DNA of 64,000 nt from Ascidia mentula (Eukaryota; Chordata; Ascidiacea; Phlebobranchia; Ascidiidae): contig OX387202.1 in assembly GCA_947561715.1 (NCBI GenBank), positions 20,101,001 to 20,165,000 on the forward strand. The letters are read 5' to 3'. The translations under genes were made by a program, and so were the position numbers. Each line of letters opens with the position of its first letter. Positions within the stretch are counted from its first letter, which is position 1. Below, in pieces: positions 1-64,000 of this stretch. The notes beneath the pieces are model-generated. The model was not told where the DNA came from and ran no database searches. It saw only the letters and a program-made list of their open reading frames with translations.

Positions 1-331
1 AAATATGATTTAACATTCCAAAAGACTTTAATTTGGGCCTCATCGGGGTTCCAACTAAACTACGTTATTTTGCATTTCAGGCATTTCGCATGCTGTCCAT
101 AAAACAACTGGCTGGAACACTAGTGCACTGGCCCAACATCGATAAAGACATTTTGAACATGTGTCTTAAGAGCTGTACATCTTAAGCCAAACATAAAAAC
201 ATGGTGCCGAATGCTCCCGTACATCCATGGTTGTTGACCAAGAAGCCATGGAATTAAGGTCTCATGAATCCGTCCTTTAAATGTCAGATGTATAAAATTC
301 CAAATAAGGTCACTTTCAACTCGATACAAAG

Positions 332-1092
332 TTACAACTTCACATGTTTAAATGTAAGATGGAAAGGACTTGAAAAAATGTTGGTAGGAACTGTTGGATC
401 TTCAGAAGGTGGATGTTTTTGACAGAGTATCTTGGCATTCCTAACATCATTAAACTGTGTTGAAAGTGTGTCGAGACAGTCTGCAACTTGTTTGTACAGC
501 TTGCGCTCAAAGTACAGTTTTACACCAGTGTCTTGGTATCTGGACAGGGATTCTTTGCGATTTAAGACAGCTCTGAAATTGTGCAATTTCTTTGAAATTC
601 TGTTCATATTAGTTAAGGCTGCATCGTTCGTGATGAGATTCACCTTTTGCTTCCTGCTATACAGAGCTGATATAAACCTACTTTCTTCAGAGCATGCAGG
701 ATCACTTAAATCATCTGAATCGACTTTTAATTTTGCCTGCATCAGTTTCAGCTTTTGACACTTGTTAAGGGAGTTACTTTCTTTGACTACTTCCAAAAGA
801 GACTTTGTGACTACAGTGCACTCTGGTGCCTCGTTAGATTTAGCTGTTGAATTTTGCGCTACAGGGGCCTCTGTTATAACTACAGAGGACACTCAATCTG
901 CCTTTAAATCCACAATTTCTTTGTTCTTTTCCCGGTTTGTTTTTTGTTTTGAGACTGAGGCATGTCGATTCTTTCCAGCAGATGAAATTCTTGTTCCTTG
1001 TGACTCAATCCCAGTTTTTGATTTCATCCAAACCCTGTTTTTTGTCAAACTCAACTTATGTCTTTCTGTTACCCATGGCTGTAGCAAGCTTT
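332..1092 (-). pseudogene. Unidentified lysine/serine-rich ORF, copy A, with in-frame TGA
   Basis: I do not recognise this protein. A minus-strand frame runs from a good splice acceptor (polypyrimidine then CAG, exon start at 1092) to a stop at 332. It is interrupted by one in-frame TGA at 893-895. The part before the TGA is basic and Ser/Lys-rich. The part after is a 186-codon block with a helical, charged C-terminal half (for example RISKKLHNFRAVLNRKESLS). The same two blocks and the same TGA occur in copy B at 50924-51936. Copy A lacks 84 codons present in copy B; the deletion is in frame and has a 2-bp microhomology at its ends. It could be a real exon of a rapidly evolving gene with stop readthrough, or a decayed duplicate. 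No upstream exons were identified. Confidence 0.45.
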
Positions 1093-1139
1093 CTGAAACA
1101 TAACACACGTTCATTTTTTCATGTTTATGTGTCACAGTT

Positions 1140-4100
1140 TAAACATTTCAAATTCGCACTCAGCAAAATTTTTTGTAAGGTAATACTGAAGCAGAATATT
1201 AAAAAGGTGCACTCTAGACCGAGGTTCCAGACTGGGTTGTGCATAGGAGGTCTGTGAAGATATGGCAGGAAATCAAACTTTTGTTGTGTAAAATTGCTAC
1301 AGTGATTTGGGAGCTTTGCAGTTGTTGCTCAATTTTGTCAATTATTGTTTTGCAAACTTACAGTCTGTCGAGTTGCTGCTAATAAGATCTGCCGTTCTGC
1401 ATATGCAAAAAATTTATAAATATGCCGGAGAAAAACATATTCACAAATTCACATCAAGTTCCGTAACAAAGAGTTCCCTGCTCTAGACAAACACTTACCA
1501 TATTTTTTAGCGCGATATCTTTCCAAAGTCGTCCTTAGATCAAGAGTTCGATCAACAATTTCGAGAAACACTTTAAGGTTATTCATTATACGAACGTGGA
1601 ATCGGAGAAAATTTTAAACTTTTCTTTCTTCAACTCATTTTATCGCGGTAAAACTCCCCGCAGGGGAATAACCACAATCGTTAAAATATTGAATGGAATT
1701 ATTAAAATATTTATTTTATCTGAAATTCCACAAAGTTAATTTGTAGTATTGCACGCTCCAATGGTTTTATGGGCACCATCTGTAGTTGTATATGCACTCA
1801 TCAGTATTAAACACTATGGGATCCGTATCAGTATGAAATCCCCCAAATTAAGTTCTGAGGTGTTGCATCAAACTTTATATTATTCTTTGTTATTCTTTGT
1901 GTATCGTAATTAGGTCGCGTACATGCGCATATGTTATTTCGAGGTAATCGCTTTGCTACACCCACACATATGGGGAAAATCTCTGACATAACGCAAGTAA
2001 ATGTGGATCATTGTTAGGTAATGCCTAACCAGCATTTTAATGATTACGTCATGTTATGCCAACCTCATATAATGTCGTGCGGATATAACTAAAAATTTTT
2101 ATTGCGGGACTAACGGCTTCTTGCGGGACTGAGTACTCGAAATTGAAATTGACTTAACATCGGACGTGGATAATCCTGAAATTCCTGTTGATGAAGTCTC
2201 GCCGCATGGCAGACGAAACGTCGTAAAATACAGCACGTATATGCCAGAAGATCAGCGGATAACCCTATTTGTTGTCTGTGATGTAGGATACGGTATAACA
2301 ATGATTTTAGATTTGTGGTTGTCATGTTTAATTCCAAAACGTAAACTTTTGTATAAATTGATCAACTTGTCAATAGGAAAACAACAGGATAATTACATTT
2401 ATACAGAATGGTGTTTTCAGTGAGCAATCACAGGGCTATCGCGCTGGTCGCGACGCATTCACTCAATGCACACATCTCTTTCACTATACCGGACAACGAG
2501 TCCGAAGAGCAGCACGAGACTGCTAGTCGCACGGGGCAACTGACGCCTCCACTTCGCAAGTGACCAGACGCCATACACTTGTTTACTGAGCCTGAAGCCA
2601 TGCATTGCTCATAACCTTTATGGTTTTATCGTTGCCCATGCCATTTAATTTCTTTGTATATTGTTCTTACGCGTAGTTGCTTTTATTGCAAAATAAACAT
2701 GATTTGATTTAATTTGATTAGTGGACTGTATCGAATGCCATTCCTGGAAATTACTAAAGACATGTTTGATATTTTTTCACTGTTGATTTGAACTTTTGAC
2801 ACATGACAATACGCAAAGCTATTATTATTTGTAAACTATCCTCAGGATTTTGTCCTTGTTGTTTTGCGCTTAAATTAAATGTCACTTGCTTCATTGCAAC
2901 AAAACCGAAGCTGTTTGTCACGTAAAAATTGAAATATACCAGACAAGTCATATTAACGCGCCAAACCTATGTAGAAACTTGGGCCTAGGAAATTTAAATT
3001 GTTTGTTCGAGTATCTGTACAGATTACGACAACCTGTCAACGATCTCCATAAGTGTACGCTTAAATGCTACGATTGATGAAGATGTTCGGAATGATTCAA
3101 CCTCAGCACGCTAATCCATGACGCACGTACAACACCTTACAACCACCCGGCAAACATTTTCGAACCGGGGGTCTCCTGCAGCAAAACTTTATATTATTCT
3201 TTGTTAATTGTGACAAACTGTATTTCCGCCGCGTATACATGCATATGTTATTTCGAGGTAATCGCTTCGCTTCTCCCACACATATGGGTAAATCTCTGAC
3301 ATATGGAAATCAGCTTTGGGTTCAATAATCAAATCGACGTTTTAATAATCCTGTCCATATTAATATTTTTTCCTCATTTCGACCACGATATAAATATCGC
3401 CACGACCATAAGCTAAGAGGGGAGCGAAAAGAGAATAAGCTAAGCGCAGACTATGACAGAGGGTAGACTTTGACAAGTGGGGAGAAGGCTGCATTGAGCG
3501 CCTACGTGTAGTGGTCTGAGGTATGTATTATTGTTCTAATTATAAGGTTGTAAAGGTAGTTCGTGGCAAATATTCTTTTGATAGTCATTGGAGTCGGGAG
3601 TGTTTTCTTTCTGCAAACGTGAGTCCCTGCAGTGTTGTTATGTTTCGCCCGTTCAGTTGCCTGCCTACCTCAGCGCTTTCTTGGTTGCAACTCTTTTTCA
3701 AGTTGCACTGATGATGGAAACGTTTGCACATAATGTATAGCAGCATATTAGCTTTGGATTTCTTGTTTAAAGTTTTGAGGCTTTTCAGCATTAATACACA
3801 TACTGAGTAACTTGCGTTTTTGCCAAAGAATGTAAATTCAGCTTGTCATGCTTTGAAACATTTTAATATTTTGTTTAAACTTTCAAAACTGTTTTCTACT
3901 CTTTTACATTTATACCCGTCTTTCTGACGCCATCGCTGGTTATCTCACTTGCGTTACGTCATTCAACTTTCGCTACTTCTTCTAAGTCTGCTTTGTCGCG
4001 TAATCGCAGCAATTATCTCTTTGTTTCCGCGTCATCTGTGATATCTTCCTATATATTTGCGACACTTTCCACAAATAAACATATCCTAACATTCGGTCCA

Positions 4101-4765
4101 ACTCAGATCGCATTGTGGTTTCTTGGGTTACAACATTTGGTCTCCTAGATCCTAACATGTGGTCTCATGGATCACAGAGATCGCAGTTTCGTCTCAGAGT
4201 CCATGCATTTGGTCTTAGAACTTAGTTAGATCCAAGAAATAAACACTGATGACGATACGAACCAACATGATGTCAGACCGAGACTTTCTTGGCAGACTTG
4301 CTGATGGGTCGCGAAGGTGGAAACCCTTTTCAAAAACATTTCCTGTGGCTTATGACCTATGAAGGCACACTAGTACTAAATATTCAAAGAAAAAAAAACA
4401 ATAATTACAGCTGCATTGGACAAAACACAGCAAGATCTGAGGAGCCTTTAGGAGGATATTATGCCCTATAGGATAGCAGTAACAACTCCCAGGGGGCAAC
4501 CAAAGCAACTTTCTCGACAAAAATGTTTTTACCATTGCACAGAAAAAGGCTTGGGGACAACATTGAATTGCAAATTGCATGAGGTTTTTGTGATTTACTT
4601 TTTCACAAACCAATCGACACTTTTGAAGACTTTTTAACTAAAATAATCTCCGACCTGGGGGCAAAATACTTTTTTTGACCCGATTGCGTAGACAAGAGGC
4701 GGTCCTAACTCGACAAGTCAAATCAAGGTCTACTTCTGTAATTCAATTTTTATCAAAATCCCCGT
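1140..4765. other. Non-coding stretch of copy A with repeat relics
   Basis: No convincing gene was found here. The short ORFs have no family features and are duplicated as DNA in copy B at 51984-55566. Visible items are a Penelope-type hammerhead-like motif at about 2184-2223 and a polyadenylation-like AATAAA context near 2690. A block at 4060-4220 has repeated CATTTGGTCT-type phrases resembling the sequence just inside some LTR elements. A run of A occurs at 4388-4399. Confidence 0.6.
2184..2223 (+). ncRNA. Hammerhead-like motif in a Penelope-type relic
   Basis: The stretch contains TGATGA, then a short stem of GTCT paired with AGAC, then GAAAC followed by GTC. This is the order of the hammerhead core. 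The same block with a better core (CTGATGA) is found twice inside the palindrome at 36957-37717. One extra base sits between the TGATGA part and the stem compared with the textbook core, so activity is uncertain. Penelope-like retroelements are known to carry hammerhead motifs in their terminal repeats. Confidence 0.35.
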
Positions 4766-6180
4766 GAACAATTCTACAAAACTTCACTCTCTCCATGCCA
4801 TCTACATTCTGCCATGGAATGCAACCGGCAGATGCATCAGACGCGTCTGTGTCCTCCACAAACTGCTGTGTTAAGTTTGTTTATTACACAAGAGTGTATA
4901 AGGTCTAACCTTGGGAGGCGACAAGAAAATGATTTGTAAAGGAAAGCCAAAGCTAGTATGCTACTCATGCCGAAGCAAACGTTTCAAACACCACTGTGTT
5001 CATCATCAGTGTCAAGTAAGAATGAGTTGCAGCAAGGTGTGCGCAGAGGTAGGCAGGTAACTGAACAGACAAAAACAACAACACAAATAAAACACGTGAC
5101 AGACGCCACTCGAACGCCCACGGCCGTGACGTCATCATTTGGGTTTCAATAAGGACCTGGGTGTTGACAAGAAACCTTGTTACACAATTTACCCTCACAT
5201 TAAACCTTTCCCATAAGTTGGTGAAATGGCGCCGAGATATCCGCGCATTTCTGTAAATATTTGCGGTGAATTGGCGTGACTGCATTTTTGGGGTTTATCG
5301 GAGAAAGCCAAACTGAACTGAATCAAATTTACTGACATCCTCGAATCAGAAATCAACTGTCAAATCTGATGGATCAATGTTTATATTTACATGAATTATC
5401 AACATAAAGCATGGAAACGGTTGCATGCGATATTACAACAACGACATGATATACAAGGAATGATAAAACGGAATATGTTGTCTAATTGACACGTTGACAT
5501 AATTCTATGGAAGAAGTGGGATCCGAAACACACAAAATGTAATAATAAGTAGTGTCGACGTCATAATTGCAATTATTATGTTGTGTTTTTCTGGCATCAA
5601 CCGTTTTTTTCATTAACGTCGGATAATAATCACGCTGTAAACCAAGTTAAACTGATTTACGGCGAACGTGCTATTCGTTCGTTGACACTTCCAGCAACAA
5701 GCCGCCTTTTTAAATGAGTCACGTGGTAATCCGAACTCAAATAACCCGGTATGCATTTTCTATATAGGCCACATGTCTTTTGCCTAAAAAAGACACGAAG
5801 GGACAGAGGACAAAGGACATATAGGACAGAGACTTTTTGTACGCGTGGTTTGTAACGAGTTATTGTTAATCCTCGTGCGCTTGTTTATTATATATTAAAC
5901 TGATCGATTGACTTTGTGTTTGATAGCAGCCCATTTATCAGGAGTCAGATATATGGCAGTGTTAGTATAGACGTTTTAAGTAACGCCCTACAAATACCAT
6001 GATGATAACAAACATGCAAAATGGTGAAGTTTTCGCTACTAACATGGAAAATGTAAGGATTTGTGGAATAAAGTCGGTTTGGAATAATTACTTTCCTGTT
6101 ATTTACGATTTAAAGCCTTCATCAAAAGTGGTGAAAGTATTTACAATGTCTGTCAATAATTGTAAATCAACACAACGTTG
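4766..6180 (+). repeat. Dispersed segment, member 1 of 3
   Basis: This 1.4-kb stretch is found again at 55567-56984 (copy B) and, more diverged, at 31013-34400. The third member is split by an LTR element at 31508-33464. All three end at the same phrase (ACAACGTTGCCA). In this member the short cysteine-containing frame that is open at 30966-31307 is broken by one extra base near 4918. The ORF at 5999-6283 accumulates amino-acid changes freely between members and is probably not coding. Confidence 0.8.
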
Positions 6181-6451
6181 CCACCTCACGGACGGGCGAA
6201 ACGGGATTTCCCCGGTTCGTCGTGATATGGTTGAAATAGCTTTTCAGACATGTTTGTTGGAAATATCATTCCTTCTGAACTAAAATAGTTATCAAGGCAT
6301 TGTATAGAGGTATGTTAAAAAGCAAGCAAAACATATTCCATCAACAAAACGTTTGTTTCGTGCACGACGTGCTTCGGCAATGCTACACACGTCCTAAACT
6401 ATCAAAATTCTCGGTCTTTTGCCAAATCTACCAAAAAACAAAATGCTCTTA

Positions 6452-9091
6452 AGGCCCGTTTACACACGAACACAGTATGGCACGGTACAGCACAGTCTGG
6501 GACACACGGTGTTTACACTACTGGAATAATCGAGCACGACTACAGGGATTTCCCTGTAATGAACACGAAACCGACAAGTGAAAGTGACAAGTTACGTTGA
6601 TAATTTTTTAAGGATGTCAATCTTGCCTTGCATTTCTCGGCCCCGCCAGCGTTATTATAAGTACAAATTGAAGTTGTTGCTATTGGCTGTACGTATTCTT
6701 TAACAAAAAGCATGTACTGTTTTACATAGTTAAGGCATGTACTGCTTTTACGTAATTTTTTACGACGCAAGGTAACACTACAGTATGTTGAACCAAACAG
6801 CACAGATTATGAAAAAAAAGATGGTATAATTGAACCAATGGTTTTTCACAGCAGCATCCCGCTTGGACGCCGTTCTACACACCGCTTTGTAATGCAGTTA
6901 CGGCACCATTTCACACGCTCAAAACAATCGCTCACATGTCAAACGCGGTCACATCACACAACCACAACTAAAATAATATAAGCCTTTAAGCGCCACGCCC
7001 TATAATCAACAATTGAAGATTTTTCATTGTTTAAGTTCAGGAAGCTATAACTTTTTATCTACAAACGCTAGACTAAAAATTAAAACACAAAAATCATATA
7101 CAAATTCATACTCTACACAATCATCGCTTTTCCAGTTCAATAACTCCATGTTTTGGAGTAGTTATATCCAAAAATGTAACCACCCCTACTAAAATAGCTT
7201 CCAAGCCATAGGTACCCTATTTAAAATTTCCATAACTCCCGAAATTGTGCGAATTTTAAAATAATTCGACTGTTGACTGAATCAGTGTGAACACCAAGAC
7301 GCAATGAAGCGAAAAAACTGGGTCGCTGTGGTCGCTGCATTTGATATTTTTGAGCGACGGTACTGTACTGTCTAGTAAACTGAAATTTTAGGGAGTTATT
7401 TTGGTATAACCTACTTATACTGTTAGTTATTGCTTGTAAAAGGGCTTGTAAACTTTATAACACAGATCAGGCGTTTGCTAACTGATAGCAGATGAATTTG
7501 ACAGCACTTCTAAAAAAAATTTTTTTGTTTGTTTCTTTTTGTGTTCAACTGGTAGTGTATGTCAGCAAGTTGAAGAAAAAGAAGGCATAACATCAATGTA
7601 TATTGATAATTGAATAGACAAGCCTTCTACCAGTGCATATAAACCTTTTCCACAACATAACAGAGACAATGTAGAAAAAAAACAAGGAAAAAAAATCAGT
7701 TGTATGAAATTGAAGCTACCCTAATTACTGGGTGACGCCCACAGCCACACCCACAACTGTTGGATACTTGAACAAATTGCATGAATATGGTTCCATATAT
7801 GATGCTTTGATAGCAAATTATACATCAGGGATGTTACAGAGGTGACTGTGACATGACCAAATCATCATCATTGAACTTTTTGTGGTTCTGTTTTGGATAT
7901 ACCCTTCCGAGAACAATTGGCGATTGTTATGCAAAGAAAAGAATATGAATAATTGAATATACAAGCCAACTACCAGTTTATAAGCCTTAGCCACAACATG
8001 ACAGAGACACTCTAAAAAAAAGACAAGGAAAAAATCAGCTGTATGAAATTGAAGCGATCGTATTTACTGAGTCACGCCTTCAACGACACCCACAACCCTT
8101 TGATTCTTGAACAAATTGCATGAATATGGTTCAATATATGATGCTTTGATAGCAAATTATGCATCAGGGATGTTACAGAGGTGACTGTGACATGACCAAA
8201 TCATCATCTTTGAACTTTTTGTGGATATGTTTTGGATATACCCTTCCGAAAACCATTGGCGATTGTTATGCTGAGGAAAGAATTACTCAATTGTCTATTG
8301 TCCGGAAAGCAAAACCAGTGTTATGGAACCAGAATAAAAACCTGTAACTATAAGTAATGAAGGTGTTCTATTTTTTTGTAAATTGGTGTTTTTTATGCTT
8401 CGGCGAAAAAAAAAAATTTTTTTGTTTATTTATTATAATTTTTTTCTTTATTTTTTTTATACTGCACCCTCATAATGTTTATTTCATGTTATGTACATTT
8501 CTTCCTGCTATTTTGTTGTTTTGTACGCAAAAAATACAGCAATACCACCAGTCAAAATTTGCATGCGCACATCTCGCCATTGTGACGTCATAGAGAGAAA
8601 CGGAAACCGCCGATCGAAAGCTGAGACCCTCGCGCACAATTCGTCTGTAGAACGTTTCGCGCTACTCCCAACGGGTAGTTGGCCATTTAATTGGACATGC
8701 AATCAAACCACCTGCTGTGCTGGTTTGTTCATAAGGATAATCATCATCAAATGAATGACTAATTAGTCAAAAAATTTCAATGCAAATGTATTTTTTTTTT
8801 TTCAATAAACTTCACGCTTCAAGTTGTCTGTTGCTGAAAACCTTATGTCTCTAGGCCAATCACAACGGAATTGATAATTAATCAAAAAAAGCACCTCGCT
8901 TAAAGGGTTAAGCAGTCGCCTTGCACTCTCGCATTAATGTGTGCCGAAATGTGCCCAACTGTGCCCGAATTTATGCTCGTCGAGCAAAAGCGAGCACATC
9001 CCAGCTCAGACCGGCACATCCCATCCCAGCACAACCCAGCACGCGCGCGCAATAAAACAAACACGGAATCGTCTGTAGTGCAAACGGGCCT
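6452..9091. mobile_element. Inner non-autonomous element with TTA target duplication, copy A
   Basis: The left end AGGCCCGTTTACAC is preceded by TTA. The right end is its inverted form (one base changed in this copy) followed by TTA. A 3-bp TTA target duplication with short inverted repeats is the habit of PIF/Harbinger elements, so this is probably a large MITE of that group. No transposase reading frame is present. It holds a 340-bp tandem repeat (7602-8290) and several homopolymer runs near 8405-8450. Confidence 0.6.
7602..8290 (+). repeat. Tandem duplication of a ~342-bp unit
   Basis: Two imperfect copies (about 7602-7946 and 7947-8290) share long phrases such as GATGTTACAGAGGTGACTGT and ATACCCTTCCGA. 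Both lie within the inner inverted-repeat element. The same pair is present in copy B at about 58422-59110. Stop codons occur in all frames, so it is not a coding repeat. Confidence 0.75.
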
Positions 9092-9203
9092 TTAGTGTGT
9101 AACAACGTTTTTGCGTAAACAAACTTAATATTAGAGTTATAATATTGCAAAGTCTTCGTGGAAACTAATGTTGAGTAGCCACGCATAAAACGGAGAAATC
9201 CCG

Positions 9204-9464
9204 TTCGTAACACTGGGTTTTATGGAAGTGTACGCACAGCGGCACCACGTGGTCACTTTCCGGCATTACAAACGCGCCATTAAAGTATTCGCCAACGAAC
9301 AGTGATGTTTCCGCTGCAGTCAGTACAGTTTAAGCTGTTTAGTAATTGTAAGGGGAAACAAAGTTTGCCCCCTGTTGCATTTCATACCGATGTTGACGTT
9401 TGCACGCTTCAATGGTTTTTCGGGTGCTTTCCCTCATATTTGATAAAACTGATTTCTGGTCAAA
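9204..9464 (+). promoter_or_regulatory. Upstream region of USB1, copy A
   Basis: This is the 260 bp between the decayed right end of the inverted-repeat element and the USB1 start codon, conserved in copy B at about 60064-60337. I see no clear TATA box. It is called promoter-proximal only from its position before the ATG. Confidence 0.35.
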
Positions 9465-9623
9465 ATGGCGGCCTTGGCTTCGCTTTGCGACGCTTACGGC
9501 AGTGATTCTGATTTTAGCGATAACGACGAGCAATTTACGCAAGTAGATCAAGCTGGCACCAAAGTGAATTTGCCTTTACCGCAAGCTATTTCTTCATTGT
9601 TTGGAGACATTTTGGCGAAATAA
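9465..9623 (+). pseudogene. USB1: USB1 exon 1, 5' fragment cut by a transposon (copy A)
   Basis: The frame opens with ATG at 9465 in a good context and encodes the acidic N-terminus MAALASLCDAYGSDSDF and onward to LFGD. It then runs into the transposon's terminal repeat and stops at 9621-9623 after 52 codons. The same start is intact in copy B at 60338. The last 138 host bases before the transposon (9471-9608) are repeated after it at 17929-18066, with about four substitutions between the two. This fragment cannot make the enzyme by itself. Confidence 0.85.
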
Positions 9624-10010
9624 AAAAAAAATTCTACGAAAATTATTTTACGCATGAGTGAATACAGCTCAATTCAAATTTCTATGAATTCAAAACGTGT
9701 TTTATACGTGATTCAGAAATGTAACTAACTAAAAATCCGCAAAAAAACAAAACAATCAGAGGAAATAAACAAAAAATTGATAAAATATTAAAAAATTTTA
9801 CAAATGAAAGCAACATGGACCAGATCTATACCAATTTTACATACAAAAAGCAACTGTTAATGTAAACCAAAATTCAAACACTTTCCGGGCCATAGGATTT
9901 CCTGTAATTTTGCACAGGGCTTGCCTAGAGCATACAGGTGAAGATGATATAAGTTAAAATACCAACCGGCTCCACAATTCCCAGCGAAATGGCAGGTCAT
10001 TGAATGTGAC
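9609..10010. repeat. Left terminal inverted repeat of the transposon
   Basis: This region pairs in inverted orientation with 17115-17918 once the hAT MITE at 17178-17596 is removed. It contains one copy, inverted, of the 206-bp repeat that is tandemly amplified at the right end (phrases CCGGGCCATAGGATTTCCT and GCTCCACAATTCCCAGC). Confidence 0.85.
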
Positions 10011-10405
10011 GGCATAAAGGCGATTTGTTGTGATATGTAATAAATTAGCCTATTTTGTGTCAGTATGCCGGTATTGGTATAAAGCCACTACACCACGTCA
10101 AGGTTCCGGCAATCGTAGTGGTTTTATTTTGCAGATAAAACTACATTTGGATGCAATCACATCCAAATGAAGAAAAGAACTGATCTGAAATGTAAACATA
10201 TTGTTTTATTCTGAAATTTATAACAAAAACATAAGTGATAAGTTAGTTCACATGCATTGATATGTTCCTATACACTGGTTTAGAACCATATGGTAGTCTG
10301 GCATCCCCTTCTGAAAAACTCTTGTTTATCTAAAATGTATTTCAAATGAACGTGGAAACAACAAGTATACACAATAAGATGGCTGGCAAATTTAACAGTG
10401 TCCTT

Positions 10406-10834
10406 TTAAAGAAAAATCGTTGGTTTAGAACGGACCCTTCTACACGTTTCTTCGTATGTACTGCTACTCGTACTCATTAAATAACAAATGATGGCCTCAA
10501 AGTACAAAACGTTGTTTAGGAAAAAATTTACATCGAGTATTTTGTCCATCACCATTTCACTCAACATGCTTCCTTCCACAATCAAACCTGGTTTCAAATC
10601 TCGGCCGCAAAATGATTCACGGAAAACCTGACTACCAACAAGTCGTTGACGCACGAGACGACGACAAAACGAATATTCCACGAATCGCATTATATTGTTC
10701 ATTTCATCCTGGGAAATTGTAAGGGGAGAAAAATTTTTGTTGTACTTTATCAACATATTTTTTTTACCATGGTAATATAAACATAATGAATTATGAATCT
10801 GACGCTCTTCTGGTGGAGAACAACAAATATACAC
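10406..10834 (-). pseudogene. C-terminal part of the transposon polyprotein, unrecognised
   Basis: This 142-codon minus-strand frame lies beyond the Penelope insertion on the same strand as the transposase. It is probably the continuation of the polyprotein after the USP-like block. If the Penelope element and one target duplication are taken out, the two frames are adjacent but out of phase. I see no known domain. A USP histidine box is not visible. It includes the phrase PPEERQIHNSLCLYYHGKKN. Confidence 0.4.
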
Positions 10835-10850
10835 CTTTTGTTTAAAAAAG

Positions 10851-12093
10851 ATTGTATTTTCTGACGTTTCGCCTGTACGTACGACTAGGCTTCTTCAGAG
10901 AATAAAACAAACACAGTAGCGAAGCGAACCCACAGGGCAAAGAAATTGAGCGACGAAAAACAAAAGGGCGTAACAGCTAAAACACAGCGGGACATAATTC
11001 AATGGACAACATCGATCATGGGTCAAACGGTCAAACCTGGGAAACAAAAGTCACGAATTGTTACGGGCGAAATTGCGGAACACGGGCGAAAGTACTTTTC
11101 CATCGTTCCGATTTAAAACATTCGGTAGCGAATTAATATAATAATTTTCCACAACCAACCGTTTTGCCAAAATTGTTTCTTGTTTTAATACTTTTGCTTC
11201 CTTCCAATTGATACGGTGGTCGGTGTCAAGCATGTGGGCACATAGGGCAGATTTATTGGGTTCCATATTGCGTATGGCTTCCTTGTGTTCTTTAATACGG
11301 GACGTTAAATTGCGCTTAGTCTGGCCAATATACACAGTGTTACAATCAAGACAAGGGATTAAGTAAACTACACCGGTCATTTGAAGCATGGGAATACGGT
11401 CTTTAGGTTTGGGAAACATGTTTTCTAAAGTGCATACCGGTTTCATGGCAACTTTTACGCCAGTGGCGTTGAGTATTCTTGATATCCGCTCAGAAACTCC
11501 CTGTACATATGGCATGGAAGTGAATGCTGTGTATGTTTGTGTGGGTTTGTTGTGTGTGTGGGGTGTGAGATTTAGGTTAGTGGGAAATTTGTTTAGTTTT
11601 AGAACGTTTCGAATGTGTTTGCGTTCAACCCTCCGAGAGTGTGGATCGGCAATATGTGTAATCGTTCTATTATATAAGGTTCTGGCCACAGTGAGTTTGA
11701 TGTTTCGGATGGTGTGAGGTGTATTGTAAGTAGCGGTTAGTGTGTGTAGGCTTGTAAAAAATGGAGGTGGTAAGTTTCCCGTCCGGGTTTGCAGTGACGT
11801 TTACGTCCAAAAATGACAGACTATGGTCATGTTGTGTTTCCCGGGTAAACTTAAAAGAAGGTTCGATGCTGTTTATGTGGTTATGAAACCCTGCGACCTC
11901 GTCTTTTGCTATGATGACGTACGTGTCATCGACATAGCGGAGCCAAAGTCGCGGGGGTGTTTTGAAGGAAGCAAGAGCGGTTTGCTCAAGTTGTTCCATT
12001 ATAATGTTGGCCAGAACCGGTGAAATGGGAGAGCCCATGGGGGTGCCAATAAACGACCAGTTTAAACCACAACTCTTTATTACGGAAGCAAAA
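10851..12093 (-). mobile_element. 5'-truncated Penelope-like retroelement with GIY-YIG endonuclease
   Basis: Minus-strand frames show the end of a reverse transcriptase (GSPISPVLANII, then the YVDD active-site box) at 11670-12070. A second frame (11051-11689) carries a GIY-YIG endonuclease (VVYLIPC, VYIGQT, then the Arg and His of SRIKEHK). The two frames are out of phase near 11690, so at least one frameshift is present. The copy starts inside the reverse transcriptase, so it is truncated. It is flanked by a 9-bp duplication, TTAAAAAAG (10842-10850 and 12094-12102). RT plus GIY-YIG is diagnostic of Penelope-like elements. Confidence 0.93.
10862..10900 (-). ncRNA. Hammerhead-like motif at the 3' end of the Penelope element
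   Basis: On the minus strand the order is CTGAAGA, one A, a stem of GCCT with AGGC, then GAAACGTC. This matches the hammerhead core apart from the one extra A. Its location at the 3' end of a Penelope-like element fits the known presence of hammerhead motifs in their terminal repeats. Cleavage activity is not shown. Confidence 0.4.
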
Positions 12094-15000
12094 TTAAAAA
12101 AGCATTAAAAATTCAGTGGGGTCCTGCTGCTCATTTAAATTAAAATTAAGGTGACTACAGACGTCTTCGACCAATTTCAAGTATGATGAGGAATCAACGT
12201 AGTTCTGTGCAAGATGACAAACTAAGTGACCAATCCTACTTTCTATCGTGGCTTTACTGGGAAAAACACAAGGGCGATCTAACAAACATTGAAGAGCTTG
12301 TAACACAGAATTTAACCAACAGTTATTGTATAAATTTGTAAGACCGGGCAAAACTAGCTTTTTTTAACAATCCAAGTATTTAATTTATCACTGCAACTGA
12401 TCGATTCCTGGACAAGCGCAAACACAATCCAAATACGATATCGCGCAACGTCGAACTCAATCTCATCAATCCCAATTATGTTGTTTGCAATTTTTTCTAC
12501 GGTGAAACATACACACAAACCGCATTTAGACAGATCACTCTGATATACAAGTGAGTCGGATTTAAAAGTAAGGTTACGACCGGTTATTGAAACAAAAATC
12601 GGAATTAAATATTTTCTTACTAAAGGCGTGAGTTCTTTTCGCGGACTTCCAGTAGAATCATAAAGAACCATTTCGTTCTCAAAATGTTTAAACCACAAAA
12701 TCACAAAATGCCCTTCAAACAGAACTGGAATGAAAATATACTCACACAAACGTTCGTTACGAAACATGCCATGAAGTGCTTTGCGAATATTTTTGAATTG
12801 TATGCCCTGCAAAATTCTCCCGCTGTAATAGTTGACACAAACCCAAAGGCGCCAGTCATACGTAAATTACAATAACGTGTTCTGGAAATATAACAGTCTA
12901 CAACGTTGTCCGTTAACCAACCAATTGTTAAGTCACTGTGTGTATTCGCCGGGTTTTGAGTACAATAAGTTTTCCCACGAGGTCTACTGCAAAGGGAACA
13001 CAAATCTAACCACGAAACTGACTGACGACAGGGCATGACGAGGGCGGTGTCAAAAATTGAAGTTGGGGTAAAAGGTATATGATGCCAAATAAAATCTGCA
13101 ATTTTTTTACAGTCAATAAAACTATCATGGAATTTTGGACAGACAGAGAAAAATGGCATTGTCGGGGTGCACTTAAGTGTTAACATTGGTTGTGGGGAAA
13201 GTGATACTTTGTTTTCAAATTTTACACGTTTACACATAATTTCCGATGAGTAAAACTGGTTTTGTTTCTTTTCCTCTTTTTGAACTTTGACTCCACAACC
13301 AATGTACGTTTGGCGGTTTTAATATTATTTGCTTTTGAAGGGGATTTGTTCGGTTGTTCACGAAAGCTCAACATAGAATCTGCAAAAAGTTTTTGTAAAA
13401 CTTTAATAGCATCATAATATTTTGAGACAAAATCGTCTATACGAGCTATTCTTTTTCCATTGAATATATTTGTTTTCAAATCACCGAAATGCTCCTCAAT
13501 TATTCCTTGGGTTTTGTTATTGCGTAAAACTGTTTGGTGTACACAACTTTTCATGACGTTACAGTCTGTGGAATAAGTGTAAAACATTTTTGCCTGCTCG
13601 TTACTAGTTTTGCCGTCGTAAATACATTGACGTGACAATCCCCCAAGCATAATCTTTGATGTTGCACATATTCTACTTAAAACCACTTCAATTACACGTT
13701 CACAAAAACTGGGATTGCAGTAAAGATTGTTTTTTATTTTTGTTTCGTTTTGTTTGTACACATGTGAATTTAAAAATTCATCTAATTTGCGTTTGTAAAT
13801 CGGCAACAAAATGGAGATGTTTTTCCTGTAATTTGTCAGTATCTTTATTACAAAAAGTGTAGTCCGTATCCTCTTTCACGCCATTGTCGTCGTCAGTCAT
13901 ATTGATACTGAATTTACCAGAAATTACCATTGATGTTAGCCGATTAAAATGTGTCTGAACTAATGAGGATGATGTTTCGCAGTTAGTCAACACAATGAAA
14001 CTTTCCACAGCAATGTCTAAGTCTGCAATCGTCTCACAATTAAAAAAAACATTGAGCCAAAACAAGTAAGTTTTTGACAGTTTGGAACTTTTGCAATGTT
14101 TGCTGCACAACGACTTAGCTGCTTTCATTGCATGGCTATAACAATTGTGAACAACAGTTTTTTTTAGGTCGCCGTAATTTGGAACCCCTGTCGCAATGCC
14201 GTTACAACGGTTATAATATTCCAAACGAGATTCTCTACAAAACGCTTTCAAAACTGCGTTCCACATTGCCATTAAGCCATCAATGATAAGCAGTTTTGGC
14301 TGGCGGGACACACTACAGACTTTGATACAATCAAAAAGAAACGTTTCCAAAAAGTGACCTATCGAAATTGCGTCATGGTTCGTTGTCACGCAAGTTGCAA
14401 TTGGAAGCGGTGTGCAACCTTTGCTTGGGTTTCTAATTAACAAAGTATAAACTTGAAAGTCTTTGTAATTTTCCATCCGGCGCAACACGCTTCCAATGGC
14501 ATCAAAATACACAACGTCCACAGCGCAAATTCGGTTAAACGTTTTCAATTGTGCGTTCGTGTACATCGTTACCAAAGGAGGATGTAAACGAATGCAACGT
14601 ACAAACTTTATATTATCCTTTTCCATTTCTAAAAGCTTTACACATAAATTTACAAACCATAATCTACTGTGCTTGTTTCCGAGGCTGTTTTCGCTTTTAA
14701 TGTTATTTAAAACTGATTTTGATGGAAAATAAGTATGGGCGCCTAACCAACGTTCCTCGGGACAAAGTTTGTCAAACAATTTTCTGTGCTGATTTACGGC
14801 AGTTTGATTTTTCAACTCTTGGCGAATTTTGTCCCTCAGCAAGCCACTTATGCGTCTACTTTTTCTACGTCCAGGTTTATGATTACGCTTACCAGATATT
14901 TCAACCTTCGACCTTGTCTACAAATGACCAAAATGTTACAACAAACTTAACGCCACACATGCAATCTTCACATCTTTTATGGGCGCAATACAAATTTATC

Positions 15001-16133
15001 CAACCTTCCTTGTTACAGTTTTTATCCTTAGCAATCGCCTCAAAGTTTAACAAATAATTGTTTGATACATTCGGGACACAACCGGCATACATCTTTCGAA
15101 TTTGTTCAACAGCAATATCAACATACAACTCACTAGCAAAATGGTGATCGGATCTATTTTCGACCATGGCTTGCCACTCCTGCAAGGACAACATAAACAT
15201 GCCACGAACATTAACATTCGCACTGTGATGAAATTTTCTCTGAATTTCCAAACTTACTCCACCAAGTTCATTAATTACATCACAAGTTTCTTTGTTAGGA
15301 GAATAAACACATGCATTATCGTTTTCGGCTGCAATTTCTCCAAATAACATCGTCGTAATATCATCTCCGAAACTGTTGTTATCCAAACCATCAAAACCAC
15401 TCTGGTGGAGTTCTATGTTTTCCTCAGAAGCAACGCATGATGCCTTTTCCTCTACAGATCTAGAAGCAACCGGTGTACTAGTTTTAACGGGGAACTCAAC
15501 GTCAACAGCGAAAGTCTCGAAATTAAAACTATGACAGGTTGTGTCACCGGAAGACGCATTCGGAATTTTATCGTTAGGCGAAAGTTTATTGTCGCCATTT
15601 AGTGAAACTTCACACTGTTGTGTTCTATGTGCAAAGCAAGATTGAGATTCAAGATGAACGCCAGAACATACCAAATTCGAGCACTTCCACTGGTCTTTCG
15701 TTAAAGTTACTGCGACAGACGATTTGTCAAACACGCATTTGGGATGAAACCACTGCAGACACGTTTCACACTCCACCATTAATGTACCATCGTAGGGCAT
15801 ATTGCAAACACAGAATAAAGTTTCATCAGGTGCAGGCGTACTAGCTGGTGACAAATTTTGGGATATTTCCAAGTGATGCGTTTTTTTGAAACCCGTTTGA
15901 ACTTTTTTGCGAAATTCACTGTTTGAAGCCCAAAACTTTTTTACTTTTAACCTGTTTTTTTCGCTCAAACCAAGTTTACAACATTTCAAAACCTCCTTAA
16001 CGGCCTTGTTTGGCAGCCTTGACGTCCTTGGATATTCATGCAAACATTTAACTAGAGCTTGAACAGCTCCAAAAAAATTGATTTCCTCGTTTCGTGGTGT
16101 GGTTAAGGAGGTGGAACCGCGGCGTGGAGCCAA
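12094..16133 (-). pseudogene. PHD-DDE transposase fused to Ulp1-like and USP-like protease domains (frameshifted)
   Basis: Successive minus-strand frames appear to be one ancestral protein with about five single-base shifts (near 14895, 13800, 13230, 12820 and a run of seven A near 12356). Order of domains: (1) 14901-16133, a PHD finger at residues 108-156 (C108, C110, C122, C125, H130, C133, C151, C156), then a small Cys cluster. (2) 13778-14842, the DDE core with D114 (FDAIG) and D188 (LIIDG), then a Cys/His motif HNCYSHAMKAA. (3) 13222-13809, the probable catalytic Glu in GIIEEHFGDLK. (4) 12701-13237 and 12354-12812, an Ulp1/C48-like peptidase: WLTDNVVDCYI, H35 in GHFVI, D52 in LYDST, Q91 and C97 in QSDLSKCG. 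(5) 12094-12351, the N-terminal part of a ubiquitin-specific protease: catalytic Cys in NNCWLNSVLQAL, then QQDPTEFL. The start at 16133 is the first Met of the open frame. Introns are an alternative to frameshifts, but GT-AG boundaries are not obvious. Confidence 0.8.
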
Positions 16134-16290
16134 CGACTTCTTAATTTCTTTTTCATTAGCCTAACAAAACTGGAACAGCTTTTTTAATCGCTTGTTAATT
16201 TCAACTCCCTCCCATAAATTGCAAGAGCACAGAAAATTAAAGCCAAGTGTTTTTGTGAATTGTTTACGTCCATAAAAGTCCAAGTATTTC

Positions 16291-17177
16291 TCTGGGAATT
16301 GTGGAGCCGGTTGGTATTTTAACTTATATCACCTTCACCTGCATGCTCTAGGCAAGCCCTGTGCAAAATTATAGGAAATCCTATGGCCCGGAAAGTGTTT
16401 GAATTTTCGCTTTTTGTCAAGATGTCTCTGCCGCCATTGCGCTCACAAGCGGCCTCTATGCCGTCACACACAATGACCTTTGTTTGAGTCCATTTCGCTG
16501 GGAATTGTGGAGCCGGTTGGTATTTTAACTTATATCACCTTCACCTGCATGCTCTAGGCAAGCCCTGTGCAAAATTATAGGAAATCCTATGGCCCGGAAA
16601 GTGTTTGAATTTTCGCTTTTTGTCAAGATGTCTCTGCCGCCATTGCGCTCACAAGCAGCCTGTATGCCTTCACACACAATGACCTTTGTTTGAGTCCATT
16701 TCGCTGGGAATTGTGGAGCCGGTTGGTATTTTAACTTACATCACCTTCACCTGCATGCTCTAGGCAAGCCCTGTGCAAAATTATAGGAAATCCTATGGCC
16801 CGGAAAGTGTTTGAATTTTCGCTTTTTGTCAAAATGTCTCTGCCTCCATTGCGCTCACAAGCAGCCTCTATGCCGTCACACACAATGACCTTTGTTTGAG
16901 TCCATTTCGCTGGGAATTGTGGAGCCGGTTGGTATTTTAACTTATATCACCTTCACCTGCATGCTCTAGGCAAACCCTGTGCAAAATTATAGGAAATCCT
17001 ATGGCCCGGAAAGTGTTTGAATTTTCGCTTTTTGTCAAAATGTCTCTGCCGCCATTGCGCTCACAAGCAGCCTGTATGCCGTCACACACAATGACCTTTG
17101 TTTGAGTCCATTTCGCTGAAAATTGTGGAGCCGGTTGGTATTTTAACTTATATCACCTTCACCTGCATGCTCTAGGC
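16291..17177. repeat. 206-bp subterminal tandem repeats of the transposon
   Basis: Starts of the phrase GGAATTGTGGAGCCGGTTGG recur at about 16293, 16499, 16705, 16911 and 17117, giving a regular 206-bp period over 4.3 units. Units differ by a few bases each. One unit is present in inverted form in the left terminal repeat. The array is interrupted at its inner-most partial copy by a hAT MITE. Confidence 0.92.
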
Positions 17178-17596
17178 CAGTGGTTCTCAAACTGTGGTAC
17201 GCGTACCACTAGTGGTACGCAAGAGCTTTTCAAGTGGTACGCGATTTAGTCTACTCTATACAATTTGCCGCACTTTGCAGAAGCCAAAACCGCTGCAAAT
17301 ACATGTTGTCGGTTTTCTTTATTGTGTATTTGTGACGCAATAGTATCAACGTGAAATTGTTGCACTGTTGAAGTAATTCTGACATCGTGTATTCAACTGT
17401 GCAACAATTTCACGTGGATACCATTGCGTCACAAATGCACAATAAAGAAATCCAATCAACTGGTGATATTGGCTAAATTGTTATTCATTGGTGGTATGTC
17501 ATAACAGTTATGGTATAGGCCTAGTAATACGGTGGTACGCAGTGCAATAAAAAACATAAGAGCGGTACGTGATTGGAAAAAGTTTGAGAAACACTG
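17178..17596. mobile_element. hAT-type MITE nested in the right terminal repeat
   Basis: The ends are CAGTGGTTCTCAAACT and its inverted partner AGTTTGAGAAACACTG. A perfect 8-bp target duplication, CTCTAGGC, flanks it (17170-17177 and 17597-17604). Length is 419 bp with no coding capacity. It contains an internal inverted repeat built around the phrase AACGTGAAATTGTTGCAC. An 8-bp duplication and a CAGTGGTTCTC end are typical of hAT elements. Confidence 0.93.
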
Positions 17597-17604
17597 CTCT
17601 AGGC

Positions 17605-17918
17605 AAACCCTGTGCAAAATTATAGGAAGTTCTATGCCCCGGAAAGTGATTGATTTTTGGCTTACATTAACAGTTGCTTTTTGTATGTAAAATTGGTATA
17701 GATCTGGTCCATGTTGCTTTCGTTTGTAAAAATTTTCGTTATTTTGTCAATTTGTTGTGCTTTTCTTCGGATTGTATTGTTTTTTTTTGCAGATGATAAG
17801 TTGGTCACATTTCTGAATCACGTATGAAACATGTTATAATTTCATAGAAATTTGATTTAAGCTGTGTTTACTGATGCGTAAATTAATTTTCTTGAATTTT
17901 TTTTTGTTTCGCCGAAAT
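17605..17918. repeat. Right terminal inverted repeat of the transposon
   Basis: This is the terminal part of the right inverted repeat, matching 9609-9900 in inverted orientation (for example GGTATAGATCTGGTCCATGT pairs with its complement near 9820). It ends at ...GCCGAAAT next to a 10-bp stretch GACGACGGTG not found at the copy B locus, and then host exon sequence. Confidence 0.85.
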
Positions 17919-18227
17919 GACGACGGTGCCTTGGCTTCGCTTTGCGACGCTTACGGCAGTGATTTTGATTTTAGCGATAACGACGAGCAATTTACGCAAG
18001 TAGATCGAGCTGGCACCAAAGTAAATTTGCCTTTACCGCATGCTATTTCTTCATTGTTTGGAGACACCAAGTCGTTGAAACCCCAGGAACACCGAGGTCG
18101 AATCCGGTCGTTTCCCCATGAGCGCGGGAATTGGGCAACGTATGTTTACATACCTTACCCTAAAAAAAGTTTGGATGAATTTAAATTCAACATTGAAAAA
18201 ACACTCGAAAGCAGAGAAAAAGGGTAT

Positions 18228-18368
18228 TGTAGCGGCCTCTCTAACTACGTTTGCGCTCCTACAGCGAACCGGACAAATTGCCTTTTTTCTTTTACTCTCG
18301 TCCCTCGTGGTTTATTCGCCCATTGTGTCATTCCATTAGTTTGTACCTCGAATAAACACCTCGCTACA
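18228..18368 (+). repeat. 5' LTR of the Ty3/gypsy element
   Basis: It starts TGTAGC and ends GCTACA and carries an AATAAA polyadenylation signal 16 bases before its end. By eye it is identical to the 3' LTR. Confidence 0.97.
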
Positions 18369-18407
18369 TTTGGTGACCCCGAGCGTGCAAAAACGTTTTT
18401 TTGCATT

Positions 18408-19091
18408 ATGAATGAAACCGCAAACTCAGAGAACGCTGTAGCCATCAAGCTACCTTTGTTTTGGACAGCTCAGCCACGAGTTTGGTTTCGGCAAGCCGAG
18501 GCGCAGTTCGCTCTGAAAAACATTACAGGCGATCAGACGAAGTACTATTATGTCGTTTCGGCCTTACATCAGGACACAGCAAAGCGTCTACTCAACCTGC
18601 TGGACAATCCGCCCAATGATGACAAGTACGAGTCAATTAAAGCACGATTGATTGACACCTTTGGTCTTACGCGTTCGCAGAGGGCCAGGCAGCTACTGCA
18701 CATGCCCCCTTTGGGCGATAGAATGCCATCCGCTTCAATGGATGACATGCTGGCTTTGCTTGGTGATGACAAGGAATGCTTTGTTTTTCAAGAACTGTTC
18801 TTGGAGCGCTTGCCAGAATATGTACGGACACGACTGCTAGGAGAGGAGTTTCGTGATTCGCGACTCTTAGCACGCAAAGCTGATGCGATATGGACAGGAA
18901 GTCAGCCGTCTACGGATTTCGCACTTTCCAGCGTGCGTCGCAGCAAACCTTCCAAGTCTTCATCAGGTTTGCCACAGATAATGCCCGATCCGAAGTCGCT
19001 TTGTTTTTATCATCGTCGTTTCGGCAAAGATGCGATAAAGTGCCGCCCCCCTTGTGCACTGCAGGGAAACGACGAGGCCGGCCATCATTAG
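18408..19091 (+). CDS. gag: Gag of the Ty3/gypsy element
   Basis: The structural protein of the retrotransposon is 227 codons from the ATG at 18408, the first in-frame Met after the primer-binding region. The start resembles animal Ty3 gags ([20 protein letters not shown]), and a zinc-knuckle-like cluster lies near the end ([18 protein letters not shown]). The open frame actually extends upstream through the LTR into USB1 exon 1 (from 17874), probably by chance. Pol follows in another frame, overlapping the gag end, as is usual when pol is made by frameshifting. Confidence 0.9.
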
Positions 19092-19099
19092 TTGCTACG

Positions 19100-22025
19100 A
19101 TGGCCGGCGCAGTTAGTAGTCTTTTCTTTGTGTGGGATAGCTCAGCGGGTCGTAATTTTCTTGTTGACACCTGCGCCGAGATAAGCGTCACACCTCCCAC
19201 GGGACTAGAGCGCCGCACCAATCCTCCTGAAAAGGCTCTAGTCGCTGCTAATGGTACTCACATCCGGACGTACGGTTCACGTCTAGTCACCATGAATTTT
19301 CCTCCCGGCAAATTTCAATGGAAATTTGTTCTGGCCGAAGTTTCCCGGCCGTTACTCGGCGCTGATTTCCTGCGGGCAAATTCCCTTCTGGTTGACCTCA
19401 AGCACCGACGCCTAATCAACGCCGAAACCTTCTCCAGCAGTAAACTGGGCAAAGCAGCGCAATCGGCTCCCAACCTTAACGCCATTTCCGCAGGCACATC
19501 GGTCTATGCTCGAATGTTGGCTGAATTTCCAGGGATAGCTTCTCCCCATTTCTCGCAGTCGCTTCCTAAGCATGGAGTTCAGCATTTCATCCCCACCAGC
19601 GGACCACCCGTGCACTCTCGCGCTCGACGACTTCCTCCCGAAAAGCTCGCCCGCGCTAAGAAGGAATTTCACAACATGCTACAACTGGGAATTATTAGAC
19701 GCTCATCCAGTCCATGGGCTTCGCCCCTGCACATGGTACCAAAGTCGTCCGGTGGGTGGCGCCCATGCGGCGATTACCGCCGTCTTAACGCTGCTACCCA
19801 GCCTGATCGTTACGCTATCCCCCACATCCAAGATTTTTCGGCTCGTTTGGCCGGATGTCGAGTTTTCTCCAAAATTGACCTTGTTCGCGGCTATCACCAA
19901 GTTCCTGTGGCACCGGAAGATATTGCGAAAACGGCGGTTATCACGCCTTTTGGCCTTTTCGAATTTCTTCGCATGCCCTTTGGTTTGAAAAACGCGGCAC
20001 AAGCCTTCCAGCGACTTATGGACACGGTATGTCAATCCTTGGATTTTGTGTTCGTCTACCTAGATGACATACTCGTCGCAAGCAAGTCCCTCTCTGAGCA
20101 CTACGACCATTTAAAACGCCTTTTTAAGCAGCTTTCAGATCATGGCCTCGTCATTAACCTCGGCAAATGCCAGTTTGGAGTATCCAAAATTGATTTTCTG
20201 GGACATCGGGTTGACACCAACGGTGCACGACCTCTTCCCAACAAGGTTGAAGCCATTCAGAATTTCCCTCGCCCTACTACTATCAAAGGACTCCCAGAAT
20301 TCGCAGGTATGGTAAACTTTTACCATCGTTTTATTCCTGGGGCAGAAATACAGTGCCTTTGACAGAGAACTACTCGCCTTGCACCTTGCCATTCGTCACT
20401 TTCGATATTTTCTGGAAGGTCGCGTGTTTACCGCTTACACGGATCACAAACCTTTGACTTTTGCTTTTACTAAAGTGTCAGCTCCATGGTCATCGCGCCA
20501 ACAATGTCATTTAACCGCGATTTCAGAGTTTACCACAGACGTGCGACACATCGCAGGCAAGCAAAACCACGTTGCCGACGCACTCTCGCGCGGTTCCATT
20601 GATGCTGTTCGACTACCTCTGGATTTGGATTATTCGTCATTGGCAGCCGCTCAGTCCTCTCCCGAAGTTCAAGCGTATCGCACTGCTGTCACTAACCTTA
20701 AACTAGAGGACATACAGCTCGATCAATCCGGGACCACCATCCTCTGTGACGTCTCGTCCGGCTCACCCCGTCCAGTTGTTCCAACATCATGGCAACGCAA
20801 AATTTTTGACATAATACATGGTCTATCGCATCCGTCGATACGGTCTACACGCAAACTTGTCGCATCCAAGTTTGTTTGGCACGGCTTACGCCGCCAGGTC
20901 ACCCTTTGGGCGAGACAGTGCATCCACTGTCAAAGGGCAAAAGTCCAGCGCCACACTCGTGCGCCTCTGGCGAACTACCCACCCTGTCGTGCACGTTTTC
21001 AACAGATCAACGTCGATATCGTCGGTCCTCTCGCACCTTCACAGGGAAACAGGTACCTTTTTACCATTGTTGACCGTTTTACCAGATGGCCGGAAGCAAT
21101 TCCTATGCCAGATGCAACCACCCTGACGTGTGCACGGGCCTTCGCGTTCCATTGGGTTTCTCGTTTCGGGATTCCTTCCGACCTCACATCGGATCGCGGC
21201 CCCCAGTTTACCTCGGAGTTATGGACGGTTTTCACCCAACTTCTGGGAATCCAACTACACCGAACAACTGCGTTTCACCCTCAGGCTAATGGCCTTGTGG
21301 AGCGATTTCATCGGCATATGAAGAGCGCCCTAATGGCACGGCTAGCAGGCCCCAACTGGGTAGACCAGCTCCCGTGGGTTATGCTTGGCATCCGGACTGC
21401 TCCCAAAGAAGACCTGCAGGCATCATCGGCCGAACTTGTTTACGGTTCTACCATAACGGTACCCGGCGATTTCTTCCGTTTCGGCCAATCCTTTCCTACC
21501 CCTCAAGATGTCATTCCATCGTTGAGGGACACAGTGCGTCAACTGGTGCCGACATCGATGTCACGCCATGGTTCCGTTCGCACAATGCTCCCACAAGCGT
21601 TAAGCACGACCCCGTACGTTTTTGTACGCAAAGATGGACACCGACCCCCGCTTACGCCGCCATACGATGGCCCATATCGCGTCCTTGATCGCAATAGCAA
21701 GACTTTTACGTTTGCCATTGGTGGACACAATCAGGTCGTTTCCATCGACCGTGTGAAGCCTGCACATGTCGACCTCACACAACCGGTACAGGTGGCTGTG
21801 CCTCCTCGCCGCGGTCGACCCCCGACATCAACGCACCACCCACCGCCATCCGACCCGGGGCTGTCCGAGCCGGTTTCGCACACTTCGACTCCGCCTTTTC
21901 TGGTTCCACCTGAACCCTCGCATACATCACTGGGCCCACCGGAGCACCAGCCCAACTTTTCACATTCAGGCAGACACACGCGCACGCGTGGCAACATTCG
22001 TATTCCACTTCGTTTTCAGTGTTGA
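19100..22025 (+). pseudogene. pol: Pol of the Ty3/gypsy element (protease, RT, partial RNase H, integrase)
   Basis: The protease shows [11 protein letters not shown], where the family has D-T/S-G; the catalytic Gly is Cys here. The RT has the full core, including YLDDILVAS near 20060. The frame ends at 20362 just after [10 protein letters not shown]. It is followed in another frame (20379-22025) by [20 protein letters not shown] and YTDHKPL of RNase H, so the connection and the first RNase H Asp are deleted. The integrase has the HHCC finger (HGLSHPS, CIHC), the D-D-E core (DIVGPL, TSDRGPQF, NGLVERFH) and a GPY-type C-terminal module. This copy cannot make an active polymerase. Confidence 0.93.
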
Positions 22026-22052
22026 TATATGTCCGTTTCTGGAGGGGGGTCA

Positions 22053-22193
22053 TGTAGCGGCCTCTCTAACTACGTTTGCGCTCCTACAGCGAACCGGACA
22101 AATTGCCTTTTTTCTTTTACTCTCGTCCCTCGTGGTTTATTCGCCCATTGTGTCATTCCATTAGTTTGTACCTCGAATAAACACCTCGCTACA
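22053..22193 (+). repeat. 3' LTR of the Ty3/gypsy element
   Basis: This is the partner of 18228-18368, 141 bp, starting directly after the purine tract and followed by the second GTAT. Confidence 0.97.
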
Positions 22194-22824
22194 GTATTAA
22201 ATTATCTGCTTAAATTATTGTGTACAGTTTTAAATGTTTGGGAATTAATTTATAGAATCGACATGGCATCTTGTGGATGATTTCCATGTGAGTATTTCAA
22301 GGACTAATGTCATACCTCACCACTGCATAGACCCTTTAGTGGAAAGTCTCAGACAAAATTTAAAAAGGTTTCGAAGATTTTCAATCACATTATCATCTGA
22401 TGATTTGAATATTTATGTGAACGATGAAAAAACAAGATCATTTTGTGGGTTTAAGGTAAGGGTGAAACTTTTTTGACAGCATTTCTTGTCTTGATTTGGT
22501 ATCAGATTGTTTGTTATTGTTTGCAAACAATTCCAGATTTCAGCGCAACCTGCAATTCAACAACTGAATAAAGTCGTTCAGATCGTGGATAAAGCATTCA
22601 TGGATTTTCATTGCAAGCCTTACTACACAAACCCATCCTATCACATGAGTGTTGCTTGGTATCTCGACCAATTCACAGAAGAATCCAAATTATTTTCAAA
22701 ACTTTCATCAAATTGGAACAAAATAGAATTGGAGAACCCTGAACTTTTTACAATTGATGTGGATGAGGTTGTTTGTAAAAGTGGCAACAAAATGTTTTCA
22801 TGTAAACTAAGTTCAATCAGTTGA

Positions 22825-23505
22825 CATCCACAATACTCACATGGACATCTGTATTGCCACCATTTCGTCGGACTTTAGTGAGTTTTTCCACTTTTTGTGG
22901 TCGAGTTAAATTCTTGTTTAGCTCCAGATTTTAACTGCTACATTAATCTTATAATGTAACATTTTGTTTTTTTTTATATAATTTTTGTTTGACTTTTATT
23001 GTTTGTCTCATACAGGTTTCATCACAAAAACCTGTCGTGAACATTTCTAAACATGAGAACCAGCGGTGTTTATAAACGTGATATCATGAATTGCTGAACA
23101 GCCGCAAAATGCAGGTTTTTAATTTGAACTGTTTATTATCACGTTGAGTTTATGCCGACCTAAACTCCATACATGAAGTCAAAACTGTGTACAAATTCGT
23201 TCAAAACAAAATTGATTGTAATGAAAAATGCATATGAGCCATAACAAACCATATGATTTGATACAGTTGGATACTAAGCAGTTGTTTGGGCATAATGCGC
23301 TCCACAGTGGTTCGTCTCTATTGTTTGATGCCCAGTTACGGGTACCCAACTGACTTACGTTGGAAATATCTGTTTCTGGCTAGTTTGCGAGCTAGTCCAG
23401 GGCCACAGTCACCAACTGCACTTATGAGACCCCTACAAGACAAAACCATCCACAGTGTCCCCAGGTCTATTTCAATAAGGTTGGAATAGGAAAATTTTGG
23501 CTAAA
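22825..23505. other. Intergenic stretch after USB1, copy A
   Basis: No gene recognised. It is conserved in copy B (61269-61949). Contains T-rich runs at 22968-22976. A short frame from 23286 is broken by stops and is probably part of the decayed LINE-like unit that follows. Confidence 0.5.
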
Positions 23506-23725
23506 AATATTTGTTTGTAAAAGAAACAGAAAACAACAACAGTTGAACTGAAAGAAAAAGTATTAAAATTGCAAACAGATGTTGAAGAAGCAAAAGTGAA
23601 GTAAATATCCTTGAACAATATAGCAGGAGAGAATGCATTGAAATATGTATGTTCGCAATTTTAATACTTTTTCTTTCAGTTCAACTGTTGTTGTTTTCTG
23701 TTTTTTTTACAAACAAATATTTTGA
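23506..23725. repeat. Inverted repeat with ~70-bp arms
   Basis: The left arm (about 23506-23575) and the right arm (about 23655-23725) are near-perfect complements, for example ATATTTGTTTGTAAAAGAAA against its reverse at the far end. The loop is about 80 bp. Also present in copy B at about 61949-62168. Confidence 0.85.
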
Positions 23726-23881
23726 GTAACACAAACTAAAGAAGAATGCACCGACCAAATTGCAATTGCCAAACACATGGGAGTATTGATTCAAAAAACT
23801 GATATAGCATCTCAAACAGAATACCTGTGAGAACAACAAGCAGCTCATCAAAATAATCCCCACCGATAACTGAAAGTTTAT

Positions 23882-24136
23882 CTTAAGGAAAATCAAGAAT
23901 TAAATATTTTTAACAAATCAAATCTGCATTTCCCTAACTCCAAAGAAACAACTTTCAACCTGCAAAATGTTTTCATGACAGAAAGTTTGACAAGACAAAA
24001 CCGAAAATTATTCAACACTTGCTTGCAGCACAAAAAAAGACAAGCCTTTAAGTATATTTGGACAAACAATGGGACAATACTACTTCGTGAAAATGATGTA
24101 AGTAAGATCAGAGCCATAACTCAACTGCTGATTTGA
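23882..24136 (+). pseudogene. Relic of a LINE ORF1-like FP-domain protein
   Basis: An 84-codon frame contains VFMTESLTRQNRKLFNTCLQ followed by a KYIWTNNGTILLRE-like segment. This is the pattern of the C-terminal FP (baculovirus FP25K-like) domain found in ORF1 of many animal retroelements. Upstream fragments in other frames (VELKEKVLKLQTDVEEA, IAKHMGVLIQKTDIAS) look like the coiled coil and the RRM-like part of the same protein. These are broken by stops, so the unit is decayed. Copy B has the same relic at 62325-62579. Confidence 0.6.
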
Positions 24137-24273
24137 AACAGCATTGAACTTCCATCTCTATAAAGCAAAGTATTGTATTTACATTTTTTTGTTATTTAAT
24201 GTAAACAATGACTGTATTTTATACAAATCTACTACACAACATGTGTGTTTCTTGTTTTCCCGCCATTATTCAG

Positions 24274-27200
24274 GGGTTCGTTGTGAAACCAAACGCGATC
24301 GAATATTTCAAGAACAGCAACCGCGATGCCCAGAAGATCGGGTCGATGGGACTCAACAGTCTCTGTGTTGTCACCTCACCGGACGAGAACGTCTTTGTAA
24401 GTCCCTGGTGTATGTAGGAGTAAAAGTGGGCTTTCGTGGGTTTACTAGAGATGAACACTTGTTAATCGAACCTCGCTGTGAGATCCTGTATAGTTGGACG
24501 ATTCCGTCTTACCATGTAAAACATGTAACACTTAAAATCATAAAACGAATGTAATAAAGTTTAATAATATGTATGTTGCCTACACAAAAAGCACTTGTTT
24601 AAACAGGATCAGTCTGGTATAACACAAGGGAAATATACGTTGATTCCTTTAAGCATGTAATTTTTTGTGTAATATTACTGAACATTGACCGTCAGCTGTA
24701 GTTTCGATCCACACTTTCTATACTAGAAGTTACGCCACCTCTATTTCACTACAGACGCAGACAGGTTTGTGGGAGATTGTGGTGTACGGGAGGAAACACA
24801 CCCTCCGACTCAGCACGGAGGTAGAGGAGGACGCGAACATCTGGAGCAGTGAGATCCAGGCTATGATAGATGGACAACCTCTGATTATCACCAAAACAAA
24901 GATCCTAATGGACAAGATCAAGGTACAGAAGTGTAGAATTAAAACTGAGCTTTTTGCTTGGAGTAATCTGCTTACAGGGCAACTGCTTCGATCTAATATG
25001 TCGGTAATGTGTCTGGTGAATATCTTGCCACTTAGGTAGCCAGGCGAAAAGCTTATTGCATTGAAATTACCTGCTTAAAAAACACATCAGGAAATATTAT
25101 TACAATGTTGTTAACAAAACGACTCTGCCCAAAACATTTCATTATTTCACTTATATTTAGCATGTTGACCATAGTGTATGAAAATATGACCAAAAATTTG
25201 TGTATGTTGCAACAGCGTTCAGATGACAATGAAAAGGAGATCGACTTAATCTACAAAAGGAACCCAATCTTCAGGCAATCAAGCGAACCTTTAAGATCCC
25301 CTTTGCTATCCCTTCCATACGAACAGGTGACCCAGCAATTATTACAACTAACCGTCCCAGAATCCAATGCTAACGCAAACTCAACATCATCTTACCCGAA
25401 CTATCTGTGACGTAACATTGCTCATATTGGTGTGTTGCTAACAAAAGTTGATTATTCCAAAAAAATTAAAGAAGTATTGGTTTCGCTACCTTGAAAAAAA
25501 GGCATAGAAATCATAATCAACCGTTGTTCGCTCACAGGTGCCCTCTCGTGACGACCACTACACGTTGAGGGACGAGGCTGTGAGGATTTTTAACGTCCTC
25601 CTTCAAATGGAAGAACGGACTTTCCAGAACATTGAGGAGGAAGCGAAATCACTCCAGGTTAAAAAAATGAAAAAATCGTTTTTAAATTTTGCTTTTTAAT
25701 ATTTCTCGAATTCCCGCCTGTAACTGTTTTTTTCCCCTATATATTTGCACATGTTATGACGTTTGTCAGGTAATTGTGGATCTTCCTTTGCAATGAGTGG
25801 GGAATGATGTTCACATATCACAATTTATATCAAAGTTTTACTTGAAGTCAATAAGCATTGAAAACACACAATCAAAAAGCATTGCGACACCGTGCAGCCA
25901 ACAAACCATCTATCTGTTCGTTCCAGGCGATCATGCGAGTGTGCCACGGCTCCAAGCTATTCCAGGACGAGCTTTACCTCCAATTAATCAAACAAACCGC
26001 CATCTACACCCTCCAACTCACCACAGACGAGCAAATGTGTGACCAGCTTCATGTGACGTCATGTCCGCATTACTGGCATCTCATAGCTTGTATGTGTTGC
26101 GCGTACCACCCATCACGTCCCGTGCTGTCTTACCTGAAGCTGCATCTAAAGAGGTATGACGTCACCAAAGTGTGTAAATAACTTGGTTGTCCAATGTAGA
26201 GTTCGCGGAACCCTTAACACAAAAGGTTTACTAAATTTTTGGGGTTCTTGGTTAAGTTAAACAATCGTTTTAGGTTTCGCAGACGAAAATTTTGTGAATA
26301 TCTGGTCTGAGCGCTAATTCTAAAACATCTCTAATCCCACTTTTGTTGGTAAACCAGAATTTATTGCTTGCCTCAATGCTTTGTATTCCCAGTAAATTTG
26401 AAAGAAAATGCTCGTTTAATGAGAGATAAGCCAACAAATGTCTTAAGCTTTCACGCCCACTGACGATTTTGCCGGGCCAAACTGGTGGGGCGTGCGCCAC
26501 TTTGAGAAGCACTTGCTACTAAGCAGTAGTTTTGCATTACAGCGGGTCGGGTTATCTTACCTCGCGCTGTTGACTGCACACAAATGTGCCATAAGATACC
26601 TGGGAATCTGTACAGTAATGATTATTCGGGGATCCTTTTCACCGTTTGTTTATTAACATCCGTTATCAGGGTACAAGAGCGATTTCCTGGTACTCTTGGT
26701 GGAGCTTATGCTGAGTTCGGTGAAAATGCGCTGAGTCAGCAGACGTCACGTCGACGTGAGATGGTTTCTTCCATTGCTGAGATTTGTGCTGTGCTGGAGA
26801 TGAGGGACCTGGTCACTGTGATTAACTGCTATGGTGGCGCAACATGCGAAATCTACATTAACTCTTTCACCACTGCTGGAAAGGCAAGTAGAGCATTGCT
26901 GCAAATTGTAATGTCGAACGCTCGGAAGTATTTCTTGTATAATTTTGAATTGTATTTTCTTCTAATGAACTGGTTTTGTTGGTTGGTGGCAAACATGCTT
27001 CTTTTTCAATATTTGTTATTAAATTATGTTCTGCATTTTTATGTGTTCAGAAGCGTTTCGTTGTTTTAGTTACAAAATATTTTTACTTTAAATTAGAGGA
27101 GTTACTTTAGACAGTTTACGTCCAACTTTGGTGTTCAGGTTGTCCAGAAACTCCAGCATGGAATGAACGTGGAAGGGAATAAGAACACGTTCGCATTATT

Positions 27201-29908
27201 CGAACACAAGGGCGATGTTGACAGAGCGATTGAACCAAACACTTTCCTCGCTGATATCGTTGCAAAGTTCGAACAGTAAGTTGCCGTTCGAACTTTTTTG
27301 CTTGATTTGAGAAGTCTAGTTACAAATTCGTTGCAAGCAATTGGTCACACAGCTCAAAGAAGAAAATAAAAATATTATCGTACAAAAGTAGATTTTCGCA
27401 TCATGTAATTTAACCCTTTCTCATGTAACGCGAAACATTCGAATTTAAACAGAACAAACTCGGAATCACAAACGAATCCGGACAGTGGCGGTAAGGATTC
27501 GGAATGGGTATTCTACTTCAAACTTTACTGTGTGTTCGATCCGATTGATGCACGGGAAGACTCAATCGAATATCACTTCGTTTACGAAGACGTGAGTCGG
27601 GAGTTTCTCTGTTTCCATTCAGTGATTTTAGTTTTTTTGATTGAAAACTTGCTTCGGTTGATTCTGTCGTCATGGTAACCTGGCATCCAACGCGGATTTC
27701 ACGGAGCCGTAGAATTCCTTACATGAGCTACTGGACACCTTAAATCGTCTGGGTTCCTTCTCAACTCAAATAACTTTGGCGAAAAAATTTCGTATTTTCT
27801 GAACGCAGAAGTTTCCAATGCAGAAAATAAATTTCATACAACCTCTAGCTTTCTTGAAAACATTAACTCAGAACTTCCCTAATGTTGCAGGTCCACGAAC
27901 AAGTGATACAGGGACTTTACCCTCTATCTGATGACGTATTGAAAGATATCGCAGCTTTAAGGTTGCAATTCGCTGAAGGAAATTACCATCAAATCAATAT
28001 TGAGTAAGTTTATTTAAGTGGAGCCGAAACTTTATCTTCATTGCTTCGTTCCGTTTAACCAACAAAAAGCATAAAAATATAAAACTGCCAATGGATTTTC
28101 AAGACTTCTTTTGCGAATATAAAACATGGATTTCATTTTCCAGTGCTGACATTGGCAAATATTATCCAATCAACAAGTTGATGGCCGCTTACGAGATCAC
28201 AAACGAAAACGAAGACTTCTACTTCAAACGAACCGATTCTTTCTCGAATGAATTAAATGCAAACTCAATGCCAGCCAAGAAACGTTCTGTGGGTAAAGGT
28301 TTTTGTTCGGTCTCAATTTGATTTTTTCGGTAATTAAGACGTTCTCATAAATTACGTAAAATTCCAAACTCGCCACGTAGATCTGCCCCCCTTCGAACAC
28401 ATCCTTTCATCCCATGCTAGTTATCCGTTCCCATGGGGGCCTGACTCGATAAACTTGTGGTTTAATCGTTGTCCATGCCATTTTATTCCGCATATTTATT
28501 GTTCACACGCGTTCAAGTCGTTTTTGTTCAAAACAAAATTGAGTTATATTTGGACGTTGGCATCAACCGCGCATGAATCGTATTCCACAACTAATCGTTA
28601 TTCTTTAAATCAGCTCGTATATTGATAGTTAGTAAAACAACAAAGAATTTTAATTTGTGGACGAAGCTAATTGAGGCCGAAACGTTAAAATTGAACAAAT
28701 ATTTTTTGGCAACGAAGAGTTTCGGCAGATTTTAATTCTTTCAGGGGTCGAGTCTTTTCAACACATTCCGGAAGAGAGGGATGAAGAAGGTGAAGGAGGA
28801 AGGTGAGAGCGGTGAGATGAAGAGGACTCTCTTCCTGGAGGAACTGCAGGATGTCAAATCCAACGTCCTGGATAGATGGAGGAGATTGAGAGGAATGCCG
28901 CAAGAAGACGCCGTGGTCAGTATCACAATAATCTCACTAAACAATAAGACTGGAGTTTTGTGTTATTGGATGTCGGGACATCTCTGCCCGTGGTTGATGT
29001 TTATTGGCATTGTATTTGGGTGCTTGATGTTTAAATATTATTCGCATAATTTTTGTGTTCAGCATATTTCGCGTTCTCTTCATTCCGTCTAATTCATTTT
29101 ATCTCAACAATTTGTTTCAGGCTGAATATGTTAACCTTGCACGTCGGTGGCCCGGATACGGATCCTACTTGTTTAAAGTTGAAAATCACGACGCGCAGTT
29201 CGGTCAAACCCTTCTCACTCTGGCGATATCGGCGCAGGGAGCAACTGTGTTCAAACGAGGTCACTCACAGTCCCTGGATCATATCTCATATGAAAAGTAA
29301 GTTTGGTCGAACACAATGGTTCGTTTTCAACGCGGGAAGACACGAAACTTGTTGGAGTTATTGGCTCTCAACATTTCTGCTTATCGGTCTTATGAATATA
29401 ATGCAGTTTATTTTATGAAACAAAAACTTACCATTACCATAGTAGTGCAAATTGTAAATTGACTGAACTACCCTTCTTGTGGCGCTTACCATAGTAGTGG
29501 GGTAACGTGGAGTCCATATTTCCCTGCAGTTTATTTGGCGTCAGAAAACAAAATTGTTGGTGAACTACGGCCCAAATGTTTGATTCGGTCAAATGCCCAC
29601 TTACAAATAAAGTTTTCAAATAGAGTCTCGGGTTTGCTGCGGCCGGTTTCGAATTCGGCTCTGACGTTTGAAAAGTCTCAGAACCACTGTTCCAAACAAT
29701 TAAACAAGATTTTGCAGCTACATTCCTTGAGTTGAACATGTTATTGTGTCTTCCTCTCAGGATCCAGTCTTTCGGAGCGGGATCTGCGAATGTTTTCAGA
29801 CTTCAGACCGAGTCAAGAGGGGACATTTCCTTCACCGCAGAACAAGTTAATGAGATTGTGAAACTCATGCGAGCTTACGTCACCGCCCTCTTCCGCCGAA
29901 AGCATTGA
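24274..29908 (+). CDS. MYO10: Myosin-X tail (PH2-MyTH4-FERM), 13 exons, copy A
   Basis: Exons by GT-AG sites: 24274-24396, 24755-24922, 25216-25326, 25538-25657, 25927-26153, 26670-26883, 27139-27275, 27453-27591, 27891-28003, 28144-28288, 28745-28915, 29121-29296, 29761-29908. They sum to 1992 nt, in phase throughout (663 codons plus stop). The first two exons are the end of the second PH domain (LNSLCVVTSPDENVF, VVYGRKHTLRLS). Exons 3-6 are MyTH4 (IYKRNPIF, DELYLQLIKQT, YLKLHLKR, ERFPGTL). Exons 6-13 are FERM (CEIYINSFTTAGK, FALFEHKGDVDRAIE, WVFYFKLYCVFD, ARRWPGYGSYLF, IQSFGAG). Myosin-X carries cargo to filopodial tips, and this tail binds phosphoinositides, microtubules and integrin tails. 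The intron after 26883 is GC-AG. No motor, IQ or coiled-coil exons were found upstream in the window, so the gene is 5'-truncated or its 5' exons lie outside with USB1 nested in an intron. Confidence 0.93.
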
Positions 29909-31012
29909 AAGTTGACACCGAGCACTTTTATTGCGTTCAGATTTTAACGAAACTTTAGCATTTGTCGTTCTAGCCACAAACTTGAATGTTAAGATCAGGG
30001 GTTTTCCACAGGATCACCATATGGACCACAGCAATCTATATCAATGGCTTCCACATTACCACACAATATTACCTTCGCCGATGCATGTTTTTGTGACATT
30101 ACTCAGCAAAAACTTTCGTCGGTTGGGAGGATCCACAGAGTTAACCAGGGTGTCGTTGTACCCGAACGAGCTCGCGAGTTGTTCCAAGTCTTTCACGTCC
30201 CAATAAGGTTTATTTACAGGATCATGTATCTTATAGTTTCGGCATATACGCTTACACCCACTCTCAATACTCCGCTCCAGTGTTTAAACCTTGCAGTGAC
30301 GATTTTCATTTGTTTTGCCACTTTCACATGTTTTTTTCGCTAGTCATATTCTTTCTTGTCCTGAAGCACTTGGTGATCTTTTCTGTCTATTTTGTTTTCG
30401 GGAAACCAAATTCCATAACCATAGAAATCACAACCAGTGATAAAGTTGTCAGTCCCACTCATGGCATTTTAACTTGTGATTTGTAATTTCAATATTATTT
30501 CACAATTATTTCGCCCCAATCATGACCCACACCCAAAACATGTGTGTCTGCTTAATTTTAACATATAAATAGCGTCATCAACACGACGACGTCACCACGT
30601 AACATGAAATATTCCAACCGCTTTTGTACCGATTGTTGTTAACCCTTTTATCCTTAGACTGCCTATCTTTTAACATTGTTATCTGTCTAATATTATTTAT
30701 TGTACATTTGCATCAATTTATTGCTTCTTCGATTTGGTTGTTTTATAAACACAGTTCCTTGTATGTCTGCGGCAAGCCAGTTGAGGCCTGTGATGTCACA
30801 ATTGCTTATTGTTACGTTCCAATTACTGATATTGTTTCACTGTCGCTCGGTTTTGAAAAAGAAACAAACCCTGAATTGGGATCGAAAAGAAATTCGTATT
30901 TTGAGATCTTGTCGGAAAATTCTGGTTTTTAACATGGCCTGAAACTGACGTCATGACCTTGGTTTTTGGTGGCTGCAAATTCTATTTATCGAGTAATTCA
31001 TTTCGAGTTCAG
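29909..31012. other. Spacer after myosin-X, copy A
   Basis: No gene recognised. There are AT-rich ORFs without family features (for example 30624-30932). A TATAAATA-like string lies near 30565, and the short cysteine-containing frame starting near 30966 is described separately. Confidence 0.5.
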
Positions 31013-31307
31013 GAATCAATTCTACAAAACTTCACTCTCTCCATGCCATTTACATTCTGCCATGGAATGCAACCGGCAGACGCATCAGACGCGTCTGTGT
31101 CCTCCACAAACTGCTGTGTTAAGTTTGGTTATTACACAAGAGTGTATAAGGTCTAACCTTGGGGGTGACAAGAAAATGATTTATAAAGGAAAGCCAAAGC
31201 TAGTATGCTACTCATGCCGAAGCAAACGTTTCAAACACCACTGTGTTCATCATCAGTGCCAAGTAAGAATGAGTTGCAGCAAGGTGTGCGCAGAGGTAGG
31301 AAGGTAA
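30966..31307 (+). CDS. Possible cysteine-rich exon, unidentified
   Basis: A 113-codon frame ends with a cysteine-rich block (VCYSCRSKRFKHHCVHHQCQ, then SCSKVCAEV). The last two thirds lie in the dispersed segment. In the other two members (4766 and 55567) the same block is out of frame because of one extra base, so only this member is open. I recognise no family. It could be a terminal exon of a secreted protein or an accident of a repeat. Confidence 0.25.
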   Translation: MVAANSIYRVIHFEFRNQFYKTSLSPCHLHSAMECNRQTHQTRLCPPQTAVLSLVITQECIRSNLGGDKKMIYKGKPKLVCYSCRSKRFKHHCVHHQCQVRMSCSKVCAEVGR

Positions 31308-31507
31308 CTGAACAGACAAAAACAACAACACAAATAAAACACGTGACAGACGCCACTCGAAGGCCCACGGCCGTGACGTCATCATTTGGGCTGCAATGAG
31401 GATCTGTGTGTTGACAAGAAACCTTGTTACACAATTTACCCTCACATTAAACCTTTCCCATAAGTCGGTGAAATGGCGCCGCGATATCCGCGCATTTCTG
31501 CAAATAT

Positions 31508-31697
31508 TGTAACGTTTATGCCGAATTCACTCTGCGCTGGGCTTCTGCCTAGTGTAGTTTCACCATTCCATTCTACATTTTGGTTCGCCTTTAGCGTAGA
31601 ATCACCGTCTGTATATTCTACTCTGGGGCTCAGTTGTATTCTGCACATATATCTTTCGTCTTTGGTGAATAAAATCTTCCAAGACGAACGAACTACA
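31508..31697 (+). repeat. 5' LTR of the small LTR element (internally deleted)
   Basis: It is 190 bp, beginning TGTAACGTTTATGCC and then joining directly to the GAATTCACTC block. The right LTR has an extra stretch between these parts. Confidence 0.75.
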
Positions 31698-33022
31698 TTT
31701 TTGGTGACCCTCGACTGCGAAGTTTCCCGAACACCAAGCTTCAAAGAAGAGTGAAGAAAATTCTTCCAAGACGAACGACAAATCTTGACCGTGAGTACCA
31801 AACCAGTTGTACTTTTGGTCGTAATTCTTTCATCATCTAACTGTCACGAGGAATCTATCGATAATCTTTCAACAAAATTGCCTTCTGATTGAATATTTAT
31901 CAATCAATATTCAAGCAAAAATCCCAGCGTTCGTTTCGCTGTCTTGGGATTGTGCACAGTTGCAAATTAACGTGCAAAAATCTTTCAAAACTTGCTGAGA
32001 TTTTCAAGGTTCCTCTGTTTCCTAATTGGATCGGTTGCCTATTCGCCATTTCTCTTGGATTCATCGTCGGTTCTTTCCATTCACGAGTGTTTTCCTGAGG
32101 ATTCGTCAACTCCAGCCCTGCGCTTTAATCGAGCTAAGAGGAGATTCAATTCGCGTACGCACGGATTTCATCGTTCCCCACTTACAACGTTGGATATTTT
32201 CCGTGAATGTTCGTTTCCCCCTGCACAATTTCCGTCTCGTTGTTTTGGCCAGGGCGGTCGGCGGGCGTTGGCGTGTCGCTGCGGGAAATCGCACTGTCAA
32301 TTCCGGCGGACCATCACACTGTGTTGGACCGATGCCAACAGGCAAGAATGAAACCCGACAAAGTCTGTTGCGCGAGGGAAGGTGGATTTCATTTCAAGAC
32401 CTTCACAGTCAAACCTATGGAATGCTGTTGGACTATACAATTTCGCTATTCAACACTCATGGATTATTAAAGGCAATGAACTGAATTTTTACCTGTCATT
32501 GCAAACATGAAGGATATTTCAAGAAATCTTAGCTACAAATCTTAGTGGTTACGTAATACTAACCCCCTTATGTTCACTTTCTGTAAAAGGGTTTTTAAAC
32601 TTTGTTAAGTCTCCTTGTCACCGAAACGTTAGTTGATATTTTCCTTGTGTAATTGACGTCTGTTAAATGTGAAATGTTGATTCAACCCTTAACGTGTCTG
32701 CATTACAAAGTCAGCACGGGGCCTGAAGCCTTTATACTACATGGCGCGAAATTAAGCAAGGTCGCCGATTCAAGCCTGTCTCCCCACTCTTTATATGTCT
32801 GAAGCCCCAATAGGAAAAATCCTTGCTCTAGTTTTGTTTTGGCTTGATGAAGCACGTTACTGCTGATTGACATATTTTACGCATGGTTTTGTTGTTTGGC
32901 CATAATTTTGTGACATGAACTTTGACAAAGCTAAAATACCATTTTTCTTCTTTTTCTCTTCTTCTCTCTTATATCGTTGTTCTTTTGCCTATTCTGTAAA
33001 ACACTTTTTGGGGTAAGACGAG

Positions 33023-33464
33023 TGTAACGTTTATGCCGTGACGTAATGAGAGTGACTTAGCAGTTCGTACCAGGAAGTGTAACTCCCATTTTCTGGAACG
33101 ACACAGGAGAATCGCTCGTAACATGTAATTATGTATCGCGGTTCTCACGCAAGCCGCATAACTGGTTAATATGAATTGTCTTTAAATCTGTGGTTTCTGT
33201 GGCCCGAATTCACTCTGCGCTGGGCTTCTGCCTAGTGTAGTTTCACCATTCCATTCTACATTTTGGTTCGCCTTTAACGCAGAATCACCGTCTGTATATT
33301 CTACTCTGGGGCTCAGTTGTATTCTGCACATATATCTTTCGTCTTTGGTGAATAAAACAAACGAACACAAGTTTGGTTAGTTACGAAGAGGAGTCGGGAG
33401 TCAGGGAAACGCATATCGCAGTTGAACATGCCATTCAAACAATCAAACAACACACATTCCTACA
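33023..33464 (+). repeat. 3' LTR of the small LTR element
   Basis: It is 442 bp, with TG...CA ends and an AATAAAA signal inside. It is the longer of the two LTRs and ends directly at the ATAT duplication. Confidence 0.75.
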
Positions 33465-34454
33465 ATATTTGCGGTAAATTGGCGTGAATGCATTTTTGGG
33501 GTTTATCAGAGAAAGCCAAACTGAACTGAATCAAATTTACTGACATCCTCGAATCAGAAATCAACTGTCAAATCTGATGGATCAATGTTTATATTTACAT
33601 GGATTATCAACATATAGCATGGAAACGGTTGCATGCGATATTACAACAACGACATGATATACAAGGAATGATAAAACGGAATATGTTGTCAATATCTAAT
33701 TGACACGTTGACATAATTCTATGGAAGAAGTGACATCCGAAACGCACAAAATGTAACAATAAGTAGTGTCGACGTCATATTTGCAATTATTATGTTGTGT
33801 TTTTCTGGCATCAACCGTTTTTTCAATAACGTCGGATAATAATCACGCTGTAAACCAAGTTTAACTCATTTACGGCGAACGTGCTATTCGTTCGTTGACA
33901 CTTCCAGCAACAAGCCGCCTTTTCAAATGAGTCACGTGGTAATCCGAACTCAAATAACCCGGTATGCATTTTCTATATAGGCCACATGTCTTTTGCGTAA
34001 AAAAGATACGAAGGGACAGAGGACAAAGGACATATAGGACAAAGACTTTTTGTACGCGTGGTTTGTAACGTGTTATTGTTAATCCTCGTGCGCTTGTTTA
34101 TTATGTATTAAACTGATCGATTGACTTTGGGTTTGATAGCAGCCTTTTTATCAGGAGTCAGATATACGGCAGTGTTATTATTTGTGTAGACGTTTTGAGT
34201 AACGCCCTACAAATACCATGATAATAACAAACATGCAAAATGGCAAAGTTTTCGCTACTAACACAAAAACTGTAAGGATTTGTGGAATAAATTCGGTTCG
34301 GTATAATTGCTTTCCTGTCATTTACGATTTCAAGCCTTTATCAAAACTGGTGAAAGTATTTACAATGTCTGTCAATAATTGTAAATCAACACAACGTTGC
34401 CATGGTAACCAACGACGCAATGTTAATTTTCGTCACTTTAAACCTCCTCTACAT

Positions 34455-37400
34455 TTACTCGCATTTCACTTTCATCTTAGAACTCATTATTCCGCCATAT
34501 GAGTGTTTCCAATACCTCCAAGTCATAGTGCTGTGATGAGTAGAAGTTCTCGACCACAGACCATTGAGGTGGGCATATGAACAATTACGATGCCACCAAG
34601 CTCCACCATAATTCGCAGCACAATTAACACTTGACCTGCAATTATAATTAAGTCGGTTGTCAACAACTCTGTGTTACAACTTATTTAAACTCAGTTAAAA
34701 CTTGTGTTTAACTAAAACTTTAACGCAACCCCCTGTTTCAGAGCAATTGATTTTTACAATTGTTGATTTAGGGTAGGCGGTTAACTTTGTCAACGAAAAT
34801 CAACTATTTTTGCGTAAATGCATTTTATCTTTTACTAAACAACTCGATTTACTTCGTTAGTAAAACAGAAATATAATCAGACACGTTGTATCATTATTAC
34901 TCACGCATCGTGGTCTCTGTTGCGTGTTGAAAATCTCATCCCGTTTAGATTGATCCACCTAATCATGGAATCTCCTATATTCCCCGAATATCCGGATATA
35001 GTAATTGTGTAAGAACTTCCTTCATCGCCAATGCTGAAATTACTGAAAACAACAATGTCATAATGTTTAATTTAATGCAAAGTAATTTATATAACAACGG
35101 ACAATTTGTTGTTTTAAATCAATCCGCTTACATTGGTTTGTTGCTCATGGAAATGATTGTTAAACATAAAACCCTTTATGACGTAATAAACGACATGTGT
35201 CATACATTGTGTTGTGTTGTGTGGGATAATTATTTGTCAAATAAGCAATAAACACGGAGTGGGATTAGAAGTTTTGAGAAGGAAACCCAGATATTTTTCA
35301 ACTTTAAGTTCACAAACGGCTGGAGGATTACAAGGAGGCTTTATTGTAGCTGAAGAACAAAGCGGATAATTCTAACTTTCCAGTCAAGATGCAACGTTTT
35401 GGCAAAGGTCAGTACTTGGCACTCAAGATTTTACCACAAGGAGTTGGGCAACAACGACCGCATAAACTCGTCTGGGCAACAGATTTTCCTCAACCTTTTT
35501 TAAGTGGTTCTTAACCTTTTTTATCTCATTTCCCACTTCCAGTGTAAACGGAATCCTTATTTCCCACTGGTATTTACATTTTTTAACTAAGAATTTGATT
35601 ATTGTATTTTCGCTATATCTGTTATACTTTTTTAACTTTTTCTGCCGCATGGCATTACCAATTACCAATAAGTGTACAACACACAGTGAATACAGATCAT
35701 TATATTTCTTTTCCGACTACTTTTGTGTATTTCGGTGCCGACTAATTATCCATCTACAACCCTAAAATTTCTTACAGGGTTAGAACCACTTGGCCTAAGG
35801 AATTAACTCTGCAGGCCAATGCACCCATTTTCTTGCATAGAGACCAAACAATATCCAATCAACCACGCAACGACCAGCAGCTAACCCAGGGGTGGGCAAA
35901 GAGAACACAGAGTGTTTACACTATACAACTTATACACTGACAATCAAGTTGTGTCAGCGTCTTACACGTCGCGATTACGGGATTTTTGTTGCCTCATTCA
36001 AAACATTGGGGGCCGAGCATGTTGGGCAGAAAATCGAAATTTCAAACACTGGATTATGCATGGGTGTTAGATGGAGAATATAATAACCATTTGATCCCAT
36101 ATATCGATGTGGGACACAGCACTAATATTCACTGGATTGCTGCCATCAATTGTCAAACGGTTTGACCGTGGTTAATTTCGCTTGAACTGTCTTCCAGATG
36201 CCTACGCTTCAGAAGATTTGGAATCAAGGGAAAGAAAATTTTCTGCAGCCACATTCTCTAAGCGCAAAAAGGTGACATTCGACCCAATCCGAGCCCCACT
36301 GAGCTCGGTCCCGGCAATCCGCGACCAAGCGATCGCGCAAACCTCAAGAGCGGTGATGTGGGGTCGTTACGAGTTGATTACCATCCCTATGTGTGTGCGG
36401 TATCTAAACTTTTTGTTTTCATAATTATTCCGAACTGAGTAAATGCATTGAAACACAGCAAGAATATTCTGTGTTGCTTCAAACTTAAATCCCGAATTTT
36501 GGGAATCTGACGTAATAAGGGGGGTATTTCCCTAATATATTTTAAGATTTTGTTAGTTATGACGACCTGGCAGCATCGGGTAAATTATCGTTGAAACAAT
36601 GGCATTAAATTGAAAACGTTAAATACGTCATAGTCTTACCTATACTCGGCAAAACCTTGACTCCCGGAAAAATCCTGGAGGTCAACACGAAGGCGACATC
36701 TAGTGGACGCACTGGTGATTTGATGCAGTTTCTCCAAACCTGATAACATTTGTTGCTTGTAATGATATTGCTGAAAACACTGGAATTTAAATTGGATTAA
36801 CTGATGCTGTTATATTGGCACTAGGATTGTTACGTAGCTTGCTTGAAACGTTTTGCTTGGTAGGCCTGTATATTTAACTGGGTGTGTACAAGTTATAACA
36901 ATGTGTTCAGTAAAACAAAGCTGGAACTCCTGTTGCTGCCGGGCATATTGCAATTTAAAATGTACCGCTCTTCTGGCATAAAATATACGTGCTGTATTTT
37001 TACGACGTTTCGTCTGTCATTCAGCGAGACCTCATCAGGTATTGATACCGCAATTTCAAAGTAAACTACACTAAAACATTCTGGGGCAAAAAAAGGGAAA
37101 AAGGACACGTTGACACCGCTTGTCAGATCACGTGGCAGAGGCAAAACACGAAACACTGCGGGAGGCGAAACAGTTACAACAAATTGTTATAAACTGCAGG
37201 AAAGTAAACACATTGTTCTTTGTCGTTGACGCATCCACTGTTTTTGTGAATGTGAAACGACTCAAGAAAGAGCCGCTTGGTGTGGTCCAACTCCTTTTCC
37301 AGAGCTTGGAAAGGGCTTTATCAAAGGCAACTTCGTATCGCAGTGTCACCGCATGCTTGGCCAACGCAGTCTTGCTGACACGAAGTTGCCTTCGATAAAG

Positions 37401-39914
37401 CCTAAGTTCTGGAAAAGGAGTTGGACCACACCAAGCGGCTCTTTCTTGAGTCGCTTTACATTCATTTACTTTCCGGCAGTTTATAACAATTTGTTGTAAC
37501 TGTTGCGCCTTCCGCAGTGTTTCGTGTTTTGGCTCTGTCACGTGATCTGACAAGCGGTGTCAACGTGTCCTTTTTTCTTTTTGTGGTCCTTAATGTTTTA
37601 GTGTAGTTTACTTTGAAATTGCGACATCAATACCTGATGAAGTCTCGCTGAATGGCAGACGAAACGTCGTAAAAATACAGCACGTATATTTTATGCCAGA
37701 AGAGCGGTACATTTTATACTAAAACAAACTATTATTCAAAGTTTTGCAACATTTGTACTTGGTTAAGGATTGCTTTATTGGAATACAAACCCATCCAAAA
37801 TTCTGTTGATAGATCCCCAAACCCGTTCTTGTAATCCACCCAATCTCTGTCGAAACTCACAGATCCATCATAACGACGCTGGAACACCTGGTATTTATCA
37901 AGTAAAACACTTGACACTGATTTTCGGAAAATTGGTCTAAAAAAGTTAGATGACCTCCATGTCAAGATATGACTTTTCACTTTCATGTGTAATTTCCTGA
38001 CCTTTACAAACAACACAATCCCGGGCGTATGGTTAAGTATTGTAGTGTGAAATCGGAAATTACATGGCGTGCATAATCACCTCGCTTACCCAACATAGCG
38101 TTGGTGCCAGGGATTGCCCACCCCTGTGTTAGTGATATTTACCACATTATCAATACCTGCCATCCATCTTCACAGTAAACTTCTTCTCCCGATATGAGAT
38201 GTTGGCGACCTTTAAGATGTGAAGTTTTACAGGAAACCGGTGGAAGAGAATCTATGAGATTCCAGAGATCTGCAGACGGTTAAAACTCATCAGATTGGCA
38301 GAAGTATTTGAGTTAAACTCATTCACACGCAAGTAGGCGGTGAAAACCCCACAATATTTGCACGACCTGCATTATGACCAGAATATACCGGTGCCAGATG
38401 GAACCCTCTCTGATTCGCACGTGATGACGTATATGTTGGGTTTGCCAATACCTTTGCCCGTAAGTCAAGTCATTACTCGCTTCTGCCCCTAGTGGTGTAG
38501 ATATCTCACCAATCTATACCACTAGGGGCAGAAGCGAGTAATGACGTGAGTTACGGGCAAAGGTTTTCAGAATTTGACACATATGTAAGATTTATATTTA
38601 AATAAAGTAAAACTCAACTGTTGGAAGTGTTACTCAGTTGACCTTGCAGTTGATCCACTCTGTTCGACAACTCTGTGAATATAATGTTAGATGTGTGAGT
38701 GGACATTGAATGTTAACTGCATGAACTTAACTGTTAGATGTGCGGTTCTGCTCACTCTGCAGTTGATCCACTCTTTTCGACAACTCTGTGAATAAAATGT
38801 TAGATGTGTGAGTGGACATTGGATGTTAAGTGCATGAACTTAACTGTTAGATGTGCGGTTCTGCTCACTCTGCAGTTGATCCACTCTGTGCGCCAAATCT
38901 GTCAACAAAACTCACGTTTACGTTGGCATGTTTTCGTCAGTCAAAGAGTTTGAGGCTAAATGGTAAAAAAATCCTTTAAGCCGAATAATCCTATTAAAAA
39001 TAAGCTTCAGCTTAATCCCTGACAAGTGATGCAAATCTTGACTGTGGTTGCTATATGCAATACTTACTTTGCACAAAACAAATCTCTGCCATACATCCAG
39101 GTCACTTGTGTCGTACCACGAGGCTTGCAAGGGTAAGTCAGATAACTAACAATAAAAACACAATACTTGACATAAACAAACTATTTTCAAAAAGAATCTG
39201 CTTTTATTGTGGGTGGTACGACATGAGTGACCTGTAGTAACCCCGACGGACTGTTCCGTTACGAAGGGGATTTGAGTTTTGTCACGTGATTGGTGAGTAC
39301 GCAGGTATTTACACCACTAGGGGCAGAAGGGAGTCATGACGTGAGTTACGGGCAAAGGTTTTAGCATTTGTTATCTTGACACATCTGTGAGATATCAATT
39401 TATATGAATATGAAACTCAACTGTTGGAAGTGTTACTCAGTTGACCTTGCAGTTGATCCACTCTGTTCGACAACTCTGTGAATAAAATCTTCGATGAATT
39501 TACTTTAATATGATTTTATGAGAGTTCACCGTGTAGGGGATTTGTGGTACTGCTGTGTTTGTATCAAATATCTATCTGTACTGCTTGGTTTGTTAAAGTT
39601 TCCTATCCAATAATAAATTTTGTCGAAAAGTGTTTAGAGAAGAATCTTATACCTGTAACAAGTCTCATCAAATCTTCTTTGCCAGCCACAGGTCCTTGGT
39701 CTCCCTTTTCACCTCGGTGACCTCGAGGTCCACGTGGTCCCATCTTTCCTGGTCTTCCAGTCTCTCCTCTGCCACCTTTCAAGCCGGAATGTTCTATCTC
39801 TGATCCTTGTTCTTGTCCGTCACAAATGGAAACAACTCTGCATACTTGTTGTTGTTGGTGAGTTATGACAAGATGGCCGACCAACAAAACTCCAAACAAA
39901 ATCAATTTAAACAT
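34455..39914 (-). CDS. Ficolin-like lectin: signal peptide, collagen, coiled coil, fibrinogen domain (10 exons)
   Basis: Minus-strand exons in order: 39914-39653, 39475-39422, 38898-38845, 38785-38732, 38672-38619, 38269-38157, 37887-37791, 36739-36640, 35042-34905, 34635-34455. All have GT-AG sites and join in phase to 1107 nt (368 codons plus stop). Exon 1 encodes a signal peptide ([18 protein letters not shown]) and about eleven collagen Gly-X-Y triplets ([20 protein letters not shown]). Exons 2-5 are four 54-nt exons encoding heptad-type repeats (RVDQLQ core). Exons 6-10 form the fibrinogen-related domain: [57 protein letters not shown]. Ficolins are secreted pattern-recognition lectins that bind acetylated sugars and start the lectin complement pathway. 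The start is placed at the Met directly before the hydrophobic stretch; an upstream in-frame Met exists at 39965. The intron 36740-37790 holds a large palindrome. Confidence 0.93.
37004..37038 (-). ncRNA. Hammerhead-like motif, left arm of palindrome
   Basis: On the minus strand: CTGATGA, one G, stem GTCT with AGAC, then GAAACGTC. One extra base lies between the core and stem compared with the canonical hammerhead. Confidence 0.4.
37634..37669 (+). ncRNA. Hammerhead-like motif, right arm of palindrome
   Basis: On the plus strand: CTGATGA, one A, stem GTCT with AGAC enclosing an 11-base loop, then GAAACGTC. It is the mirror copy of the motif at 37004-37038. Confidence 0.4.
38450..38564. repeat. 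Short hairpin with ~51-bp arms
   Basis: The left arm 38450-38500 and right arm 38514-38564 pair with about three mismatches (core CTAGTGG...CCACTAG with ACTCGCTTCTGCCCC). The right arm and what follows are repeated in direct orientation at 39303-39490. Confidence 0.88.
38515..39490 (-). repeat. Duplicated coiled-coil exons with flanking intron of the ficolin-like gene
   Basis: 38515-38690 and 39303-39490 are direct copies that include an identical 54-nt exon. 38690-38790 and 38795-38900 are a second pair with a related exon and the intron phrase ACTTAACTGTTAGATGTGCG. The exons are thus multiplied by local tandem duplication. Confidence 0.85.
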
Positions 39915-39965
39915 TTTCAAACAAGCTAGACTTTGAAAATCTGTAAATAGTTGCTCAGTCATCAC

Positions 39966-41090
39966 ATGGAAATTAGCAAAGTAAACATCAACGTTAAATT
40001 TGCACCAAAATTACCTAATTAACAACTACATTGAAAATATGGAAGATTCACTGAGACCTGCTGGCGAAAATCAATACACATTTATGCTGCGTAGATGAAA
40101 CAAATATGAAAATAATGCAAATGATAAATGTGGAGTTTAAATACATGTTGCGCATAATCCAACCTTAAACTGTTGGCCAGTGTTACGATACTTAATGTAA
40201 AACTTTCAGTGCGGCCAGCAATTATGCAAGGAAGTGCTCAGTGCGTGAGTTTGTTGATTGTTAATTGTTTATTGCGCATAACTGCATTGTCCCGTCTACT
40301 GAGGTCTCAACAACATCAGTAAACGAACGCAATGAAAAGAATGCTGTTGTTATGTACATCGTTGCCAAATACACCACAAAACCTTGTTAGCAAAAAACTG
40401 ATTTGTCAATTGTTGCGATACAGAAGTCACTTTTCCTTGATTTCTTACGTCACCCATTGTAAAAAGCCACCTGCCACAAGTCACGTAATGCTTCAGTGAT
40501 CGCAATGCGTCGAACTAGACACGCGGGGATCATGCATTCATCACGTGGACCGCTTGGTCTTTCAAAAAAAATTTGACGTACTTCTACGTCAATTAACATT
40601 GTGGGCTAAGTTTCTTTTGTAGATACAAGTCAGCCGCACAGAAAGTGTTGAGAATATTTGTTTATGATTAAAGTTGTTTTCTGACAATAAAGGAACAAAC
40701 ATATCTTTGTAAACGAGTTTTGCAGGCGAGTTATCCATCGCAAATTACATCTGGCATCTCTACTTGGTTTAAACTTCACCTTCAACTCTATCAGTTATAA
40801 CTTGTCCAAGTACGAGTGACATTAAACCACGGTCAGCTACAATACAAGCTTGATCTGAACTGGATCACGTTGCGTTTCCAACCACACAGACCCGAGCAAA
40901 CTCAATGCAGTAATCACGACGCAACTGTGACTTGCTTAAAACCTCCTTCAAGTTGCCGGAGACCTTTGAATTTCCGAGGACCGAATAACGTCACTGATAC
41001 GAAAACACGGCGTATCAAAATACATCCATGCAAAGGAAGTCGGTTCAAATACCTAAGTGCGTGCGCTCGTTTGCAAGAGTTCGTAAAACC
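39966..41090. other. Region between the ficolin-like gene and the satellite
   Basis: The upstream side of the ficolin-like gene, presumably containing its promoter, but no element can be named with confidence. The 103-codon frame at 40816-41127 runs into the satellite and has no family signature. Confidence 0.45.
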
Positions 41091-41823
41091 TGCATTTATT
41101 CTGGCTTTGAATTCTCGCTCCCTTTAATCGGTGCGTTTGGGTTGGTTATGGAACAAGACGCAGTTAAACTCAGTGCAATTTAAGCTGTTCTATCTGAATA
41201 CTAATGGTTGACACTGAATTGAGATGAAATAAATATGTTGGATGACTTGGACGGTGGCAAAAGCCGCTTAAATATACAAGTTTTACATGTGTTGCGACTT
41301 ATATGCCAATTATGAGCCTCAATCCGGTACTTAACAATATTATTTATGATCGATGGGAAATCCTATTTTATTAACGCATTTGACATAAGATCGCACGTGA
41401 GTTCTAATTGTTGTGTTTTCCTAACCTGACTTTAATTGAAACTTGATGCAAACATTCCAACAATATTCATTTAAAATGAACAATTTTGGACACGAAATTA
41501 CCATGCGCAATTATACCAACGCCAAACTGAGTGAATTTACGCCCAAACGCACAGACAAAATTGAACAGAACCAAATCACAAAACCGATGAACTGAGATGA
41601 GCACAGTACAGCTGCGCTGCCCTGCCCTGCCCTGCCTCGGTCCTCAGCTAAACGCACACGGAAAGTTACAAAGAAAGGTCGGTTACTGAAAGACGATGAA
41701 GGACAGTCACATGGGAAAACTTAAAGTCTCATAGCGACCAAGTCACTTGAGATTAATATGACGCAAAACAGCTGTTAAACCATATCACACAAAAGCCAAA
41801 AAAAGACACAAATGACGTGAATG

Positions 41824-43420
41824 GTCAGCTGTTGCTATCGCTAAATTTTGAAATGAAACCCGCTTGCCAAGACGATCTAAAAATACCAATTACCCAACCC
41901 AGTGGAGTGAGACGCCAAAATGACAACTGGCCATGTAACCTTAAGTCCATAAATGCAACCGTTGACATGTAATGCAAAATCACGTTACAACATGTACATA
42001 TTCAAATGAAATATTACACACAAATATTTTCGTATCCTGCTCCTGGTTTTCAGGTGAATTTCTTTTCTCACTTTAACAAAACCAGGCGGATGACGGATCG
42101 CTAATATTAAAGAACTTATGCGTGTTTCTTTTCCTAATCCTGTGCTTTCAAACAAACTCTTACAAACGCAACTATTCAGATACCAAAAAATAAACCTTTT
42201 AATGCTTTGTCTTATATTAATATAATGACTACAATCGCTCAACATCCTATAGAACGTTGGCAACACAATTGACGTCACGACACAAAACTGCAAAAAAGTG
42301 GGGAAATGCTTCGTTGGCGCTGAGCGTGAAGTCAATACAAGTTTGTAGTAAGGCGTGAAGGAATGTAGTTGTGGGGCGAATGGAGTTGCACTGGTTTCAC
42401 TAAATGGGCGCCTGACTTTATTAAACGGACTAATGTTAAAAACGACAATAAAACGTACATACAATTCCAGTAGTAATACCATGCTTTCGCATAGCAAGGC
42501 AGGATCGCCCCACTTGGAGGGCAGTGAAAGCGTGATATTACTTCTGCGTTGTCTGATTACTGTGGTGGAGATCCTCTACGCATGTGAAGGTCGCCTGACA
42601 ATCCAGCTCGGCTGCAATGCCTTGGCTGCGAAGCCTGTGAACTTTACAATTCCAGTAAACGCCCGACACTAAAAACAACCGTACAGCTCAACGCCCATCT
42701 CAAGACTAACGGGTCATACACACAGCACTTCTTGCACCGGCTAATCAACCAATCAACTGTATGTTTAGGCAGGGGAAGATACAGATTCAATCGATTTGGT
42801 TTCAAATTGGTTGATGCTTTATTAAGTTGCGCAGTCAAGCTTGAGACAAGCAAAACACTCGTTCATGAGGCGGCAACCGCAACACGAGAAAGGCAATGGC
42901 ACGCTTCGATGCACAGGCGAACACTGTGGTCGCCATAATCTAAATTTTACTTTTCGCCCCACCTAAAAGATGTGCACAGAGGTAACAAGTTGTCAAACAC
43001 TCTTTCCCACTGGTTGATTTGGTCACACACACATATATATATATCAATGGATTGGTTATTGTTGTATCTGCTTTGGTGATGCTAGCTGGAGCACAGGAAG
43101 GCGCATCTTACCGATATTTTGTCTTTTCAGAGTATGACGTTCATCAGATTACCAACAGTTCGAAGTAGTTTTGCCTGTATTGATGATCACTTACCATTGC
43201 TTCCAGAATAATGAACACAACATTACGGCAAACAACCATATTTGAGGGTTTTGGGATAAAATGGCCTCCAATTTAACATATTCAGGGTTAAGTCCGTCAC
43301 CACTAGTTACTTGGAGATTTGATGTAATGTAAATCGTCTCCTACTGAGTGAATTTGCCCTCCCTTGGGGCATAACGATAAGAATCCAACTTCATGCTCCG
43401 GGAACCGTTGCTTGTGGACA
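41824..43420. repeat. Long-unit-specific block, first copy
   Basis: Present in the first long unit and again in the second (about 47349-49350, enlarged by the MITE), and missing from all short units. Contains a TATATATATA run near 43035. No RNA gene was recognised. Confidence 0.8.
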
Positions 43421-46400
43421 CTATCAGCATCAGCACTCGCAGGACAAAGCACAGCCTGCTGTTCCTTCGTGAAGTCGATATTGAGTTGATTTATTTGCGA
43501 AAGATAATTGTAGACCCAACTGCTACCTTTCGGTTAAAAGATTGAACACGAATTTAAACAACAAAACGAAGTTCTCCATGTAAGCGAAAAGTTCAATAAA
43601 TACTGCAAGTATATCAACCTGCGCTGCTCTGGAGGGACCGACAAATCTGTCCCATCTTTTCAAATATAAAATATGCATTTTTTCTGGCTTTGAATTCTCG
43701 CTCCCTTTAATCGGTGCGTTTGGGTTGGTTATGGAACAAGACGCAGTTAAACTCAGTGCAATTTAAGCTGTTCTATCTGAATACTAATGGTTGACACTGA
43801 ATTGAGATGAAATAAATATGTTGTATGACTTGGACGGTGGCAAAAGCCGCTTAAATATACAAGTTTTACATGTGTTGCGACCTATATGCCAATTATGAGC
43901 CTCAATCCGGTACTTAACAATATTATTTATGATCGATGGGAAATCCTATTTGATTAACGCATTTGACATAAGATTGCACGTGAGTTCTAATTGTTGTGTT
44001 TTCCTAACCTGACTTTAATTGAAACTTGATGCAAACATTCCAACAATATTCATTCAAAATGAACAATTTTGGACACGAAATTAACATGCGCAATTATACC
44101 AACGCCAAACTGAGTGAATTTACGCCCAAACGCACAGACAAAATTGAACAGAACCAAATCACAAAACCGATGAACTGAGATGAGCACAGTACAGCTGCCC
44201 TGCCCTGCCTCGGTCCTCAGCTAAACGCACACGGAAAGTTACAAAGAAAGGTCGGTTACTGAAAGACGATGAAGGACAGTCACATGGGGAAACTTAAAGT
44301 CTCAAAGCGACCAAGTCACTTAAGATTAATATGACGCAAAACAGCTGTTAAACCATATCACACAAAAGCCAAAAAACACACAAATCACATGAATGGTCAG
44401 CTATATCAGCATCAGCACTCGCAGGACAAAGCACAGCCTGCTGTTCCTTCGTGAAGTCGATATTGAGTTGATTTATTAGCGAAAGATAATTGTAGACCCA
44501 ACTGCTACCTTTCGGTTAAAAGATTGAACACGAATTTAAACAACAAAACGAAGTTCTCCATGTAAGCGAAAAGTTCAATAAATACTGCAAGTATATCAAC
44601 CTGCGCTGGTCTGGAGGGACCGACAAATCTGTCCCATCTTTTCAAATATAAAATATGCATTTTTTCTGGCTTTGAATTCTCGCTCCCTTTAATCGGTGCG
44701 TTTGGGTTGGTTATGGAACAAGACGCAGTTAAACTCAGTGCAATTTAAGCTGTTCTATCTGAATACTAATGGTTGACACTGAATTGAGATGAAATAAATA
44801 TGTTGGATGACTTGGACGGTGGCAAAAGCCGCTTAAATATACAAGTTTTACATGTGTTGCGACCTATATGCCAATTATGAGCCTCAATCCGGTACTTAAC
44901 AATATTATTTATGATCGATGGGAAATCCTATTTGATTAACGCATTTGACATAAGATCGCACGTGAGTTGTAATTGTTGTGTTTTCCTAACCTGACTTTAA
45001 TTGAAACTTGATGCAAACATTCCAACAATATTCATTTAAAATGAACAATTTTGGACACGAAATTAACATGCGCAATTATACCAACGCCAAACTGAGTGAA
45101 TTTACGCCCAAACGCACAGACAAAATTGAACAGAACCAAATCACAAAACCGATGAACTGAGATGAGCACAGTACAGCAGCCCTGCCCTGCCTCGGTCCTC
45201 AGCTAAACGCACACGGAAAGTTACAAAGAAAGGTCGGTTACTGAAAGACGATGAAGGACAGTCACATGGGAAAACTTAAAGTCTCAAAGCGACCAAGTCA
45301 CTTGAGATTAATATGACGCAAAACAGCTGTTAAACCATATCACACAAAAGCCAAAAAAACACACAAATCACATGAATGGTCAGCTATATCAGCATCAGCA
45401 CTCGCAGGACAAAGCACAGCCTGCTGTTCCTTCGTGAAGTCGATATTGAGTTGATTTATTAGCGAAAGATAATTGTAGACCCAACTGCTACCTTTCGGTT
45501 AAAAGATTGAACACGAATTTAAACAACAAAACGAAGTTCTCCATGTAAGCGAAAAGTTCAATAAATACTGCAAGTATATCAACCTGCGCTGCTCTGGAGG
45601 GACCGACAAATCTGTCCCATCTTTTCAAATATAAAATATGCATTTTTTCTGGCTTTGAATTCTCGCTCCCTTTAATCGGTGCGTTTGGGTTGGTTATGGA
45701 ACAAGACGCAGTTAAACTCAGTGCAATTTAAGCTGTTCTATCTGAATACTAATGGTTGACACTGAATTGAGATGAAATAAATATGTTGGATGACTTGGAC
45801 GGTGGCAAAAGCCGCTTAAATATACAAGTTTTACATGTGTTGCGACCTATATGCCAATTATGAACCTCAATCCGGTACTTAACAATATTATTTATGATCG
45901 ATGGGAAATCCTATTTGATTAACGCATTTGACATAAGATCGCACGTGAGTTCTAATTGTTGTGTTTTCCTAACCTGACTTTAATTGAAACTTGATGCAAA
46001 CATTCCAACAATATTCATTTAAAATGAACAATTTTGGACACGAAATTAACATGCGCAATTATACCAACGCCAAACTGAGTGAATTTACGCCCAAACGCAC
46101 AGACAAAATTGAACAGAACCAAATTACAAAACCGATGAACTGAGATGAGCACAGTACAGCTGCCCTGCCCTGCCTCGGTCCTCAGCTAAACGCACACGGA
46201 AAGTTACAAAGAAAGGTCGGTTACTGAAAGACGATGAAGGACAGTCACATGGGAAAACTTAAAGTCTCAAAGCGACCAAGTCACTTGAGATTAATATGAC
46301 GCAAAACAGCTGTTAAACCATATCACACAAAAGCCAAAAAAACACACAAATCACATGAATGGTCAGCTATATCAGCATCAGCACTCGCAGGACAAAGCAC

Positions 46401-47414
46401 AGCCTGCTGTTCCTTCGTGAAGTCGATATTGAGTTGATTTATTAGCGAAAGATAATTGTAGACCCAACTGCTACCTTTCGGTTAAAAGATTGAACACGAA
46501 TTTAAACAACAAAACGAAGTTCTCCATGTAAGCGAAAAGTTCAATAAATACTGCAAGTATATCAACCTGCGCTGCTCTGGAGGGACCGACAAATCTGTCC
46601 CATCTTTTCAAATATAAAATATGCATTTTTTCTGGCTTTGAATTCTCGCTCCCTTTAATCGGTGCGTTTGGGTTGGTTATGGAACAAGACGCAGTTAAAC
46701 TCAGTGCAATTTAAGCTGTTCTATCTGAATACTAATGGTTGACACTGAATTGAGATGAAATAAATATGTTGGATGACTTGGACGGTGGCAAAAGCCGCTT
46801 AAATATACAAGTTTTACATGTTTTGCGACCTATATGCCAATTATGAGCCTCAATCCGGTACTTAACAATATTATTTATGATCGATGGGAAATCCTATTTG
46901 ATTAACGCATTTGACATAAGATCGCACGTGAGTTCTAATTGTTGTGTTTTCCTAACCTGACTTTAATTGAAACTTGATGCAAACATTCCAACAATATTCA
47001 TTTAAAATGAACAATTTTGGACACGAAATTAACATGCGCAATTATACCAACGCCAAACTGAGTGAATTTACGCCCAAACGCACAGACAAAATTGAACAGA
47101 ACCAAATTACAAAACCGATGAACTGAGATGAGCACAGTACAGCTGCCCTGCCCTGCCTCGGTCCTCAGCTAAACGCACACGGAAAGTTACAAAGAAAGGT
47201 CGGTTACTGAAAGACGATGAAGGACAGTCACATGGGAAAACTTAAAGTCTCAAAGCGACCAAGTCACTTGAGATTAATATGACGCAAAACAGCTGTTAAA
47301 CCATATCACACAAAAGCCAAAAAAAGACACAAATCACATGAATTGTCAGCTGTTGCTATCGCTAAATTTTGAAATGAAACCCGCTTGCCAAGACGATCTA
47401 AAAATGCCAATTAC

Positions 47415-47844
47415 TAGGGATGCACCGAAAGTTCGGTTTGCCGAATTTATTCGGCCGAAACCAAGGTTTTCGCAATTATTCGGTTTCGGCCGAATATTTT
47501 TGCAAAATTCGGCCGAAACCGAAACTTTTTTACTGCATGCAACACTGGTACGCAAAGTTTAGTATAGTTTAGAATCATTGTTCAAACTGTACTAGTGTGT
47601 TTTATTTGGTAATTGTCATCGAAATCAACTTTAAGCATTTGGTACAGCATTCTTTAAGTGCCAATAAAAGGCTGTATGATAGGATCAGATGCATTCTATC
47701 ACATGTTTTGTTTAAATTTGTTGCGATTTTAAGGAGATGGATACCAAAATTAGTTTCGGTTGATTCGGCCGAATTTGTTCGGCAACTTTTGCCGAATATT
47801 CGGTTTTGGCCGAATAAAAAAAATGCTGTTTCGGTGCATCACTA
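47415..47844. mobile_element. hAT-type MITE in the second long satellite unit
   Basis: The ends are TAGGGATGCACCGAAA and inverted TTTCGGTGCATCACTA, flanked by the 8-bp target duplication CCAATTAC (47407-47414 and 47845-47852). The empty site is visible in the first long unit near 41886. The interior is rich in the palindromic phrase TTCGGCCGAA. No coding capacity. Confidence 0.95.
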
Positions 47845-50800
47845 CCAATTACCCAACCCAGTGGAGTGAGACGCCAAAATGACAACTGGCCATGCAACCT
47901 TAAGTCCATTAATGCAACCGTTGACATGTAATGCAAAATCACGTTACAACATGTACATATTCAAATGAAATATTACACACAAATATTTTCGTATCTTTCT
48001 CCTGGTTTTCAGGTGAATTTCTTTTCTCACTTTAACAAAACCAGGCGGATGACGGATCGCTAATATTAAAGAACCTTTGCGTTGTTTCTTTTCCTAATCC
48101 TCTGCTTTCAAACAAACTCTTACATACGCAACTATTCAGATACCCAAAAATAAACCTTTTAATGCTTTGTCTTATATTAATATAATGACTACAATCGCTC
48201 AACATCCTATAGAACGTTGGCAACACAATTGACGTCACGACGCAAAACTGCAAAAAAGTGGGGAAATGCTTCGTTGGCGCTGAGCGTGAAGTCAATACAA
48301 GTTTGTCGTGAGGCGTGAAGGAATGTGGTTGTGGGGCAAATGGAGTTGCACTGATTTCACTAAATGGGCGCCTGACTTTATTAAACGGACTAATGTTAAA
48401 AACGACAATAAAACGTACATACAATTCCAGTAGTAATACATGCTTTCACATAGCAAGGCAGGATCGCCCCACTTGATGGGCAGTGAAAGCGTGATATTAC
48501 TTCTGCGTTGTCTGATTACTGTGGTGGAGATCCTCTATGCATGTGAAGGTCGCCCGACAATCCAGCTCGGCTGCAATGCCTTGGCTGCGAAGCCTGTGAA
48601 CTTTACAATTCCAGTAAACGCCCGACACTAAAAACAACCGTACAGTTCAACGTCCATCTCAAGACCAACGGGTCTTACATACAGCACTTCTTGCACCGGC
48701 TAATCAACCAATCAACTGTATGTTTAGGCAGGGGAAGATACAGATTCAATCGATTTGGTTTCAAATTGGTTGATGCTTTATTAAGTTGCGCAGTCAAGCT
48801 TGAGACAAGCAAAACACTCGTTCATGAGGCGGCAACCGCAACACGAGAAAGGCAATGGCACGCTTCGATGCACAGGCGAACACTGTGGTCGCCATCATCT
48901 AAATTTTACTTTTCGCCCCACCTAAAAGATGTGCACAGAGGTAACAAGTTGTCAAACACTCTTTCCCACTGGTTGATTTGGTCACACACACATATATATA
49001 TATCAATGGATTGGTTATTGTTGTATCTGCTTTGGTGATGCTAGCTGGAGCACAGGAAGGCGCATCTTACCGATATTTTGTCTTTTCAGAGTATGACGTT
49101 CATCAGATTACCAACAGTTCGAAGTAGTTTTGCCTGTATTGATGATCACTTACCATTGCTTCCAGAATAATGAACACAACATTACGGCAAACAACCATAT
49201 TTGAGGGTTTTGGGATAAAATGGCCTCCAATTTAACATATTCAGGGTTAAGTCCGTCACCACTAGTTACTTGGAGATTTGATGTAATGTAAATCGTCTCC
49301 TACTGAGTGAATTTGCCCTCCCTTGGGGCGTAACGTTAATAATTGTGGACAATATCAGCATCAGCACTCGCAGGACAAAGCACAGCCTGCTGTTCCTTCG
49401 TGAAGTCGATATTGAGTTGATTTATTAGCGAAAGATAATTGTAGACCCAACTGCTACCTTTCGGTTAAAAGATTGAACACGAATTTAAACAACAAAACGA
49501 AGTTCTCCATGTAAGCGAAAAGTTCAATAAATACTGCAAGTATATCAACCTGCGCTGCTCTGGAGGGACCGACAAATCTGTCCCATCTTTTCAAATATAA
49601 AATATGCATTTTTTCTGGCTTTGAATTCTCGCTCCCTTTAATCGGTGCGTTTGGGTTGGTTATGGAACAAGACGCAGTTGAACTCAGTGCAATTTAAGCT
49701 GTTCTATCTGAATACTAATGGTTGACACTGAATTGAGATGAAATAAATATGTTGGATGACTTGGACGGTGGCAAAAGCCGCTTAAATATACAAGTTTTAC
49801 ATGTGTTGCGACTTATATGCCAATTATGAGCCTCAATCCGGTACTTAACAATATTATTTATGATCGATGGGAAATCCTATTTGATTAACGCATTTGACAT
49901 AATATCGCACGTGAGTTCTAATTGTTGTGTTTTCCTAACCTGACTTTAATTGAAACTTGATGCAAACATTCCAACAATATTCATTCAAAATGAACAATTT
50001 TGGTCACGAAATTAACATGCGCAATTATACCAACGCCAAACTGAGTGAATTTACGCCCAAACGCACAGACAAAATTGAGCAGAACCAAATCACAAAACCG
50101 ATGAACTGAGATGAGCACAGTACAGCTGCCCTGCCCTGCCTCGGTCCTCAGCTAAACGCACACGGAAAGTTACAAAGAAAGGTCGGTTACTGAAAGACGA
50201 TGAAGGACAGTCACATGGGAAAACTTAAAGTCTCAAAGCGACCAAGTCACTTGAGATTAATATGACGCAAAACAGCTGTTAAACCATATCACACAAAAGC
50301 CAAAAAAACACACAAATCACATGAATGGTCAGCTATATCAGCATCAGCACTCGCAGGACAAAGCACAGCCTGCTGTTCCTTCGTGAAGTCGATATTGAGT
50401 TGATTTATTAGCGAAAGATAATTGTAGACCCAACTGCTACCTTTCGGTTAAAAGATTGAACACGAATTTAAACAACAAAACGAAGTTCTCCATGTAAGCG
50501 AAAAGTTCAATAAATACTGCAAGTATATCAACCTGCGCTGCTCTGGAGGGACCGACAAATCTGTCCCATCTTTTCAAATATAAAATATAAAAAAATATGA
50601 TTTAACATTCCAAAAGACTTTAATTTGGGCCTCATCGGGGTTCCAACTAAACTACGTTATTTTGCATTTCAGGCATTTCGCATGCTGTCCATAAAACAAC
50701 TGGCTGGAACACTAGTGCACTGGCCCAACATCGATAAAGACATTTTGAACATGTGTCTTAAGAGCTGTACATCTTAAGCCAAACATAAAAACATGGTGCC

Positions 50801-50923
50801 GAATGCTCCCGTACATCCATGGTTGTTGACCAAGAAGCCATGGAATTAAGGTCTCATGAATCCGTCCTTTAAATGTCAGATGTATAAAATTCCAAATAAG
50901 GTCACTTTCAACTCGATACAAAG

Positions 50924-51936
50924 TTACAACTTCACATGTTTAAATGTAAGATGGAAAGGACTTGAAAAAATGTTGGTAGGAACTGTTGGATCTTCAGAAG
51001 GTGGATGTTTTTGACAGAGTATCTTGGCATTCCTAACATTATTAAACTGCGTTGAAAGTGTGTCGAGACAGTCTGCAACTTGTTTGTACAGCTTGCGCTC
51101 AAAGTACAGTTTTACACCAGTGTCTTGGTATCTGGACAGGGATTCTTTGCGATTTAAGACAGCTCTGAAATTGTGCAATTTCTTTGAAATTCTGTTCATA
51201 TTAATTAAGGCTGCATCGTTCGTGATGAGATTCACCTTTTGCTTCCTGCTATACAGAGCTGATATAAACCTACTTTCTTCAGAGCATGCAGGATCACTTA
51301 AATCATCTGAATCGACTTTTAATTTTGCCTGCATCAGTTTCAGCTTTTGACACTTGTTAAGGGAGTTACTTTCTTTGACTACTTCCAAAAGAGACTTTGT
51401 GACTACAGTGCACTCTGGTGCCTCGTTAGATTTAGCTCTTGAATTTTGCGCTACAGGGGCCTCTGTTATAACTACAGAGGACACTCAATCTGCCTTTAAA
51501 TCCACAATTTCTTTGTTCTTTTCCCGGTTTGTTTTTTGTTTTGAGACTGAGGCATGTCGATTCTTTCCAGCAGATGAAATTCTTGTTCCTTGTGACTCAA
51601 TCCCAGTTTCTGATTTCATCCAAACCCTGTTTTTTGTCAAACTCAACTTCTCAATAGTTTTGTTTGTTTTCACCATAAACACCTTATGCTTGGGGCAGTT
51701 TCCTCTCGTGCATAATCTGCATCCTTGTTTTGTTGACTGGGTTGGGGCAGAAGAGGAACGTTTTGATGATTCTCCACCAGTTTCTCGAATAAATTTAGCT
51801 TTTTGAAGCATGCTGTCGACACTTTCAATTTCTTTTTGGAGCTTTACATTTTTTTCAACTGTTGGTTCTTCTTTTGTGGTTAGTTGACTTTGCTTGCTGT
51901 TATGTCTTTCTGTTACCCATGGCTGTAGCAAGCTTT
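50924..51936 (-). CDS. Unidentified lysine/serine-rich ORF, copy B, with in-frame TGA
   Basis: This is the longer version of the ORF at 332-1092. The exon probably starts at 51936 after a TTATGTTTCAG acceptor and would end at the stop at 50924. A TGA at 51485-51487 separates about 150 codons from 186 codons in the same frame. The first part has an extra 84-codon block, with KEIESVDSMLQKAKF and a Cys/His group CRLCTRGNCPKH. The TGA is shared with copy A, so it predates the duplication or is the normal sequence. Function unknown; readthrough, a missed intron or pseudogene status are all open. Confidence 0.45.
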
Positions 51937-51983
51937 CTGAAACATAACACACGTTCATTTTTTCATGTTTATGTGTCACAGTT

Positions 51984-54900
51984 TAAACATTTCAAATTCG
52001 CACTCAGCAAAATTTTTTGTAAGGTAATACTGAAGCAGAATATTAAAAAGGTGCACTCTAGTCCGAGGTTCCAGACTGGGTTGTGCATAGGAGGTCTGTG
52101 AAGATATGGCAGGAAATCAAACTTTTGTTGTGTAAAATTGCTACAGTGATTTGGGAGCTTTGCAGTTGTTGCTCAATTTTGTCAATTATTGTTTTGCAAA
52201 CTTACAGTCTGTCGAGTTGCTGCTAATAAGATCTGCCGTTCTGCATATGCAAAAAATTTATAAATATGCCGGAGAAAAACATATTCACAAATTCACATCA
52301 AGTTCCGTAACAAAGAGTTCCCTGCTCTAGACAAATACTTACCATATTTTTTAGCGCGATATCTTTCCAAAGTCGTCCTTAGATCAAGAGTTCGAACGTG
52401 GAATCGGAGAAAATTTTAAACTTTTCTTTCTTCAACTCATTTTATCGCGGTAAAACTCCCCGCAGGGGAATAACCACAATCGTTAAAATATTGAATGGAA
52501 TTATTTATATATTTATTTTATCTGAAATTCCACAAAGTTAATTTGTAGTATTGCACGCTCCAATGGTTTTATGGGCACCATCTGTAGTTGTATATGCACT
52601 CATCAGTATTAAACACTATGGGATCCGTATCAGTATGAAATCCCCCAAATTAAGTTCTGAGGTGTTGCATCAAACTTTATATTATTCTTTGTTATTCTTT
52701 GTGTATCGTAATTAGGTCGCGTACATGCGCATATGTTATTTCGAGGTAATCGCTTTGCTTCACCCACACATATGGAGAAAATCTCTGACATAACGCAAGT
52801 AAATGTGGATCATTGTTAGGTAATGCCTAACCAGCATTTTAATGGTTACGTCATGTTATGCCAACCTCATATAATGTCGTGCGGATATAACTAAAAATTT
52901 TTATTGCGGGACTAACGGCTTCTTGCGGGACTAAGTACTCGAAATTGAAATTGACTTAACATTGGACGTGGATAATCCTGAAATTCCTGTTGATGAAGTC
53001 TCGCCGCATGGCAGACGAAACGTCGTAAAATACAGCACGTATATGCCAGAAGATCAGCGGATAACCCTATTTGTTGTCTGTGATGTAGGATACGGTATAA
53101 CAATGATTTTAGATTTGTGGTTGTCATGTTTAATTCCAAAACGTAAACTTTTGTATAAATTGATCAACTTGTCAATAGGAAAACAACAGGATAATTACAT
53201 TTATACAGAATGGTGTTTTCAGTGAGCAATCACAGGGCTATCGCGCTGGTCGCGACGCATTCACTCAATGCACACATCTCTTTCACTATACCGGACAACG
53301 AGTCCGAAGAGCAGCACATGACTGCTAGTCGCACGGCGCAACTGACGCCTCAACTTCGCAAGTGACCAGACGCCATACACTTGTTTACTGAGCCTGAAGC
53401 CATGCATTGCTCATAACCTTTATGGTTTTATCGTTGCCCATGCCATTTAATTTCTTTGTATATTGTTCTTACGCGTAGTTGCTTTTATTGCAAAATAAAC
53501 ATGATTTGATTTAATTTGATTAGTGGACTGTATCGAATGCCATTCCTGGAAATTACTAAAGACATGTTTGATATTTTTTCACTGTTGATTTGAACTTTTG
53601 ACACATGACAATACGCAAAGCTATTATTATTTGTAAACTATCCTCAGGATTTTGTCCTTGTTGTTTTGCGCTTAAATTAAATGTCACTTGCTTCATTGCA
53701 ACAAAACCGAAGCTGTTTGTCACGTAAAAATTGAAATATACCAGACAAGTCATATTAACGCGCCAAACCTATGTAGAAACTTGGGCCTAGGAAATTTAAA
53801 TTGTTTGTTCGAGTATCTGTACAGATTACGACAACCTTTCAACGATCTCCATAAGTGTACGCTTAAATGCTACGATTGATGAAGATGTTCGGAATGATTC
53901 AACCTCAGCACGCTAATCCATGACGCACGTACAACACCTTACAACCACCCGGCAAACATTTTCGAACCGGGGGTCTCCTGCAGCAAAACTTTATATTATT
54001 CTTTGTTAATTGTGACAAACTGTATTTCCGCCGCGTATACATGCATAAGGTATTTCGAGGTAATCGCTTCGCTTCTCCCCCACATATGGGTAAATCTCTG
54101 ACATATGGAAATCAGCTTTGGGTTCAATAATCAAATCGACGTTTTAATAATCCTGTCCATATTAATATTTTTCCTCATTTCGACCACGATATAAATATCG
54201 CCACGACCACAAGCTAAAAGGGGAGCGAAAAGAGAATAAGCTAAGCGCAGACTATGACAGAGGGTAGACTTTGACAAGTGGGGAGAAGGCTGCATTGAGC
54301 GCCTACGTGTAGTGGTCTGAGGTATGTATTATTGTTCTAATTATAAGGTTGTAAAGGTAGTTCGTGGCAAATATTCTTTTGATAGTCATTGGAGTCGGGA
54401 GTGTTTTCTTTCTGCAAACATGAGTCCCTGCAGTGTTGTTATGTTTCGCCCGTTCAGTTGCCTGCCTACCTCAGAGCTTTCTTGGTTGCAACTCTTTTTC
54501 AAGTTGCACTGATGATGGAAACGTTTGCACATAATGTATAGCAGCATATTAGCTTTGGATTTCTTGTTTAAAGTTTTGAGGCTTTTCAGCATTAATACAC
54601 ATACTGAGTAACTTGCGTTTTTGCCAAAGAATGTAAATTCGGCTTGTCATGCTTTGAAACATTTTAATATTTTGTTTAAACTTTCAAAACTGTTTTCTAC
54701 TCTTTTACATTTATACCCGTCTTTCTGACGCCATCGCTGGTTATCTCACTTGCGTTACGTCATTCAACTTTCGCTACTTCTTCTAAGTCTGCTTTGTCGC
54801 GTAATCGCAGCAATTATCTCTTTGTTTCCGCGTCATCTGTGATATCTTCCTATATATTTGCGACACTTTCCACAAATAAACATATCCTAACATTCGGTCC

Positions 54901-55566
54901 AACTCAGATCGCAATGTGGTTTCTTGGGTTACAACATTTGGTCTCCTAGATCCTAACATGTGGTCTCATGGATCACAGAGATCGCAGTTTCGTCTCAGAG
55001 TCCATGCATTTGGTCTTAGAACTTAGTTAGATCCAAGAAATAAACACTGATGACGATACGAACCAACATGATGTCCGACCGAGACTTTCTTGGCAGACAT
55101 GCTAATGGGTCGCGAAGGTGGAAACCCTTTTCAAAAACATTTCCTGTGGCTTATGACCTATGAAGGCACACTAGCACTAAATATTCAAAGAAAAAAAAAA
55201 CAATAATTACAGCTGCATTGGACAAAACACAGCAAGATCTGAGGAGCCTTCAGGAGGATATTATGCCCTATAGGATAGCAGTAACAACTCCCAGGGGGCA
55301 ACCAAAGCAACTTTCTCGACAAAAATGTTTTTACCATTGCACAGAAAAAGGCTTGGGGACAACATTGAATTGCAAATTGCATGAGGTTTTTGTGATTTAC
55401 TTTTTCACAAACCAATCGACACTTTTGAAGACTTTTTCACTAAAATAATCTCCGACCTGGGGGCAAAATACTTTTTTTGACCCGATTGCGTAGACAAGAG
55501 GCGGTCCTAACTCGACAAGTCAAATCAAGGTCTACTTCTGTAATTCAATTTTTATCAAAATTCCCG
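51984..55566. other. Non-coding stretch of copy B
   Basis: Counterpart of 1140-4765 with scattered substitutions. No gene recognised. The hammerhead-like block recurs at about 52986-53026. Confidence 0.55.
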
Positions 55567-56984
55567 TGAACAATTCTACAAAACTTCACTCTCTCCATGC
55601 CATCTACATTCTTCCATGGAATGCAACCGGCAGACGCATCAGACGCGTCTGTGTCCTCCACAAACTGCTGTGTTAAGTTTGTTTATTACACAAGAGTGTA
55701 TAAGGTCTAACCTTGGGAGGCGACAAGAAAATGATTTCTAAAGGAAAGCCAAAGCTAGTATGCTACTCATGCCGAAGCAAACGTTTCAAACACCACTGTG
55801 TTCATCATCAGTGTCAAGTAAGAATGAGTTGCAGCAAGGTGTGCGCAGAGGGAGGCAGGTAACTGAACAGACAAAAACAACAACACAAATAAAACACGTG
55901 ACAAACGCCACTCGAACGCCCACGGCCGTGACGTCATCATTTGGGTTTCAATAAGGACCTGGGTGTTGACAAGAAACCTTGTTACACAATTTACCCTCAC
56001 ATTAAACCTTTCCCATAAGTTGGTGAAATGGCGCCGAGATATCCGCGCATTTCTGTAAATATTTGCGGTGAATTGGCGTGACTGCATTTTTGGGGTTTAT
56101 CAGAGAAAGCCAAACTGAACTGAATCAAATTTACTGACATCCTCGAATCAGAAATCAACTGTCAAATCTGATGGATCAATGTTTATGTTTACATGGATTA
56201 TCAACATAAAGCATGGAAACGGTTGCATGCGATATTACAACAACGACATGATATACAAGGAATGATAAAACGGAATATGTTGTCAATATCTAATTGACAC
56301 GTTGACATAATTCTATGGAAGAAGTGGCATTCGAAACGCACAAAATGTAATAATAAGTAGTGTCGACGTCATATTTGCAATTATTATGTTGTGTTTTTCT
56401 GGCATCAACCGTTTTTTTCATTAACGTCGGATAATAATCACGCTGTAAACCAAGTTAAACTCATTTACGGCGAACGTGCTATTCGTTCGTTGACACTTCC
56501 AGCAACAAGCCGCCTTTTTAAATGAGTCACGTGGTAATCCGAACTTAAATAACCTGGTATTTTCTATATAGGTCACATGTCTTTTGCGTAAAAAAGATAC
56601 GAAGGGACAGAGGACAAAGGACATATAGGACAAAGACTTTTTGTACGCGTGGTTTGTAACGTGTTATTGTTAATCCTCGTGCGCTTGTTTATTATGTATT
56701 AAACTGATCGATTGACTTTGTGTTTGATAGCAGCCCATTTATCAGGAGTCAGATATATGGCAGTGTTAGTATAGACGTTTTAAGTAACGCCCTACAAATA
56801 CCATGATGATAACAAACATGCAAAATGGTGAAGTTTTCGCTACTAACATGGAAAATGTAAGGATTTGTGGAATAAAGTCGGTTTGGAATAATTACTTTCC
56901 TGTTATTTACGATTTAAAGCCTTCATCAAAAGTGGTGAAAGTATTTACAATGTCTGTCAATAATTGTGAATCAACACAACGTTG
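55567..56984 (+). repeat. Dispersed segment, member 2 of 3
   Basis: Matches 4766-6180 closely and 31013-34400 more distantly. The cysteine-containing frame is out of phase here as in member 1. Confidence 0.85.
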
Positions 56985-59900
56985 CCACCTCACGGACGGG
57001 CGAAACGGGATTTACCCGGTTCGTCGTGATATGGTTGAAATAGCTTTTCAGACATGTTTGTTGGAAATATCATTCCTTCTGAACTAAAATAGTTATCAAG
57101 GCATTGTATAGAGGTATGTTAAAAAGCAAGCAAAACATATTCCATCAACAAAACGTTTGTTTCGTGCACGACGTGCTTCGGCAATGCTACACACGTCCTA
57201 AACTATCAAAATTCTCGGTCTTTTGCCAAATCTACCAAAACACAATATGCTCTTAAGGCCCGTTTACACACGAACACAGTATGGCACGGTACAGCACAGT
57301 CTGGGACACACGGTGTTTACACTACTGGAATAATCGAGCACGACTACGGGGATTTCCCTGTAATGAACACGAAACCGACAAGTGAAAGTGACAAGTTACG
57401 TTGATAATTTTTTAAGGATGTCAATCTTGCCTTGCATTTCTCGGCCCCGCCAGCGTTATTATAAGTACAAATTGAAGTTGTTGCTATTGGCTGTACGTAT
57501 TCTTTAACAAAAAGCATGTACTGTTTTACATAGTTAAGGCATGTACTGCTTTTACGTAATTTTTTGCGACGCAAGGTAACACTACAGTATGTTGAACCAA
57601 ACAGCACAGATTATGAAAAAAAAGATGGTATAATTGAACCAAAGGTTTTTCACAGCAGCATCCCGCTTGGACGCCGTTCTACACACCGCTTTGTAATGCA
57701 GTTACGGCACCATTTCACACGCTCAAAACAATCGCTCACATGTCAAACGCGGTCACATCACACAACCACAACTAAAATAATATATGTCCTCTCCTTTTAA
57801 CCCTTTAAGCGCCACGCCCTATAATCAACAATTGAAGATTTTTCATTGTTTAAGTTCAGGAAGCTATAACTTTTTATCTACAAACGCTAGACTAAAAATT
57901 AAAACACAAAAATCATATACAAATTCATACTCTACACAATCATCGCTTTTCCAGTTCAATAACTCCATGTTTTGGAGTAGTTATATCCAAAAATGTAACC
58001 ACCCCTACTAAAATAGCTTCCAAGCCATAGGTACCCTATTTAAAATTTCCATAACTCCCGAAATTGTGCGAATTTTAAAATAATTCGACTGTTGACTGAA
58101 TCAGTGTGAACACCAAGACGCAATGAAGCGAAAAAGCTGGGTCGCTGCGGTCGCTGCTGCATTTGATATTTTTGAGCGACGGTACTGTACTGTCTAGTAA
58201 ACTGAAATTTTAGGGAGTTATTTTGGTATAACCTACTTATACTGTTAGTTATTGCTTGTAAAAGGGCTTGTAAACTTTATAACACAGATCAGGCGTTTGC
58301 TAACTGATAGCAGATGAATTTGACAGCACTTCTAAAAGATTTTTTTTGTTTGTTTCTTTTTGTGTTCAACTGGTAGTGTATGTCAGCAAGTTGATGAAAA
58401 AGAAGGCATAACATCAATGTATATTGATAATTGAATAGACAAGCCTTCTACCAGTGCATATAAACCTTTTCCACAACATAACAGAGACAATGTAGAAAAA
58501 AAACGAGGAAAAAAATCAGTTGTATGAAATTTAAGCTACCCTAATTACTGGGTGACGCCCACAGCCACACCCACAACTGTTGGATACTTGAACAAATTGC
58601 ATGAATATGGTTCCATATATGATGCTTTAATAGCAAATTATACATCAGGGATGTTACAGAGGTGACTGTGACATGACCAAATCATCATCATTGAACTTTT
58701 TGTGGTTCTGTTTTGGATATACCCTTCCGAGAACAATTGGCGATTGTTATGCAAAGAAAAGAATATGAATAATTGAATATACAAGCCAACTACCAGTGTA
58801 TAAGCCTTAGCCACAACATGACAGAGACACTCTAAAAAAAAGACAAGGAAAAAATCAGCTGTATGAAATTGAAGCGATCGTATTTACTGAGTCACGCCTT
58901 CAACGACACCCACAACCCTTTGATTCTTGAACAAATTGCATGAATATGGTTCAATATATGATGCTTTGATAGCAAATTATGCATCAGGGATGTTACAGAG
59001 GTGACTGTGACATGACCAAATCATCATCTTTGAACTTTTTGTGGATATGTTTTGGATATACCCTTCCGAAAACCATTGGCGATTGTTATGCCGAGGAAAG
59101 AATTACTCAATTGTCTATTGTCCGGAAAGCAAAACCAGTGTTATGGAACCAGAATAAAAACCTGTAACTATAAGTAATGAAGGTGTTCTATTTTTTTGTA
59201 AATTGGTGTTTTTTATGCTTCGGCGAAAAAAAAAATTTTTTTTGGTTTATTTATTATAATTTTTTTCTTTATTTTTTTTATACTGCACCCTCATAATGTT
59301 TATTTCATGTTATGTACATTTCTTCCTGCTATTTTGTTGTTTTGTACGCAAAAAATACAGCAATACCACCACAGTCAAAATTTGCATGCGCACATCTCGC
59401 CATTGTGACGTCATGGAGAGAAACGGAAACCGCCGATCGAAAGCTGAGACCCTCGCGCACAATTCGTCTGTAGAACGTTTCGCGCTACTCCCAACGGGTA
59501 GTTGGCCATTTAATTGGACATGCAATCAGACCACCTGCTGTGCTGGTTTGTTCATAATGATAATCATCATCAAATGAATGACTAATTAGTCAAAAAATTT
59601 CAATGCAAATGTATTTTTTTTTTTTTTTCTATAAACTTCACGCTTCAAGTTGTCTGTTGCTGAAAACCTTATGTCTCTAGGCCAATCACAACGGAATTGA
59701 TAATTAATCAAAAAAAGCACCTCGCTTAAAGGGTTAAGCAGTCGCCTTGCACTCTCGCATTAATGTGTGCCGAAATGTGCCCAACTGTGCCCGAATTTAT
59801 GCTCGTCGAGCAAAAGCGAGCACATCCCAGCTCAGACCGGCACATTCCATCCCAGCACAACTCAGCACGCGCGCGCAATAAAACAAACACGGAATCGTCT

Positions 59901-60050
59901 GTAGTGTAAACGGGCCTTTAGTGTGTAACAACGTTTTTGCGTAAACAAACTTAATATTAGAGTTATAATATTGCAAAGTCTTCGTGAAAACTAATGTTGA
60001 GTAGCCACGCATGAAACGGAGAAATCCCGTTTCGCCCATCCGTGAGGTGG
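56985..60050. mobile_element. 3.07-kb element with intact terminal inverted repeats (copy B)
   Basis: The left end CCACCTCACGGACGGGCGAA pairs with the right end (60022-60050), which reads CCACCTCACGGATGGGCGAA on the other strand; about 29 bp match with one change. No transposase frame is visible. The copy A version has lost its right end. Confidence 0.7.
57256..59917. mobile_element. Inner PIF/Harbinger-like element with TTA duplication (copy B)
   Basis: Perfect 14-bp inverted ends AGGCCCGTTTACAC, flanked by TTA on both sides (57253-57255 and 59918-59920). Length is 2662 bp, non-coding. It holds the 342-bp tandem pair at about 58422-59110. Confidence 0.65.
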
Positions 60051-60337
60051 TTTAAGTGTCTACCGTTCGTAACACTGGGATGAAAATGTACGCACAGCGA
60101 CACCACGTGGTCACTTTCCAGCATTACAAACGCGCCATTAAAGTAACTCGCCAACGAACAGTGATGTTTCCACTGCAGTCAGTACAGTTTAGCTGTTTAG
60201 TAATTGTAAGGGGAAACAAAGTTTGTCCCCTGTTGCATTTCATACCGATGTTGACGTTTGCACACTTCAATGGTTTTTCGGGTGCTTTCCCTCATATTTG
60301 ATTAAAGTTGCCGTATTCAAACTGATTTCTGGTCAAA

Positions 60338-61268
60338 ATGGCGGCCTTGGCTTCGCTTTGTGACGCTTACGGCAGTGATTCTGATTTTAGCGATAACGAC
60401 GAGCAATTAACGCAAGTAGACCGAGCTGGCACCAAAGTGAATTTGCCTTTACCGCATGCTATTTCTTCATTGTTTGGAGACACCAAGTCGTTGAAACCCC
60501 AGGAACACCGAGGTCGAATCCGGTCGTTCCCCCATGAGCGCGGGAATTGGGCAACGTATGTTTACATACCTTACCCTAAAAAAAGTTTGGATGAATTTAA
60601 ATTCAACGTTGAAAAACACTTGAAAGCAGAGAAAAGGGTATTAAATTATCTGCTTAAATTATTGTGTACAGTTTTAAATGTTTGGGAATTAATTGATAGA
60701 ATCGACATGGCATCTTGTGGATGATTTCCATGTGAGTATTTCAAGGACTGATGTCATACCTCACCACTGCATAGACCCTTTAGTGGAAAGTCTCAGACAA
60801 AATTTAAAACGGTTTCGAAGATTTTCAATCACATGATCATCTGATGATTTGAATATTTATGTGAACGATGAAAAAACAAGATCATTTTGTGGGTTTAAGG
60901 TAAGGGTGAAACTTTTTTGACAGCATTTCTTGTCTTGATTTGGTATCAGATTGTTTGTTATTGTTTGCAAACAATTCCAGATTTCAGCGCAACCTGCAAT
61001 TCAACAACTGAATAAAGTCGTTCAGATCGTGAATAAAGCTTTCATGGATTTTCATTGCAAGCCTTACTACACAAACCCATCCTATCACATGAGTGTTGCT
61101 TGGTATCTCGACCAATTCACAGAAGAATCCAAATTATTTTCAAAACTTTCATCAAATTGGAACAAAATAGAATTGGAGAACCCTGAACTTTTTGCAATTG
61201 ATGTGGATGAGGTTGTTTGTAAAAGTGGCAACAAAATGTTTTCATGTAAACTAAGTTCAATCAGTTGA
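60338..61268 (+). pseudogene. USB1: USB1, copy B, with a nonsense codon and a probable frameshift
   Basis: Exons: 60338-60637, 60700-60899, 60981-61268. Exon 1 starts with ATG and has the conserved RIRSFPHERGNWATYVY. Exon 2 has the first 2H motif FHVSIS, exon 3 the second (HMSVAW) and VCKSGNKMFSC before the stop. Two lesions are visible. The A-run before the exon 1 donor is one base shorter than in copy A, so the exons sum to 788 nt and lose phase. In exon 2, TGA stands at 60834-60836 where copy A has TTA (Leu, 22390-22392). Each alone would truncate the protein before the second catalytic motif. A sequencing error in the A-run is possible, but not easily in both places. Confidence 0.85.
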
Positions 61269-61948
61269 CATCCACAATACTCACATGGACATCTGTATTG
61301 CCACCATTTCGTCGGACTTTAGTGAGTTTTTCCACTTTTTGTGGTCGAGTTAAATTCTTGTTTAGCTCCAGATTTGAACTGCTACATTAATCTTATAATG
61401 TAACATTTTTTTTTTTTTATATAATTTCTGTTTAACTTTTATTGTTTGTCTCATACAGGTTTCATCACAAAAACCTGTCGTGAACATTTCTAAACATGAG
61501 AACCAGCGGTGTTTATAAACGTGATATCATGAATTGCTGAACAGCCGCAAAATGCAGGTTTTTAATTTGAACTGTTTATTATCACGTTGAGTTTATGCCG
61601 ACCTAAACTCCATACATGAAGTAAAAACTGTGTTCAAATTCGTTAAAAACAAAATTGATTGTAAAGAAAAATGCATATGCGCCATAACGAACCATATGAT
61701 TTGATACAGTTGGATACTAAGCAGTTGTTTGGGCATAATGCGCTCCACAGTGGTTCGTCTCTATTGTTTGATGCCCAGTTACGGGTACCCAACTGACTTA
61801 CGTTGGAAATATCTGTTCCTGGCTAGTTTGCGAGCTAGTCCAGGGCCACAGTCACCAACTGCACTTATGAGACCCCTACAAGACAAAACCATCCACAGTG
61901 TCCCCAGGTCTATTTCAATAAGGTTGGAATAGGAAAATTTTGGCTAAA

Positions 61949-62168
61949 AATATTTGTTTGTAAAAGAAACAGAAAACAACAACAGTTGAACTGAAAGAAA
62001 AAGTATTAAAATTGCAAACAGATGTTGAAGAAGCAAAAGTGAAGTAAATATCCTTGAACAATATAGCAGGAGAGAATGCATTTAAATATGTATGTTCGCA
62101 ATTTTAATACTTTTTCTTTCAGTTTAACTGTTGTTGTTTTCTGTTTTTTTTAAAAACAAATATTTTGA
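61949..62168. repeat. Inverted repeat with ~70-bp arms, copy B
   Basis: Counterpart of 23506-23725. The arms remain complementary despite a few substitutions. Confidence 0.8.
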
Positions 62169-62324
62169 GTAACATAAACTAAAGAAGAATGCACCGACCA
62201 AATTGCAATTGCCAAACACATGGGAGTATTGATTCAAAAAACTGATCTGGCATCTCACACAGAATACCTGTGAGAACAACAAGCAGCTCATCAAAATAAT
62301 CCCCACCGATAACTGAAAGTTTAT

Positions 62325-62579
62325 CTTAAGGAAAATCAGGAATTAAATATTTTTAACAAATCAAATCTGCATTTCCCTAACTCCAAAGAAACAACTTTCA
62401 ACCTGCAAAATGTTTTCATGACAGGAAGTTTGACAAGACAAAACCGAAAATTATTCAACACTTGCTTGCAGCACAAAAAAAGACAAGCCTTTAAGTATAT
62501 TTGGACAAACAATGGGACAATACTACTTCGTGAAAATGATGTAAGTAAGATCAGAGCCATAACTCAACTGCTGATTTGA
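62325..62579 (+). pseudogene. LINE ORF1-like FP-domain relic, copy B
   Basis: Counterpart of 23882-24136, with the same NRKLFNTCLQHKK and FKYIWTNNGT phrases. One substitution changes the TES segment (TGS). The upstream parts are again broken by stops. Confidence 0.55.
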
Positions 62580-62716
62580 AACAGCATTGAACTTCCATCT
62601 CTATAAAGCAAAGTATTGTATTTACATTTTTTTGTTATTTAATGTAAACAATGACTGTATTTTATACAAATCTACTACACAACATGTGTGTTTCTTGTTT
62701 TCCCGCCATTATTCAG

Positions 62717-64000
62717 GGTTTCGTTGTGAAACCAAACGCGATCGAATATTTCAAGAACAGCAACCGCGATGCCCAGAAGATCGGGTCGATGGGACTCAAC
62801 AGTCTCTGTGTTGTCACCTCACCGGACGAGAACGTCTTTGTAAGTCCCTGCTGTATGTAGGAGTAAAAGTGGGCTTTCGTGTGTTTACTAGAGATGAACA
62901 CTTGTTAAATCGAACCTCGCTGTGAGATCCTGTATAGTTGGACGATTCCGTCTTACCATGTAAAACATGTAACACTTAAAATCATAAAACGAATGTAATA
63001 AAGTTTAATAATATGTATGTTGCCTACACAAAAAGCACTTGTTTAAACATGATCAGTCTGGTATAATACAAGGGAAATATACATTGATTCCATTAAGCAT
63101 GTGATTTTTTGTGTAATATTACTGAACATTGACCGGCAGCTGTAGTTTCGATCCACACTTTCTATACTAGAAGTTACGCCACCTCTATTTCACTACAGAC
63201 GCAGACAGGTTTGTGGGAGATTGTGGTGTACGGGAGGAAGCACACCCTCCGACTCAGCACGGAGGTAGAGGAAGACGCGAACATCTGGAGCAGTGAGATC
63301 CAGGCTATGATAGATGGACAACCTCTGATTATCACCAAAACAAAGATCCTAATGGACAAGATCAAGGTACAGAAGTGTAGAATTGAAACTGAGCTTATTG
63401 CTTGGAGTAATCTGCTTACAGGGCAACTGCTTCGATCTAATATGTCGGTAATGTGTCTGGTGATATCTTGCCACTTAGGTATCCAGGCGAAAAGCTTCTT
63501 GCATTGAAATTACCTGCTTAAAAAACACATCAGGAAATATTATTACAATGTTGTTAACAAAACGACTCTGCCCAAAGCATTTCATTCTTTCACTTATATT
63601 TAGCATGTTGCCCATAGTGTATGAAAATATGACTAAAATTTGTGTATGTTGCAACAGCGTTCCGATGACAATGAAAAGGAGATCGACTTAATCTATAAGA
63701 GGAACCCAATCTTCAGGCAATCAAGCGAACCTTTAAGATCCCCTTTGCTATCCCTTCCATACGAACAGGTGACCCTGCAATTATTACAACTATCCGTCCC
63801 AGAATCCAATACTAACGCAAACTTATTAGTGCTGCAAGTATCCACGTGGTTGTCATAAAACCACGATGACGTCAACATCATCTTACCCGAACTATCTGTG
63901 ACGTAACATTGCTCACATTGTTGTGTTGCTTACGAACCAAGTTGATTATTCAAAAAAAAATATGAAAGTATTGGTTTCGCTACTTAGAAAAAAAAGGTAT
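62717..64000 (+). CDS. MYO10: Myosin-X tail, copy B, first three exons (partial)
   Basis: Exons 62717-62839, 63199-63366 and 63658-63768 match the first three of copy A with intact splice sites and open frames, encoding the end of the PH2 domain and the start of MyTH4. Differences from copy A in these exons are few and mostly silent. The gene continues beyond the window. As in copy A, no motor-domain exons precede it between 30000 and 62700. Confidence 0.88.

Follow-up and report, generated by a model that had tools for sequence, protein, structure and literature searches.

A transposon family in the tunicate Ascidia mentula with open reading frames that join a DDE transposase to a PHD finger, an Ulp1-like protease region and a USP-type protease domain

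Results

The window analysed here is a 64,000-nucleotide stretch of the Ascidia mentula genome, and it holds a dead copy of a DNA transposon on the minus strand at 9608-17927. The alignment of the terminal inverted repeats (TIRs), 9608-9932 against 17919-17595, shows that the element runs from a left TIR end without its outermost 8 bases to the right TIR end; the missing 8 bases were inferred by comparison with the L048 copy. The sequence-only reading had placed the element at 12094-16133, which is too short, since the inverted repeats reach out to these two ends. The 5′ terminal repeat region (16286-17177, minus strand) consists of 206-bp tandem units (4.3 copies, 97% matches). The repeat is interrupted between 17177 and 17595, where an insertion (17178-17594, no strand assigned) splits the 5′ TIR; by motif, we take it to resemble a hAT-type MITE. 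The 3′ TIR (9608-9992, minus strand) is shortened, as seen from the TIR alignment and the comparison with L030, the nearest intact copy.

Between the terminal repeats, open frames overlap from 16160 to 12094 on the minus strand and encode a PHD finger, a transposase core, the Ulp1-like region and the beginning of a USP, so the four parts that had been read in this order are confirmed, in broken overlapping frames. The PHD finger (15678-15812) occupies residues 117-161 of the frame 16160-14901, scores 26.8 bits against the Pfam PHD cut-off of 24, and has seven of its eight zinc ligands in obvious positions. A predicted zinc-finger DNA-binding region, possibly WRKY/GCM1-like, was placed by family alignment at 14860-15200, with approximate limits and a frame break inside. 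The DDE transposase core (13222-14860) is spread over two overlapping broken frames (14917-13778 and 13875-13222), the first of which has 95% identity to an intact copy at C52:2787444. A single-sequence structure model of the window DDE piece was unusable (mean pLDDT 37) and was excluded from the fold comparison. The Ulp1/SENP-like cysteine protease region (12364-13318) is also broken, into the frames 13318-12701 and 12866-12354, and the latter carries all of the motifs (His at 12713, Asp at 12665, Gln at 12548 and Cys at 12524). The USP (C19) domain follows at 12050-12363 and was identified by its intact homologues and by the UCH profile, which gave 22.7 bits (E 8.8e-5), slightly below the cut-off of 23.9, in the frame 12363-12094. 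The USP Cys box with a QQDPTEF motif that had been described is present, but in the window the domain is cut off after its first third. In the next two frames, Pfam called a reverse transcriptase (RVT_1) and then GIY-YIG; this retroelement piece (10786-12049, minus strand) coincides with a gap in the similarity to L030 and, judged by its domain order, is presumably Penelope-like. The C-terminal region of the transposase gene resumes at 10406-10785 on the same strand, as supported by the family alignment and by 97% identity to L030.

The comparison with L030 shows how the window copy was damaged. The two sequences are 97.65% identical over 16287-12050 and 97.27% identical over 10785-9869; the similarity ends at 12050 and restarts at 10785, and 780 bases of L030 are missing from the window. 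The L030 frame opens at 1148 (ORF orientation), yet the match to the window starts only at 2761. Before 2761, L030 has no match in the window except the terminal repeats, and upstream of the equivalent position the window runs directly into these repeats, which indicates that the 5′ part of the window gene was lost too. With the USP reduced to a third and the 5′ part absent, what the window retains is a dead remnant of the element.

A broken frame with one third of a USP could also be an artefact, in which the USP is a separate gene that lies beside the transposase by chance or is a host gene captured in one copy. Intact copies with the four domains in one frame had been set beforehand as the test. 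The USP fragment matched 57 places in the genome, 17 of them within open frames of 1871-2596 codons, and the transposase piece matched at least 111 places (108 of 171 candidates scored). We examined 20 places in full, of which 14 had a single frame of more than 1800 codons and 6 did not; these 14 of the 17 long frames form the set used for the domain-order and active-site counts. PHD, zinc finger, DDE, Ulp1, USP and C-terminal region lie together in one frame in all 14, and the same order is found in a public protein, P0035. Upstream of the PHD, the intact ORFs have an N-terminal region with tandem amino-acid repeats, a hydrophobic stretch in most copies and weak constraint, and their start codon is putative. 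The four-part order is far beyond chance, as relatives encode it in a single frame and searches with independent profiles recovered PHD, SENP and USP proteins.

Profile searches, the other check that had been put forward, gave a divided answer. UCH was above the cut-off at all 17 long frames of the genome, with the match confined to the second half of the profile in five of them, and in three of the four whole ORFs searched with Pfam (L029, 43.7 bits; L034, 40.1 bits; L043, 78.6 bits); for the fourth, L042, UCH was not listed. C48, in contrast, was not called in any of the four whole ORFs. PHD was above the cut-off in L029, L034 and L042 and slightly below it in L043.

The family appears to have moved recently, as shown by near-identical copies (DDE dS of 0 to 0.004 for the pairs L036/L046, L040/L041 and L037/L038). 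The pair L029/L030 is mosaic, with a dS of 1.28 in the DDE and 0.08 in the USP, and other pairs are mosaic as well, which is a probable sign of exchange between copies.

Public proteins place the family in a wider history. Four of them were found among 3280 candidates with the transposase-to-USP alignment as the query, while one full-length query gave no match among 3427 candidates. P0035 (1905 aa; UCH 71.4 bits and PHD) has the full domain order of the intact ORFs, and P0036 (1735 aa) has the order of P0035 in a model that ends inside the USP; their identity to the 14 ORFs is at most 39% and 34%, respectively. The models of P0037 and of P0038, the latter from Styela clava, end in the transposase. 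A tree of 37 transposase regions groups all 16 that bear a USP, P0036 among them by its partial USP, with the two truncated ones in one clade (support 1.000). Outside it, a C-terminal PHD without a USP up to the end of the model or frame was found in L052, P0008, P0012 and P0017, and in P0007 with the PHD below the cut-off. The remaining tree rows without a USP are fragments or unjudged, and the longest protein in that search had 1048 aa, so that longer ones perhaps lay beyond its length range. No relatives were found in viral contigs. The likeliest history is that an Ulp1-bearing transposase with a PHD gained the USP once. Against the artefact stand the number of long open frames within this one genome (17), the identical order in P0035, the single clade and selection on both parts (see below), and we give this reading next to no probability; for the family, a USP that is a separate gene is refuted at the level of sequence.

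The DDE residues and a CxxH motif, with its C and H between the second D and the E, are invariant in all 14 ORFs and common to L052. We estimated dN/dS by the Nei-Gojobori method on 11 chosen pairs, several of which have a copy in common and of which those with low dS are noisy. For pairs with dS above 0.2, the ratio was 0.13-0.22 in the DDE (7 pairs) and 0.11-0.21 in the PHD (8 of the 11 pairs, 55 codons each). The top PDB matches of the PHD family profile were PHF2, KDM7A, PHF8, SPP1, EBS, DIDO1 and BPTF, and a Tyr, a Met and a Trp, which we take to be the positions of the aromatic pocket, are invariant in nine of nine sequences. By sequence, this PHD is closest to H3K4me3 readers, which makes it a plausible reader of the chromatin of active genes.

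The sequence-only reading had named Mutator-like and Zisupton/KDZ elements as known carriers of Ulp1 fusions. In a comparison of predicted structures, the transposase fold of a relative was closest to ISCth4, and the model of a relative also gave WRKY matches; on a VIA-align fold list without any solved MULE, the fold points to the IS256/Mutator (MULE) side. The ends agree with it in L048, the sole copy readable at both ends: the TIRs are about 0.8-0.9 kb long, ACTGCTGTCATTTCGGCGAAATTT lies at both TIR ends, and AGCATTTC flanks the element on each side as an 8-bp target site duplication (TSD), which fits the MULE criterion of long TIRs and a TSD of 8-11 bp (the TSD range as given in the available text of PMC6446971). 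A regular TSD is absent from the window copy, and the ends of L036 fall outside the DNA examined. Zisupton TSDs are likewise described as 8 bp in the accessible part of PMC12730594. The Pfam MULE profile (PF10551) made no call in any ORF or piece searched, and none of its 49 genome matches lies at an intact copy; the relative P0020 matched it below the cut-off (19.4 against 27.6 bits). An alignment of the transposase with one called MULE of the Ascidia mentula genome was not useful. Two other homes were rejected. KDZ (PF18758) had six genome matches, none of them at the places of the element, and did not appear in the ORF scans; for Ginger, there was no rve call in the four whole ORFs and two transposase pieces.

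Both protease regions keep their active sites. In the Ulp1-like region, His, Gln and Cys are kept in 14 of 14 ORFs, while the Asp is kept in eight and is Asn in six. In the USP, the oxyanion Asn, the Cys, Gln, His and Asp, and two finger CxxC pairs are kept in all 14. A profile of the Ulp1-like region found SENP1 in the PDB with an E of 5.7e-6, and SENP1/2/8 made up 13 of the 15 sequences matched; the USP profile matched USP36 first. The region also matched the C48 domain of L004 (E 5.8e-7), the neighbour of a MULE in the Ascidia mentula genome. The identity of the Ulp1-like region rests on these SENP1/2/8 matches and on this called C48 domain. Pfam C48 itself was not above its cut-off in two pieces scanned, and none of the 87 places that the C48 profile found in the genome lies on an intact copy. 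The Ulp1 profile of the ORFs gave no hhalign alignment with the relative L052, although Pfam calls C48 there. For the divergent copy L043, identity to eight other copies is 26-29% across the Ulp1 region and 21-27% across the USP. The dN/dS was 0.31-0.44 in the Ulp1 region and 0.23-0.42 in the USP (six pairs each with dS above 0.2; the low-dS pair L034/L035 gave 0.70 in the USP). These ratios show purifying selection on both proteases, weaker than on the transposase. Judged by the active sites and selection, removal of SUMO and ubiquitin by the two domains at the integration site is plausible.

One or both protease domains might instead have lost their cutting function and serve to bind SUMO, ubiquitin or host factors. 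The Asn in six of the ORFs and the C48 scores would suit such binding modules. Some active cysteine proteases, though, have Asn in place of Asp, and the invariance of the Ulp1 Cys, His and Gln and of the complete USP active site argues against a loss of cutting, so that we regard mere binding as very improbable. The proteases could also cleave the element's own protein into a transposase and accessory parts, as viral proteases do. Here the length of the ORF, up to 2596 codons with many domains joined, and the adenoviral proteases, which have the Ulp1 fold and mature viral proteins, speak for such maturation, whereas the conserved zinc-finger CxxC pairs of the USP speak against it, and we know of no USPs that mature polyproteins. 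We consider this unlikely.

Discussion

Overall, we favour, with moderate confidence, a DDE transposon of the MULE/IS256 side that combines a one-protein architecture with tethered proteases. The architecture is by far the surest part: intact members very probably encode one protein with an N-terminal region, PHD, zinc finger, DDE, Ulp1-like domain, USP-type domain and C-terminal region. The mechanism as a whole, with its zinc finger, PHD tethering and two tethered proteases, is put forward tentatively. The zinc finger would bind the repeats of the TIRs, the DDE core would cut and join DNA, and the PHD would anchor the complex on H3K4me3 nucleosomes close to active genes. The tethered proteases would free the transposase, adjoining chromatin and repair proteins of SUMO and ubiquitin, which might spare the complex turnover and SUMO-dependent silencing and let repair proceed. 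It is possible, if rather doubtful, that the element is a self-contained chromatin-guided transposase, in which a single polypeptide binds H3K4me3, cuts and inserts DNA, and uses its deSUMOylase and deubiquitinase to rid the insertion complex and its chromatin of host marks, thereby overriding SUMO-dependent silencing and steering repair. If the PHD guides insertion, the family would offer a case of H3K4me3-guided integration from nature.

The proteases may also act on the transposase alone, stripping SUMO and ubiquitin from it and averting proteasomal turnover or sequestration, with no action on chromatin and a PHD that does not serve targeting. A single ORF links both proteases to the transposase, as such self-protection would have it, and the available text of PMC9741609 suggests that Helitron deubiquitinases prevent the degradation of transposition proteins. 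Self-protection leaves unexplained the strong constraint on the PHD and its resemblance to H3K4me3 readers, and we hold it to be somewhat unlikely as the sole function.

Several parts of this architecture are already known from transposons, namely PHD and Ulp1 on transposons and paired deubiquitinases in Helitrons, as far as the accessible sources go. Ulp1 on MULEs has been published (PMC2836005, in the part available). Ulp1-bearing MULEs, including the neighbouring frames L053 and L004 with MULE and C48, resemble the window family in a DDE with CxxH, an Ulp1, a PHD-like part nearby, an 8-bp TSD and long TIRs. They differ in that their PHD lies at the opposite end of the protein and no USP is seen in L053 and L004, whereas the transposases of the window family are not called by Pfam MULE and have relatives of their own in fish (annotated in teleosts), tunicates and a leech. 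Rehavkus, a MULE outgroup with a PHD in the transposase protein, minisatellite or satellite-like repeats and long TIRs, is also similar; compared by description only, it differs in its arthropod and annelid hosts and its published 9-bp TSD, against 8 bp in the sole readable copy here, and the main text of PMC6446971, as available, uses none of the terms ubiquitin, peptidase, C48 and SUMO. Ginger1 transposases carry a C-terminal Ulp1 (or OTU), one of them also a PHD, but have a Gypsy-type rve integrase core, and Table 1 of PMC2836005, as far as accessible, lists no USP.

The sequence-only reading knew of no second, ubiquitin-type peptidase in such a polyprotein; taken to mean that no ubiquitin-type peptidase is known beside a transposase, this is too broad. 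In the available text of PMC2836005, a Trichomonas vaginalis protein joins transposase_11 to a peptidase C19 (USP-class) and is thus similar in having C19 with a DDE-class transposase, although it belongs to another transposase family and neither Ulp1 nor PHD is mentioned there. Helitrons with VTD and OTU likewise bring two deubiquitinase-type cysteine proteases together on a mobile element; the accessible part of PMC9741609 counts 121 with both and describes VTD as active in vitro. They differ in their rolling-circle RepHel, in the protease classes and in having no DDE transposase. What holds of the claim is narrower: the literature accessible here, which did not extend to Repbase reports or to the bulk of subscription journals, yielded no DDE transposase that carries an Ulp1 as well as a USP, and an unseen entry may exist. 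Since both classes of protease are here on one transposase, intact in many recent copies and under selection, the question why transposons repeatedly capture SUMO and ubiquitin proteases can be tested domain by domain. In addition, the teleost relatives and the ISCth4-like fold bear on the question, raised in the available part of PMC6446971, whether vertebrates lack MULEs.

The DNA that flanks the window copy has a history of its own. A 139-bp direct repeat encloses the element on the plus strand, with a left copy at 9471-9609 in a USB1-like exon 1 and a right copy at 17928-18066, where the HVSL (USB1-type) exon runs on to about 18224. The insertion in this exon is one example and proves no site preference. 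Alignment shows that the 139 bp are single in the empty paralogous unit: a second array unit in the window (52393-63823) has no element and contains them once, at 60344-60482. The USB1-like exon has 48 genome matches, some of which are pieces of one exon; 39 of the 48 lie at C70 19.5-21.02 Mb, 38 of these 39 on the plus strand. We rejected a giant target duplication as the source of the repeat, because the last 8 bases are missing from the left TIR, the TSD of L048 is an ordinary 8 bp, and the gene belongs to an amplified array; for the same reasons, the repeat more likely arose when the site was later broken and repaired, or through exchange between units of the array.

The USB1-like gene array and the element within it

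Searching the genome with exon 1 of the USB1-like (HVSL) gene, the insertion target of the element, gave 48 matches, which include some pieces of one exon, and 39 of these lie in a cluster at 19.5-21.02 Mb of contig C70, where 38 of the 39 share the same orientation. The window contains two array units (1591-25381 and 52393-63823) that are ~98% alike; the element is present in one of them and the other is empty. At window 17874-18224, an open frame begins inside the terminal inverted repeat end and continues into the interrupted USB1-like exon, and this frame is possibly a chimeric start. The same USB1-like gene also holds a Gypsy-type retroelement (window 18384-22025) with DUF7041, RT, RNase H and integrase, beyond which likeness to the empty array unit restarts at window 22194. 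Elsewhere in the window, at 41084-50588, an array of ~983-bp repeats was found in several blocks, with repeats ~96-99% alike.

Element copies and transposase relatives

Five copies of the element (L029, L030, L032, L034 and L035) are mosaics. The dS can vary >10-fold between domains within one pair, which suggests exchange between copies by recombination or conversion. The N-terminal ORF parts of copies L029-L042 carry tandem amino-acid repeats (the unit is 81 bp in L030). In most of the 14 ORFs, a hydrophobic stretch lies upstream of the PHD finger, with a mean hydropathy reaching 2.58 (21 residues).

Among public proteins, relatives of the transposase (P0006-P0034) are annotated as host proteins in teleosts, and these teleost relatives may be domesticated genes. 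Two of them, P0029 and P0033, have a Macro domain. At C71:14497350-14501918, the adjoining frames L053 and L004 have a called MULE, a called C48 and a PHD-like end; we take them to be a single separate element.
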